DNA of 64,000 nucleotides, from positions 2,200,979-2,264,978 of the forward strand of contig NC_087383.1 of assembly GCF_963675165.1 (NCBI RefSeq), read 5' to 3'. The notes below the pieces were generated by a model. That model did no database searches and had not been told where the DNA came from. It saw only the letters and a program-made list of their open reading frames with translations. Shown in pieces: positions 1-64,000 of this stretch (position 1 is the first letter of the stretch; each line of letters opens with the position of its first letter). This DNA comes from Halichondria panicea (Eukaryota > Porifera > Demospongiae > Suberitida > Halichondriidae). A program made the position numbers and the translations under genes.

Positions 1-58
1 AGAGCCCATCAACCAGCCGTTTGTAGCGAGGTTTGGGGCAGCAGAAGCACGTCGCCAT
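1..58 (-). CDS. First coding exon of an EFR3-like gene (partial, runs off the window)
   Basis: Read on the minus strand, an ATG at 58-56 opens MATCFCCPKPRYKRLVDGL and continues past the window edge. The Cys-rich start followed by PRYKRLVD matches the N-terminus of EFR3 as I know it; in EFR3 these cysteines are palmitoylated and anchor the protein at the plasma membrane, where it recruits PI4-kinase III alpha. Only 19 residues are visible, so the call rests on a short but distinctive motif. The gene would be divergent from NLR copy 1. EFR3-like internal exons recur on the same strand further right, which supports the assignment. Confidence 0.5.
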   Translation of the reverse strand, partial: MATCFCCPKPRYKRLVDGL

Positions 59-102
59 AGCTAGATCTAGTTCTGTGTCTTGATTGATTGTAGACCTAGC
101 AT

Positions 103-762
103 TTATTTGTAAAACGTAGAGCAGAGGTTTTTATGTAATATGTTGGCAACCCTGCGCTTTCTTCTGGGTTTCTCACCCGTATCGTTTGAGGTACCCCCGA
201 ACGAGTCGGGTAAGAACTCAGCTAGTTCGATAAATTCCCCTTTTTCCGATTTTTTAGATAGTTTGTCGGGAATGGGGATGGCATTCTGGCCTACATTGAC
301 CGTATATGGAATAATGCTTGGTATCGTCGGTAATGTGGGGAGGCTCATGCGGATTTGAGTACGGGGGGCACTAGTGGATACGAGGGGAACATGTGCTAGT
401 GAGGTACTTGACATACCTGCCGTTCCGGTGCTGACAACAGGGCCTGAGGTGGGACTCCGTGGGGTACCCGAGCCGGAAGCAGAGATGGTTGGGATCGAGG
501 GTGGGACTGATGGTGAGACTGATGAGGGGCCGGCTGTGGGGCTGTGTTGTTGGACTGCTGCCTGAATCCGCTGGTCCATTGCGGTGATGATCGTTGGTAA
601 CACCGCGCCGAGGGCTGCCTGGACAGAATTGGCAATCATGGTGTTGAGAGTTGTCGGAGTTGTCGTCGGGTTGGTGGAACTGATCGGCGGTGTTCCAGTT
701 GAGGATGTGCTCGAGGAGGTAGTGGTCATCTTCTTATAGAGAATTACAGGATAGATCAGCAA
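103..762 (-). CDS. Ser/Thr/Pro-rich ORF resembling the gag-like first ORF of a retroelement
   Basis: This open frame of 219 codons starts with a Thr/Ser/Pro-rich low-complexity segment. It then has a short predicted helical stretch (about residues 40-68, IANSVQAALGAVLP) and a basic end (KPRRKRR). The segment IPIPDKLSKKSEKGEFIELA, followed by EFLPD, resembles a motif I associate with gag-like ORFs beside tyrosine recombinase or reverse transcriptase ORFs in sponge and cnidarian mobile elements. No reverse transcriptase, integrase or LTR is visible, so it is probably a fragment. It lies just upstream of the EFR3-like exon on the same strand. A host low-complexity protein is the alternative. Confidence 0.4.
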   Translation of the reverse strand: MLIYPVILYKKMTTTSSSTSSTGTPPISSTNPTTTPTTLNTMIANSVQAALGAVLPTIITAMDQRIQAAVQQHSPTAGPSSVSPSVPPSIPTISASGSGTPRSPTSGPVVSTGTAGMSSTSLAHVPLVSTSAPRTQIRMSLPTLPTIPSIIPYTVNVGQNAIPIPDKLSKKSEKGEFIELAEFLPDSFGGTSNDTGEKPRRKRRVANILHKNLCSTFYK

Positions 763-928
763 GGGAAATCTTGAGAATTATAGGGAAGAGAAGTTTTCTA
801 ATTTGTTTGTTCTTTCACTGACTGCCTGACCACGTGTTCCTTGCGCATGCCAGTACCTAGTCTCATGAATCATCCGCCGTTCTTTTGGAGGTTTTGTCTC
901 AAATGTCTTTGGTGGGTGTGGTATTAAA

Positions 929-985
929 TGCAAAAGTGGGTGTATCTCAGTCTTAGATATCTGAGATACACCCACTTTTTTTGCA
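929..985. promoter_or_regulatory. Conserved hairpin upstream of NLR copy 1
   Basis: The arms TGCAAAAGTGGGTGTATCTCAG and CTGAGATACACCCACTTTTTTTGCA pair almost perfectly around a 10-nt loop. The hairpin ends 76 bp before the ATG and is preceded by a conserved TTTGGTGGGTGTGGT. It occurs at the same place in all four copies, so it may be a promoter element, a 5' UTR structure or an old MITE. No experimental role can be read from sequence. Confidence 0.6.
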
Positions 986-1060
986 AGTCATGCAAAAACA
1001 ACAACACACCCAATATATTTCAGAGAGAGCTAGCTGCAAGGCACAGATTTATTTGCTGGA

Positions 1061-4017
1061 ATGGCCACTAAAGAGCAGAACCAAGGTATAAAGACTGTCA
1101 TGTTTCCTATAAAGGATAAACCCAATGATTGCTAAAGCATAAAACCCTCATTGGTGATTGCTAACCTTGTGTGCTTGCTATCTATTTCAGAGCTCACAAT
1201 TGACGATCTGAAGACAGAAATGAAACTGACTGATGAGCAGCTCAATACAGCAATAAAGGAACCAGATCTACCCGAGTTAGCAGCATGTTTCGACAATGTT
1301 CACAAAGGCTATCTTGAAAAATTGGAGCTCTCACCTGGAGAGCAAACTGACGTGAGGACTAGAGCATATGTAGATGGCACTCTGGCAGGAATGTTGCTGG
1401 CTTTGAAATTCTGGATTCTGACCAACGGACAAGACGCCACTTTCCAAGCTCTGCTACTCATCATACTCTCCCTGCTCAAAGAAGACGTTGCTGTTCGAGT
1501 GTGCAAGTACTTGTCTGACAAATGTGAGTCTGTCATGTGAGAGTGCATGTGGTCATTGTGGTACCATACGTTGTGGGAGTGATTGCAACCAAATAAGGGA
1601 CTTTCAACTTAATTGCTATTGTTACACATACAATTCTCTATTAACTATCACCAGGAATGGTACTCACCTATTGTTTTGTTTCCCCAGACTCCACCACCTC
1701 GTGTCCCCCCTCCCGAGAGAGGGTCCTGCTGAACCACAAGCTGTCCTCGTACAGGGACTACCTACAAAGTCGCTACAGAGCACGAGTATCCACATCAGCC
1801 ATACAATGGCCTCCTGTTCCAACAAACAAAGTCTTCAAACTGGCAATGATTCAGAAGGAGAAAATACAGAGAGGAAGAATCGACGATGAATTTGTTAGGC
1901 TATCAATCACAGGAAAAATCGACGATATTTTACTTCAAAAAACTCCGGTTAACTTGACTAACATTTTCTCTGAGATTGGAAATAGACGAAACTTTGTGTT
2001 GATTGAAGGAGCTCCCGGCTCTGGCAAGAGCACCCTTGCTCTACACATCTGTCAGGAGTGGGCAGAGGGAAAACTGTTCCAAGAGTTCGATATTGCAATC
2101 CTCGTGAGACTGAGAGATCCACTTGTTAGAGAAGCCAAGAAAATAGAAGACCTTCTCCCTTGTAGGAAATCAACACACGCAAGCCAGATTGGAGATGAAA
2201 TTTTAGAAACTGATGGCAAAGGTGTACTGTGGGTGCTGGACGGGTGGGACGAGCTTCCTTCTGACCTCCATGGAGACTCGATCATCACCAAACTAGTTGA
2301 ACCAGGCTTTGCACAAGAAAGTCCGCTACATAAATCCGCCGTCATTGTAACATCTCGCCCGTCGTCTTCAGCTAAGCTCCACCCACGTGTATCGTCCAGG
2401 GTGGAAGTGTTGGGGTTCACTCCACATCAACTAGAACAGTATTTTACCGAGTGTCTGAATGGTGACTCACAAGCTGTGCAGACTCTACTGGAGAGAATTC
2501 GAGAGAACCCTGTGGTAGAAGGTAGCTGCTACCTCCCCCTCAATGCTTCCATTGTCGTTAATTGCTTTCTTTCTGATAACCACTCACTCCCCACATCCAA
2601 CCACGGGATATTCATATCAGTTGTCCAAAGCTCTCTCAAGAGATACCTCCAGGATAGGTTGGGGAAGACCACTCCAGTGGGAGACATCACATCCCCAGAC
2701 TCACTGCCCTCGGAAATCAGAACAGAGACCGTACAAATGTGTCAACTTGCATATCATGGGATCGAAAAAAACAAAGCAACATTTACTGACAATGATTTGG
2801 CCGCTCTTCGCATTACGAAGGAAATTTCATACGTTGGACTATTACAAACTGTTCCCAGTATCATTAGCGATGGTCATCTGGTTTACTACTGTTTTCTCCA
2901 CCTGTCTATTCAAGAGCTACTAGCAGCAATCCACATCTCTCTCATGTCTCCCAAGCAACAAATTTCTGTATTCCAGAAGCTGTTTGGTAGTCCTCGATTC
3001 AGTGCAGTCTTCCAGTTTTATGCTGGTATCACCAAACTGAGTACTAGTAGACCAATCCTCAGTTTGCTACCTCGATTCTTGTGTCCAGTTCCAGCCACTG
3101 TTTTTGATCTGGTCAGAAAGGTTGTCAAAAAGGAGAAAGAGAAAGAGTATGGTGAGCCGAAGCCCCTTTTGTTGTCCCTCATCAATTGTTTGTACGAAGC
3201 TGAAGACTCGTCACTGTGTGTGTTTGTGGCTAATCTTCTTAATCACAATCTAAATCTTAATCACACTACAATGAATCCTATCGACTGCCTCTCTGTTGGA
3301 TATTTCGTATCAGCTTGTTCCAACACCAGTAATGGATTCACACTGCGCCTCAACAATTGCTCTATTAGTGAACAAGGCTGCAAATTTCTTGCCCGAGGAC
3401 TCTCCAAGTGTCCCAACTCTAATAATGATATTCCTACAGGAGGGATACACATCGCTGAGATTATCGAGAACACTAGTTCAATATCTGAATTGGTTTTGTC
3501 TTATAATGCCATTGGTAACAATGGACTTTGCACACTCTGTGAGGCCTTGTCCACTAACACATCATTAAAGAGCCTGAACCTGACCAATTGCTCACTAACA
3601 ATATCAGACGACAATGGAGCTGCCCTCTATCAACTTCTAAATACAAACAATTCCCTCGAATATCTTGATTTGTCTGGTAACACAGTGACTAGCTGTCGTC
3701 ACATTGCTGCTGGACTTGCAGTCAATAAGACTCTGAGAACATTGTACTTGGGTAACTGTGAACTGACTGATCAGAGTATCGAGGAGCTATCAACTGGACT
3801 GATCAACAAGATTGAAACACTGGACATATGGGGTAATGACTCAATAACAGAAGATGGAATGAAGACGCTTGCCAGACATCTAACCACCCACTGCTCTGAA
3901 CTGACACAATTGTACATACCCTACCACCTAAGATCCTGTATCGAGACAGTATTCAGGGACACTAACGAAGAGAGGAAGAGAAATGGACTACCCGAGATTA
4001 ATGTGCGTTGTTGTTGA
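1061..4017 (+). CDS. NLR copy 1: death-fold, NACHT and LRR immune receptor
   Basis: Three exons fit consensus splice sites: 1061-1085, 1191-1523 and 1688-4017. They give a predicted 895-aa cytosolic receptor. Exon 1 encodes MATKEQNQ. Exon 2 encodes an all-helical death-fold-like domain (about residues 9-119). Exon 3 carries the NACHT ATPase with Walker A GAPGSGKST (about 227-235), Walker B LWVLDGWDEL (about 300-309) and sensor VTSRPSS (about 340-346). A helical region follows, then about six ribonuclease-inhibitor-type LRRs (about 669-870). In animals such proteins sense microbial or damage signals and oligomerise through NACHT to recruit death-fold adaptors; the ligand here is unknown. The frame is continuous across all junctions. 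An in-frame ATG at 1657, inside intron 2, could give a form without the death fold. Confidence 0.93.
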
Positions 4018-4154
4018 TTAATTATGATTATTAATTTATAATTAATTGATTGATTATTATTAATATAATTAATGTTTATAATTAATGATGTTTAGTAAAT
4101 TATAATTATGTTTAGTTATAATTATATTATGATTATTGTTGTTATTAATTAATT

Positions 4155-4160
4155 AATAAA
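4155..4160 (+). terminator. Polyadenylation signal of NLR copy 1
   Basis: AATAAA lies in a very AT-rich 3' flank about 140 bp after the stop and is followed by GT-rich TTTGTTGTGTT. The same block follows copies 2 and 4, but not copy 3. Confidence 0.55.
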
Positions 4161-4618
4161 TGTTAATTAATTTGTTGTGTTATGCATCTAATCTCTATCA
4201 TTGGTCAATATAATTATAGCACATGTACAGATGGTGACGAGTGAATTCAATGCTTCCTACTGACACGGAGAGCATGTCATGCACTAGCTGTATGTATGTA
4301 ACTGAATACACTATTGTAATAATGCTATAATCTCCACCTAGCTAGCCTCCTTCACAGGCTTTCAAGAGAAGTGCGGCATGGGCCGGGATCGAGGCTAATC
4401 TCGACATGATTTACTTTTGACAACAATTATATTATTACTAGGACAATTTACAAAACAGTTAGTGTACAGAAGACTAGAAATATGTCGGCACATTACATAA
4501 CAATTACCTAAAAACAAATCAGTTGGAATTGGTCAATATAGCACAGTAATAATGATGGTTTAAATTCAATGCTCCCTACAGTGTCACAGAGAGCACATGC
4601 ACTGTACGTATAAAACTG

Positions 4619-4756
4619 TCAATGAATGTAGTGGAAATCCAATTTAACGCTCTGTCGATTTTTGTTTATGAGGAAGATGAGCAGATTAATGTTCACTTTG
4701 GCCCTTTCAAACATCTTCATGATTGCCAGGCCCTCGTATTGCAGCTGAAGGAGGTC
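4619..4756 (-). pseudogene. EFR3-like exon remnant (DLLQLQYEGLAIMKMF)
   Basis: After an acceptor CCCCACACAG the minus strand reads DLLQLQYEGLAIMKMFERAK and then a Leu/Ile-rich helix. The pattern resembles the EFR3 segment around 'ELLYTSLALITIELANEE', from memory. A neighbouring minus-strand stretch at about 4940-5000 (QIEKVELVLQ before a GTGAGG donor) could be the preceding exon. The same exon recurs with high ends at 19913, 23750, 36121, 36606, 51400 and 63647. Such multiplication without the rest of the gene points to pseudogene pieces. The EFR3 identity is tentative. Confidence 0.4.
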
Positions 4757-5524
4757 CTGTGTGGGGAGAAGAGAGGGCAGTGAACACTTCAACTGGTGTA
4801 AGACAAAGAATGCATGTATTTGCAAGACAAATGAATACATGTACTTACATACACCGTACAAGCATACCAACACTATACCTGACACAAGGCAGTAAACTTC
4901 TTAAACACTTTACGTACCTACCAAATTAATTCTACCTGTACACACCCTCACCTGGAGGACCAGCTCCACCTTCTCTATCTGCTTGACGTGATCTCAAACA
5001 CAATACTTTCGAACCTGAACCTGGGCGAGTAAGAAATAATGTTCACATAATTATAGCATAACGTTGCACATAAGATCAAGGTCGTAGCAAGCGGTCAGGC
5101 TGGTCAGGTTTTGGCCTAACCACTTTAGCAGCTGGGTAGGTAATGGTCGTAAATATTGTAAGTGATAATGCGCATGCTGTTTTGGTGAGGAAAAGTGATG
5201 ACCTTTTTCTTAGGTAAAAAATTCACCACTGTATGCAAAAGTTCCAATAGTAGAAAAGCAGCTGACCTTTAATCAAGTTGGCATGACCACTTTAAAGTTG
5301 CTTGCTACGCCCCTGCATGAAGATTGGGGCATAAAAATAAGTTAATAGCCTCACACTGGAGGAATTGTTAAAGTCTAGATTAGTAGTAGAGTCTGAGCTT
5401 CAGTCAAACAGTGGACAAAGTACGTACCAGACCAATTAATGGCACATGTGATGATTATCATGTTGTTTAATAGAAGTATGCTAGTATAACGGCTATACTC
5501 TCACTCAAGTATACGGAGACTCAC

Positions 5525-5648
5525 AGAGTGGGTGGAGCATATCTCCATGGACACTGATGTATGGATGATTGGCTTGGTCACGTCAGAGTACTTGTTGATA
5601 CCCAGCCTTCTGTCCAGGGGGTCCACTGTCGATGCTCGCAAGAACTCT
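5525..5648 (-). pseudogene. Unassigned minus-strand exon-like block
   Basis: An acceptor (CCCCCCACAG) and a donor (CACTCT then GTGAGT) bound a 124-nt open segment reading LRASTVDPLDRRLGINKYSD and on to MEICSTHS. A near-identical exon lies at 24513-24636, and degenerate versions lie near 20490-20610 and 51980-52100. I do not recognise the family. The consistent splice borders and conserved frame suggest derivation from a real gene, possibly the same EFR3-like or kinesin-like gene as its neighbours. Confidence 0.4.
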
Positions 5649-5824
5649 CTGTGGGGGGTACAATGAGTGTATGTATATATTCATACCCTATGCATGGCAA
5701 CGAAAATAGCTAATGTGCAATTTAGATCATACGATACTTTAGTAGAACACACATGGCATCATCACAGGACCATCATTCGTACATACACACTTTCAACTAT
5801 TTGACTACAAATTCAGTTTTGGTT

Positions 5825-5925
5825 ATCACATTTCTTATACCTAAACTTCTTGAAGGCGTCCGAGTGTACGGGTTCATTACTGACAGGGCAGCACTCTCAG
5901 CCTCAAACTGTGCAAAGGAACAGGA
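5825..5925 (-). pseudogene. Exon-like remnant with AENAALSVMNP-type motif
   Basis: The minus strand reads FEAESAALSVMNP after an acceptor-like TTTGCACAG. The motif recurs near 15825-15870, 24860-24905, 31390-31440 and 47300-47345, mostly as FEAENAALSVMNP. In the last units it lies just upstream of the NLR gene, next to another exon-like block (around 15960-16020, 31550-31610, 47465-47525) reading ETKPGSIAKVLQHSPNGK. Family unknown. Confidence 0.3.
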
Positions 5926-6114
5926 AAAACACGATAAACTCTTAAACCAACAGATATAACCAGACAATAATCATGGAAAGTTAACGATGCTGATTTGGCG
6001 TTTTTCACCAACAAATAATATCTAGTCCAGTACTAATTTAATGTACATAGATGCAGTGCATAATGTAGGCCATAATCTGTACAATTATACTGTACCACTG
6101 TAGCACTCAAATAT

Positions 6115-6210
6115 CTACCCCATCGGCACACTGCTCTGCTCCAACTCCTCACAGCGATCCAGTGCCTTCTTGAGCTCTTCCTCCATCACAAGTCTCTCTT
6201 GCACAGCAGA
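6115..6210 (-). pseudogene. Coiled-coil exon fragment (kinesin-associated)
   Basis: After an acceptor ATTACCCAG the minus strand reads SAVQERLVMEEELKKALDRC and then EELEQSSVP, a strong heptad pattern. Related exons lie at 10628-10750, about 25140-25244, 26745-26867 and 42263-42384; the longer copies add DGVDIFECYK before a GTAACG donor. They lie downstream, in minus-strand order, of kinesin motor exons, so they may be from its stalk. Confidence 0.45.
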
Positions 6211-6799
6211 CTGGGTAATACATTGCATGGTGGTCATGTACACACACACAGGTATACAGATACAACCATCACAACATCGTGGTAGTGGTACAGTAGTAAT
6301 AAAGGTACAGTAGACTCTCGCTATTCCGACTCTCTGAAGTACGGCCTGAAATGTGGCCAACTCGCTATTCTGTATACCTGCTGCCCCAAACTAGTAATTT
6401 TATACATAATTATACATTTTGGGTGTGGTTTAGCAGAAAAACTGTGTGTGGGGGGAGTGGTTGGGGTGTACAATGAGAGGTAGGAAGCGGGATGCTCATG
6501 AACACTACAATGAAAGTTATAAAAAGGTAAACCGTTTTGTGTGCAAACACAGCTGTGGGATTACATTGTAATAGAGAGGAAATGATTCATTTATTATCCT
6601 CGAGACAAAACCGCAAAATCAGTCATTAATATTCGAGGTAGGTTGATTTTAAGCCGCGGCTATTTTCTGAAATGCAAACTACCGCGCTCTTCTGGCCAAG
6701 TTGCACTGTCCCAAGGGTGGCCGGATTAACGAGAGTCTACTGTACATGTATTAATTATACAGTATTCACCGAGTGTATACATGTACATGCTAAACTCAC

Positions 6800-6949
6800 A
6801 TCTGCCTTGCTGTTGGCCAGTTCCAATTCTCTCACCAGCTCAGCCATGACACCTGGGTCCATGATTTGAGACCTCTCGAGCAGCTTCTCCTCCAACTCCC
6901 TCAGCAGGTTATCCTCTAGACATTGAATGGTCTCACTCTTCTCCTCAAC
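6800..6949 (-). pseudogene. Coiled-coil exon fragment, 50 codons (kinesin-associated)
   Basis: A 150-nt open exon reads EEKSETIQCLEDNLLRELEE and ends MAELVRELELANSKAD, with an acceptor TTGTCAG and donor GTGAG. Copies are at 11336-11486 (a 1-nt insertion shifts the frame), 27464-27613 and 43082-43231. The heptads suggest a coiled-coil stalk. Confidence 0.5.
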
Positions 6950-7305
6950 CTGACAAGGGAACATCAATAAGTTGCTGCCAGGTGGAGAATACTCGACATA
7001 CAATAGTGACGTGCATGTACAGTCAACTACTGAAAATCTGGCAATGAAATTTAACGGTATTCTCCCACTTTGATATAAAGGTCAGATTAAAGTTGGACTG
7101 TAGGTTAGGTATTAAATAGGCATCTGCTATCAGGGTTGTTGCAATAACTATTATAAAGAGATAGTAGCGTACGTGTAATCACACAGTACACCATCAGATC
7201 GGCTATTCAGAGCATAGATCATACAGTATATACATGATCAATTGCTAAATGCTCTGAAATGCAGCTCACTAGCAAAAAAGTAATACCTAGCAAATAGTAC
7301 ATCTA

Positions 7306-7710
7306 TATCCCCCCCTCCACTGATAGCATTCACTAGTCTGTTGACAGGAGGTGGGGTTATTCACAGCATTGCAATGTTATTATGGGGCGAAATAAGACAT
7401 CACTAACGTTTATTCATCCATTCAGAGCATGAACAAAGTAAGGTTGTTCCACCCCCCCCCCTCCACTGATAGCATTCACTAGTCTGTTGACAGGAGGTGG
7501 GGTTATTCACAGCATTGCAATGATATTATGGGGCGAAATAAGACATCAATAACGTTTATTCATCCATTCAGAGCATGAACAAAGTAAGGTTGTCCACCCC
7601 CCCCTCCACTGATAGCATTCACTAGTCTGTTGACAGGAGGTGGGGTTATTCACAGCATTGCTTATAATTATTATGGGGCGAAATAAGAAAAGCCTTTGCT
7701 GTGATCCATG
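7306..7710. repeat. Minisatellite with a unit of about 147 bp, three copies
   Basis: Each unit begins with a C-run followed by CTCCACTGATAGCATTCACT and ends with GAACAAAGTAAGGTTGT. Orthologous arrays lie at 11846-12240 (three units) and 39070-39310 (two units), so copy number varies between paralogous blocks. A partial unit recurs near 7930-7975. Confidence 0.75.
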
Positions 7711-8830
7711 ACAAATGCCGAGTGCATAATGTGCCAAAAGCAAAGAATTGTAGCTACAGAAAGAGTCATATAACACAGATAGGACCAAGAGGAAGAGTAC
7801 GCTACTCCAATAGACTGTACACAGGAGGCAAACTCACTATTGCATGTAACCACAGCCACTTGAGATACAACAATAACAATAACAATGCTGATAAGAAAAA
7901 GCAATTAGTGGTAATTATCACTAACGTTTTTATTCATCCATTCATAGCATGAACAAAGTAAGGTTGTTCCACCCCCCTCTCCCCCTCTCCCAAAAAAAAA
8001 CAAGCGCATGCAGCTGCATGCGAGCTAGATAAGTTTAATAGAACAGTGTGCAATTATTCAGTTGCACTAGCTATCTAAAACTAGCTACTCAAAGCTATCT
8101 AACTAATCTAATCATCACTAACGGTTATTCATCCATTCATGTTTATTCATCCATTCATCGCAGATTAATTTTAACAGTTTATACAACAGCTATGTGGTTG
8201 TGATGTAGGTTAGACAGAATGCTTACTACGGTTAGTGGGAGTTGCATACTCTTCCTAATGAACTTCTCATTATAGTCGTTTTTACGCACAATTTAGTTTG
8301 CTAGACTATAATAATGCAAATGAGTTCTTGTTGTGCTATTATAGAGCAGCATCAATATTCGGGCCCATCAACTATCTCGTATAGAGAGCAGATAGAGAAG
8401 TTGTCCTCCACCGACAATACTCGTTGTAAGGGCTAAACAACAAAGCTTAATACGAAAGTTTAATTAAACTGCGTTGTCCTATATAATTATATCGATAGAT
8501 CGGTTAGAGTAATAAAACAGTAATCTTGTACAGCTAAGGTTCTAGACTTCATCACATAATTGTTCAATGGTTTAGGTATCCTGACCATCCCTTTACATAT
8601 GTTCACAGTGGCTATAATTCATGATTTACTGGTTTTTAGGTACACTTTTGGTTAGGGGAGGGTATAAATACACGTACATGTACATGTAGCTGTAAGCACT
8701 GCACATGATTGTACACATAGTGAAAGCTAAGACAAAAGCTCATATGGACCTGTGTAACTGACAAATAAAATCTAGTACGCCTCAAATGCACACAGAACAT
8801 AGCAAGGTGCACACACACACATCCACGCAC

Positions 8831-9043
8831 GTGTTGAGAGGAATCTTGTCTTTGTTGGCATGGTGATCTACGAGACGATGCCAGAGTAAGGCCACATCCA
8901 GCTGTGTGCTGGGCTCTCGTATGAGGAGCAATTGAACGAGGGAGGCAAACAGTTGCCCTGGGAACGTCGTCTCCAGCACTGATGCGTGACAGGTGTCAGC
9001 CACCGCCCTCAAATACTTGACCAGGGAGGTAGTCAACATGGGG
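8831..9043 (-). pseudogene. EFR3-like internal exon, 71 codons
   Basis: The exon is bounded by a TTATTATGCAG acceptor and a GTGCGT donor and reads SLVKYLRAVADTCHASVLET, then TFPGQLFASLVQLLL, and later LLWHRLVDHHANKDK. The spacing of PG-x-F, the hydrophobic helix and H-N-L/V-D-x-H-x-N-x-x-K resembles the EFR3 HEAT-like region (LPGSFL...HNLMDRHDNRAK, from memory). An identical 213-nt copy is at 40463-40675. Two intact copies of one exon, without the rest of the gene, argue for duplicated gene debris. Confidence 0.45.
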
Positions 9044-9314
9044 CTGCATAATAAAGGGGAAGTATATGGAAGCTTAAACACTAGTAATGCAGTGAAACCA
9101 TGCAGTCTATTGTGGTCACGCACATCATAGTCTATAATACAGCCACTATTAGTCTACTCACAGACTACAATAATTAAGTTTTACAAAGGCGACAGAGTCA
9201 CTAAGCACTTTTGCATAGAACACGTACATGTACAAACAGTGTTTATGACAGGAAACTAAACACATACATGTACACAAAAGCTAAATAAAGCAACAGCTAA
9301 ACATTCCCTCTCAC

Positions 9315-9522
9315 CTCCTGATCATGCAGGAACTTCATAAACCTGGTGTACTTAGGACTTGTCACATGATCTTAGAGCAACAAATACGGACATGGTCGAA
9401 GATTTGAGTGGGGCTAAAGTGAGAGAGGAGGTTGTGGGGGGAGGAGCCTCAGACCAGGGCTGGTGGGACGCAGTGTCACGTGAGAGCAGACTCGGACACA
9501 TGGTCCTCCGTCTGGACAGCTG
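9315..9522 (-). pseudogene. Kinesin-neck-like exon, degenerate copy
   Basis: After a CTCCTCACAG acceptor the frame reads QLSRRRTMCPSLLSRDTASH and a Ser/Pro-rich stretch, then meets a stop (CDKS*). The better copy at 44103-44324 stays open through VYFTPTRFMKFLNEQE. RRRxxxCxS after the motor is reminiscent of the CENP-E neck. The second near-identical copy at 40947-41154 shares the stop. Confidence 0.45.
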
Positions 9523-10627
9523 CTGTGAGGAGAATGAGAATTGTAAATCACTGGATTTGAAACGTACTCTTTTGTACCACATAACTAATTGACCTCACAA
9601 ACACACCACTTGGTGTGCAACCATTAATTGTACTCTTAAAGTGAGTGAGCTCACCTTTGGTAGCGCTGACTTATCACAGCTGTTTGTCCAATTCTCCAGA
9701 ATTCTGAGCTTCCCTTAGAGGTACGTGACAGAATATCTAAAAGGACATATTGCAGTGCTTACAATTATAGCTATTCGAGGGTGCTCTGTCAAAGTCAGCC
9801 ATAAAGTTATTGTTAATTTAATACATGTACATGTACCCGGGTATATAGGGAGCGAGTGCAGACAACTACACGTGTACATATATTATCGAGGGTGCAGAAG
9901 AACCCGGTATCTGGCACTCTTATATGCACATGATCAGTCTACTTGCTATTAGCGGCCTCTCAAAATTGCATGGCTTAGAAACATGCAGCAATATACTGAA
10001 ACCATTTTAAAGGAGCATATTAATGCGTACTGTTATAGGTGGACCTTTTGGGTGGGCACTTTGTATGGGTTACTTCTTGGAGAAAGGTCACAATCATGGT
10101 ACATGCATGTATTTCTTATGTACACCTATACTATAGCGTGATGGCGTTGTTAATTGGACATGTTGTTAATACTAGTATGCTTGTAATGTAAGCCCACAGG
10201 CATAAATTTTAGGCACGTATTATCGGTATATTCATTTGTAAGAGTGAAACTTCTTACTACACTGTACACAGTCTCATACATACAGTAGACACTCACTTCT
10301 AGGGAATGATTACTCACGGAACAGACTCCATTGTGTATTTTGCCTAAGCCATAATCAGTACATACTGTATAGCAGGTCATTTTCGTGGGATAAAAAATCC
10401 GAGACAAAATCGTAGGCGTGGTGCAGCAGTGATTTCGTGTGTAAAAATTCCCTTTGCTTCACTGCATTGCATGCGTTCCGGTCAACCATGCCTACGTTTT
10501 TGAGAGTGATAAATATTCGTCAAGGTTTAGCTTGCCCACGGAAACTATACCCAGGACGCTATACGTACGGTACGGTATACTGTACCACTTTATCACCTGT
10601 TTCAAGTACTCTTCCTTCGCCCGTTAC

Positions 10628-10750
10628 TTTGTAGCACTCGAATATGTCCACCCCATCCACTGCAGGCACACTGCTCTGCTTCAACTCCTCACAGCGATCC
10701 AGTGCCTTCTTGAGCTCTTCCTCCATCACAAGTCTCTCTTGCACAGCAGA
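10628..10750 (-). pseudogene. Coiled-coil exon fragment, second copy
   Basis: This is the longer form of the exon at 6115-6210, ending VDGVDIFECYK before a GTAACG donor. It is followed on the same strand by weak relatives of the other fragments. Confidence 0.45.
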
Positions 10751-11335
10751 CTGGGTAATAGATTGCATGGTGGTCATGTACACACACAGGTATACAGATA
10801 CAACCATCACAACATCGTGGTAGTGGTACAGTAGTAATAAAGGTACAGTAGACTCTCGCTATTCCGACTCTCTGAAGTACGGCCTGAAATGTGGCCAACT
10901 CGCTATTCTGTATACCTGCTGCCCCAAACTAGTAATTTTATGCATAATTATACATTTTGGGTGTGGTTTAGCAGAAAAACTGTGTGTGGGGGGAGTGGTT
11001 GGGGTGTACAATGAGAGGTAGGAAGCGGGATGCTCATGAACACTACAATGAAAGTTATAAAAAGGTAAACCGTTTTGTGAGCAAACACAGCTGTGGGATT
11101 ACATTGTAATAGAGAGGAAATGATTCATTTATTATCCTCGAGACAAAACCGCAAAATTAGTCATTAATATTCGAGGTAGGTTGATTTTAAGCCGCGGCTA
11201 TTTTCTGAAATGCAAACTACCGCGCTCTTCTGGCCAAGTTGCACTGTCCCAAGGGTGGCCGGATTAACGAGAGTCTACTGTACATGTATTAATTATACAG
11301 TATTTACCGAGTGCAAACATGTACATGCTAAACTC

Positions 11336-11486
11336 ACATCTGCCCTTGCTGTTGGCCAGTTCCAATTCTCTCACCAGCTCAGCCATGACACCTGGGTCCA
11401 TGATTTGAGACCTCTCGAGCAGCTTCTCCTCCAACTACCTCAGCAGGTCATCCTCTAGACATTGAATGGTCTCACTCTTCTCCTCA
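11336..11486 (-). pseudogene. Coiled-coil exon fragment, frameshifted copy
   Basis: This matches the exon at 6800-6949 with one extra base (TCTGCCCTTG for TCTGCCTTG) and an added in-frame change, so the reading frame no longer ends at the donor correctly. Confidence 0.45.
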
Positions 11487-13043
11487 ACCTGACAGGGGAA
11501 CATCAATAAGTTGCTGCCAGGTGGAGAATACTCGACATACAATAGTGACGTGTATGTACAGTCAACTACTGAAAATCTGGCAATGAAATTTAACGGTATT
11601 CTCCCACTTTGAGATAAAGGTCAGCTTAAAGTTGGACTGTAGTTAGGTATTAAATAGGCATCTGCTATCAGGGTTGTTGCAATAACTATTATAAAGAGAT
11701 AGTAGCGTACGTGTAATCACACAGTACACCATCAGATCGGCTATTCAGAGCATAGATCATACAGTATATACATGATCAATTGCTAAATGCTCTGAAATGC
11801 AGCTCACTAGCAAAAAAGTAATACCTAGCAAATAGTACATCTATATCCCCCCCTCCACTGATAGCATTCACTAGTCTGTTGACAGGAGGTGGGGTTATTC
11901 ACAGCATTGCAATGTTATTATGGGGCGAAATAAGACATCACTAACGTTTATTCATCCATTCAGAGCATGAACAAAGTAAGGTTGTTCCACCCCCCCCCCC
12001 CCCTCCACTGATAGCATTCACTAGTCTGTTGACAGGAGGTGGGGTTATTCACAGCATTGCAATGATATTATGGGGCGAAATAAGACATCAATAACGTTTA
12101 TTCATCCATTCAGAGCATGAACAAAGTAAGGTTGTCCACCCCCCCCTCCACTGATAGCATTCACTAGTCTGTTGACAGGAGGTGGGGTTATTCACAGCAT
12201 TGCTTATAATTATTATGGGGCGAAATAAGAAAAGCCTTTGCTGTGATCCATAACAAATGCCGAGTGCATAATGTGCCAAAAGCAAAGAATTGTAGCTACA
12301 GAAAGAGTCATATAACACAGATAGGACCAAGAGGAAGAGTACGCTACTCCAATAGACTGTACACAGGAGGCAAACTCACTATTGCATGTAACCACAGCCA
12401 CTTGAGATACAACAATAACAATAACAATGCTGATAAGAAAAAGCAATTAGTGGTAATTATCACTAACGTTTTTATTCATCCATTCATAGCATGAACAAAG
12501 TAAGGTTGTTCCACCCCCCTCTCCCCCTCTCCCAAAAAAAAACAAGCGCATGCAGCTGCATGCGAGCTAGCTAAGTTTAATAGAACAGTGTGCAATTATT
12601 CAGTTGCACTAGCTATCTAAAACTAGCTACTCAAAGCTATCTAACTAATCTAATCATCACTAACGGTTATTCATCCATTCATGTTTATTCATCCATTCAT
12701 CGCAGATTAATTTTAACAGTTTATACAACAGCTATGTGGTTGTGATGTAGGTTAGACAGAATGCTTACTACGGTTAGTGGGAGTTGCATACTCTTCCTAA
12801 TGAACTTCTCATTATAGTCGTTTTTACGCACAATTTAGTTTGCTAGACTATAATAATGCAAATGAGTCTTGTTGTGCTATTATAGAGCAGCATCAATATT
12901 CGGGCCCATCAACTATCTCGTATAGAGAGCAGATTGAGAAGTTGTCCTCCACCGACAATACTCGTTGTAAGGGCTAAACAACAAAGCTTAATACGAAAGT
13001 TTAATTAAACTGCGTTGTCCTATATATATCGATAGATCGGTTA

Positions 13044-13795
13044 GAGTAATAAAACAGTAATCTTGTACAGCTAAGGTCCTAGACTTCATCACATAATTGT
13101 TCAATGGTTTAGGTATCCTGACCATCCCTTTACATAATTATGTTCACAGTGGCTATAATTCATGATTTACTGGTTTTTAGGTACACTTTTGGTTAGAGTA
13201 ATATCTTCTGAAAATATGATAAGCTTAGCTTTAAAAGTTCTCTGGTAAGTTTACAAATAAAAGGGCTACATTTTAATACCAAGAACATCCTCTATGCTTA
13301 TTCCATTGTTCAGATATCACTGAAAAACTACATATTCTACTATTTTCTACCGTTTTGATGACATCACAAGCTGCTAACCACAAATCGATGACACTCTTAT
13401 TAACCACGTAAGTGGGCGTACAATAACTGTACACCCACTCTTAATTAAGTGTGTGGTTGATTAAAGCGGCATTGGTTTGTGGTTTGCAGCTGCTGATGTC
13501 ATCAAAACAGTAGTAGCTTATTTCAGCAAATGGAATAAGCATATAGGATGTTCTTGGTATCAAAATGTAGCCTATTTATCTGTAAACTTACTACAGAAAT
13601 TTGAAAGCTAAGCTATTAATTTTTCAGAAGTTATTACTCTAACCAAAAGTGTACCTGAAAACCAGTAAATCATGAATTATAAACACTGTGAACATTTGGA
13701 AGATCCATAAAGGGATGGTCAGGATACCTAAACCATTGAACAATTATGTGATGAAGTCTAGGACTTTAGCTGTACAAGATTATTGTTTTATTTCC
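13044..13795. repeat. Large foldback (inverted repeat of about 270-bp arms)
   Basis: The left arm, GTAATAAAACAGTAATCTTG onward, returns in reverse complement at about 13500-13795, with the central part around 13340-13490 also partly self-complementary. In the paralogous blocks at 8510-8640 and 40140-40290 only the left arm exists, followed by unrelated sequence. Subterminal motifs GAGTAATA and CTTCTGAAAA face each other. It may be a foldback transposon or an inverted duplication. Confidence 0.65.
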
Positions 13796-13799
13796 ATTA

Positions 13800-15320
13800 C
13801 CCACTATAACAATTTGTTGTTGTTCTATTAATCACCACAAACCCACCACCTTATGTTTCCATGGAAACATTTTTGAGTATGTTGTAGCTTGGTAACTCAC
13901 CTACACAATAGTATCAACACCATTTCTTAGAAATGTTCCAATCGAAAGATATTTACATTTAAGTACAGCTACTCACAAATTTGTGGTAATCTACTCTCTA
14001 TAAGCTGGATGCACTGTATATACAGGCAGATAACTATACTTGAAAGGGAACTATACTTGAGAGGGGCTTTAAGTCAGATAAGTATGGTATACTGTTGCAA
14101 TTGTTTTTTTGGGCGAAGCCACTATACCATTAAATTAAAACATTGTGGCAATACAGCAGCATAATAATACATACCTCCAATTGTGTCGATACTTTACAGT
14201 GGTCTGGTCATACAAGGGTGTCCAGTATAATGCTCTCTCCAACACATGTCACTTTCAACATCATCCTGCAATTTTTTTTCACATCAATTCTTACAACAAT
14301 AATTATAGTACCTTCAAAAAAGTACGACCACCATTTTGAAAGAACTTTAGATGTGAGAGGGAATTAGGCATATTTTTGCAAATGGCGTGGTTTCCCTCTG
14401 GGCAGTTGGCGTCTCACAACTACAATGTACATGTGAAAAGCAGTAGATCTAGTATGTATAATAATTATAAATGTACAATGTACAATATAATTTTATATTG
14501 AAACATATAGCATCAAGTATGTACAGCATATAGCTAAGTAACTAGTCTAGCTACGATACTCGAGGTGACTAGGATTGTCTCTTTGTTTGTTTTTTTGCAA
14601 AATGTATACTTGCAACGTGCAACGGTAAATTGCAACGCTTTTAATACAGTGTAAACGTACTGGCGTACTACATAAACGGAACTTATATTGACCGCTTACT
14701 GCATCTATACAATAATAGTGCAACGTACGCTATGACAAGTACAGTCGAAAACGGCAGTGGTTCTTGGTCAGACATGCATACAATGGAACTAAGCTTTATG
14801 TGTTAACGAATAGCTATAGCGCTCCGGACATTCACCGGGACCAGAGTAGTCTCACAGTAAAGAAGCCAGAACTCAAGCGTGGCTGTATAGTGCGCATTTG
14901 ATGTATCAAGCTTTAAAATGAAACTGTATTTAGCTAGCTTCAATGCATGTGTGTACAAGGTTTAATTTATACTTCTTAGCTTTTACCCAACTAAGCTTTT
15001 TACCATTTGAAAATCTGTCAAAACAAATAACTTTTTTTGCTGAGGCTATCTATCCTAGCTAGCTGTAAACGCAGTGCAATGGCATCCAAGTGAAAATACA
15101 CACACAAACAAACACACTTACTATACCGTCTTTCTTCTAATTACAGCGCCGTTAAAGATTTTCAGTGGCGCACAAATAGAACAAGAAAAAACCATAATTC
15201 CAGTTTGGCACTTATAATATTATTTAGAGTGGTGCTTAGCAACGTAGAGTACTATAGTATAGCTGATTCCACGAGGCTATCAGATAGAGTTACATGTACC
15301 TCCAATTAGATGAGACCCTC
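13800..15320. other. No gene recognised
   Basis: This AT-rich stretch has short open frames (such as 14143-14367) without recognisable motifs or splice-supported continuity. I see no RNA gene or repeat that I can name here. Confidence 0.4.
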
Positions 15321-15325
15321 TAAAT

Positions 15326-15700
15326 AATGGACACTAGACTCGCTGGCCACTCCCATCATCACTATCTTGAGGATTGGGACTGGTCAACTGCCAATCTGCG
15401 AGTTGTTCTTGTGGAATTTTAATTAGTTGCATGACATCATCTTGTGGTTTGTGCGGTTGACCAAAGTTGCGTAACTATCAAGTGAATGTGGGTTATGTCC
15501 TGTGGTTTATCTAACACAAAATAAGACCCAGCCCAACTACAACGAATTACGTGGGCGAAATATGTCACATGACATTGCTTCTGCACTGTGATTGGTCATT
15601 ACCGATTTCGGTAATGAGAACAACTCGCAGATTGGCAGTTGACCAGTCCCAATCCTCAAGATAGTGATGATGGGAGTGGCCAGCGAGTCTAAATGGACAC
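15326..15700. mobile_element. Foldback MITE with a 9-bp target duplication (Mutator-like)
   Basis: Inverted arms of about 75 bp start TAGACTCGCTGGCCACTCCC and lie at 15335-15408 and about 15618-15691. The 9 bp AATGGACAC occurs directly on both sides (15326-15334 and 15692-15700). A 9-bp duplication with long inverted arms is typical of Mutator-like elements. No coding sequence is present. Confidence 0.75.
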
Positions 15701-16098
15701 CAGGTCTTCAACATGATTTTCAACCTCCAAAAGAAGCGATCTCTGGCTTCAATAAGTTTTAAAAAGTGCCGCTTTAATTAAAGGTCTTACGGTAACCACA
15801 TTTCTTACTTGAATACGTCGGGTTCATTACTGACAGGGCAGCATTCTCAGCCTTAAACCGTGCAAAGGAACAGAAAACATGATCCACGACCTTTAATACA
15901 AGGTATTAAACGTAAACCAAGAGATGAACCAGACAATCATCTATGGCTGATAAATTAACTCACCATCTTTCCAGCCGGAGAATGCTGTAATACTTTAGCA
16001 ATGGAGCCAGGTTTTGTCTCTAGCTAGCTAGCTCTAGCTCTGTACGTACTCTGTGGGGTATGTGAAAACAATATGTCTTTGGTGGGTGTGGTGGTAAA

Positions 16099-16156
16099 TG
16101 CAAAAAGTGGGTGTATCTCAGTCTTAGATATCTGAGATACACCCACTTTTTTTGCA
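16099..16156. promoter_or_regulatory. Conserved hairpin upstream of NLR copy 2
   Basis: Same structure as at 929-985, with one extra A in the left arm. It ends 76 bp before the ATG. Confidence 0.6.
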
Positions 16157-16231
16157 AGTCATGCCAAAAACAACAAGCACCCAATATATTTCAGAGCTAG
16201 CTAGCTGCAAGGCACAGATTTATTTGCTGGA

Positions 16232-19196
16232 ATGGCCACTAAAGAGCAGAACCAAGGTATAAAGACTGTCATGTTTACTATAAAGGATAAACCCAATGAT
16301 TGCTAAAGCATAAAACTCTCATTGGTGATTGCTAACCTTGTGTGCTTGCTATCTGTTTTCAGAGCTCACAATTGACGATCTGAAGACAGAAATGAAACTG
16401 ACTGATGAGCAGCTCAATACAGCAATAAAGGAACCAGATATCTACCCGAGTTAGCAGCATGTTTCGATAACACTGATGATTATCTTGAAAAGCTGGAGCT
16501 GTCGCCTGGACAGAAAACTGACGTCAGCGAAGTGAAGGCTAAAACACGTCTAAACCGCACTCAAGCCGGAATAAAACTTGCCCTAGAATACTGGCAGAAC
16601 AAGAACCAACTACAAGCCACCTTCCAAGCTCTGCTACTCATCATACTCTCCCTGCTCAAAGGAGACGTTGCTGTTCAAGTGTGCAAGTACTTGTCTGACA
16701 AATGTGAGTCTGTTATGTGAGAGTGTGGTCATTGTGGTACCATACGTTGTGGGAGTGATTGCAACCAAATAAGGGACTTTCAACTTAATTGCTATTGTTA
16801 CACATACAATTCTCTATTAACTATCACCAGGAATGGTACTCACCTATTGTTTTGTTTCTCCAGACTCCACCACCTCGTGTCCCCCCTCCCGAGAGAGGGT
16901 CCTGATGAACCACAAGTTGTCCTCGTACAGGGACTATCTACAAAGTCTCTACAGAGCACAAGTATCCACATCAGCCACACAATGGCCTCCTGTCCCAACA
17001 AAGAAAATTTTCAAACTAGCCATGATTCAGAAAGAAGAAATACAGAGAGGAAGAATCGACGATGAATTTGTTAGGCTAACAATTAGGGGGAAAATTGATG
17101 ATATTTTACTTCAAAAAACTCCAGTTAACTTGACAAATATTTTCTCTGAGATTGGGGATAGACGAAACTTTGTGTTGATTGAAGGAGCTCCCGGCTCTGG
17201 CAAGAGCACCCTTGCTCTACACATCTGTCAGGAGTGGGCAAAGAGGAAACTGTTCCAAGAGTTTGATATTGCAATCCTCGTGAAACTGAGAGATCCACTT
17301 GTTAGAGAAGCCATTACAATTTCTGACTTACTTCCCTGCACAAACAAAGCGATGGCTAATGAAACAGAAACTGCAATTATGTCACTGTATGGCAAAGGTG
17401 TACTGTGGGTGCTGGACGGATGGGACGAACTTTCTTCTGACCTCCCTAGAGACTCAATCATCAACAAACTAATTCGACCAGACATGTCACGAGAAAGTCC
17501 GCTACACGAATCAGCTGTAATTGTAACATCTCGCCCGTCGTCTTCGGCTAAGCTCCACCCACGTGTATCGTCCAGGGTGGAGGTGTTGGGGTTCACTCCA
17601 CATGAACTACAACAGTATTTCAAGGAGTGTCTGAAAGGTGACTCACAAGCTGTGCAGACTCTACTGGAGAGAATTCGAGAGAACCCAGTGGTAGAAGGTA
17701 GCTGCTACCTCCCCCTCAATGCTTCCATTGTCGTTAATTGCTTCCTTTCTGACAACCACTCACTCCCCACATCCAACCACGGGATATTCACATCACTCGT
17801 CCAGAGCTCTCTCAAAAGATACCTCCAGGATAGGTTGGGGAAGACCACTCCAGTGGGAGACATCACATCCCCAGACTCACTGCCCTCAGAAATCAGAACA
17901 CAGACCATACAAATGTGTCAACTTGCATATCATGGGATTGAACAAAACAAAGCAACATTTACTGACGGTGATTTGGCCGCTCTTCGCATTCCGAAGGAGA
18001 TTTCAAACGTTGGATTATTACAAACTGTTCCCAGTATCATTAGCAATGGTCATCTGGTTTACTACTGCTTTCTCCATCTGTCTATTCAAGAGCTACTAGC
18101 AGCAATCCACATCTCTCTCATGTCTCCCAAGCAACAAATTTCTGTATTCCAGAAGCTGTTTGGTAGTCCTCGGTTCAGTGCAGTCTTCCAGTTTTATGCT
18201 GGCATCACCAAACTGAGAACTAGTAGACCAATCCTCAGCTTGCTACCTCGATTCTTGTGTCCAGTTCCAGCCACTGTTTTTGATCTGGTTAGAAAGATTG
18301 TCAAAACTGAGAAAGAGAAGAAGTATCGTGAGCAGCCCCTTTTGTTGTCCCTCATCAATTGTTTGTACGAAGCTGAAGACTCGCGACTGTGTGTGTTTGT
18401 GGCTAATCTTCTTAATCACAATCTAGATCTTGATTACACTACAATGAATCCCATTGACTGCCTCTCTGTTGGATATTTCGTATCAGCTTGTTCCAACACC
18501 AGTAATGGATTCACACTTAGCCTCAGCAATTGCTCTATTGATGACCAAGGCTGCAAATTTCTGGCCCGAGGACTCTGCAAGTGTCCCAACTCTAATAATG
18601 ATATTCCTACAGCAGGGATACACATTGCCGAGATTATCGAGAACACTAGTTCAATATCTAAATTGAATTTGTCTTATAATGCCATTGGTAACAATGGACT
18701 TTGCACACTCTGTGAGGCCTTGTCCACTAACACATCATTAAAGACACTGAACCTGGCTAATTGCTCACTAACAATATCAGACGACAATGGAGCTGCCCTC
18801 TATCAACTTCTAAATACAAACAATTCCCTCGAATATCTTGATTTGTCTGGTAACACAGTGACTAGCTGTCGTCACATTGCTGCTGGACTTGCAGTCAATA
18901 AGACTCTGAGAAGATTGCACTTGGATGACTGTGAACTGACTGATCAGAGTATCGAGGAGCTATCAACTGGACTGATCAACAAGATTAAAACACTGGACAT
19001 TGGGGGCATATGGGGTAATGACTCAATAACAGAAGATGGAATGAAGACGCTTGCCAGACATCTAACCACCCACTGCTCTGAACTGACACGATTGTACATA
19101 CCCGACCACCTAATATCCTGTAGCATGACAGTATTCAGGGACGCTAACAAAGAGAGGAAGAGAAATGGACTACCCGAGATTAATTATGTTTATTAA
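16232..19196 (+). pseudogene. NLR copy 2: death-fold exon frameshifted, NACHT-LRR exon intact
   Basis: The exons correspond to 16232-16256, 16363-16703 and 16864-19196. In exon 2 the sequence GAACCAGATATCTACCC has two extra bases compared with GAACCAGATCTACCC in the other copies; the frame then stops at TAG 16452-16454. The rest of exon 2 is open in the shifted frame and reads VKAKTRLNRTQAGIKLALEY, a block unlike its paralogues. Exon 3 is fully open, with GAPGSGKST, LWVLDGWDEL and LRRs, and has a three-residue insertion near the end (DIGGIWGND). The gene is either a pseudogene, makes a protein without the death fold from the ATG at 16833, or contains an assembly error. Confidence 0.8.
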
Positions 19197-19312
19197 TTGA
19201 TTGATTATTAATTGTGTATTCATTAGATTATTAATTTATAATTAATTGATTATTATTAATAATTAATGTTTAGTTATAATTATATTATGATTATTGTTGT
19301 TATTAATTAATT

Positions 19313-19318
19313 AATAAA
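19313..19318 (+). terminator. Polyadenylation signal of NLR copy 2
   Basis: AATAAA lies in the same AT-rich context as in copy 1, followed by a GT-rich tract. Confidence 0.5.
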
Positions 19319-19329
19319 TGTTAATTAAT

Positions 19330-21611
19330 TTGTTGTGTTATGCATCTAATCTCTATCATTGGTCAATATAATTATAGCACATGTACAGATGGTGACGAGT
19401 GAATTCAATGCTTCCTACTGACACGGAGAGCATGTCATGCACTAGCTGTATGTATGTAACTGAATACACTATTGTAATAATGCTATAATCTCCACCTAGC
19501 TAGCCTCCTTCACAGGCTTTCAAGAGAAGTGCGGCCTGGGCCAGGATCGAAGCTAATCTCGACATGATTTACTTTTGACAACAATTATATTATTACTAGG
19601 ACAATTTACAAAACAGTTAGTGCACAGAAGACTAGAAGTATGTCGGCACATTACATAACAATTACCTAAAAACAAATCAGTTGGAATTGGTCAATATAGC
19701 ACAGTAATAATGATGGTTTAAATTCAATGCTCCCTACAGTGTCACAGAGAGCACATGCACTGTACGTATAAAACTGTCAATGAATGTAGTGGAAATCCAA
19801 TTTAACGCTCTGTCGATTTTTGTTTATAGGAAGATGAGCAGATTAACGTTCACTTTGGCCCTTCCAAACATCTTCATGATTGCTAGGCCCTCGTATTGCA
19901 GCTGAAGGAGGTCCTGTGTGGGGAGAAGAGAGGGCAGTGAAACACTTCAACTAGTATAAGACAAAGAATGCATGTATTTGTAAGACAAATGAATACATGT
20001 ACTTACATACACCGTACAAGCATACCAACACTATACCTGACACAAGGCAGTAAACTTCTTGAACACTTTACGTACCTACTAAATTACACCACACCACTTT
20101 TTGTAGCTGGGTAGGTAATGGTCGTAAATATTGTGAGTGAAAATGTGCATGCTGTTTTGGTGAGGAAAAGTGATGACCTTTTCTGAGGTAAAAAATTCAC
20201 CACTGTACAAAAGTTCCAATAGTAGAAAAGCAGCTGACCTTTAATTGCAAGTTGGCCTGACCACTTTAAAGTTGCTTGCTACGCCCCTGCATGAAGATTG
20301 GGGCATAAAAATAAGTTAATAGCCTCACACTGGAGGAATTGTTAAAGTCTAGATTAGTAGTATAGTCTGAGCTTCAGTCAAACAGTGGACAAAGTACGTA
20401 CCAGAGCAATTAATGGCACATGTGATGATTATCATGTTGTTTAATAGAAGTATGCTAGTATAACGGCTACTCAAGTATACGGAGACTCACAGAGTGGGTG
20501 GAGCATATCTCCATGGACGCTGATGTATGGATGATTGGCTTGGTCACGTCAGAGTACGCGTCGATACCCAGCTATCTGTCCGGGGGGTCCACAGTCGATG
20601 CTCGCTGGAAGAACCCTCTGTGGGGGGTACAGTGAGAGTCATAATTATTATTATGATTCAGTTCCGGGAATAAATGTCATAGAAAGTCACTAATTGACTC
20701 ACATTTTTTCCAGTCGAGGTAAATGGAACACAGCTATAGGTTACGTCTCTGTGGGACATGTGAAATTGTGTATCAGGTTTTAAGCAACTAATAAGGATTA
20801 TCATCTATTAATCTTGTTGAGCGCACAGTCCATTCTACCCCCCGCCCACACACACCTGGTCAGTAGACAGCTGATTGCCTATCCACAACATCGAAGGATT
20901 TTATCGCGGCTATGTACTTCATTGTACAGCTGCAAGGGGAGTGACGTGTGATACAGTGTGATTCAATGAAAGTCAGTACAACACAGTTAGTGTATGTTTA
21001 CCAAAGAGGTACATGAGATTGTTCTGACAAATCATTCTTGTACTCTCTAATACACTAACAGGGTTTCATCTAGGATAACAAGTTGGGGGGGGGGGAGATT
21101 TGGGAGTGCGTAAGCGCAAGTGTTTGGCTATGCCCACTTAAAAAAAGTTGATTTAATACTAATGTGATGATGTCATTATTCTACAAGATTTGGGGGGGGG
21201 GGGAAGAACCACCCCCCCTACTAGATGAAACCCTGACTAACTGATACAGTATCAAAGATGCAACCTTTTACATGGCAAAATTAAAAACGGCCATTGTCAA
21301 AGTAATGTAGACGCAATCGGCATCATGTATAAATTGTGTATTTGGCCTAAGCCATATTCAGTACATACTATATAGCAGGTCATTTTCGTAGGTTATAACA
21401 TTCAAAACAAACAACGTCTACACACAGTAAGTGCAGTAGTAGTAGATCTAAGAGGTAGTCTAATGCTCAAGAATGATGGAACATCTTATATACATATAGT
21501 AGTCATCTGCAGAATTGTGTAGAGGAGATGTTTCACCATCTTTGAGCATTAGTTTACCTCTTAGATCTACTACTACTGCACTGCACTATACTGCACTTAC
21601 TGTGTATATAG
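19330..21611. repeat. Segmental repeat, first copy (partner at 50820-53096)
   Basis: The two 2.28-kb blocks are nearly identical at an offset of about 31.5 kb. Both carry an EFR3-like exon remnant (high ends 19913 and 51400, here reading MKMFGRAKVNVNLLIFL and stopping) and end in a foldback. The left third also matches 4170-5500. No intact gene is visible inside. Confidence 0.8.
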
Positions 21612-21735
21612 CTAGTAGGTATCTTCAAGACCAGCTAGCTCACTGACAGTTGACAAACTAATGCTCAAAGATGGTGGAACATCTCTACACAATTCTACTA
21701 CTACTGCATGCACTTACTGTGTATATAGTAGGTAT
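21418..21735. repeat. Foldback MITE-like repeat
   Basis: AGTAAGTGCAGTAGTAGTAG with following AGATCTAAGAGGTA pairs with TACCTCTTAGATCTACTACT further right, around a centre near 21500. A third partial arm follows at 21655-21730. The copy at 52910-53096 is cut off exactly where the 9.2-kb transposon begins. Confidence 0.65.
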
Positions 21736-21877
21736 CTTCAAGACCAGCTAGCTCACTGATAGTTGACAAACACTCTCTGGGACAAAAACCATTGTGTAGC
21801 TCTTACTTCAATATTTTACAAACTTCCTTTATTTAGAATAATAGCGCATGCATTGCAGAATGCAGAGGCTGCAAAAT

Positions 21878-23353
21878 ATGGTGGGCCGTTTGTTTCAAAA
21901 TTCAAATGTTACATTTTCATTCAAATCACAATACATTCATTCAAGATGTGCAATTTTCATTCAAGAGCATTCAAGATTATTCATTCAAGATTCAAGATTT
22001 TGATGGATGCATAAACATGCATAATTTCAGATGACTTTAGCCACACTTTGTGGTTTTATTGCATGGTGTAGTTGTTTTAATTAACAGGAAATGGGGTTCA
22101 CAATAATCAACTCGCTCCCTCAGTAGTGGTAAGGTGATTCCCAAACCAGAAACATGACATTGATTGACGAAAATTAACAAGAGGTCAGGGGTTCGTTGCC
22201 GACCTTCGAGTTTTGAGCATTAAGCAAAGGACATCTTATAAATGTTGTGTTTTAATGACTGTATATGCATGCATGGCATGCATATCTTGAATAATTATTG
22301 TCGACTTGAATGCATTAAAATCTTGAATGACAATTGCATGGTCTTGAATGGTCAGTGGATCTTTGGATCAATTTAAATTTATTTTGGGCAGAATTTCAAA
22401 TCGATAGAAATTTATGTATTTTTTGATTTTGAATATTTTGAAACTGCAAGAGTACATGCAAATGAGTGCATTCTATTTTCAATTCTTGAGGAAGAACTGG
22501 TTCTGAGTTTCGTGCAGAAAAAAGCAGTTTCATATTTTGCACCCACAGGGGTTAGCTTATAATGACCTTTGTACTCTAAGAAGCTGTGCACTTTATAGTC
22601 TGTTATAAAATCAGTATTATGTGCACCTAGCTTGTATGCGTACAGGTTATGTTAACAGTTGTATCCCACCCTGATTGACAATGACAATTACACCCCCTGT
22701 CTGTATAGGTGTTCCAAGTACCATGGCCAATAGATGAGTGTTCCCAGCATACAGACGGTACTATACATATAATCATACAGTTGTTCGATTGCACACACAC
22801 ACACACAATAATATCATAATTTAATTGATCCTTCAACATTGAAATGTTTAATAATATTAATTATGTACAGTTAAGGAAGTACATTATTATATTATACATA
22901 GCAGAGTCGTGCAGTTGGCTAGCCTCGAGGAGGTGATTGGGATACAAGGCTAGCAGTTGGCAAGGTTATATTCTGGCTATATTTAGCATTGCATTGGAGC
23001 ATGGCTTCTCAAGAGTACAAAGGTCATTTTAAGCAAACCCTGTGGATGCTATAAGCGCTAGTGATGGTCAAAAATTGAAAATGCTTTTTCTGCACGAAAC
23101 TCGGACCAATTCTTCCTCAAGAAATTAAAAGTAGAATGCACTCATTTGCATGTACTCTTGCAGTTTCAAAATATTCAAAATCAAAAAATATATAAATTTC
23201 TATCGATTTGAAATTCTGCCCAAAACAAATTTAAATTGATCCAAAGATCCACTGACCTTAAATGAATACTGTATATGCATCTTGAATGAATGTATTGTAA
23301 TCTGAATGAAAATATAACATTAATTTTGAATTTTGAAACAAACGGCCCACCAT
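21878..23353. mobile_element. Non-autonomous TIR transposon of about 1.5 kb
   Basis: The ends ATGGTGGGCCGTTTGTTTCA and its reverse complement face each other. Homology continues inward for several hundred bases: for example ATTTCAAATCGATAGAAATT at about 22395 is inverted at about 23195. The left arm carries extra sequence (22030-22300). The interior has no meaningful ORF. I see no clear target duplication. Confidence 0.65.
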
Positions 23354-23639
23354 ACACCATAGCAAAAACACATTGATTTTACAATGTAAAAGGGTGGGCC
23401 AGCTCAGCACAATTCAAATAGCAATCAAAATTCCAGGCTCTTAAACGAATAGGACTATTATATCATTCAATGACAATTTAGAGAAAAGTAGCGAAGTACA
23501 TAGTATGTTAGAACATTAGGTCGTTAATTAATCAATTGCAACGTGTCAATAGTACATGCAGATGATATAAATAATTGAAGAATGCTCACATGCAATTGTC
23601 AATGAATACATGCAATTTGCTAATGAAATCCAATTTAAC

Positions 23640-23750
23640 ACTCTGAGGATTTTAAAAGTTCATGAGGAAGATGAGCAGATTAACATTCACTTTGGCCCTC
23701 CCAAACATCTTCATGATTGCCAGGCCCTCGTATTGCAGCTGAAGGAGGTC
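23640..23750 (-). pseudogene. EFR3-like exon remnant, another copy
   Basis: The minus strand reads DLLQLQYEGLAIMKMFGRAK then VNVNLLIFLM after a CCCCACACAG acceptor. It is followed leftward by the TIR transposon rather than by further exons. Confidence 0.35.
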
Positions 23751-24512
23751 CTGTGTGGGGAGAAGAGAGGGAAGTGAAACACTTCAACTGGTGTATAAGA
23801 CAAAGAATGCATGTATTTGTAAGACAAATGAATACATGTACTTACATACACCGTACAAGCATACCAACACTATACCTGACACAAGGCAGTAAACTTCTTG
23901 AACACTTTACGTACCTACCATCTACCTGTACACACACCCTCACCTGGAGGACCAGCTCCACCTTCTCTATCTGCCTGATGTGATCTCAAACACAACATTT
24001 CCGAATCTGAACCTGGGCGAGTAAGAAAAAATGTTCACATAATTATAGCATAACTTTGCATAAGATCAAGGTCGTAGCAAGAGGTCAGGCTGGTCAGGTT
24101 TTGGCCTAACCACTTTTTGCAGCTGGGTATAGTAATGGTCGTAAATATTGTAAGTGATAATGCGCATGCTGTTTTGGTGAGGAAAAGTGATGGCCTTTTT
24201 CTTAGGTAAAAAATTCACCACTGTATGCAAAAGTTCCAATAGTACAAAAACAGTTGACCTTTAATTGTAAGTTGGCCTGACCACTTTAAAGTTGCTTGCT
24301 ATGCCCCTCCATGAAGATTGGGGCATAAAAATAAGTTAATATAGCCTCACACTGGAGGAATTGTTAAAGTCTAGATTAGTAGTAGAGTCTGAGCTTCAGT
24401 CAAACAGTGGACAAAGTACGTACCAGAGCAATTAATGGCACATGTGATGATTATCATGTTGTTTAATAGAAGTATGCTAGTATAACGGCTACTCAAGTAT
24501 ACGGAGACTCAC

Positions 24513-24636
24513 AGAGTGGGTGGAGCATATCTCCATGAACGCTGATGTATGGATGATTGGCTTGGTCACGTCAGAGTACTTGTTGATACCCAGCCTTCTG
24601 TCCAGGGGGTCCACTGTCGATGCTCGCAAGAACTCT
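24513..24636 (-). pseudogene. Unassigned exon-like block, second copy
   Basis: This 124-nt copy of the exon at 5525-5648 has the same splice borders and an open frame; VSMEICS is changed to AFMEICS. Confidence 0.4.
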
Positions 24637-25329
24637 CTGTGGGGGGTACAATGAGTGTATGTATATTCATACCCTCTGCATGGCAACGAAAATAGCTAAT
24701 TTGCAATTTAGATCATACGATACTTTAGTAGAAGGTAGAAACACACATGACCATCATCACATGACCATCATTCGTACATACACACTTTCAACTATTTGAC
24801 CACAAATTCAGTTCTGGTAATCACATTTCTTACTTGATTTCTTGAAGGCTTCCTGAATGCACGGGTTCATTACTGACAGGGCCGCATTCTCAGCCTCAAA
24901 CAGCGCGAAGGTATACAGAAAAACATGATCAACTCTAAACCTACAGATAACCGGACAATTCATGGAAAGTTACGAAAGGGTCAAATTTTCTGCTGATTTG
25001 GCATTTTTTTACCAAAAATTTATGATTATGGTTAAATTGAAAAACAGTCTAGTCCAGTAATGTACATAGATGCAGTGCATATTGTATGCCATAATCTGTA
25101 CAGGTATACTGTACCACTTTTATCACCTGTTGTTTGTAGCACTCGAGTATACCCCATCGGCACACTTCTCTGCTCCAACTCCTTACAGCGATCCAGTGCC
25201 TTCTTGAGCTCTTCCTCCATCACAAGTCTCTCTTGCACAGCAGACTGGGTAATAGATTGCATGGTGGTCATGTACACACACACAGGTATACAGATACAAC
25301 CATCACAACATCGTGGTGGTTAGCCTCAA

Positions 25330-25406
25330 TTCCAGGCCGCGAAGAGAAAGGCGGCCTGGAATACCTTGTATGCACATGTGCGTACATTACCCCAAAAAGG
25401 GGGTAA
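25330..25406. other. Cluster of three adjacent short hairpins
   Basis: In order: TTCCAGGCCGC paired with GCGGCCTGGAA (25330-25361), the near-palindrome TGTATGCACATGTGCGTACA (from about 25367), and TTACCCC paired with GGGGTAA (25387-25406). The block is not present in the paralogous regions I compared. Confidence 0.5.
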
Positions 25407-26744
25407 TCCGTGCATTTGTGGATACTGTCAGTAAAATAAACCGTATACTATTTGTATTTTGAAGTTACGGTCCGTTACATAAAAGTATTGTGCAAATAAA
25501 AAATTATGACTGAGTTCTTACGCCTTTTATTGTATCAAGCCAAGTCTCTACTTAACGACACTGTAAGGGCATATCTCATGGACACTGATGCAGATGATTG
25601 GTTTGATCACGTCAGAGTACGCGTCGATACCCAGCTATCTGTCCGGGGGGTCCACAGTCGATGCTTGCAGGAAGAACCCTCTGTGGGGGGTACAATGAGA
25701 GTCATAATTATTATTATGATTCAGTTCCGGGAATAAATGTCATAGAAAGTCACTAATTGACTCACCTTTTTTCCAGCCGAGGCAAATGGAGCACAGCTAT
25801 AATAGGTTACGTCTCTGTGGGGCATGTAAAAATTGATTGACTTAAATTGTGTATCAGGTTTTAAGCAACTAATAAGGATTATCACTTATTGAGCGCACAA
25901 TTCCCCGCCCACACACACCTGGTCAGTAGACAGCTGATTGCCTATCCACAACATTGAAGGATTTTATCGCAGCCATGTACTTCATTGTACAGCTGCAAGG
26001 GGAGTGACGTGTGATACAGTGTGATTCAATGAAAGTCAGTACAACACAGTTAGTGTATGTTTACCAAAGAGGTACATGAGATTGTTCTGACAAATCATTC
26101 TTGTACTCTCTAATACACTAACAGGGTTTCATCTAGGATAACAAGTTGGGGGGGGGGGGAGATTTGGGAGTGCGTAAGCGCGTCACAAAATGTTTGGCTA
26201 TGCCCACTTTTTTCTTTTTGAGTTGATTACAACATGCTTAACACAGTTTTAGTTAATCATGCACATTAACTAATGCGGTGACATGTAGTACTAATGTGAT
26301 GATGTCATTATTCTACAACATGGGGGGAAGAACCACCCCCCCCCCCAATAGATGAAACCCTGACTAACTGATACAGTACCAGAAATGCAACCTTTATATG
26401 GGGAAAAAAAACGGGCAATAGTCTCTAGACACAATCGGCATCATGTATTGTGTATTTTGCCTAAGCCATAATCAGTACATACTGTATAGCAGGTCATTTT
26501 CGTGGGATAAAAAATCCGAGACAAAAACATAGGCGTGGTGCAGCAGTGATTTCGTGTGTAAAAATTCCCTTTGCTCCACTGCATTGCACGCGTTCCGGTC
26601 AACCATGCCTACGTTTTCGTGAGTGATAAATATTCGTCAAGGTTTAGCTTGCCCACGGAAACTATACCCAGGACGCTATACGTACGGTACGGTATACTGT
26701 ACCACTTTATCACCTGTTTCAAGTACTCTTCCTTCTCCCGTTAC

Positions 26745-26867
26745 TTTGTAGCACTCGAATATGTCCACCCCGTCCACTGCAGGCACACTGCTCTGCTTCA
26801 ACTCCTTACAGTGATCCAGTGCCTTCTTGAGCTCTTCCTCCATCACAAGTCTCTCTTGCACAGCAGA
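26745..26867 (-). pseudogene. Coiled-coil exon fragment, another copy
   Basis: Same exon as 10628-10750; here it reads ALDHCKELKQSSVPAVDG. Open and with conserved splice borders. The block 26450-27960 parallels 10330-11830 and 41970-43560. Confidence 0.45.
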
Positions 26868-27463
26868 CTGGGTAATAGATTGCATGGTGGTCATGTACAC
26901 ACACAGGTATACAGATACAACCATCACAACATCGTGGTAGTGGTACAGTAGTTATAATAAAGGTACAGTAGACTCTCGTTATTCCGACTCTCTGAAGTAC
27001 GGCCTGAAATGTGGCCAACTCGCTATTCTGTATACCTGCTGCCCCAAACTAGTAATTTTATACGTATACATTTTGGGTGTGGTTTAGCAGAAAAACTGTG
27101 TGTGGGGGGAGTGGTTGGGGTGTACAATGAGAGGTAGGAAGCGGGATGCTCATGAACACTACAATGAAAGTTATAAAAAAGGTAAACCGTTTTGTGAGCA
27201 AACACAGCTGTGGGATTACATTGTAATAGAGAGGAAATGATTCATTATCTTTATTTATTATCCTCGAGACAAAACCGCAAAATTAGTCATTAATATTCGA
27301 GGTAGGTTGATTATAAGCCGCGGCTATATTCTGAAATGCAAACTACCGCGCTATTCCGGCCAAGTTGCACTGTCGCAAGGGTGGCCGGATTAACGAGAGT
27401 CTACTGTACATGTATTAATTATACAGTATTCACCGAGTGTATACATGTACATGCTAAACTCAC

Positions 27464-27613
27464 ATCTGCCTTGCTGTTGGCCAGTTCCAATTCTCTCACC
27501 AGCTCAGCCATGACACCCGGGTCCATGATTTGAGACCTCTCGAGCAGCTTCTCCTCCAGCTCCCTCAGCAGGTCATCCTCTAGACATTGAATGGTCTCAC
27601 TCTTCTCCTCAAC
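27464..27613 (-). pseudogene. Coiled-coil exon fragment, 50 codons, another copy
   Basis: Open copy of the exon at 6800-6949 (EEKSETIQCLEDDLLRELEE), with intact acceptor and donor. Confidence 0.5.
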
Positions 27614-27957
27614 CTGACAGGGGAACATCAATAAGTTGCTGCCAGGTGGAGAATACTCGACATACAATAGTGACGTGCATGTACAGTCAACTACAGAAAA
27701 TCTGGCAATGAAATTTAACGGTATTCTCCCACTTTGAGATAAAGGTCAGCTTAAAGTTGGACTGTAGGTTAGGTATTAAATAGGCATCTGCTATCAGGGT
27801 TGTTGCAATAACTATTATAAAGAGATAGTACGTACGTGTAATCACACAGTACACCATCAGATCGGCTATTCAGAGCATAGATCATACAGTATATACATGA
27901 TCAATTGCTAAATGCTTTGAAATGCAGCTCACTAGCAAAAAAGTAATACCTAGCAAA

Positions 27958-27964
27958 TACGGTA
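27958..27964. mobile_element. Excision footprint TACGGTA of a Tc1/mariner-like MITE
   Basis: The sequence AGCAAA-TA-CGG-TA-GTAG occupies the place where 43567-43839 holds a full element and where 7291-7300 and 11830-11838 hold a bare TA. Two TAs flanking three terminal bases is the known footprint of Tc1/mariner-type excision. Confidence 0.7.
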
Positions 27965-28166
27965 GTAGATCTATTTAAGGCCACTAAACACTGCACATGT
28001 GTATCTCTCACCTCTGTGGGTGGTATAGGAACGAGGGAGGCCCTCTGATACTGTCTAGAGGACTGGATTTCTTCTCACTGCCAATCTAGGAGGTATGAAA
28101 ACAAAATATGCATTTGGTAAAATCTACTCTCAAACAACATTGCACATTGACCATTCCTCCTCTCAC

Positions 28167-28371
28167 CTCCTGCTCGTTCAGGAACATCATGAACCTTTGA
28201 AGGACTCGTCACATGATCTTGGAGCAAAAAGATACGGACTTGGTTGAGGATTTGAGTGTGAGGATAAAGTGAGAGAGGAGGTTGTGGGGGAGGGGCCTCA
28301 GACCAGGGCTGGTGGGACGTAGTGTCACGTGAGAGAAGACTCGGACACATGGTCCTCCGTCTGGACAGCTG
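28167..28371 (-). pseudogene. Kinesin-neck-like exon, degenerate copy
   Basis: Aligned with the open exon at 44103-44324, this copy starts QLSRRRTMCPSLLSRDTTSH but has small deletions that break the frame in the second half. Confidence 0.45.
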
Positions 28372-28679
28372 CTGTGAGGAGAATGAGAATTGTAAGGCAC
28401 TGGAATTGAACTGTGCACAAGCACAAAATACATGCACTATTTTATTCGTACTACATAACTAACTAAAAATGCTCACCAATAAAACACCACACACCACTTG
28501 GTGTACAACATTTTAACGAATCTAAAAGTATACAAATGAACTTCAGTTCCTCTAGACAACCTGCCCAACCCTCCATATACACACTGGCTGGATCATGCAT
28601 AAAGAAAATGGCATCTATTTTCACAGCGTTTGACCAGCAAACGTATCAGAGAGAATAATCTCACGCCCATATTGCTGAT

Positions 28680-28874
28680 TTGCTTGAAATGCCCACCACC
28701 ATCTTAGCAATGTACCAGCAAGGGGCTTTTGTTGTGAGCATCAATGGTAGGCCATGGCATTCAGTTGCTATTGATGAGTCACATGAAATACAGGTACTCT
28801 CTGATAAGAAGATTTTGTGCAATCAGATCTTAATTAGAAATGGAGGCTCACTATCAAAGCCTATAAGGTGTTAG
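28680..28874 (+). pseudogene. Fragment of a mobile-element-associated ORF (GRPWHSVAIDESHE)
   Basis: The open frame reads YQQGAFVVSINGRPWHSVAI and DESHEIQ. The pattern 'FVV...G/RPW/F...S..ID..HE' resembles proteins I associate with repetitive elements in invertebrates, but I cannot name the family. Copies on the same strand lie at 37305-37450 and 44631-44876. Possible splice donor after Q (GTACTC). Confidence 0.3.
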
Positions 28875-29021
28875 GTATTCTGAAAATAATTTTCTTCTAC
28901 CAACTAGATCAAAACTATAAAGGAAACAATTTTACTTTTCCCTATAGTGAGATCTCAGCTCTCTCAACTCTGGCGACCAATACTGCTCAAAGACATTTAT
29001 TCTTAAAGTGATTGAGCTCAC

Positions 29022-29093
29022 CTTTGGTAGCGCTGACTTATCACAGCTGTTGGTCCAATTCTCCAGAACTCTGAGCTTCCCCTCGAGGTGCAA
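29022..29093 (-). pseudogene. 24-codon exon (LHLEGKLRVLENWTNSCDKS)
   Basis: A TCACTTGCAG acceptor and GTGAGC donor bound a 72-nt open exon. Copies lie at 37616-37687 and 44970-45041, with degenerate ones at about 9655 and 41287. In the best-ordered unit it sits between the kinesin motor exons and the neck-like exon, so it is probably part of the kinesin's neck region. Confidence 0.45.
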
Positions 29094-30159
29094 CTGCAAG
29101 TGACAGAAGAGAAAATAGCTCCAATAATATTATACAATAATTAGTAGTATAGACACTGAAAGAGCAGATTACAAGGGACATAATTATTGCAGTGCTTATA
29201 ATTATAGCTGCTCAAAGTGGTCATAAAGCTTCAACAGAACAACCAACCTGTATATTAAAATAGATGCATGTACCCTGGGAGCAATGCAGACGTCAATCAG
29301 TGAAGTATTTATTAACAGCTGTAGGCACACACTTGCCCAACCCACCACCAGAGAGGACACCCTGATAGTGCCATCACTGTGTTCCTCATCTCTAACCCTG
29401 CTTTCAATGGTCAGCTTGTAAATCGAGGTATGGGAAAAACGCTCCAATGTAAACACTGAAAGAGTAGTACTTCAGAAACAGACATACAGGTTGGTTGTCC
29501 TATATTGCAGTGCTTGTAATTATAGCTAATACAAGGGTGTTCAGCCATGCAAAGTAGACTACCTTACCATAACAACCAATCGTGATCCATTAATCTAAAC
29601 ATCTTCATACATACAAAATTCAGTCCATAATAAAAGAGAGTGAGTATCGAGCGTATATCGTTACTTGCATCAGATGTATTCGGAGTGTAACATTATACCT
29701 GTCTGAACAACTTGTGGCATAAAATGTTTCTGCCTTGAGGTAAGTAGCGGCTTCGGGTACTCGGATTGTTTGGTTAAAAAGCAGGAAGTTACGTCACTTT
29801 CCGAATACATTTGACGCAAGGTAATGCTACGTTGGATACTCCCTCTCTTTTATTATGGACTCTTGCTATTAGCGGCCTCTCAAAACTGGTAAGAAACTTA
29901 AGCAACTGTAATCACATGACGTACGTACATGTACCGACACCATTTTATGAAGGAGAGAGTATAATTATACAAAGCAGTACATTCAGCGTGGGATTAATAT
30001 AAGGACTGCACATTTCCATGCAGTGCATACTGTAGAATGTAACTATAGTAACTCACACGGTTCATTCTGACAACTTAATTTGATATGATCTTCATCAAAA
30101 AAGCAACGGGAAGTTTTACTTGATTGGCTACTGTATCAGCTTGTCCCAAAACTGCTCAC

Positions 30160-30489
30160 CCGTGGCACCTGTTGCACTTACACGCTCTGACCAGCCAGGT
30201 CAACCAGGCTCTGAACACAGAGAAGGAGGTAAAATCATCATAATAACAATAGCTTATATGTACATTTACACATACATAGTCTGTACGTGTAGATCAAATT
30301 AAAGCAAAATAGTCGACCTAGTGTGTTCACAGCTGTAGGCACACACTTGCCCAACCCCACTCACCAGAGAGGACACCCTGATAGTAGTGCCATCACTGAG
30401 TTCCTCATCTCTAACCCTGCTTTCAATGGTCAGTTTGAATATTGTGTGTGATCTGGAGTTGTGCTCGGTAGATCCAAATGTCTGGTTCT
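30160..30489 (-). pseudogene. Kinesin motor exons with switch I and II (frameshifted copy)
   Basis: Exon 30365-30489 encodes NQTFGSTEHNSRSHTIFKLT, containing the kinesin switch I motif NSRSH, and ends RVSSL. Exon 30160-30210 encodes the switch II motif SLVDLAG, but one base is missing compared with the copy at 46093-46144, so it reads GQSV and stops. Kinesins are microtubule motors; the residues around the switches resemble kinesin-7/CENP-E. No P-loop exon (GQTxSGKT) is visible nearby. Confidence 0.7.
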
Positions 30490-31665
30490 CTGAGCAGAAG
30501 AGATTATACACATTACCAGCACATCAGGTGCACAGGCAGCATGCATGTACATGTACACACAAGGCTAAGTCTGAGAGCTCACACTAGGGCAGACCAACAG
30601 TGGCTGTAATAAAGAGGTGACATGCTAACACAGGTTGCATGAAACCAACCCTATGGAGACTGGGCCATTAACCTGGCTATAGGGTGATCACATTAGACAG
30701 ACAGGTTCACAAAGGTGCACAAGTGATAGTGACTTACTCTCCCCGATCTCAATGAGACTAGTAAATATCTTGGGGAGGGAAATCGGCTCCTCAGACAACC
30801 CAACCAACTTATGAGTTAGCCTAGCTTGCACTAATTTAAAGCCCTATTGATTATTAGTCATAAAAGTGCAACAAAAGCTGTGCTGCCTAGCAGCAGCCAT
30901 TGTGAACTTTGACCGCTTTGGAGATACATAATTATGGCAGGAAATGCAACTTCTGTTTCCTATAATTATTGGACCAAAGCTAATTCTCCAGAGGTGCACA
31001 CTTAATACACGGCAATCAGAGAGTGCAAAAACTCAACTCTGCAGTTCTGGTACTGTAAGACCTCTAATTAAGGTGACCCTCCAAATATGCGACACTCTCG
31101 AGCTTAGGTAATTTTCTGACTTCTACGACAGCTACGTTGACAATTATGTTTTAATGTCGCGTCCTAAATGATGTAAATATAGCCACACCCTAGCATCGTT
31201 TTTGGAAAACACGTTCTAGAAATTGAGGCAAGTATAGACTGAGTAGAGCTATCCATAATCAGATACGACATCAGGTTTTTAACATAATTGTTCAACCTCC
31301 AAAAGAAGCGACATCTGGCTTCGTAATTAGTTAAAAAAAGTGTCGCTTTAATTAAAGGTCTTACGGTAATCACATTTCTTACTTGAATACGTCGGGTTCA
31401 TTACTGACAGGGCAGCATTCTCAGCCTCAAACTGTGCAAAGGAACAGAACAGAGCATGATCCACGACCTTACAAGGTAACTTAAACCAACAGATTAACCA
31501 GACAATATTATTGATGAACCAGACAATAATCTATGGCTGATCAATTGACTCACCCTCTTTCCATTCGGAGAATGCTGTAATACTTTAGCAATGGAGCCAG
31601 GTTTTGTCTCTGTTGGGTATGTGAACAGTGAAAATCAAATATCTTTGGTGGATGTGGATGTGGTC

Positions 31666-31708
31666 TGCAAAAAAAGTGGGTGTCTGAGATACACCCACTT
31701 TTTTTGCA
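31666..31708. promoter_or_regulatory. Shortened conserved hairpin upstream of NLR copy 3
   Basis: The stem here is TGCAAAAAAAGTGGGTGT paired with ACACCCACTTTTTTTGCA around CTGAGAT. About 15 bp of the upper stem and loop are lost, but pairing and the 78-bp distance to the ATG remain. Confidence 0.6.
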
Positions 31709-31785
31709 AGTCATGCAAAAACAACACACAAATATATTTCAGAGAGAGCTAGAGCTAGCTGCAAGGCACAGATTTATTTGCTGGA

Positions 31786-34713
31786 ATGGCCACTAAAGAG
31801 CAGAACCAAGGTATAAAGACAGTCATGTTTACTACAAAGGATAAACACAATGATTGCTAAAGCATAAAACCCTCAATGGTGATTGCTAACCTTGTGTGCT
31901 TGCTTATCTATCTTCAGAGCTCACAATTGATGATCTGAAGACAGAAATGAAACTGACTGATGAGCAGCTCAATACAGCAATAAAGGAACCAGATCTACCC
32001 GAGTTAGCAGCATGTTTCGACAATGTTCACAATGGCTATCTTGAAAAACTGGAGCTCTCACCTGGAGAACAAACTGACGTGAGGACTAGAGCATTTGTAG
32101 ATGGCACTCTGGCAGGAATGTTGCTGGCTTTGAAATTCTGGATACTAACCAACGGACTAGATGCCACTTTCCAAGCTCTGCTACTCATCATACTCTCCCT
32201 ACTCAAAGAAGACGTTGCTGTTCGAGTGTGCAAGTACTTGTCTGACAAATGTGAGTCTGTCATGTGAGAGTGTGGTCATTGTGGTACCATACGTTGTGGG
32301 AGTGATTGCAACCAAATAAGGGACTCTTCAACTTAATTGCTATTGTTACACATACAGTTCTCTTTTACTATCACCAGGAATGGTACTCACCTATTGTTTT
32401 GTTTCCCCAGACTGCACCACCTCGTGTCCCCCCTCCCGAGAGAGGGTCCTGCTGAACCACAAGCTGTCTTCGTACAGGGACTATCTACAAAGTTTCTACA
32501 GAGCACAAGTATCCACATCATCCACACAATGGCCTCCTGTCCCAACAAACAAAGTCTTCAAACTGGCCATGATTCAGAAGGAGAAAATACAGAGAGGAAG
32601 AATCGACGATGAATTTGTTAAACTAACAATTACGGGGAAAATTGATGACATTTTACTTTTAAAGACTCCTGTTAACTTGACTAAGATTTTCTCTGAGATT
32701 GGGGATAGACGAAACTTTGTGTTGATTGAAGGAGCTCCCGGCTCTGGCAAGAGCACCCTTGCTCTACACATCTGTCAGGAGTGGGCAAAGGGGAAACTGT
32801 TCCAAGAGTTCAATATTGCAATCCTCGTGAAACTGAGAGATCCCCTCGTTAGAGAAGCAAAGACAATTGCTGACATACTTCCCTGCATTGATACGGCCGT
32901 GGCTAACGAGACAGAGGCAGAAATAAAATCACTGTATGGCAAAGGTGTACTGTGGGTGCTGGATGGATGGGACGAGCTTCCTTCTGACCTCCCTAGAGAC
33001 TCAATCATCAACAAACTAATCCGACTAGACATGTCACAAAAAGGAGCCCTACACGAATCAGCTGTGATTGTAACATCTCGACCGTCATCTTCGGCTGAGC
33101 TCCACCCACGTGTATCGTCCAGGGTGGAAGTGTTGGGGTTCACTCCACATCAACTAGAACAGTATTTTACCGAGTGTCTGAATGGTGACTCACAAGCTGT
33201 GCATACTCTATTGGAGAGAATTCGAGAGAACCCAGTGGTAGAAGGTAGCTGTTACCTCCCCCTCAATGCTTCCATCATCGTTAATTGCTTCCTTTCTGAC
33301 AACCACTCCCTCCCAACATCCAACCACGGGATATTCACCACAGTTGTCCAGAGCTCTCTCAAGAGATACCTCAAGGAGAAGTTGGGGAAGACCACTCCAG
33401 TGGGAGACATCACATCCCCAGACTCACTGCCCTCGGAAATTAGAACACAGACCGTACAAATGTGTCAACTTGCATATCATGGGATCGAACAAAATAAAGC
33501 GACATTTACTGATGGTGATTTGGCTGCTCTTTGCATTCCGAAGGAGATTTCAAACGTTGGATTGTTACAAACTGTTCCCAGTATCATTAGCGATGGTGAT
33601 CTGGTTTACTACTGCTTTCTCCACCTGTCTATTCAAGAGCTACTGGCAGCAATCCACATCTCTCTCATGCCTCCCAAGCAACAAATTTCTGTATTCCAGA
33701 AGCTCTTCGGGAATCCTCGATTCAGTGCAGTCTTCCAGTTTTACGCTGGTATCACCAAACTGAGAACTAGTAGACCAATCCTCAGCTTGCTACCTCGATT
33801 CTTGTGTCCAGTTCCAGCCACTGTTTTTGATCTGGTCAGAAAGGTTGTCAAAAATAAGCCGACGATCTTTTTGTTGTCCCTCATCAATTGTTTATACGAA
33901 GCTGAAGACTCGCAACTGTGTTTGTTTGTGGCTAATCTTCTTAATCACAATCTAGATCTTAATCACACTACAATGAATCCTATTGACTGCCTCTCTGTTG
34001 GATATTTCGCATCAGCTTGTTCCAATAGCAGTAATGGATTCACACTTAGCCTCATCAATTGCTCTATTGGTGACCAAGGCTGCAAATTTCTGGCCCGAGG
34101 ACTCTCCAAGTGTCCCAACTCTAATAATGATATTCCTACAGAAGGGATACACATCGCTGAGATTATCGAGAACACTAGTTCAATATCTGAATTGGATTTG
34201 TCTAATAATGCCATTGGTAACAGTGGACTTTGCGAACTCTGTGCGGCCTTGTCCACTAACACATCATTAAAGACACTGATCCTGGCTAATTGCTCACTAA
34301 CAATATCAGACGACAATGGAGCTGCCCTCTATCAACTTCTGAATACAAACAATTCCCTCAAATATCTTAATTTGTCTGAAAACACAGTGACTAGCTGTCG
34401 TCACATTGCTGCTGGACTAGCAGTCAATAAGACTCTGAGAATATTGTACTTGTATAAGTGTGAACTGACTGATCAGAGTATCGAGGAGCTATCAACTGGA
34501 CTGATCAACAAGATTGAAGCACTGTGCATTCATATTAATGCCTCAATAACAGAAGATGGAATGAAGACGCTTGCCAGACATCTAACCACCCACTGCTCTG
34601 AACTGACATGGTTGTGGATACCCAGCCACCTAAGATCCTGTATCGAGACAGTATTCAGGGACACTAACAAAGAGAGGAAGAGAAATGGACTACCCGAGAT
34701 TGATGTGTGGTAA
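31786..34713 (+). CDS. NLR copy 3: death-fold, NACHT and LRR receptor
   Basis: Exons 31786-31810, 31918-32250 and 32411-34713 join in frame to a predicted 886-aa protein. The death-fold exon is nearly identical to copy 1. The NACHT has GAPGSGKST and LWVLDGWDEL, with the variable block of the copy 2 type (AVANETEAEIKSLYGKG). The linker before the LRRs is the shortest of the four (KVVKNKPTIF). Exposed LRR positions differ from the paralogues (LYLYKCELT, WLWIPSHL). Its 3' flank lacks the AATAAA block of the other copies because a TIR element begins 56 bp after the stop. Confidence 0.93.
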
Positions 34714-34768
34714 TTGTTGTTTACCCGAGATTAATTATGTTTATTAATTGATTGATTATTAATTGTTA

Positions 34769-35899
34769 TTATGCCTCGAGGCGTAGCCGCATGAGGGATA
34801 GGGTAAAGCTGACTGTGTGTGTACGTATGTCTGTGTGTCTGTGTGTCTGTTCCAGCTGTAACTGCTCAACGGTTGCAATGCGACGAAAACTAACAGCTTC
34901 TATAGGCTTCTAGCCACGTTCTCTTGGATTTTGATTCGTGGATTTGCAAACTAAAGCTTCTTTCTCGAGTTATGGCTAGTTTGACTCACATTGAAGGCTG
35001 TTGCAGTCTCTTCAGAATCTTTCATAGCATCATCTGTCCGCACAAACTTTCTATTTAACATATGAGTTAGCCTTGCACTAAAGCGCTAGCTTTTTGTTAG
35101 CTACAATACTCAGAAAATATCTGTTAAAACAGCTAGCTAGCAGTTAGCCATTTGTGAAATTGATCTCTTTGGACACACCCTTTAATTATTCCTGTGTATG
35201 TAATGCGCATGCGCGCTCATTCCCCACGTGTGAGAAAATAATAATATCCAAGATCCAGATCCAGATCCTCCTGGCAGAATCATCTTTGTCTTGAAGGCCT
35301 GGTAAGCCACAAAACACTACCATAATTATAACAATATAGATAACAATATGCATGTACACAGGTCTTTTCTTCTTAGATATTATATACACTGAACTACAGA
35401 TCTTGGAAGAATCAATTTTCTTCTTTCTTGAGGTTCTAGTAAGCCACATAATACAACAATAGATGCATGTAAATAAGTCTTTTCTTCTCAGTGACTTTAT
35501 ATAGATAAGCTAACTTTAATATAAAATTCATTATAGAAACTAATATAACACTCTAATACTTTTCAGCGAAAGCAAAAACATGGCGAGAGGCATTAGCACA
35601 GCGCCAGCTTGAACACTAGTTCATACAGTTTTGACAATTGATTTTAATTAATTCTGCCATAATGCATTCAATGACAATTTAAATGCATAGAGAAAAGTAG
35701 TGAAGTATTATATACTAGTATATATAATTATGTTAGACACTATAAAAACAAAATTAATGTTGTTAATTAATTACAACTTGTCAATAGCACAGCAATAACA
35801 AAGGCTTCTCCTTGGTAACAATAACAGACACACAGACACACGCACGCGCACACAGTCAGCTTTACCGTATCCCTCGTGCGGCTACGCCTCGAGGCATAA
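34769..35899. mobile_element. TIR element of about 1.1 kb in the 3' flank of NLR copy 3
   Basis: TTATGCCTCGAGGCGTAGCCGCA at the left is inverted as TGCGGCTACGCCTCGAGGCATAA at the right, with further subterminal pairing (AGGGATA, AAAGCTGACTGTGTG). The interior has CA-rich stretches and no convincing gene. A left-truncated copy is at 62339-63425. Extra right-end pieces lie at about 36290-36390 and 63820-63910. Confidence 0.7.
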
Positions 35900-35999
35900 C
35901 AAGGGCTTCTCCTTGGTAATAATGATAAATGCTCACATCCACAGTAAATTGTCAATGAACACAAAGCAATTTGCTAGTGAAAATCCAATTTAACGCTCT

Positions 36000-36262
36000 G
36001 ATGCCTTTTGTTCATATAATTATGAGGAAGATGAGCAAATTAACGTTCACTTTAGCCCTCCCAAACATCTTCTAAACATCTTCATGATTGCCAGGCCCTC
36101 GTATTGCAGCTGAAGGAGGTCCTGTGTGGGGAGAAGAGAGGGCAGTGAAACACTTCAACTGGTGTAAGACAAATGAATACATGTACTTACATACACTGTA
36201 CAAGCACAACACTATATACCTGACACAAGGCAGTAATTTTTTTCTTCTCCTTGGTAATGATA

Positions 36263-36300
<38 letters not shown>

Positions 36301-36606
36301 CAGCTTTACCGTATCCCTCGTGCGGTAATAATAGACACACACGCACAGTCAGCTTTACGGTATCCCTCGTGCGGCTACGCCTCGAGGCATAACAAGGGCT
36401 TCTCCTTGAATTGGATAAATGCTCACATGCACAGTAAATTGTCAATGCAAGCAATTTGCTAGTGAAAATCAAATTTAATGTTCTGATGCCTTTTGTTCAT
36501 ATAATTATGAGGAAGATGAGCAAATTAACGTTCACTTTAGCCCTCCCAAACATCTTCTAAACATCTTCATGATTGCCAGACCCTCGTATTGCAGCTGAAG
36601 GAGGTC
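36000..36606 (-). pseudogene. Two tandem EFR3-like exon remnants
   Basis: The exon DLLQLQYEGLAIMKMF ends at high borders 36121 and 36606. In both, a duplicated AAACATCTTC/T stretch breaks the frame just after KMF. Between them lies a (CA)n run at about 36264-36298. A possible preceding exon (RQMENVELVFQ) lies near 36720-36755. Confidence 0.35.
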
Positions 36607-37304
36607 CTGTGTGGGGAGAAGAAAGGGCAGTGAAACACTTCAACTGGTATAAGACAAAGAATGCATGTATTCTACATAACACAAAATCATATTAGTACTC
36701 CCTTTATTGCTCCACTCACCTGGAAGACCAGCTCCACATTCTCCATCTGCCTGCCCAGGAAACGACCAGACACCTCAAACTTGCTCACATCCACTGACCA
36801 GTTGCTCCGCCATCTGACAGCTCACGTGAATATATTTGCAACCGTGACGTCATCAACAGCAACAAAAATCACAAAGAAGCTCCGCTTGATAGTGTTGTAG
36901 GTTAGTGGCAATAGCTGAAGATACAGTCCTATAACTCAAGCTATAACGTCTGATACTGGCTGCATAGGTGTTGTAGCAACCACCAAGCCTTAAATAATGC
37001 CATGCCTCTTATTTTTGAAAGAGGTTGCACTGTTTTTGTTACAAAAAGCTACCACCAGCCCCCCTGGAATTTTTACTGAGACGGCGCTTATGGAATAACG
37101 GTGAGCGAGTACAAGTCAGTTTTAGCTGGTAGCTGTTGTACAAGCCTTTAGCTACAGTGTATGCTAAGTAAGGAACAGATTCGTTGTTACCAAAATTTTT
37201 TGTCACTTGTTTTAGCATGCCTAGTAAAGCCACACACAATTTGAGTACAAGTAAAAATATAAACAATATTTTAAGCATAACAAACAATATCTTAAACATA
37301 ACAA

Positions 37305-37450
37305 TTTTTGTTGTGAGCATCAATGGTAGGCCATGGCATTCAGTTGCTATTGATGAGTCACATGAAATGCAGGTACTCTCTGATAAGAAGATCTTAATTG
37401 GACTGTTTGTGTCTGAAATGGGAGGCTCACTACAACTTCATATCAGCTAA
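37305..37450 (+). pseudogene. Second fragment of the GRPWHSVAIDESHE ORF
   Basis: Open in the same frame as 28680-28874 across VVSINGRPWHSVAIDESHEM, with different sequence on the left side, as if broken by a rearrangement at about 37305. Confidence 0.3.
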
Positions 37451-37615
37451 AGCCTACAAGGTGTTAGGGCCTTCTGAAAATATGATTTCCTCTACCAACT
37501 CGATCAAAACTATATAAGAAACAATTTTACTTTTCCCTAGTGAGATCTCAGCTCTCTCAACTCTGGCGACCAATTACTGCTCAAATACATTTATTCTTAA
37601 AGTGATTGAGCTCAC

Positions 37616-37687
37616 CTTTGGTAGCGCTGACTTATCACAGCTGTTGGTTCAATTCTCCAGAACTCTGAGCTTCCCCTCGAGGTGCAA
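37616..37687 (-). pseudogene. 24-codon kinesin-associated exon, another copy
   Basis: Same exon as 29022-29093, open with intact borders. Confidence 0.4.
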
Positions 37688-37930
37688 CTGCAAGTGACAG
37701 AACATTTAAGTTGAGGTTGAGAAAAGAGTTTCATGCAATAAAGTTAGAAGACACTGAATAAGCAGATTACCAGATAAAGTACAGCATAATTATGTTCTGG
37801 ACAGGAAATTGTCCGGGTATAATTGGAACAGATTTTTATAGCGCATGCGAAGTGTCCGGGAATAAGCATGCAGCTAATATAAGTTTAATAGTGAGCTAAT
37901 ATAAGTTTAATAGAACAAGGTACGACTGAA

Positions 37931-38125
37931 TACCGTATAGCGCGAAATTTTCGAGGGGCTTAGAAAATTAAGTCCACGAAAATCGTTCTTTACCTGCTAT
38001 AACGTGCAAGATTTAAAGGCGTGGCTTCCGGTAAGCAGTCATTCCGCGAACATTGTGCAACGAAATGGCTTTTAGAGGCCAATCCACGAAATATAAGTGC
38101 CTCGAAAATTTCGCGCTATACGGTA
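37931..38125. mobile_element. Tc1/mariner-like MITE (TACCGTATAGCG ends)
   Basis: TACCGTATAGCGCGAAATTT is inverted at the right end as AAATTTCGCGCTATACGGTA, with TA at both borders. It is 195 bp, has no ORF, and is related by its ends to the element at 43567-43839. Confidence 0.75.
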
Positions 38126-38238
38126 GTTGCACTAGCTATCTAAAACTATTTACACAGAGAAAAAAGATGTGCTGATTTAGCACAGAAAACCGTGCTAAAA
38201 GAATGTCTCCAGTTTTAGCACGTTTGCACATGACTGTG

Positions 38239-38517
38239 CTAAACAACCTGATATGCTAAACCAACACATGTGCTGAATTCTAATGTGCTGAAACAGTTGT
38301 GCCCCTGTTCCTCTAGCTTGCCTTCAAGCATGGGGAAGGTGTCCTCTTTCGATGCATTCCCTGGCAGTCCTAGCTCCATGGCGATACGCTTCACCACTCC
38401 TGTGGCCAATCGGCGAGAGTTCAACGGGTAAGTCTTTACTCGAGGTTCTTCTAAGTCGACGACAGGGCCTTCCTCGGTCCGGGCTTGATCAATGGCTGTC
38501 TCACTCCGGTCAGTCAT
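38239..38517 (-). pseudogene. Fragment of a mobile-element-associated ORF
   Basis: The frame reads MTDRSETAIDQARTEEGPVV and later VKRIAMELGLPGNASKEDTF and PMLEGKLEEQGHN. The 'LGLP..AS.ED....LEGKL' pattern resembles, from memory, SAP-like segments in ORFs of sponge and cnidarian mobile elements. No partner domain is visible. Short TGTGCTAAA-type repeats lie just left of it (38165-38285). Confidence 0.3.
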
Positions 38518-38519
38518 GA

Positions 38520-39055
38520 CTCCTGCAGTTGCTAGGCGTTCTTACTGTCCTTGGGTGTATGGTTGGTCTCGGCAGGACGTCCACTGTTGAATAGTTCAGC
38601 TGTGTTCACTTCTTATTCAGATTGATCTTAGAAGCACATGGCCAGCACTCTTGTGCGCATGTCTACAAAACATCACATGACATACAATAAGTTCTAAGTA
38701 CATAGGTCACAGGTTAGAGTCAGAGTTCATTAAGTTCATCAGTTCAGCATCTCTGCTACATGATTGTATTGTGCTAAATCAATTTCAAACATTACAAACA
38801 ACAATACATTAATACAGTATTAAAATTGTATTAAACAAACGATGAGGATATAAAAGTGAAAGGTTTTTTTAAAAATAGTTAGTTAACCATAGCAAGTCTG
38901 CACTCGGTTCACTGCAATTGTAAGATACTGCCTTTGACTTCTAAGCATCACCTGCATGCGTGAAGTAGAAAAATATGTCACATAAGGCCAGTAGAATTAT
39001 AACCAAGTATAAGAATAATTAAAGTGCGTATAGATTAGGTACATAACATCAGTCA
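38520..39055. other. No gene recognised
   Basis: Unique AT-rich sequence between the ORF fragment and the minisatellite; nothing recognisable on either strand. Confidence 0.4.
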
Positions 39056-40462
39056 TAGCATGAACAAAGTAAGGTTGTTCCACCCCCCTCTCCACTGATA
39101 GCATTCACTAGTCTGTTGACAGGAGGTGGGGTTATTCACAGCATTGCAATGTTATTATGGGGCGAAATAAGACATCACTAACGTTTATTCATCCATTCAG
39201 AGCATGAACAAAGTAAGGTTGTTCCACCCCCCCCCCTCCACTGATAGCATTCACTAGTCTGTTGACAGGAGGTGGGGTTATTCACAGCATTGCTTATAAT
39301 TATTATGGGGCGAAATAAGAAAAGCCTTTGCTGTGATCCATGACAAATGCCGAGTGCATAATGAGCCAAAAGCAAAGAATTGTAGCTACAGAAAGAGTCA
39401 TATAACACAGATAGGACCAAGAGGAAGAGTACGCTACTCCAATAGACTGTACACAGGAGGCAAACTCACTATTGCATGTAACCACAGCCACTTGAGATAC
39501 AACAATAACAATAACAATGCTGATAAGAAAAAGCAATTAGTGGTAATCATCACTAACGTTTTTATTCATCCATTCATAGCATGAACAAAGTAAGGTTGTT
39601 CCACCCCCCTCTCCCCCTCTCCCAAAAAAAAACAAGCGCATGCAGCTGCATGCGAGCTAGCTAAGTTTAATAGAACAGTGTGCAATTATTCAGTTGCACT
39701 AGCTATCTAAAACTAGCTACTCAAAGCTATCTAACTAATCTAATCATCACTAACGGTTATTCATCCATTCATGTTTATTCATCCATTCATCGCAGATTAA
39801 TTTTAACAGTTTATACAACAGCTATGTGGTTGTGATGTAGGTTAGACAGAATGCTTACTACGGTTAGTGGGAGTTGCATACTCTTCCTAATGAACTTCTC
39901 ATTATAGTCGTTTTTACGCACAATTTAGTTTGCTAGACTATAATAATGCAAATGAGTTCTTGTTGTGCTATTATAGAGCAGCATCAATATTCGGGCCCAT
40001 CAACTATCTCGTATAGAGAGCAGATAGAGAAGTTGTCCTCCACCGACAATACTCGTTGTAAGGGCTAAACAACAAAGCTTAATACGAAAGTTTAATTAAA
40101 CTGCGTTGTCCTATATAATTATATCGATAGATCGGTTAGAGTAATAAAACAGTAATCTTGTACAGCTAAGGTTCTAGACTTCATCACATAATTGTTCAAT
40201 GGTTTAGGTATCCTGACCATCCCTTTACATATGTTCACAGTGGCTATAATTCATGATTTACTGGTTTTTAGGTACACTTTTGGTTAGGGGAGGGTATAAA
40301 TACACGTACATGTACATGTAGCTGTAAGCACTGCACATGATTGTACACATAGTGAAAGCTAAGACAAAAGCTCATATGGACCTGTGTAACTGACAAATAA
40401 AATCTAGTACGCCTCAAATGCACACAGAACATAGCAAGGTGCACACACACACATCCACGCAC

Positions 40463-40675
40463 GTGTTGAGAGGAATCTTGTCTTTGTTGGCATGGTGATC
40501 TACGAGACGATGCCAGAGTAAGGCCACATCCAGCTGTGTGCTGGGCTCTCGTATGAGGAGCAATTGAACGAGGGAGGCAAACAGTTGCCCTGGGAACGTC
40601 GTCTCCAGCACTGATGCGTGACAGGTGTCAGCCACCGCCCTCAAATACTTGACCAGGGAGGTAGTCAACATGGGG
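40463..40675 (-). pseudogene. EFR3-like internal exon, second copy
   Basis: Identical at the protein level to 8831-9043, with the same acceptor and donor. It lies in the duplicated block, again without the rest of the gene. Confidence 0.45.
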
Positions 40676-42262
40676 CTGCATAATAAAGGGGAAGTATATG
40701 GAAGCTTAAACACTAGTAATGCAGTGAAACCATGCAGTCTATTGTGGTCACGCACATCATAGTCTATAATACAGCCACTATTAGTCTACTCACAGACTAC
40801 AATAATTAAGTTTTACAAAGGCGACAGAGTCACTAAGCACTTTTGCATAGAACACGTACATGTACAAACAGTGTTTATGACAGGAAACTAAACACATACA
40901 TGTACACAAAAGCTAAATAAAGCAACAGCTAAACATTCCCTCTCACCTCCTGATCATGCAGGAACTTCATAAACCTGGTGTACTTAGGACTTGTCACATG
41001 ATCTTAGAGCAACAAATACGGACATGGTCGAAGATTTGAGTGGGGCTAAAGTGAGAGAGGAGGTTGTGGGGGGAGGAGCCTCAGACCAGGGCTGGTGGGA
41101 CGCAGTGTCACGTGAGAGCAGACTCGGACACATGGTCCTCCGTCTGGACAGCTGCTGTGAGGAGAATGAGAATTGTAAATCACTGGATTTGAAACGTACT
41201 CTTTTGTACCACATAACTAATTGACCTCACAAACACACCACTTGGTGTGCAACCATTAATTGTACTCTTAAAGTGAGTGAGCTCACCTTTGGTAGCGCTG
41301 ACTTATCACAGCTGTTTGTCCAATTCTCCAGAATTCTGAGCTTCCCCTAGAGGTACGTGACAGAATATCTAAAAGGACATATTGCAGTGCTTACAATTAT
41401 AGCTATTCGAGGGTGCTCTGTCAAAGTCAGTCATAAAGTTATTGTTAATTTAATACATGTACATGTACCCGGGTATATAGGGAGCGAGTGCAGACAACTA
41501 CACGTGTACATATATTATCGAGGGTGCAAAGAACCAGGTATCTGGCACTCTTATATGCACATGATCAGTCTACTTGCTACTAGCGGCCTCTCAAAATTGC
41601 ATGGCTTAGAAACTTGCAGCAATATACTGAAACCATTTTAAAGGAGCATATTAATGCGTACTGTTATAGGTGGACCTTTTGGGTGGGCACTTTGTATGGG
41701 TTACTTCTTGGAGAAAGGTCACAATCATGGTACATGCATGTATTTCTTATGTACACTTATACTATAGCGTGATGGCGTTGTTAATTGGACATGTTGTTAA
41801 TACTAGTAACTATGCTTGTAATGTAAGACCACAGGCATAAATTTTAGGCACGTATTATCGGTATATTCATTTGTAAGAGTGAAACTTCTTACTACACTGT
41901 ACACAGTCTCATACATACAGTAGACACTCACTTCTAGGGAATGATTACTCACGGAACAGACTCCATTGTGTATTTTGCCTAAGCCATAATCAGTACATAC
42001 TGTATAGCAGGTCATTTTCGTGGGATAAAAAATCCGAGACAAAATCGTAGGCGTGGTGCAGCAGTGATTTCGTGTGTAAAAATTCCCTTTGCTTCACTGC
42101 ATTGCATGCGTTCCGGTCAACCATGCCTACGTTTTTGAGAGTGATAAATATTCGTCAAGGTTTAGCTTGCCCACGGAAACTATACCCAGGACGCTATACG
42201 TACGGTACGGTATACTGTACCACTTTATCACCTGTTTCAAGTACTCTTCCTTCTCCTGTTAC

Positions 42263-42384
42263 TTTGTAGCACTCAAATATGTCCACCCCGTCCACTGCAG
42301 GCACACTGCTCTGCTCCAACTCCTCACAGCGATCCAGTGCCTTCTTGAGCTCTTCCTCCATCACAAGTCTCTCTTGCACAGCAG
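42263..42384 (-). pseudogene. Coiled-coil exon fragment, another copy
   Basis: Copy of 10628-10750 (SAVQERLVMEEELKKALDRC, then EELEQSSVPAVDG). Confidence 0.45.
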
Positions 42385-43081
42385 ACTGGGTAATAGATTG
42401 CATGGTGGTCATGTACACACACCGGTATACAGATACAACCATCACAACATCGTGGTAGTGGTACAGTAGTTATATAAAGGTACAGTAGACTCTCGCTATT
42501 CCGACTCTCTGAAGTATGGCCTAAAATGTGGCCAACTCGCTATTCTGTATACTTGCTGCCCCAAACTAGTAATTTTATACGTATACATTTTGGGTATGGT
42601 TTAGCAGAAAAACTGTGTGTGGGGGGAGTGGTTGGGGTGTACAATGAGAGGCATTGTGTGTGTATGTGAGGTGTGGGGGGAGAGTGGTTGTGTGCATTGT
42701 GTGTGTATGTGAGGTGTGTGTGGGGGGAGTGGTTGGGGTGTACAATGAGAGGTAGGAAGCGGGATGCTCATGAACACTACAATGAAAGTTATAAAAAAGG
42801 TAAACCGTTTTGTGAGCAAACACAGCTGTGGGATTACATTGTAATAGAGAGGAAATGATTCATTATCTTTATTTGTTATCCTCGAGACAAAACCGCAAAA
42901 TTAGTCATTAATATTCGAGGTAGGTTGATTTTAAGCCGCGGCTATTTTCTGAAATGCAAACTACCGCGCTCTTCTGGCCAAGTTGCACTGTCCCAAGGGT
43001 GGCCGGATTAACGAGAGTCTACTGTACATGTATTAATTATACAGTATTCACCGAGTGTATACATGTACATGCTAAACTCAC

Positions 43082-43231
43082 ATCTGCCTTGCTGTTGGCC
43101 AGTTCCAATTCTCTCACCAGCTCAGCCATGACACCTGGGTCCATGATTTGAGACCTCTCGAGCAGCTTCTCCTCCAACTCCCTCAGCAGGTCATCATCTA
43201 GACATTGAATGGTCTCACTCTTCTCCTCAAA
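43082..43231 (-). pseudogene. Coiled-coil exon fragment, 50 codons, another copy
   Basis: Open copy of 6800-6949, with acceptor TTGTCAG and donor GTGAG. Confidence 0.5.
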
Positions 43232-43566
43232 CTGACAAGGGAACATCAATAAGTTGCTGCCAGGTGGAGAATACTCGACATACAATAGTGACGTGCATGT
43301 ACAGTCAACTACAGAAAATCTGGCAATGAAATTTAACAGTATTCTCCCACTTTGAGATAAAGGTAAGCTTAAAGTTGGACTGTAGTTAGGTATTAAATAG
43401 GCATCTGCTATCAGGGTTGTTGCAATAAAGAGATAGTACGTACGTGTAATCACACAGTACACCATCAGATCTGCTATTCAGAGCATAGATCATACAGTAT
43501 ATACATGATCAATTGCTAAATGCTCTGAAATGCAGCTCACTAGCAAAAAAAGTAATGCCTAGCAAA

Positions 43567-43839
43567 TACCGTATAGCGGGTATATTTCGAGGGTATAAAT
43601 TTTCGCGGATGGACCTCTACAAAGGATTTCGCGGATTATATTTTCGTGGTCTGAGTTCCAGCCTTTTGGCGCATGCGCACATCAACATGCAGCTGTACCT
43701 ACACACCGTTAGCCTAGAATCCATAATACTGAACACGCCTACTATTATAAATTTTCGTGGGTATAAATTTTCGCGGTACAGGCTCAATCCGCGAAAACTG
43801 CGAACATTTATACCCTCGAAATATACCCGCTATACGGTA
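43567..43839. mobile_element. Tc1/mariner-like MITE, filled site
   Basis: TACCGTATAGCGGGTATATT is inverted at the right end as AATATACCCGCTATACGGTA, and internal pairs such as AAATTTTCGCGG add to the foldback. TA flanks both ends. The same site is empty at 7291-7300 and 11830-11838 and carries a footprint at 27958-27964. Confidence 0.8.
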
Positions 43840-44102
43840 GTAGATCTATTTTGATTAAAGGACACTAAACACTGCACATGTGTATCTCTCACCTCTGTGG
43901 GTGGTATAGGAACGAGGGAGGCCCTCTGATACTGTCTAGACTGGACTTCTTCCCACTGCCAATCTAGGAGGTATGAAAACATAAATTATTATGCATTTGG
44001 TAAAGATCTGCTCCCAAATAACATTGCAATTGATCCACATTGACAGGTAAAGGGTAATTAAAGTAAAATCTGATATTTGAGCACAAACATTCCTCCTCTC
44101 AC

Positions 44103-44324
44103 CTCCTGCTCATTCAGAAACTTCATGAACCTGGTAGGAGTGAAGTACACTTTGAAGGACTCGTCACATGATCTTGGAGCAAAAGATACGGACTTGGTTG
44201 AGGATTTGAGTGGGGCTAAAGTGAGAGAGGAGGTTGTGGGGGGAGGGGCCTCAGACCAGGGCTGGTGGGACGCAGTGTCACGTGAGAGAAGACTCGGACA
44301 CATGGTCCTCCGTCTGGACAGCTG
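44103..44324 (-). pseudogene. Kinesin-neck-like exon, best open copy
   Basis: A 222-nt exon in frame from QLSRRRTMCPSLLSRDTASH through SFKVYFTPTRFMKFLNEQE to a GTGAGA donor. It follows, in transcript order, the switch I, switch II and 24-codon exons of the same unit. A further candidate exon (WQWEEVQSRQYQRASLVPIP) lies at about 43895-43965. Confidence 0.5.
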
Positions 44325-44630
44325 CTGTGAGGAGAATGAGAATTGTAAGGCACTGGAATTGAACTGTGCACAAGCACGAAATACATGCACTATTTTATTT
44401 GTACCACATAACTAACTAAAAATGCTCACCAATAAAACACCACACACCACTTGGTGTACAACATTTTAACGAATCTAAAAGTACAAATGAACTTCTGCTC
44501 CTCTAGACAACCTGCCCAACCCTCCACATACACACTGGCTGGATCATGCATAAAGAAAATGGCATCTATTTTCACAGCGTTTGACCATCAAACGTATCAG
44601 AGAGAATAATCTCACGCCCATATTGCTGAT

Positions 44631-44876
44631 TTGCTTGAAATGCCCACCACCATCATAGCAATGTACCAGCAAGGGGCTTTTGTTGTGAGCATCAATGGTA
44701 GGCCATGGCATTCAGTTGCTATTGATGAGTCACATGAAATGCAGGTACTTTCTGATAAGAACATTTTGTGCAATCAGATCTTAATTAGAAATGGGAGGCT
44801 CACTATCAAAGCGTTAGGTATTCTGAAAATAATTTTCTTCTACCAACTAGATCAAAACTATAAAGGAAACAATTAA
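44631..44876 (+). pseudogene. Third fragment of the GRPWHSVAIDESHE ORF
   Basis: Near-identical to 28680-28874, in the same relative position of the duplicated block. Confidence 0.3.
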
Positions 44877-44969
44877 TTTTTACTTTTCCCTATAGTGATC
44901 GAGATCTCAGTTCTCTCAACTCTGGCAATCAATACGGCTCAAAGACATTCTTAAAGTGATTGAGCTCAC

Positions 44970-45041
44970 CTTTGGTAGCGCTGACTTATCACAGCTGTTG
45001 GTCCAATTCTCCAGAACTCTGAGCTTCCCCTCGAGGTGCAA
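44970..45041 (-). pseudogene. 24-codon kinesin-associated exon, another copy
   Basis: Open exon LHLEGKLRVLENWTNSCDKS followed by ALPK, with TCACTTGCAG acceptor and GTGAGC donor. Confidence 0.45.
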
Positions 45042-45284
45042 CTGCAAGTGACAGAAGAGAAAATAGCTCCAATAATAATTAGTATATAGACACTGAAAGA
45101 GCAGATTACCAGGGACATAATTATTGCAGTGCTTATAATTATAGCTGCTCAAAGTGGTCATAAAGCTTCAACAGAACAACCAACCTGTATATTAAAATAG
45201 ATGCATGTACCCTGGGAGCAATGCAGACGTCAATCAGTCAAGAATTTATTCACAGCTGTAGGCACACACTTGCCCAACCCACTC

Positions 45285-45370
45285 ACCAGAGAGGACACCC
45301 TGATAGTGCCATCACTGTGTTCCTCATCTCTAACCCTGCTTTCAATGGTCAGCTTGTAAATCGAGTGGGA
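45285..45370 (-). pseudogene. Partial second copy of the kinesin switch I exon
   Basis: Reads KLTIESRVRDEEHSDGTIRV and SSL, the 3' part of the switch I exon, without NSRSH. A matching partial copy lies at about 29340-29425. It points to an internal exon duplication before the larger block was copied. Confidence 0.5.
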
Positions 45371-46092
45371 AAAACGCTCCAATGTAAACACTGAAAGAGT
45401 AGTACTTCAGAAACAGACATGCAGGTTGGTTGTCCTATATTGCAGTACTTGTAATTATAGCTAATACAAGGGTGTTCAGCCATGCAAAGTAGACTACCTT
45501 ACCATAACAACCAATCGTGATCCATTAATCTCATACATACAAAATTCAGTCCATAATAAAAGAGGGAGAGTATCGAGCGTATATCGTTACCTTGCATCAG
45601 ATGTATTCGGAGTGTAACATTACACCCTGTCTGAACAACTTGTGGCATAAAATGTTTCTGCCTCGAGGTAAGTAGCGGCTTCGGGTACTCGGATTGTTTG
45701 GTTAAAAAGCAGGAAGTTACGTCACTTTCCGAATACATTTGACGCAAGGTAATGCTACGTTGGATACTCCCTCTCTTTTATTATGGACTCTTGCTATTAG
45801 CGGCCTCTCAAAACTGGTAAGAAACTTAAGCAACTGTAATCACATGACGTACGTACATGTACCAACACCATTAATTTTTATGAAGGAGAGAGTATAATTA
45901 TACAAAGCAGTACATTCAGCGTGGGATTAATATAAGGACTGCACATTTCCATGCAGTGCATACTGTACAATGTAACTATAGTAACTCACACGGTTCACTC
46001 TGATAACTTAATTTGATATGATCTTCATCAAAAAAGCAACGGGAAGTTTTACTTGATTGGCTACTGTATCAGCTTGTCCCAAAACTGCTCAC

Positions 46093-46424
46093 CCGTGGCA
46101 CCTGTTGCACTTACATGCTCTGACCCAGCCAGGTCAACCAGGCTCTGAACACAGAGAAGGAGGTAAAATCATCATAATAACAATAACTTATATGTACATT
46201 TACACATACATAGTCTGTACGTGTAGATCAAATTAAAGCAAAATAGTTGACCTAGTGTATGTTCACAGCTGTAGGCACACACTTGCCCAACCCACTCACC
46301 ACAGAGGACACCCTGATAGTAGTGCCATCACTGAGTTCATCATCTCTAACCCTGCTTTCAATGGTCAGTTTGAATATTGTGTGTGATCTGGAGTTGTGCT
46401 CGGTAGATCCAAATGTGCGGTTCT
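46093..46424 (-). pseudogene. Kinesin motor exons with intact switch I and II
   Basis: Exon 46300-46424 (125 nt) encodes RTFGSTEHNSRSHTIFKLTI and ends RVSSV. Exon 46093-46144 (52 nt) encodes SLVDLAGSEHVSATGATG, the classic switch II LVDLAGSE, and joins in phase. Both have good splice sites. Upstream exons with the P-loop are not found in the window, so this is at best a partial kinesin-7/CENP-E-like gene. Confidence 0.75.
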
Positions 46425-47594
46425 CTGAGCAGAAGAGATTATACACATTACCAGCACATCAGGTGCACAGGCAGCATGCATGTACATGTACACACAAGGC
46501 TAAGTCTGAGAGGTCACACTAGGGCAGACCAACAGTGGCTGTAATAAAGAGGTGACATGCTAACACAGGTTACATGAAACCAACCCTATGGAGACTGGTC
46601 ACATTAGACAGACAGGTTCACAAAGGTGCACAAGTGATAGTGACTTACTCTCCCCGATCTCAATGAGACTAGTAAATATCTTGGGGAGGGAAATCGGCTC
46701 CTCAGACAACCCAACCAACTTATGAGTTAGCCTAGCTTGCACTAATTTAAAGCCCTATTGATTTATTAGTCATAAAAGTGCAACAAAATCCTTGCTGCCT
46801 AGCAGCAGCCATTGTGAACTTTGACCGCTTTGGAGATATATAATTATGGCAGGAAATGCAACTTCTGTTTCCTATAATTATTGGACCAAAGCTAATTCTT
46901 CAGAGGTGCACACTTAATACACGGCAATCAGAGAGTGCAAAACTCAACTCTGCAGTTCTGGCACTGTAAGACCTCTAATTAAGGTGACCCTCCAAATATG
47001 CGACACTCTCGAGCTTAGGTAATTTTCTGACGACAGCTACGTTGACAATTATGTTTTAATGTTGCGTCCTAAATGATATAGCCACACCCTAGCATCGTTT
47101 TTGGAAAACACGTTCTAGAAATTGAGGCAAGTATAGACTGAGTAGAGCTATCCATAATCAGATACGACAACAGGTTTTTAACATAATTTTTCAACCTCCA
47201 AAAGAAGCGACATCTGGCTTCGTAATTATTAAAAAAAGTGTTGCTTTAATTAAAGGTCTTACGGTAATCATATTCTTACTTGAAAACTTGAATACGTCGG
47301 GTTCATTACTGACAGGACAGGATTCTCAGCCTCAAACTGTGCAAATTAAAGAACAGAAAACATGATCCACGACCTTACAACATAACTTAAACCTGTAGAT
47401 TTAATAACCAGACAAGTTATTATTATTGATGAACCAGACAATAATCTATGGCTGATCAATTGACTCACCCTCTTTCCATTCGGAGAATGCTGTAATACTT
47501 TAGCAATGCAATGGAGCTAAAAGCTAGCTAGCCAGGTTTCATCATAGATAAACTATGGTTTCACTCAAATGTCTTTGGTGGGTGTGGTATTAAA

Positions 47595-47651
47595 TGCAAA
47601 AGTGGGTGTATCTCAATCTTAGATATCTGAGATACACCCACTTTTTTTGCA
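47595..47651. promoter_or_regulatory. Conserved hairpin upstream of NLR copy 4
   Basis: Same stem as copy 1 with one mismatch (CTCAAT for CTCAGT at the loop edge). It ends 75 bp before the ATG. Confidence 0.6.
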
Positions 47652-47725
47652 AGTCATGCAAAACAACAACACACCCAATATATTTCAGAGACAGCTAGCT
47701 GCAAGGCACAGATTTATTTGCTGGA

Positions 47726-50702
47726 ATGGCCACTAAAGAGCAGAACCAAGGTATAAAGACTGTCATGTTTCCTTTACAGGATAAACCTAATGATTGCTAA
47801 AGCATAAAACCCTCATTGGTGATTGCTAACCTTGTGTGCTTGGCATCTATTTTCAGAGCTCACAATTGACGATCTGAAGACAGAAATGAAACTAACTGAT
47901 GAGCAGCTCAATACAGCAATACAGGAACCAGATCTACCCGAGTTAGCAGCATGTTTCGACAATGTTCACAAAGGCTATCTTGAAAAACTGGAGCTCTCAC
48001 CTGGAGAGCAAACTGACGTGAAGACTAGAGCATATGTAGATGGCACTCTGGCAGGAATGTTGCTGGCTTTGAAATTCTGGATTCTGACCAACGAACTAGA
48101 CGCCACTTTCCAAGCTCTGCTACTCATTATACTCTCCCTGCTCAAAGAAGACGTTGCTGTTCGAGTGTGCAAGTACTTGTCTGACAAATGTGAGTCTGTC
48201 ATGTGAGAGTGTGGTTAGTGTGGTCATTGTGATACCATATGTTGTGGGAGTGATTGTAACCAAATAAGGAACTGTCCACTTAATTGCTATTGTTGCACAT
48301 ACCATTGTGTATTAAGATCACCAGGAATGGTACTCACCTATTGTTTTGTTTCCCCAGACTCCACCACCTCGTGTCCTCCCTCCCGAGAGAGGGTCCTGCT
48401 GAACCACAAGCTGTCCTCGTACAGGGACTACCTACAAAGTCGCTACAGAATGCAAGTATCCACATCAGCCACACAATGGCCTCCCGTCCCAACAAAGACA
48501 ATTTTCAAACTAGCCATGATTCAGAAGGAGGAAATACAGAGAGGAAGAATCGACGATGAATTTGTTAGGCTAACAATTACGGGGAAAATTGACGATATTT
48601 TACTTCAAAAAACTCCGGTTAACTTAACTAACATTTTCCCTGAGATTGAGGATACACGAAACTTTGTGTTGATTGAAGGAGCTCCCGGCTCTGGCAAGAG
48701 CACCCTTGCTCTACACATCTGTCAGGAGTGGGCAAAGGGGAAACTGTTCCAACAGTTCGATATTGCAATCCTGGTGAGACTGAGAGATCCCCTCGTTAGA
48801 GAAGCAAAAACAATAGAAGATCTTCTCCCTTGTAGGAATTCAACACTGGCATGCCAAATAGGGGCAACAATTTCAGGGACTGATGGCAAAGGTGTACTGT
48901 GGGTGCTGGACGGATGGGACGAACTTCCTTCTGACCTCCCTAGACACTCAATCATTAACAAACTAATTCGACCAGACATGTCACAAAAAGGAGCCCTACA
49001 CGAATCAGCTGTGATTGTAACATCTCGACCGTCATCTTCGGCTGAGCTCCACCCACTAGTCTCGTCCAGGGTGGAAGTGTTGGGGTTCAATCCACATGAA
49101 CTAGAACAGTATTTCACTGAGTGTCTGAAAGGTGACTCACAAGCTGTGCAGACTCTACTGGAGAGAATTCGAGAGAACCCAGTGGTAGAAGGTAGCTGCT
49201 ACCTCCCCCTCAATGCTTCCATTGTCGTTAATTGCTTCCTTTCTGACAACCACTCCCTCCCAACATCCAACCACGGGATATTCACATCAATTGTCCAGAG
49301 CTCTCTCAAGAGATACCTCCAGGAGAAGTTGGGGAAGACCACTCCAGTGGGAGACATCACATCCCCAGACTCACTGCCCTCGGAAATCAGTACGCAGACC
49401 GTACAAATGTGTCAACTTGCATATCATGGGATCGAAAAAAACAAAGCGACATTTACTGACGGTGATTTGGCCGCTCTTTGCATTACGAAGGACATTTCAA
49501 ACGTGGGATTATTACAAACTGTTCCCAGTATCATTAGCGATGGTCATTTGGTTTACTACTGCTTTCTCCACCTGTCTATTCAAGAGCTACTGGCAGCAAT
49601 CCACATCTCTCTCATGTCTCCCAAGCAACAAATCTCTGTATTCCAGAAGCTCTTTGGGAATCCTCGATTCAGTGCAGTCTTCCAGTTTTATGCTGGTATC
49701 ACCAAACTGAGTACAAGTAGACCAATCCTCAGCAAGCTACCTCGATTCTTGTGTCCAGTTCCAGCCACTGTTTTTGATCTGGTCAGAAAGGTTGTCAAAA
49801 CTGAGAAAGAGAAGTATGGTGAGAAGCCCCTTTTGTTGTCCCTCATCAATTGTTTGTACGAAGCTGAAGACTCGCGACTGTGTGTGTTTGTGGCTAATCT
49901 TCTTAATCACAATCTAAATCTTGATTACACTACAATGAATCCTATCAACTGCCTCTCTGTTGGATATTTCGTATCAGCTTGTTCCAACACCAGTAATGGA
50001 TTCACACTTAGTCTCAGAAGTTGCTCTATTAGTGACCAAGGCTGCAAATTTCTGGTCCGAGGACTCTCCAAGTGTCCCAACTCTAATAATGATATTCCTA
50101 CAGAAGGGATACACATCGCTGAGATTATCGAGAACACTATTTCAATATCTGAATTGGATTTGTTTAATAATGCCATTGGCAACAGTGGACTTAGCACACT
50201 CTGTGAGGCCTTCTCAGCGAACATATCATTAAAGAGCCTGCACCTGACCAAATGCTCACTAACAATATCAGACGACAATGGAGCTGCCCTCTATCAACTT
50301 CTGAATACAAACAATTCCCTCGAATATCTTAATTTGTCATTTAACACAGTGACTAGCTGTCGTCACATTGCTGCTGGACTTGCAGTCAATAAGACTCTGA
50401 GAACATTGCACTTGTATAACTGTGAACTGACTGATCAGAGTATCGAGGAGCTATCAACTGGACTGATCAACAAGATTGAAACACTGTACATTAGGGGTAA
50501 TCACTCAATAACAGAAGATGGAATGAAGACGCTTGCCAGACATCTAACCACCCACTGCTCTGAACTGACACGATTGGGGATACCCTACCACCTAGGATCC
50601 TGTATCGAGACAGTATTCAGGGACGTTAACGAAGAGAGGAAGAGAAATGGACTACCCAAGATCAATGTTGATTATGTGTATGATTATGTGAGATTGTTGT
50701 GA
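47726..50702 (+). CDS. NLR copy 4: death-fold, NACHT and LRR receptor
   Basis: Exons 47726-47750, 47857-48189 and 48358-50702 join in frame to a predicted 900-aa protein. Walker A GAPGSGKST, Walker B LWVLDGWDEL and VTSRPSS are intact. The NACHT variable block is mosaic: LPCRNSTLACQIGATISGTD resembles copy 1, while DMSQKGALHESAV just after it matches copy 3. LRR exposed residues differ again (LHLYNCELT, RLGIPYHLGS). It has the longest C-terminal tail (VDYVYDYVRLL). Confidence 0.93.
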
Positions 50703-50802
50703 GATTAATTATTTATAATTATGTATATTAATTGATTGATTATTATTAATAATTAACGTTTAGTTATAATTATATTATGATTATTGTTGTTATTAATTAA
50801 TT

Positions 50803-50808
50803 AATAAA
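50803..50808 (+). terminator. Polyadenylation signal of NLR copy 4
   Basis: AATAAA in the same AT-rich context as copies 1 and 2, about 100 bp after the stop. Confidence 0.55.
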
Positions 50809-50819
50809 TGTTAATTAAT

Positions 50820-53096
50820 TTGTTGTGTTATGCATCTAATCTCTATCATTGGTCAATATAATTATAGCACATGTACAGATGGTGACGAGTGAATTCAATG
50901 CTTCCTACTGACACGGAGAGCATGTCATGCACTAGCTGTATGTATGTAACTGAATACACTATTGTAATAATGCTATAATCTCCACCTAGCTAGCCTCCTT
51001 CACAGGCTTTCAAGAGAAGTGCGGCATGGGCCGGGATCGAGGCTAATCTCGACATGATCTACTTTTGACAATAATTATATTACTAGGACAATTTACAAAA
51101 CAGTTAGTGTACAGAAGACTAGAAATATGTCGGCACATTACATAACAATTACCTAAAAACAAATCAGTTGGAATTGGTCAATATAGCACAGTAATAATGA
51201 TGGTTTAAATTCAATGCTCCCTACAGTGTCACAGAGAGCACATGCACTGTACGTATAAAACTGTCAATGAATGTAGTGGAAATCCAATTTAACGCTCTGT
51301 CGATTTTTGTTTATAGGAAGATGAGCAGATTAACGTTCACTTTGGCCCTTCCAAACATCTTCATGATTGCTAGGCCCTCGTATTGCAGCTGAAGGAGGTC
51401 CTGTGTGGGGAGAAGAGAGGGCAGTGAAACACTTCAACTAGTATAAGACAAAGAATGCATGTATTTGTAAGACAAATGAATACATGTACTTACATACACC
51501 GTACAAGCATACCAACACTATACCTGACACAAGGCAGTAAACTTCTTGAACACTTTACGTACCTACTAAATTACACCACACCACTTTTTGTAGCTGGGTA
51601 GGTAATGGTCGTAAATATTGTGAGTGAAAATGTGCATGCTGTTTTGGTGAGGAAAAGTGATGACCTTTTCTGAGGTAAAAAATTCACCACTGTACAAAAG
51701 TTCCAATAGTAGAAAAGCAGCTGACCTTTAATTGCAAGTTGGCCTGACCACTTTAAAGTTGCTTGCTACGCCCCTGCATGAAGATTGGGGCATAAAAATA
51801 AGTTAATAGCCTCACACTGGAGGAATTGTTAAAGTCTAGATTAGTAGTATAGTCTGAGCTTCAGTCAAACAGTGGACAAAGTACGTACCAGAGCAATTAA
51901 TGGCACATGTGATGATTATCATGTTGTTTAATAGAAGTATGCTAGTATAACGGCTACTCAAGTATACGGAGACTCACAGAGTGGGTGGAGCATATCTCCA
52001 TGGACGCTGATGTATGGATGATTGGCTTGGTCACGTTAGAGTACGCGTCGATACCCAGCTATCTGTCCGGGGGGTCCACAGTCGATGCTCGCTGGAAGAA
52101 CCCTCTGTGGGGGGTACAGTGAGAGTCATAATTATTATTATGATTCAGTTCCGGGAATAAATGTCATAGAAAGTCACTATTTGACTCACATTTTTTCCAG
52201 TCGAGGTAAATGGAACACAGCTATAGGTTACGTCTCTGTGGGACATGTGAAATTGTGTATCAGGTTTTAAGCAACTAATAAGGATTATCATCTATTAATC
52301 TTGTTGAGCGCACAGTCCATTCTACCCCCCGCCCACACACACCTGGTCAGTAGACAGCTGATTGCCTATCCACAACATCGAAGGATTTTATCGCGGCTAT
52401 GTACTTCATTGTACAGCTGCAAGGGGAGTGACGTGTGATACAGTGTGATTCAATGAAAGTCAGTACAACACAGTTAGTGTATGTTTACCAAAGAGGTACA
52501 TGAGATTGTTCTGACAAATCATTCTTGTACTCTCTAATACACTAACAGGGTTTCATCTAGGATAACAAGTTGGGGGGGGGGGAGATTTGGGAGTGCGTAA
52601 GCGCAAGTGTTTGGCTATGCCCACTTAAAAAAAGTTGATTTAATACTAATGTGATGATGTCATTATTCTACAAGATTTGGGGGGGGGGAAGAACCACCCC
52701 CCCTACTAGATGAAACCCTGACTAACTGATACAGTATCAAAGATGCAACCTTTTACATGGCAAAATTAAAAACGGCCATTGTCAAAGTAATGTAGACGCA
52801 ATCGGCATCATGTATAAATTGTGTATTTGGCCTAAGCCATATTCAGTACATACTATATAGCAGGTCATTTTCGTAGGTTATAACATTCAAAACAAACAAC
52901 GTCTACACACAGTAAGTGCAGTAGTAGTAGATCTAAGAGGTAGTCTAATGCTCAAGAATGATGGAACATCTTATATACATATAGTAGTCATCTGCAGAAT
53001 TGTGTAGAGGAGATGTTTCACCATCTTTGAGCATTAGTTTACCTCTTAGATCTACTACTACTGCACTGCACTATACTGCACTTACTGTGTATATAG
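50820..53096. repeat. Segmental repeat, second copy (partner at 19330-21611)
   Basis: Near-identical to its partner up to GTGTATATAG at 53096, where homology stops abruptly at the terminal repeat of the 9.2-kb transposon. Confidence 0.8.
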
Positions 53097-53236
53097 ACAA
53101 GTGGCTAAATGCAGTACGTTAGCCTGTGTAGAAAGGGTTAAAATGACCATGAATCTCATTATAATTGCACTGTAGCTAGCCTAGGGGGCGGCTAATAATA
53201 ATTATAATGTGTCGCGCAGTCCAGCGAGTCTGGAGA
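53097..53236. repeat. Left terminal inverted repeat
   Basis: Matches the reverse complement of the right end nearly throughout, with two substitutions (ACCATG/ACCGTG, CACTGT/CACCGT) and about 12 bp missing near 53200. It runs into the array through GTCGCGCAGTCCAGCGAGTC. Confidence 0.85.
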
Positions 53237-54355
53237 GTCTGGAGAGTCTTAAGAGACTTGCGAGTCTGGCGAGTCCTGAGAGTCTGGAGAGTCTGGAGAG
53301 TCTAGCGAGCCCTGAGAGTCTTGAGAGTCTGGATGGAGTCTGGAGAGCCCTGAGAGCCCTGAGAGTCTAGCGAGTCCTGAGAGACTGGAGAGTCTGGAGA
53401 GTCTAGCGAGCCCTGAGAGTCTGGAGAGTCCTGCGAGTCTGGCGAGTCCTGAGAGTCTGGAGAGTCTGGAGAGTCTAGCGAGCCCTGAGAGTCTTGAGAG
53501 TCCTGAGAGTCTGGATGGAGTCTGGAGAGCCCTGAGAGTCTTAAGAGTCCTGAGAGTCTAGCGAGTCCTGAGAGACTGGAGAGTCTTGAGAGTCCTGAGA
53601 GTCTAGCGAGTCCTGAGAGACTGGAGAGTCTGGAGAGTCCTGAGAGTCTGGAGAGTCTAGCGAGCCCTGAGAGTCTTGAGAGTCCTGAGAGTCTGGAGAG
53701 TCTGGAGAGTCTGGAGTCTAGCGAGCCCTGAGAGTCTGGAGAGTCTTGAGAGTCCTGAGAGTCTAGAGAGTCTGGAGAGTGTAGCGAGCCCTGAGAGTCT
53801 GGAGAGTCTTGAGAGTCCTGAGAGTCTAGCGAGTCCTGAGAGACTGGAGAGTCTTGAGAGTCCTGAAAGTCTAGCGAGTCACGAGAGTCTGGAGAGTCTG
53901 GAGAGTCTAGCGAGTCCGGAGAGTCTGACAAGTCCTGAGAGTCTGGCGAGTCCTAAGAGTCCTGAGAGTCTGGCGAGTCCTGAGAGTCTAGCGAGTCCTG
54001 AGAGTCTGGCGAGTCCGGAGAGTCCTGAGAGTCTGGCGAGTCCTGAGAGTCTGGAGTCTAGCGAGCCCTGAGAGTCTGGAGAGTCTTGAGAGTCCTGAGA
54101 GTCTAGCGAGTCCTGAGAGACTGGAGAGTCTGGAGAGTCCTTGAGAGTTTGGGAGTCTGGAGAGTCTGGAGAGTCCAGGGAGTCCTGAGAGTCCTGAGAG
54201 TCTGGAGAGTCTGGAGAGTCTAGCGAGTCCGGAGAGTCTGGCGAGTCCTGAGAGTCTGGCGAGTCCTAAGAGTCTGGCGAGTCCGGAGAGTCCGGAGAGT
54301 CTGGAGAGTCCGGAGAGTCTAGCGAGTCCTGAGAGTCCTGAGAGTCTGGTAAGTC
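53222..54355. repeat. Left subterminal 9-bp minisatellite array
   Basis: About 125 units of GAGTCTGGA and variants (GAGTCCTGA, GAGTCTAGC, GAGTCTGGC, GAGCCCTGA). The GAGTC core is nearly constant and the last four bases vary. The 9-bp period keeps all frames open on both strands, giving spurious Asp-Ser-Pro or Pro-Glu-Ser ORFs. Confidence 0.9.
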
Positions 54356-54533
54356 CTAGATAATGATGAGAGTCCAGAGAGTTTAGTGTGTTCTGAAAGT
54401 CTAGAGCCTGCTATAGTGTTCTCTATAGAGTAGAGTACTATGAATTCTAATCATCACAAGCACATAATAATTTCATAATAAATGGTTTTGATCAGAAAAG
54501 ATATATTATTATTTTTTTTCAGACATGTATTTA

Positions 54534-57500
54534 CTATGTACAAAGGTTACAGAGAAAAGAGTTTTCGTTTACAGGTCTCCCACACAAAGTGTGGAGCCAC
54601 AGATTGCACTTCGAACATTGAGCCCAATGAACTCGATCAGATGTACCATATTGCCTGTCATCTTCTTTGTAGCAAACAACACATACATTAATGTCCACTT
54701 TAGACAGATTTTCTTTACAGTTAGCCATAGCAGCAACTGACGGTTTAGCAATCCCTGTATGTCGCGGCCTCTTGTTCTTTATTGACTGGAATCTGATTTG
54801 AGTTTCATTAAGCGCATTAGGTGAAGAACGGCTTTTGATTGGTAAGGTGGGATGCTCTTTCCTTGTTTCATATGCCTTAAGAACATTAATACCGCTTTTG
54901 ATATGCTCAGTGACACTTCGAACTGCATCATTACTGTCAGAAGATGTGAGTAGAGTGTGCAACTGGTGCAAATGATCAAATGCACTTTTCTTCAGCATAT
55001 CAATTTGACCTCCAGCATTGGAGAGGATGGTACTTAAGTGTGTAGGATCATTAATGAGGGAAATAGCTTTTTGTCTCGATTCCTCAGTGCTTATTTCAGG
55101 AGAAATGTCTGAGCCTGATGAATCATCTATAGAATTAGAAATCTCTGACCTATCCGTTTTGTCTGAAGCTGTAGTTAAAGAATGACTTTCAGTGGCTGAG
55201 TCTGCATGCACTTGTTGCATTGTTCGTGGATTTGGCCAGAAAGCATGTAGCATGGATGTGTTTACATATTGTAGTATGTACAACCGAGTCAACACATGAA
55301 CAATTGTACATGTGGATGCATACATCACATGCTGCGCACCTCAGTTTGCAAGAGAAAGGACAGGACTGATTCTCCAAATGAACAGTGTACATTCTTCCGG
55401 AGGTTGTCTGAGAACTTATCTTCCATTCTTTGTTTGAAATCGATTGGAGATGACAGCCTTCAGAAATCATCTTAGAACTTTCTTTGTGCCTTCGATTTAT
55501 TTCATTAATACGATAAGTTGTTTTCCCTTTATGAACTTTTTGTACTTGTTCAAAGGCCTTATTACGAGCAAGCTTCAAAAGAATATGTATAAGTTGATCA
55601 AGTCGTCGATTCTTCTTTCCTTCTAGATACACAATTTTCAGTACTCGATGAAAAGATTCCAAATACATGTTTGTGTTCACAAACTTGCCTATTCTGTAAC
55701 AGGTTGCCCACTCTTCCACCCTTGGCGTGTAATTTCTTTGAAAGTAAGAGCAAAATTGTGGGTGACAATTTGATAAATTTCTGCAACAAACTTCGGAATT
55801 TGTCAGGTTGCAGTTCTGTCAGTAAAGTTCTCAAATGGTGATATACGTCAATTCGATTTTCATTGAGAGGAATACGCTCCTTAAGAGCTTTTCTCCAAGC
55901 ACGATCTACGTGCCAGGCACACAGCAGTTTTGTGGTGTTGATACTGCTGTACGCAGCTGTCCAAGCACTCCAGTACTGCGTCGCATCATCTGACATGAAC
56001 ACTTGTGTGGAAAGGGGACCAGTTCTTTTCCTCAATTCTAGGAAAAAATAGGCCAGCATACAAGTGTCTTCTCGTGTAGTTATAGCCCACGCAACTGGAA
56101 TTCCTTCCCCAAAATCGTCAACTACCATAACAACAGTTACCAGCAGGTATTCGTAATAATTAGTTGAATGGGTGGCATCTACACAAATTACATTTCCTCC
56201 AAAAGCTTTCATCATCTCGAGCTGAAACTGCAGGGGCGGATCCAGGGGTGATTTTGAGGGGCTGAAGCCCCCCCTTTTGAAAAAACTACCATGTGTTGTA
56301 GTCTGACTCTACAACAATTTTGCCACCAATTATGCATCTGTAGACTCACTTGAAATCACTTGAGAGATGCTAGACAACAGCTACTAGGAATATAAAGGAT
56401 CTAGGGTAGCTAGCTGGACGTACCTAGCTAGCTAGCTAGCTGTACGTACGTACGTACATCTGATCAGTACAGTATCACCATAGTATTAAAAGTAAGTGCA
56501 GAGGTCACGTCAACGTATTCTACTCATTAATATGAAAGTTCAAAGGTCAAATCTTGCAAAAAATTCGCCTCTGGCGAGGTTGTTGCCCTGGGCGGCTCTG
56601 CCGCCCTCGTACGGGGCTTCGCCCCTTTCTAGCTAGCCCCCCCCTTTTGTTTTTCCTGGATCCGCCCCTGAACTGGGTTTGAAGTGCCAACAAAAAATCG
56701 TTGTCTTTCACTCCTTCTCTTTCACTAGACACCCCTTGCGGTTTGAAAGCAATAACTGGACAAAATTCCATGCTTTTCAGCTCTTCGACCCATGCAGCAA
56801 CACTTGTGTAGTCGTTTGAGTGCTTTTGTACTCCATCCACATTGCACACTCTTTTGATATTCTGGATATCTTTTTTTGTGCTATGATGACACCGTTTCAG
56901 GCCACCTTCATCGACACTGTCTCTAATGTCATCTAGAATTCGATCTATCGTCACCCCTTGCAACAGTTTGTTGAATACAGCTAGCTTGAAGTCCTTAGGG
57001 AGTCGTAAATGCATTACATCTTCTTCTGGAGTGTGGCCATAATGCGTGGAACAAAAGTTAACCAGCACATTTCCTCCTGTGTGCTGACTTACAATTAGGT
57101 GAGCTGTACAGTAGACACCTAATTTTTCCGAGCCCTGCAACTTCGAATTTCTGAGGCCTTTTGTGGTTGATCTAGATTTTCCTGATCTGTTACAATAGTA
57201 GTACCAAGTACGTACTCCACAGCGGACACGGGATCCACACGGCTGCACATACTGTGTGCAGGTTCGAGTTTCTTCACCCTCCTTCCATCTTAAAAACTCT
57301 GAAAAGCCAGAAAACTCATGTTTCTCTGTATAAACAGTTGTTTCGTGAGCTTGTGTTAGATGTTGGATTAACTCTTGTACGAAACGAAATCTGTAAGAAA
57401 GAAACTAATAATAATGTGGAAGTTGCAGTTGCATGATCTGTGTAATCATGTGCCATTAAGTATTCAATCGATCTAACCTGGAGTCACAAGTAATACAGCA

Positions 57501-57656
57501 GATATATCCAATTTCTGATGTTTCTTGTGAAGAGATTTCTTGGGTCAGATCTAGACTCTTCCCTAGAGCCTTTTCTCTGTGTTGCCTTACATGTCGAGCT
57601 AGACTACTGCTGTGTGCATAACTGCTTGAGCAAGACTTGCAAATATAGAGCGACAT
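54534..57656 (-). pseudogene. MULE-type transposase with C2H2, DDE, SWIM and PHD-like modules (broken)
   Basis: Exon 57478-57656 starts MSLYICKSCSSSYAHSSSLA, a C2H2 finger, and splices to 57390 downward, completing a second finger (CCITC ... HLTQAH). A DNA-binding-like region follows. The MULE DDE core includes VDATH (first Asp near 56178), FMSDDATQYW, the family CxxH motif CAWHVDRAWR, and a likely Glu in LLTELQPDKF. Then come VNTNMYLESFHRVLK, the SWIM finger CSCVDSVVHTTICKHIH, and a C-terminal PHD-like finger (CVVCYK ... CSKCNLWLHTLCG ... CNLC). It is disrupted by a nested MITE (56231-56670), a 1-nt frameshift near 55770 and another between about 55190 and 55260. It catalyses, or once catalysed, cut-and-paste transposition. 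Confidence 0.85.
56226..56675. mobile_element. Nested 440-bp MITE inside the transposase
   Basis: CAGGGGCGGATCCAGG at 56231 is inverted at 56670 as CCTGGATCCGCCCCTG, flanked on both sides by the direct repeat AACTG (56226-56230 and 56671-56675). Removing it and one repeat restores a continuous frame across the gap (TQFQLEMMK), so the insertion came after the transposase was functional. It has no ORF of its own. Confidence 0.8.
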
Positions 57657-57868
57657 TGAGCCAAATCCAGAATATTATACACAGAGCAAACTATGATTTT
57701 GTTGAGACTTCTCCCGCTTGTTCAGGCTATTATAGACTGTAATTATGTACAGCACATGCGCGTAATCATCAATTAAGTATTAATTTCGCTGCGAGTACCT
57801 AATTGTTGTTCCAAAGAAGAACCAGTTCGAAGAACAAGCTCATCATTGTATCATTGTGCCATATAACC
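57657..57868. promoter_or_regulatory. Divergent promoter region of the transposon genes
   Basis: Only 212 bp separate the transposase start from the ATPase start, so both promoters must lie here or overlap the first exons. The stretch contains ACAGCACATGCGCGTAATCA; no TATA box is convincing. Confidence 0.45.
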
Positions 57869-60800
57869 ATGTGTGCATCACGAGAGACTGATGGAGACAG
57901 CAGTAGTATTTTCGGGGATTCTAATTCCACAAGCTCACAGGTGAGCATGCAGAGCTCACATTTCATTGCACATATTAATTGTTGAAGCCACATGCAGTTT
58001 GAGAAAATTCAGTTTAATTATTGTGCTGCATGTATATTCTTTCAGGATTCTGGAAAGGGAGAATTTTTTATTAATTGGGAACTCGGAACTGCTGGGAAAT
58101 CAGCAAAAGGAGAAGATAAGGCCATGTGTGATTTTGCAATCAGGCTGAAGACACTAGTGGAAGCGAGAGAATTGACTGGGTTTTACTGTGAAGTGAAACG
58201 CGAAATGGATGGTGTTAGCAGGTACATCTAACCCTCCCTCTAACTATATACAGTTAATTACAGCACATGTGACACACCTTGTAGCTTGTTAAGTGCATGG
58301 GTGTGCAATACCTCAATCTGTATAATATACTGCATACATCTTGTATGTATACATACTTTATCTTTGAGGGATTTGTATAATTATAGCTGGTCAACTGCAT
58401 GGGTATTTCCATTTTCCATTATAGTGCAATAAAAATTATTAAAACATACTTTCCACTGACTTATAGCTCAGCCATGTGCCTATAAATGATATTAAAAATG
58501 TAGAGTTTGGAACCCACAAATAAGTATAGTTGTGGTTCCAACAATAGGCTGAAGTTGTGACTGTGGGATATCTGATATCACCAGAGCATAGTTTTCTCAC
58601 ATCATTTTTCTACTGTCATGTGTGCAGAAAAATATTATTGTTTTAGAGCACATGCAGGACGTGCTACCAATGCAATATGCTACTAAACTGATCATTTGTT
58701 TCAAACATGCAGGAGATGTTTCTTCACAAGTGACTCTGCAAACCAGAAAGTAAAGTTCATCAGCCAGCTGAACAAGTCTTTTGGGAGCGGTGGTGGATTC
58801 ACTTGTGCTTTTTCAGACTCCGAACTCACCAGATTTCTCCAGTTTCTCAAACGAGAGCATGCTTCGGATATTAAGATCTCCAAGGGAACCACCGTTATAG
58901 GATGCCAGCCTGGTAGCGATGTATGGGTGTTTGGTGATGACATCCATATCAAGTCTAACGGAGAGTGCATATCTGCAACGGAAAGTCCCTATGTGTGGTC
59001 ACCCAATTGCATAATGGCACAGTGTGACAAAGTCAGCTTCAATGAGCTTGTGCCGAAACTTTCCATCCAAAGCAGCTCAATGGAACCTTTGAAGGATCTC
59101 CTCGACGGCCTACAGATAGCCACCAAGCACAATTATCCGCGTGCTCTCCTTGTTCTTGGTGGAACCATAATGTCTTGTCACTACACCCACATTGCTGCGA
59201 AGTATGGAGGATTTCCAATTGTGCTTGCTGTCGGACCAACTGAGACTGGCAAGTCAACTGCTCTAAAGGCTGCCCTGAGTATTTTTGGGATGGCCAAAGA
59301 TGCCTTTTACGTTGAAGGTTCCAATGCTTATTTTATGGAAAGAAGTGCCCTCTCGTGTATGCCATATGGTATTGATGAGGCCACTGCACACAGCAAGCAG
59401 TTGGATGTTGTCAAGCTCATTGTCGACCTTCATGGAGCGGCTAAAACAGCCAATTTGCGTCGTGGTGCGTTTCTTCCACTGTCTGTACCTGTCATAGCAA
59501 CCAATGACAAATTGAAGGATGATCCAAGGTGTGTACATAATTAGAATGTTATACACCACAATTTTCATATAATTATATACAGCTATTTATACCTGCACTT
59601 TAAACTTTAATCACAGAGTGAAGAGCAGATGTGTGGAAATTTCCTTCCGAAGGCCAAAAGTTGGTCCCTCTACCGTTGAGGAAAGAAAGTCGAGACGTGA
59701 CTTAGAGAGTTCAATCATTAACGGAACGCCTTCTGGCATTCTTCACTGGGTGATTTCTCTAAGACAAGACCTCGAAAAAGATGGAGAGGCAGAGGTGGAG
59801 AGGATTTTGCAGCAGATCCTTCAGCTGCCTCAGTTTAGTGAACAACCCAGACTAGCGCAAAGCTGGGCTCTTATTCTTTACTTTACATTCAAGGTAAGTT
59901 TATTAATTAGTGCGCATTTGTTGATTGTTATTGAACCATACATGAAATCAAGATGGTACGCGCCTGTGGGAAGGATGAGCTGGAGAATGAAATAATGGCG
60001 TGTGTAACTCTAAATAGCACTGCAACTGAGGAAGGTACTGACAAAACTAGTTCTCTTGAAAGTGTTGTGACTGACACAGTCAGGGAAGTGCTTGAGTACT
60101 GCAATGGAAAAGTCATAAGACAGGTAATAATACTGTTAGTAATTGAGTGTGCTGTGGTGATACCTAATTCCACTTGCATGGTTTCTGTTTACTTAATTAA
60201 AGGTGTTTCTAACCACTCATATTGGTGCTCTGAATGGCTTGCACTCTTACATAATAATATGCATACACTGTAACATACATATATATATACAGGTACTCAC
60301 CTTTGTCAGAACAAGGTTGATGGTAAGCAACCAAGAAGTTGTGGCAATCCATCTTTCTCACAACGGGCTGAAATTTACTCATTCCCTTGATGAAATTAGA
60401 AATGCTGTCGACCAACTTGAGTGGGGGAAAGGCACGGACAGCAAAGATTTCCTGAATCCTACCAAACATAGTGGGACGTTAATAAATAGGAAAACAAGTG
60501 ATCGCGTAAGAGCTGCCAACATCTTTCTTAACAAACTTCCTAAAAATCTTCACGATGTACTTAGAAGGGGTTAGTTTGTCTTTACCTATTTTGTTTATAG
60601 TATCAGTGTCACAGAATAAACATTGTGTACACACGCAGTGACCGACCCTGAGACTCCATTGGCTGAAGTAATTAAGTGTGGGCTGGAAGTGGCTGAAAAA
60701 ACTCCATGCAGTGAGGAAGAGGAAAACAGTGGGCCAGGCTTAACTACTGAAACAGAAGCTGTCGATGGGGACAAGAAACATGCTACTGTAACAACATCAC

Positions 60801-60928
60801 TGACTGAAACAGACGGTACATCTACTGATGGATCTGTCGATGATGGGGACAAGAAACGTGCTACAAGATCCTCGACTATTGTGCCTCCTTTTTCCAAAAG
60901 ACTTTGCAAGGGGAACAATATTTACTAA
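57869..60928 (+). CDS. P-loop ATPase gene carried by the transposon
   Basis: Seven exons join in frame: 57869-57940, 58046-58221, 58713-59528, 59617-59893, 59953-60123, 60293-60569 and 60639-60928, predicting 692 aa. The acceptor of exon 5 (ATCAAG) is weak and its start is least certain. Walker A GPTETGKST (about 257-265), acidic Walker B YGIDEA (about 301-306) and a sensor-like VIATN (about 343-347), followed by VKSRC, suggest an AAA+ or SF3-helicase-like ATPase. The C-terminus is acidic and repeats GDKK. I recall similar uncharacterised proteins in invertebrate genomes but know no function. Its place inside a MULE suggests a role in target choice or transposition. All exons are open, unlike the transposase. 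Confidence 0.7.
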
Positions 60929-61062
60929 CAATACTGGTTGAATATTATTCAGTGCGCTAAATTATATATAAGTGCACGAAATGTGTTGTTTTGTTATAAT
61001 CAATCTGTTGTCGTTACGTTCTACCATGCATGCATTGAATTGACAAATTTAATTATAAGACT

Positions 61063-62205
61063 AACTCGACTCAGCAGACTCTCCAGACTCTCCGGACTCT
61101 CCGGACTCTCCAGACTCTCCAGACTCTCCAGACTCTCAGGACTCTCCAGACTCTCCGGACTCACTAGACTCTCCAGACTCTCAGGACTCTCGGGACTCTC
61201 GGGACTCTCAGGACTCTCAGGACTCTCAGGACTCACTAGACTCTCCGGACTATAGCTAGACTCGCAGGACTCTCCAGACTCTCCAGACTCGCAGGACTCT
61301 CCAGACTCTCTAGACTCGCAGGACTCTCAGGACACTCAGGGCTCTCCGGACTCTCAGGACTCCCAGACTCTCAGGACTCTCAGGACTTGCCAGACTCTCA
61401 GGACTCTCCAGACTCGCAGGACTCTCAGGACTCGCCAGACTCTCCAGACTCCCAGGGCTCTCCAGACTCGCCAGACTCTCAGGACTTGCCAGACTCGCAG
61501 GACTCTCCAGACTCTCAGGACTCTCAGGGCTCTCCAGACTCTCCGGACTCTCCGGACTCGCCAGACTCTTCAGACTCCCAGGGCTCTCCAGACTCTCAGG
61601 ACTCTCAAGACTCTCCAGACTCTCAGGACTCGCTAGACTCTCCAGACTCTCGGGACTCTCAGGACTCTCAGGACTCGCTAGACTCTCCGGACTATAGCTA
61701 GACTCGCAGGACTCTCCAGACTCGCAGGACTCTCAGGACACTCAGGGCTCTCCGGACTCTCAGGACTCCCAGACTCTCAGGACTCTCAGGACTTGCCAGA
61801 CTCTCAGGACTCTCCAGACTCGCAGGACTCTAAGGACTCGCCAGACTCTCCAGACTCCCAGGGCTCTCCAGACTCGCCAGACTCTCAGGACTTGCCAGAC
61901 TCGCAGGACTCTCAGGGCTCTCAGGACTCTCAGGGCTCTCCAGACTCTCCGGACTCGCCAGACTCTCCAGACTCCCAGGGCTCTCCAGACTCTCAGGAAT
62001 CTCCAGACTCTCCAGACTCTCAGGACTCGCTAGACTCTCCAGACTCTCAGGACTCGCCAGACTCTCAGGACTCTCCGGACTCTCCAGACTCCCAGGACTC
62101 TCAGGGCTCTCCGGACTCTCCAGATTCTCCAGACTCGCAGGACTCGCAGGACTCTCCAGACTCCCAGGACTCCTCAGGGCTCCTCAGGGCCAGGACTCGC
62201 TGGAC
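61063..62205. repeat. Right subterminal 9-bp minisatellite array
   Basis: The inverse orientation of the left array (GACTCTCCA, GACTCTCAG, GACTCGCAG and so on). It contains a higher-order repeat of about 440 bp: GACTATAGCTAGACTCGCAG occurs near 61248 and again near 61690 with matching order of variants after it. Confidence 0.9.
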
Positions 62206-62338
62206 TGCGCGACACAGCGTATTCGTGATAATATTATTATTAGCCGCCCCCTAGGCTAGCTACGGTGCAATTATAATGAGATTCACGGTCATTTTAACCC
62301 TTTCTACACAGGCTAACGTACTGCATTTAGCCACTTGT
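62199..62338. repeat. Right terminal inverted repeat
   Basis: Partner of 53097-53236, ending CATTTAGCCACTTGT. Directly outside it begins ACTGTGTGTGTATG, which matches the interior of the TIR element near 34812. Confidence 0.85.
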
Positions 62339-63789
62339 ACTGTGTGTGTATGTGTGTCTGTGTGTCTGTGTGTCTGTTCCAGCTGTAACTGCTCAACGGT
62401 TGCAATGCGACGAAAACTAACAGCTTCTATAGGCTTCTAGCCACGTTCTCTTGGATTTTGATTCGTGGATTTGCAAACTAAAGCTTCTTTCTCGAGTTAT
62501 GGCTAGTTTGACTCACATTGAAGGCTGTTGCAGTCTCTTCAGAATCTTTCATAGCATCATCTGTCCGCACAAACTTTCTATTTAACATATGAGTTAGCCT
62601 TGCACTAAAGCGCTAGCTTTTTGTTAGCTACAATACTCAGAAAATATCTGTTAAAACAGCTAGCTAGCAGTAGCCATTTGTGAAATTGATCTCTTTGGAC
62701 ACACCCTTTAATTATTCCTGTGTATGTAATGCGCATGCGCGCTCATTCCCCACGTGTGAGAAAATAATAATATCCAAGATCCAGATCCAGATCCTCCTGG
62801 CAGAATCATCTTTGTCTTGAAGGCCTGGTAAGCCACAAAACACTACCATAATTATAACAATATAGATAACAATATGCATGTACACAGGTCTTTTCTTCTT
62901 AGATATTATATACACTGAACTACAGATCTTGGAAGAATCAATTTTCTTCTTTCTTGAGGTCCTAGTAAGCCACATAATACAACAACAGATGCATGTAAAT
63001 AAGTCTTTTCTTCTCAGTGACTTTATATAGATAAGCTAACTTTAATATAAAATTCATTATAGAAACTAATATAACACTCTAATACTTTTCAGCGAAAGCA
63101 AAAACATGGCGAGAGGCATTAGCACAGCGCCAGCTTGAACACTAGTTCATACAGTTTTGACAATTGATTTTAATTAATTCTGCCATAATGCATTCAATGA
63201 CAATTTAAATGCATAGAGAAAAGTAGTGAAGTATTATATACTAGTACATATAATTATGTTAGACACTATAAAAACAAAATTAATGTTGTTAATTAATTAC
63301 AACTTGTCAATAGCACAGCAATAACAAAGGCTTCTCCTTGGTAACAATAACAGACACACAGACACACGCACGCGCACACAGTCAGCTTTACCGTATCCCT
63401 CGTGCGGCTACGCCTCGAGGCATAACAAGGGCTTCTCCTTGGTAATAATGATAAATGCTCACATGCACAGTAAATTGTCAATGAACACAAAGCAATTTGC
63501 TAGTGAAAATCCAATTTAACGCTCTGATGCCTTTTGTTCATATAATTATGAGGAAGATGAGCAAATTAACGTTCACTTTAGCCCTCCCAAACATCTTCTA
63601 AACATCTTCATGATTGCCAGGCCCTCGTATTGCAGCTGAAGGAGGTCCTGTGTGGGGAGAAGAGAGGGCAGTGAAACACTTCAACTGGTGTAAGACAAAT
63701 GAATACATGTACTTACATACACCGTACAAGCACAACACTATATACCTGACACAAGGCAGTAATTTTTTTCTTCTCCTTGGTAATGATAG

Positions 63790-63820
<31 letters not shown>

Positions 63821-64000
63821 CAGCTTTACTGTATCCCTCGTGCGGTAATAATAGACACACACGCACAGTCAGCTTTACGGTATCCCTCGTGCGGCTACGC
63901 CTCGAGGCATAACAAGGGCTTCTCCTTGAATTGGATAAATGCTCACATGCACAGTAAATTGTCAATGCAAGCAATTTGCTAGTGAAAATCAAATTTAATG
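62339..64000. repeat. Segmental repeat of 34812-36474 with a left-truncated TIR element
   Basis: Near-identical to the region downstream of NLR copy 3 at an offset of about 27.5 kb. The TIR element has lost its left end (its right TIR ends at 63425). An EFR3-like exon remnant ends at 63647, and a (CA)n run at about 63790-63820 is shorter than its partner at 36264. Confidence 0.8.

Follow-up and report, generated by a model that had tools for sequence, protein, structure and literature searches.

A MULE-type DNA transposon of the sponge Halichondria panicea with a helicase-like P-loop ATPase gene beside its transposase gene

Here, we identified a DNA transposon of the MULE superfamily in Halichondria panicea which is of the autonomous type, has a Rehavkus-like anatomy and carries a two-gene mobility module consisting of a MULE transposase gene and a P-loop ATPase gene. 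The best explanation for this arrangement, to which we assign a probability of about 0.55, is that the second gene encodes a helicase that processes or copies the DNA of the element. The two genes are mobilised together, enclosed by the same ends, and their pairing was found in three families of elements in this genome.

A transposase alone is generally regarded as sufficient for eukaryotic cut-and-paste transposons. That the ATPase has stayed beside the MULE gene in three or more distantly related families suggests that a second enzyme is required or helpful, and the kinship of the ATPase with bacterial replication proteins links two worlds of mobile elements. How MULEs gain copies thereby becomes a directly testable question.

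Structure of the element

The element lies in the right part of the window, i.e., the whole stretch of 64,000 nucleotides analysed (G000:C7:2200979-2264978). Its left end starts at 53097 with ACAAGTGGCTAAATG and its right end finishes at 62338 with CATTTAGCCACTTGT, the first 52 bp of the tips being identical between both inverted ends. Most of each inverted end (~1.1 kb) is a tandem array of units of about 9 bp, and the two genes are placed head to head between the arrays. The exon limits of the MULE gene in the window copy were set by comparison with another copy of the element (L018). The features are as follows:

53097-62338, no strand: complete element of 9,242 bp, from one inverted end to the other
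53097-53225, plus strand: terminal tip of the left inverted repeat, from the tip search and the comparison of the ends
53226-54357, no strand: left tandem array with GAGTCTGGA-like units of about 9 bp
54534-57656, minus strand: MULE transposase gene (exon 1, 57478-57656; exon 2, 57390-54534)
56231-56670, no strand: secondary insertion of 440 bp in the MULE exon, absent from the same place in L018
57657-57868, no strand: intergenic region of 212 bp common to both genes, between the two start codons
57869-60928, plus strand: helicase-like P-loop ATPase gene, 692 aa, 7 exons
57869-57940, 58046-58221, 58713-59528, 59617-59893, 59953-60123, 60293-60569 and 60639-60928, plus strand: ATPase exons
61077-62188, no strand: right tandem array, also with units of about 9 bp, in inverted orientation to the left array
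62189-62338, minus strand: terminal tip of the right inverted repeat

The initial annotation had described inverted ends enclosing two divergent genes 212 bp apart, one for a MULE-type DDE transposase and the other for a multi-exon P-loop ATPase. The sequence bears out this description, with domain PF10551 above the Pfam cut-off in the former and seven exons joined across GT-AG introns in the latter. One alternative junction is possible in the ATPase gene model; the junction used agrees with the NCBI protein P0001 (LOC135341260), which is 100% identical to the ATPase over 93% of the length.

Copies in the sponge genome

A search of the 131-Mb assembly with the left tip returned at least 17 matches, 14 of which are the paired ends of seven full elements, the others being an incomplete end on C12 and a copy on C16 that measures 67 bp from tip to tip. 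In six of the seven full copies, the ends are abutted by exact target site duplications (TSDs) of 8-9 bp, as against 0 of 42 mismatched flank pairs used as a control; the window copy is without such a duplication. By eye, the six duplications have no obvious sequence in common. The ATPase is present in each of the seven full elements. The initial annotation had looked for support in several copies bounded by the same ends, each with both genes, and searching the genome with the terminal repeat and the proteins yielded seven of them; the copies never carrying the ATPase that it had named as counter-evidence did not appear among the full elements. As all seven close copies of the ATPase are inside the element, it is a gene of the element, and a host-gene reading of the ATPase of this family is ruled out.

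The copies are young, since their DNA is 98.2-99.9% identical across the two-gene core, with the exception of a 414-bp piece of L023 (96.6%). The ATPase frame is uninterrupted in five copies, while L019 has a deletion and L023 has a frame break and a stop. Exon 2 of the MULE gene is open in two of the seven (L018 and L020). The same two MULE frame breaks are common to four copies (the window copy, L019, L021+L022 and L024); in addition to these, the MULE gene is broken by the 440-bp insertion in the window copy and bears a large insertion in L021+L022. A large deletion is present in the MULE gene of L023.

For the ATPase, changes within the family amount to 7 synonymous and 9 nonsynonymous in all seven copies (exon versus intron, p 0.67) and to 6 synonymous and 5 nonsynonymous in the five copies with intact frames (p 0.23), where 2.59 nonsynonymous changes are expected per synonymous one. 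These changes are too few to demonstrate selection on the ATPase within the family.

The C16 copy (L026 5533-5599) consists of 67 bp from tip to tip with an 8-bp TSD and has neither arrays nor genes. Provided that this copy did not shrink after insertion, the tips may by themselves suffice for movement in trans, and the terminal arrays are perhaps dispensable in trans. The partial end on C12 (L025 5497-6070; C12:3232496) lacks the ACA start, is ~85% identical to the ends of the window family and is an older remnant.

The MULE transposase

The PF10551 domain was detected at E 6.9e-11 in the window copy and at E 2.7e-11 in L018. The residues D, D, CxxH and E, the catalytic motifs of MULE transposases, are all kept in the MULE proteins of the window family, C12, C15, C2, C1b and C1a; in the relic on C10, CxxH is the only one of them that is readable. 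A C4HC3 spacing of the PHD type occurs at the C-terminus of the transposase (Pfam PHD E 0.13, below the cut-off). The TSDs, 8-9 bp in six of seven copies and 9 bp in the second family described below, fall within the 8-11 bp of the MULE superfamily.

The ATPase and its relatives

Walker A, Walker B (Asp-Asp or Asp-Glu), the Asn of motif C and a later Arg are kept in the ATPases of the window, C12, C1 and the sponge Dysidea avara, as in SF3-type helicases. With these residues conserved, the 'SF3-like' label of the initial annotation is reasonable. Domain DUF927 (PF06048) was found below the Pfam cut-off of 22.6 bits, at 14.3 bits in P0001 and 20.6 bits in its D. avara relative P0002. Among PHROGs, the matches were to DNA primase/helicase families (best E 5.1e-4 for P0001 and 2.3e-5 for P0002). 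No Pfam family of the TnsC/MuB type matched the sponge proteins at E<=1, a weak test as such families are possibly too distant.

Protein searches, each of which scored the ~8,000 candidates with most shared words and may thus have missed relatives, retrieved P0002 (30% identity), then the cyanobacterial P0003, which is located on a 3.3-kb contig, and then P0004. A tblastn search with the Dysidea protein matched two cyanobacterial plasmids, and one of the matching proteins is annotated as a bifunctional DNA primase/polymerase. A profile of the sponge ATPases matched a cyanobacterial set, made up of P0003 and the two plasmid proteins, over 385 columns with a probability of 99.6% (E 4.5e-24); with a Gastranaerophilales set, the match covered 121 columns at 97.4%. 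The members of the bacterial sets had been chosen by their similarity to the sponge proteins. Nothing in the phage records matched P0002 at E<=0.01, and among viral contigs the pattern matches in 599 and 3 stretches included none that was confirmed. Two structure models of the ATPase had mean pLDDT values of 36.5 and 38.6, too low for a reading of the fold, and a search of solved structures gave a single match (E 0.93), taken as chance.

In two Gastranaerophilales loci with relatives of P0004, a Prim-Pol gene is adjacent (L066, Pfam 4.1e-18) or a Prim-Pol-like region is seen by eye in the same ORF (L067), and an ORF for a serine recombinase lies downstream in both (L066 by Pfam, L067 by eye). 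In L069, Prim-Pol is within the same protein (1.3e-6), and in L068, a relative on a Nostoc plasmid, we looked for Prim-Pol and saw none. Judged by sequence similarity, the ATPase has its nearest non-sponge relatives among helicase-type ATPases from mobile elements of bacteria, and in several of these Prim-Pol is fused or adjacent. As a separate observation, L066 3105-7825 and L067 3170-7784 both combine Prim-Pol, a DUF927-like ATPase and a serine recombinase, with Prim-Pol and ATPase in separate genes in the former versus one ORF in the latter.

Distribution of the gene pair among families

A second family is represented by an element of 11,848 bp at C12:1777432-1789279, which has its own terminal inverted repeats (TIRs) unrelated to the window ends, 20-bp arrays inside these ends, a perfect 9-bp TSD (TTCTTTTTG) and the ATPase and MULE genes head to head. 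Searching the genome with its end sequence matched only its own two ends. When directly matched with the window element, its MULE protein is 36% identical over 815 positions and its ATPase 39% over 270. A third family is present as relics on C10 and C15, whose DNA is ~85% identical over both genes, again head to head; on C15, a stretch of ~5.3 kb with an rve match separates the two genes. MULE identities among the three families are 39-45% in a stitched alignment, and several nodes in the trees of the families are weak (support 41-72). More generally, the MULE of the window family has genomic relatives at ~40% identity, and its ATPase likewise has relatives elsewhere in the genome.

The pairing is not the result of one recent capture, because the second family and the decayed third family keep the layout. 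The pairing that the initial annotation had seen in one element thus recurs head to head in three families; its term 'composite' transposon was the wrong word, as both genes are common to old families and show no sign of recent joining.

For some MULEs of this genome, no ATPase match was found in the stretches searched. The C2/C1 family, a related one that was copied recently, is 99.7% identical over 4.79 kb, and its MULE is 43% identical to that of the window family; no ATPase match was found in the 6 kb upstream of the MULE on C2, and 1.5 kb upstream was read on C1. For the MULE at C1:5152355, of which 1.5 kb upstream was also read, whole-genome searches placed no ATPase nearby. There are at least 31 PF10551 matches in the genome, 12 in the families discussed here and 19 outside them, and a comparison of coordinates placed none of these 19 within 20 kb of an ATPase match. 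A link with the ATPase for every MULE is therefore ruled out by the 19 listed matches.

Conversely, several ATPase relatives without a detected MULE occur in the genome. For the ATPase at C1:4680521, the 4 kb upstream gave no MULE match (best E 1.0) and the 4.5 kb downstream contained no inverted array; a 2-kb array of 8/17-bp units is located upstream of it (L064 157-2178; C1:4676656-4678677). A further repeated set of ATPases was observed at C1 15.66-17.17 Mb, where three pairs of matches lie ~9 kb apart within the pair, at C8:4860695 and at C13:4146549. No MULE, PF00589 or rve match adjoins this set, the rve search having scored 150 of 389 candidates.

Comparison with known mobile elements

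In Foldback (FB-NOF) of Drosophila, a MULE-type gene is enclosed by long inverted ends built from short tandem repeats, and the sponge element is similar in both respects. Foldback is not known to contain a helicase-like gene.

As given in PMC6446971, Rehavkus has one ORF, a PHD finger, a 9-bp TSD and a minisatellite before the 3' TIR, and its hosts are Arthropoda and Annelida. Compared with this description, the sponge element is similar in its 9-bp TSDs, the C4HC3 PHD-type pattern at the transposase C-terminus, a minisatellite near the end and an animal host, but differs in having two genes, a sponge host and arrays at both ends. As TSD, minisatellite and, by its spacing alone, the PHD finger are in common while the one-ORF trait is broken, we call the element Rehavkus-like but do not file it as Rehavkus.

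A second gene is also found in MULEs such as MuDR of maize and the fungal Mutyl (second gene MutB). Unlike that of the sponge element, their second proteins are not described as ATPases in PMC6446971, a paper in which the words ATPase and helicase have no occurrences. MULE-Co of Filozoa is likewise a two-ORF MULE and is close to animals (PMC6446971, Table 1); by the description in that table, its second ORF is given as unknown, and a helicase there is possible. In the titles and abstract openings of the papers listed, no MULE carrying an ATPase or helicase gene is described; an entry for one in Repbase Reports is conceivable.

On the bacterial side, the closest systems are the mobile-element proteins that combine Prim-Pol with a DUF927-type ATPase (All3500 and PrimQH families, PMC5862659); in the cyanobacterial set, the ATPase is homologous to the sponge protein over 385 columns. 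In those modules the primase is combined with plasmid replication or a recombinase, whereas the sponge element has a DDE transposase, and a primase was not detected in either of its two genes. Cch of SCCmec also carries DUF927 (PMC7581432) and may be a comparable protein.

Possible role of the ATPase

Our preferred reading is that the MULE transposon uses its second gene as a helicase. From its homology, the protein would be an ATP-driven DNA helicase of the kind paired with Prim-Pol primases in bacterial plasmids and integrating elements. The MULE protein would cut the ends and insert the element with duplications of 8-9 bp and, with less certainty, the helicase would work on DNA of the element itself in the course of transposition or afterwards; these are the least certain steps. 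Perhaps it loads on the terminal repeat arrays or the cut ends as putative binding sites, and it may then unwind the element and help to copy or finish it after transposition. According to PMC5862659, DUF927-type ATPases are predicted to be replication helicases of mobile genetic elements (MGEs), and one staphylococcal member is a proven helicase. Cch2, a helicase of a different type, binds short direct repeats at a putative origin (PMC7581432), which as a parallel for the sponge arrays is only an analogy. A more far-reaching version is a transposon-replicon hybrid, in which the MULE mobilises the element while an initiator-type helicase of bacterial-MGE descent reads the arrays as iterons and drives element-specific copying, so that amplification would occur by replication rather than by simple cut-and-paste; we regard this version as quite improbable.

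Other roles were also considered. A DDE transposase together with an ATPase in one element is the plan of Tn7 and Mu, and a pairing conserved across families would suit the proposal of the initial annotation that a TnsC- or MuB-like ATPase guides the MULE transposase to its sites. This was not borne out, as the bacterial plasmid proteins matched by the sponge profile are of the primase-helicase type. Target choice is not supported because the nearest relatives are helicase-type, several of them primase-linked, and no likeness of the ATPase to TnsC or MuB is recognisable in the weak Pfam test at E<=1; the six TSDs without an obvious common sequence by eye also speak against it, and such a role is very unlikely. 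It is also conceivable that the ATPase was captured once, long ago, and has been hitch-hiking without helping, which fits the lack of demonstrable selection within the family and its broken state in two of seven copies. However, it has been kept in three families with MULE identities of 39-45%, always head to head, and Walker A, Walker B and motif C are intact in the second family, which makes a passenger doubtful.

Second genes of some plant MULEs encode regulator or anti-silencing proteins, and an accessory protein of this kind might use ATP for chromatin or transcription and not for DNA copying. Coupled expression is suggested by the common 212-bp intergenic region, one relative family (C2/C1) shows no ATPase, and second ORFs, often antisense, are given for several MULE groups in Table 1 of PMC6446971. 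Helicase-type motifs and bacterial relatives point instead to DNA unwinding, and we consider a regulator unlikely.

Flanks of the window copy and secondary insertion

Window positions 19510-21611 match the left flank of the window copy at 99.3%, and positions 34812-36480 match its right flank at 99.1%. Both places belong to a duplicated segment of the window, where a distance of 13.2 kb separates them, and the two flanks are thus not neighbours in the duplicate; the simplest reading of the unmatched flanks is a deletion or rearrangement beside the window copy. The window contains large local duplications, for example 15696-21611 versus 47166-53096, and the element is placed at the junction of the duplicate flanks (51000-53096 and 62339-64000). 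The 440-bp insertion in the MULE exon has the ends CAGGGGCGGATCC with AACTG on both flanks and is probably a small non-autonomous transposon.
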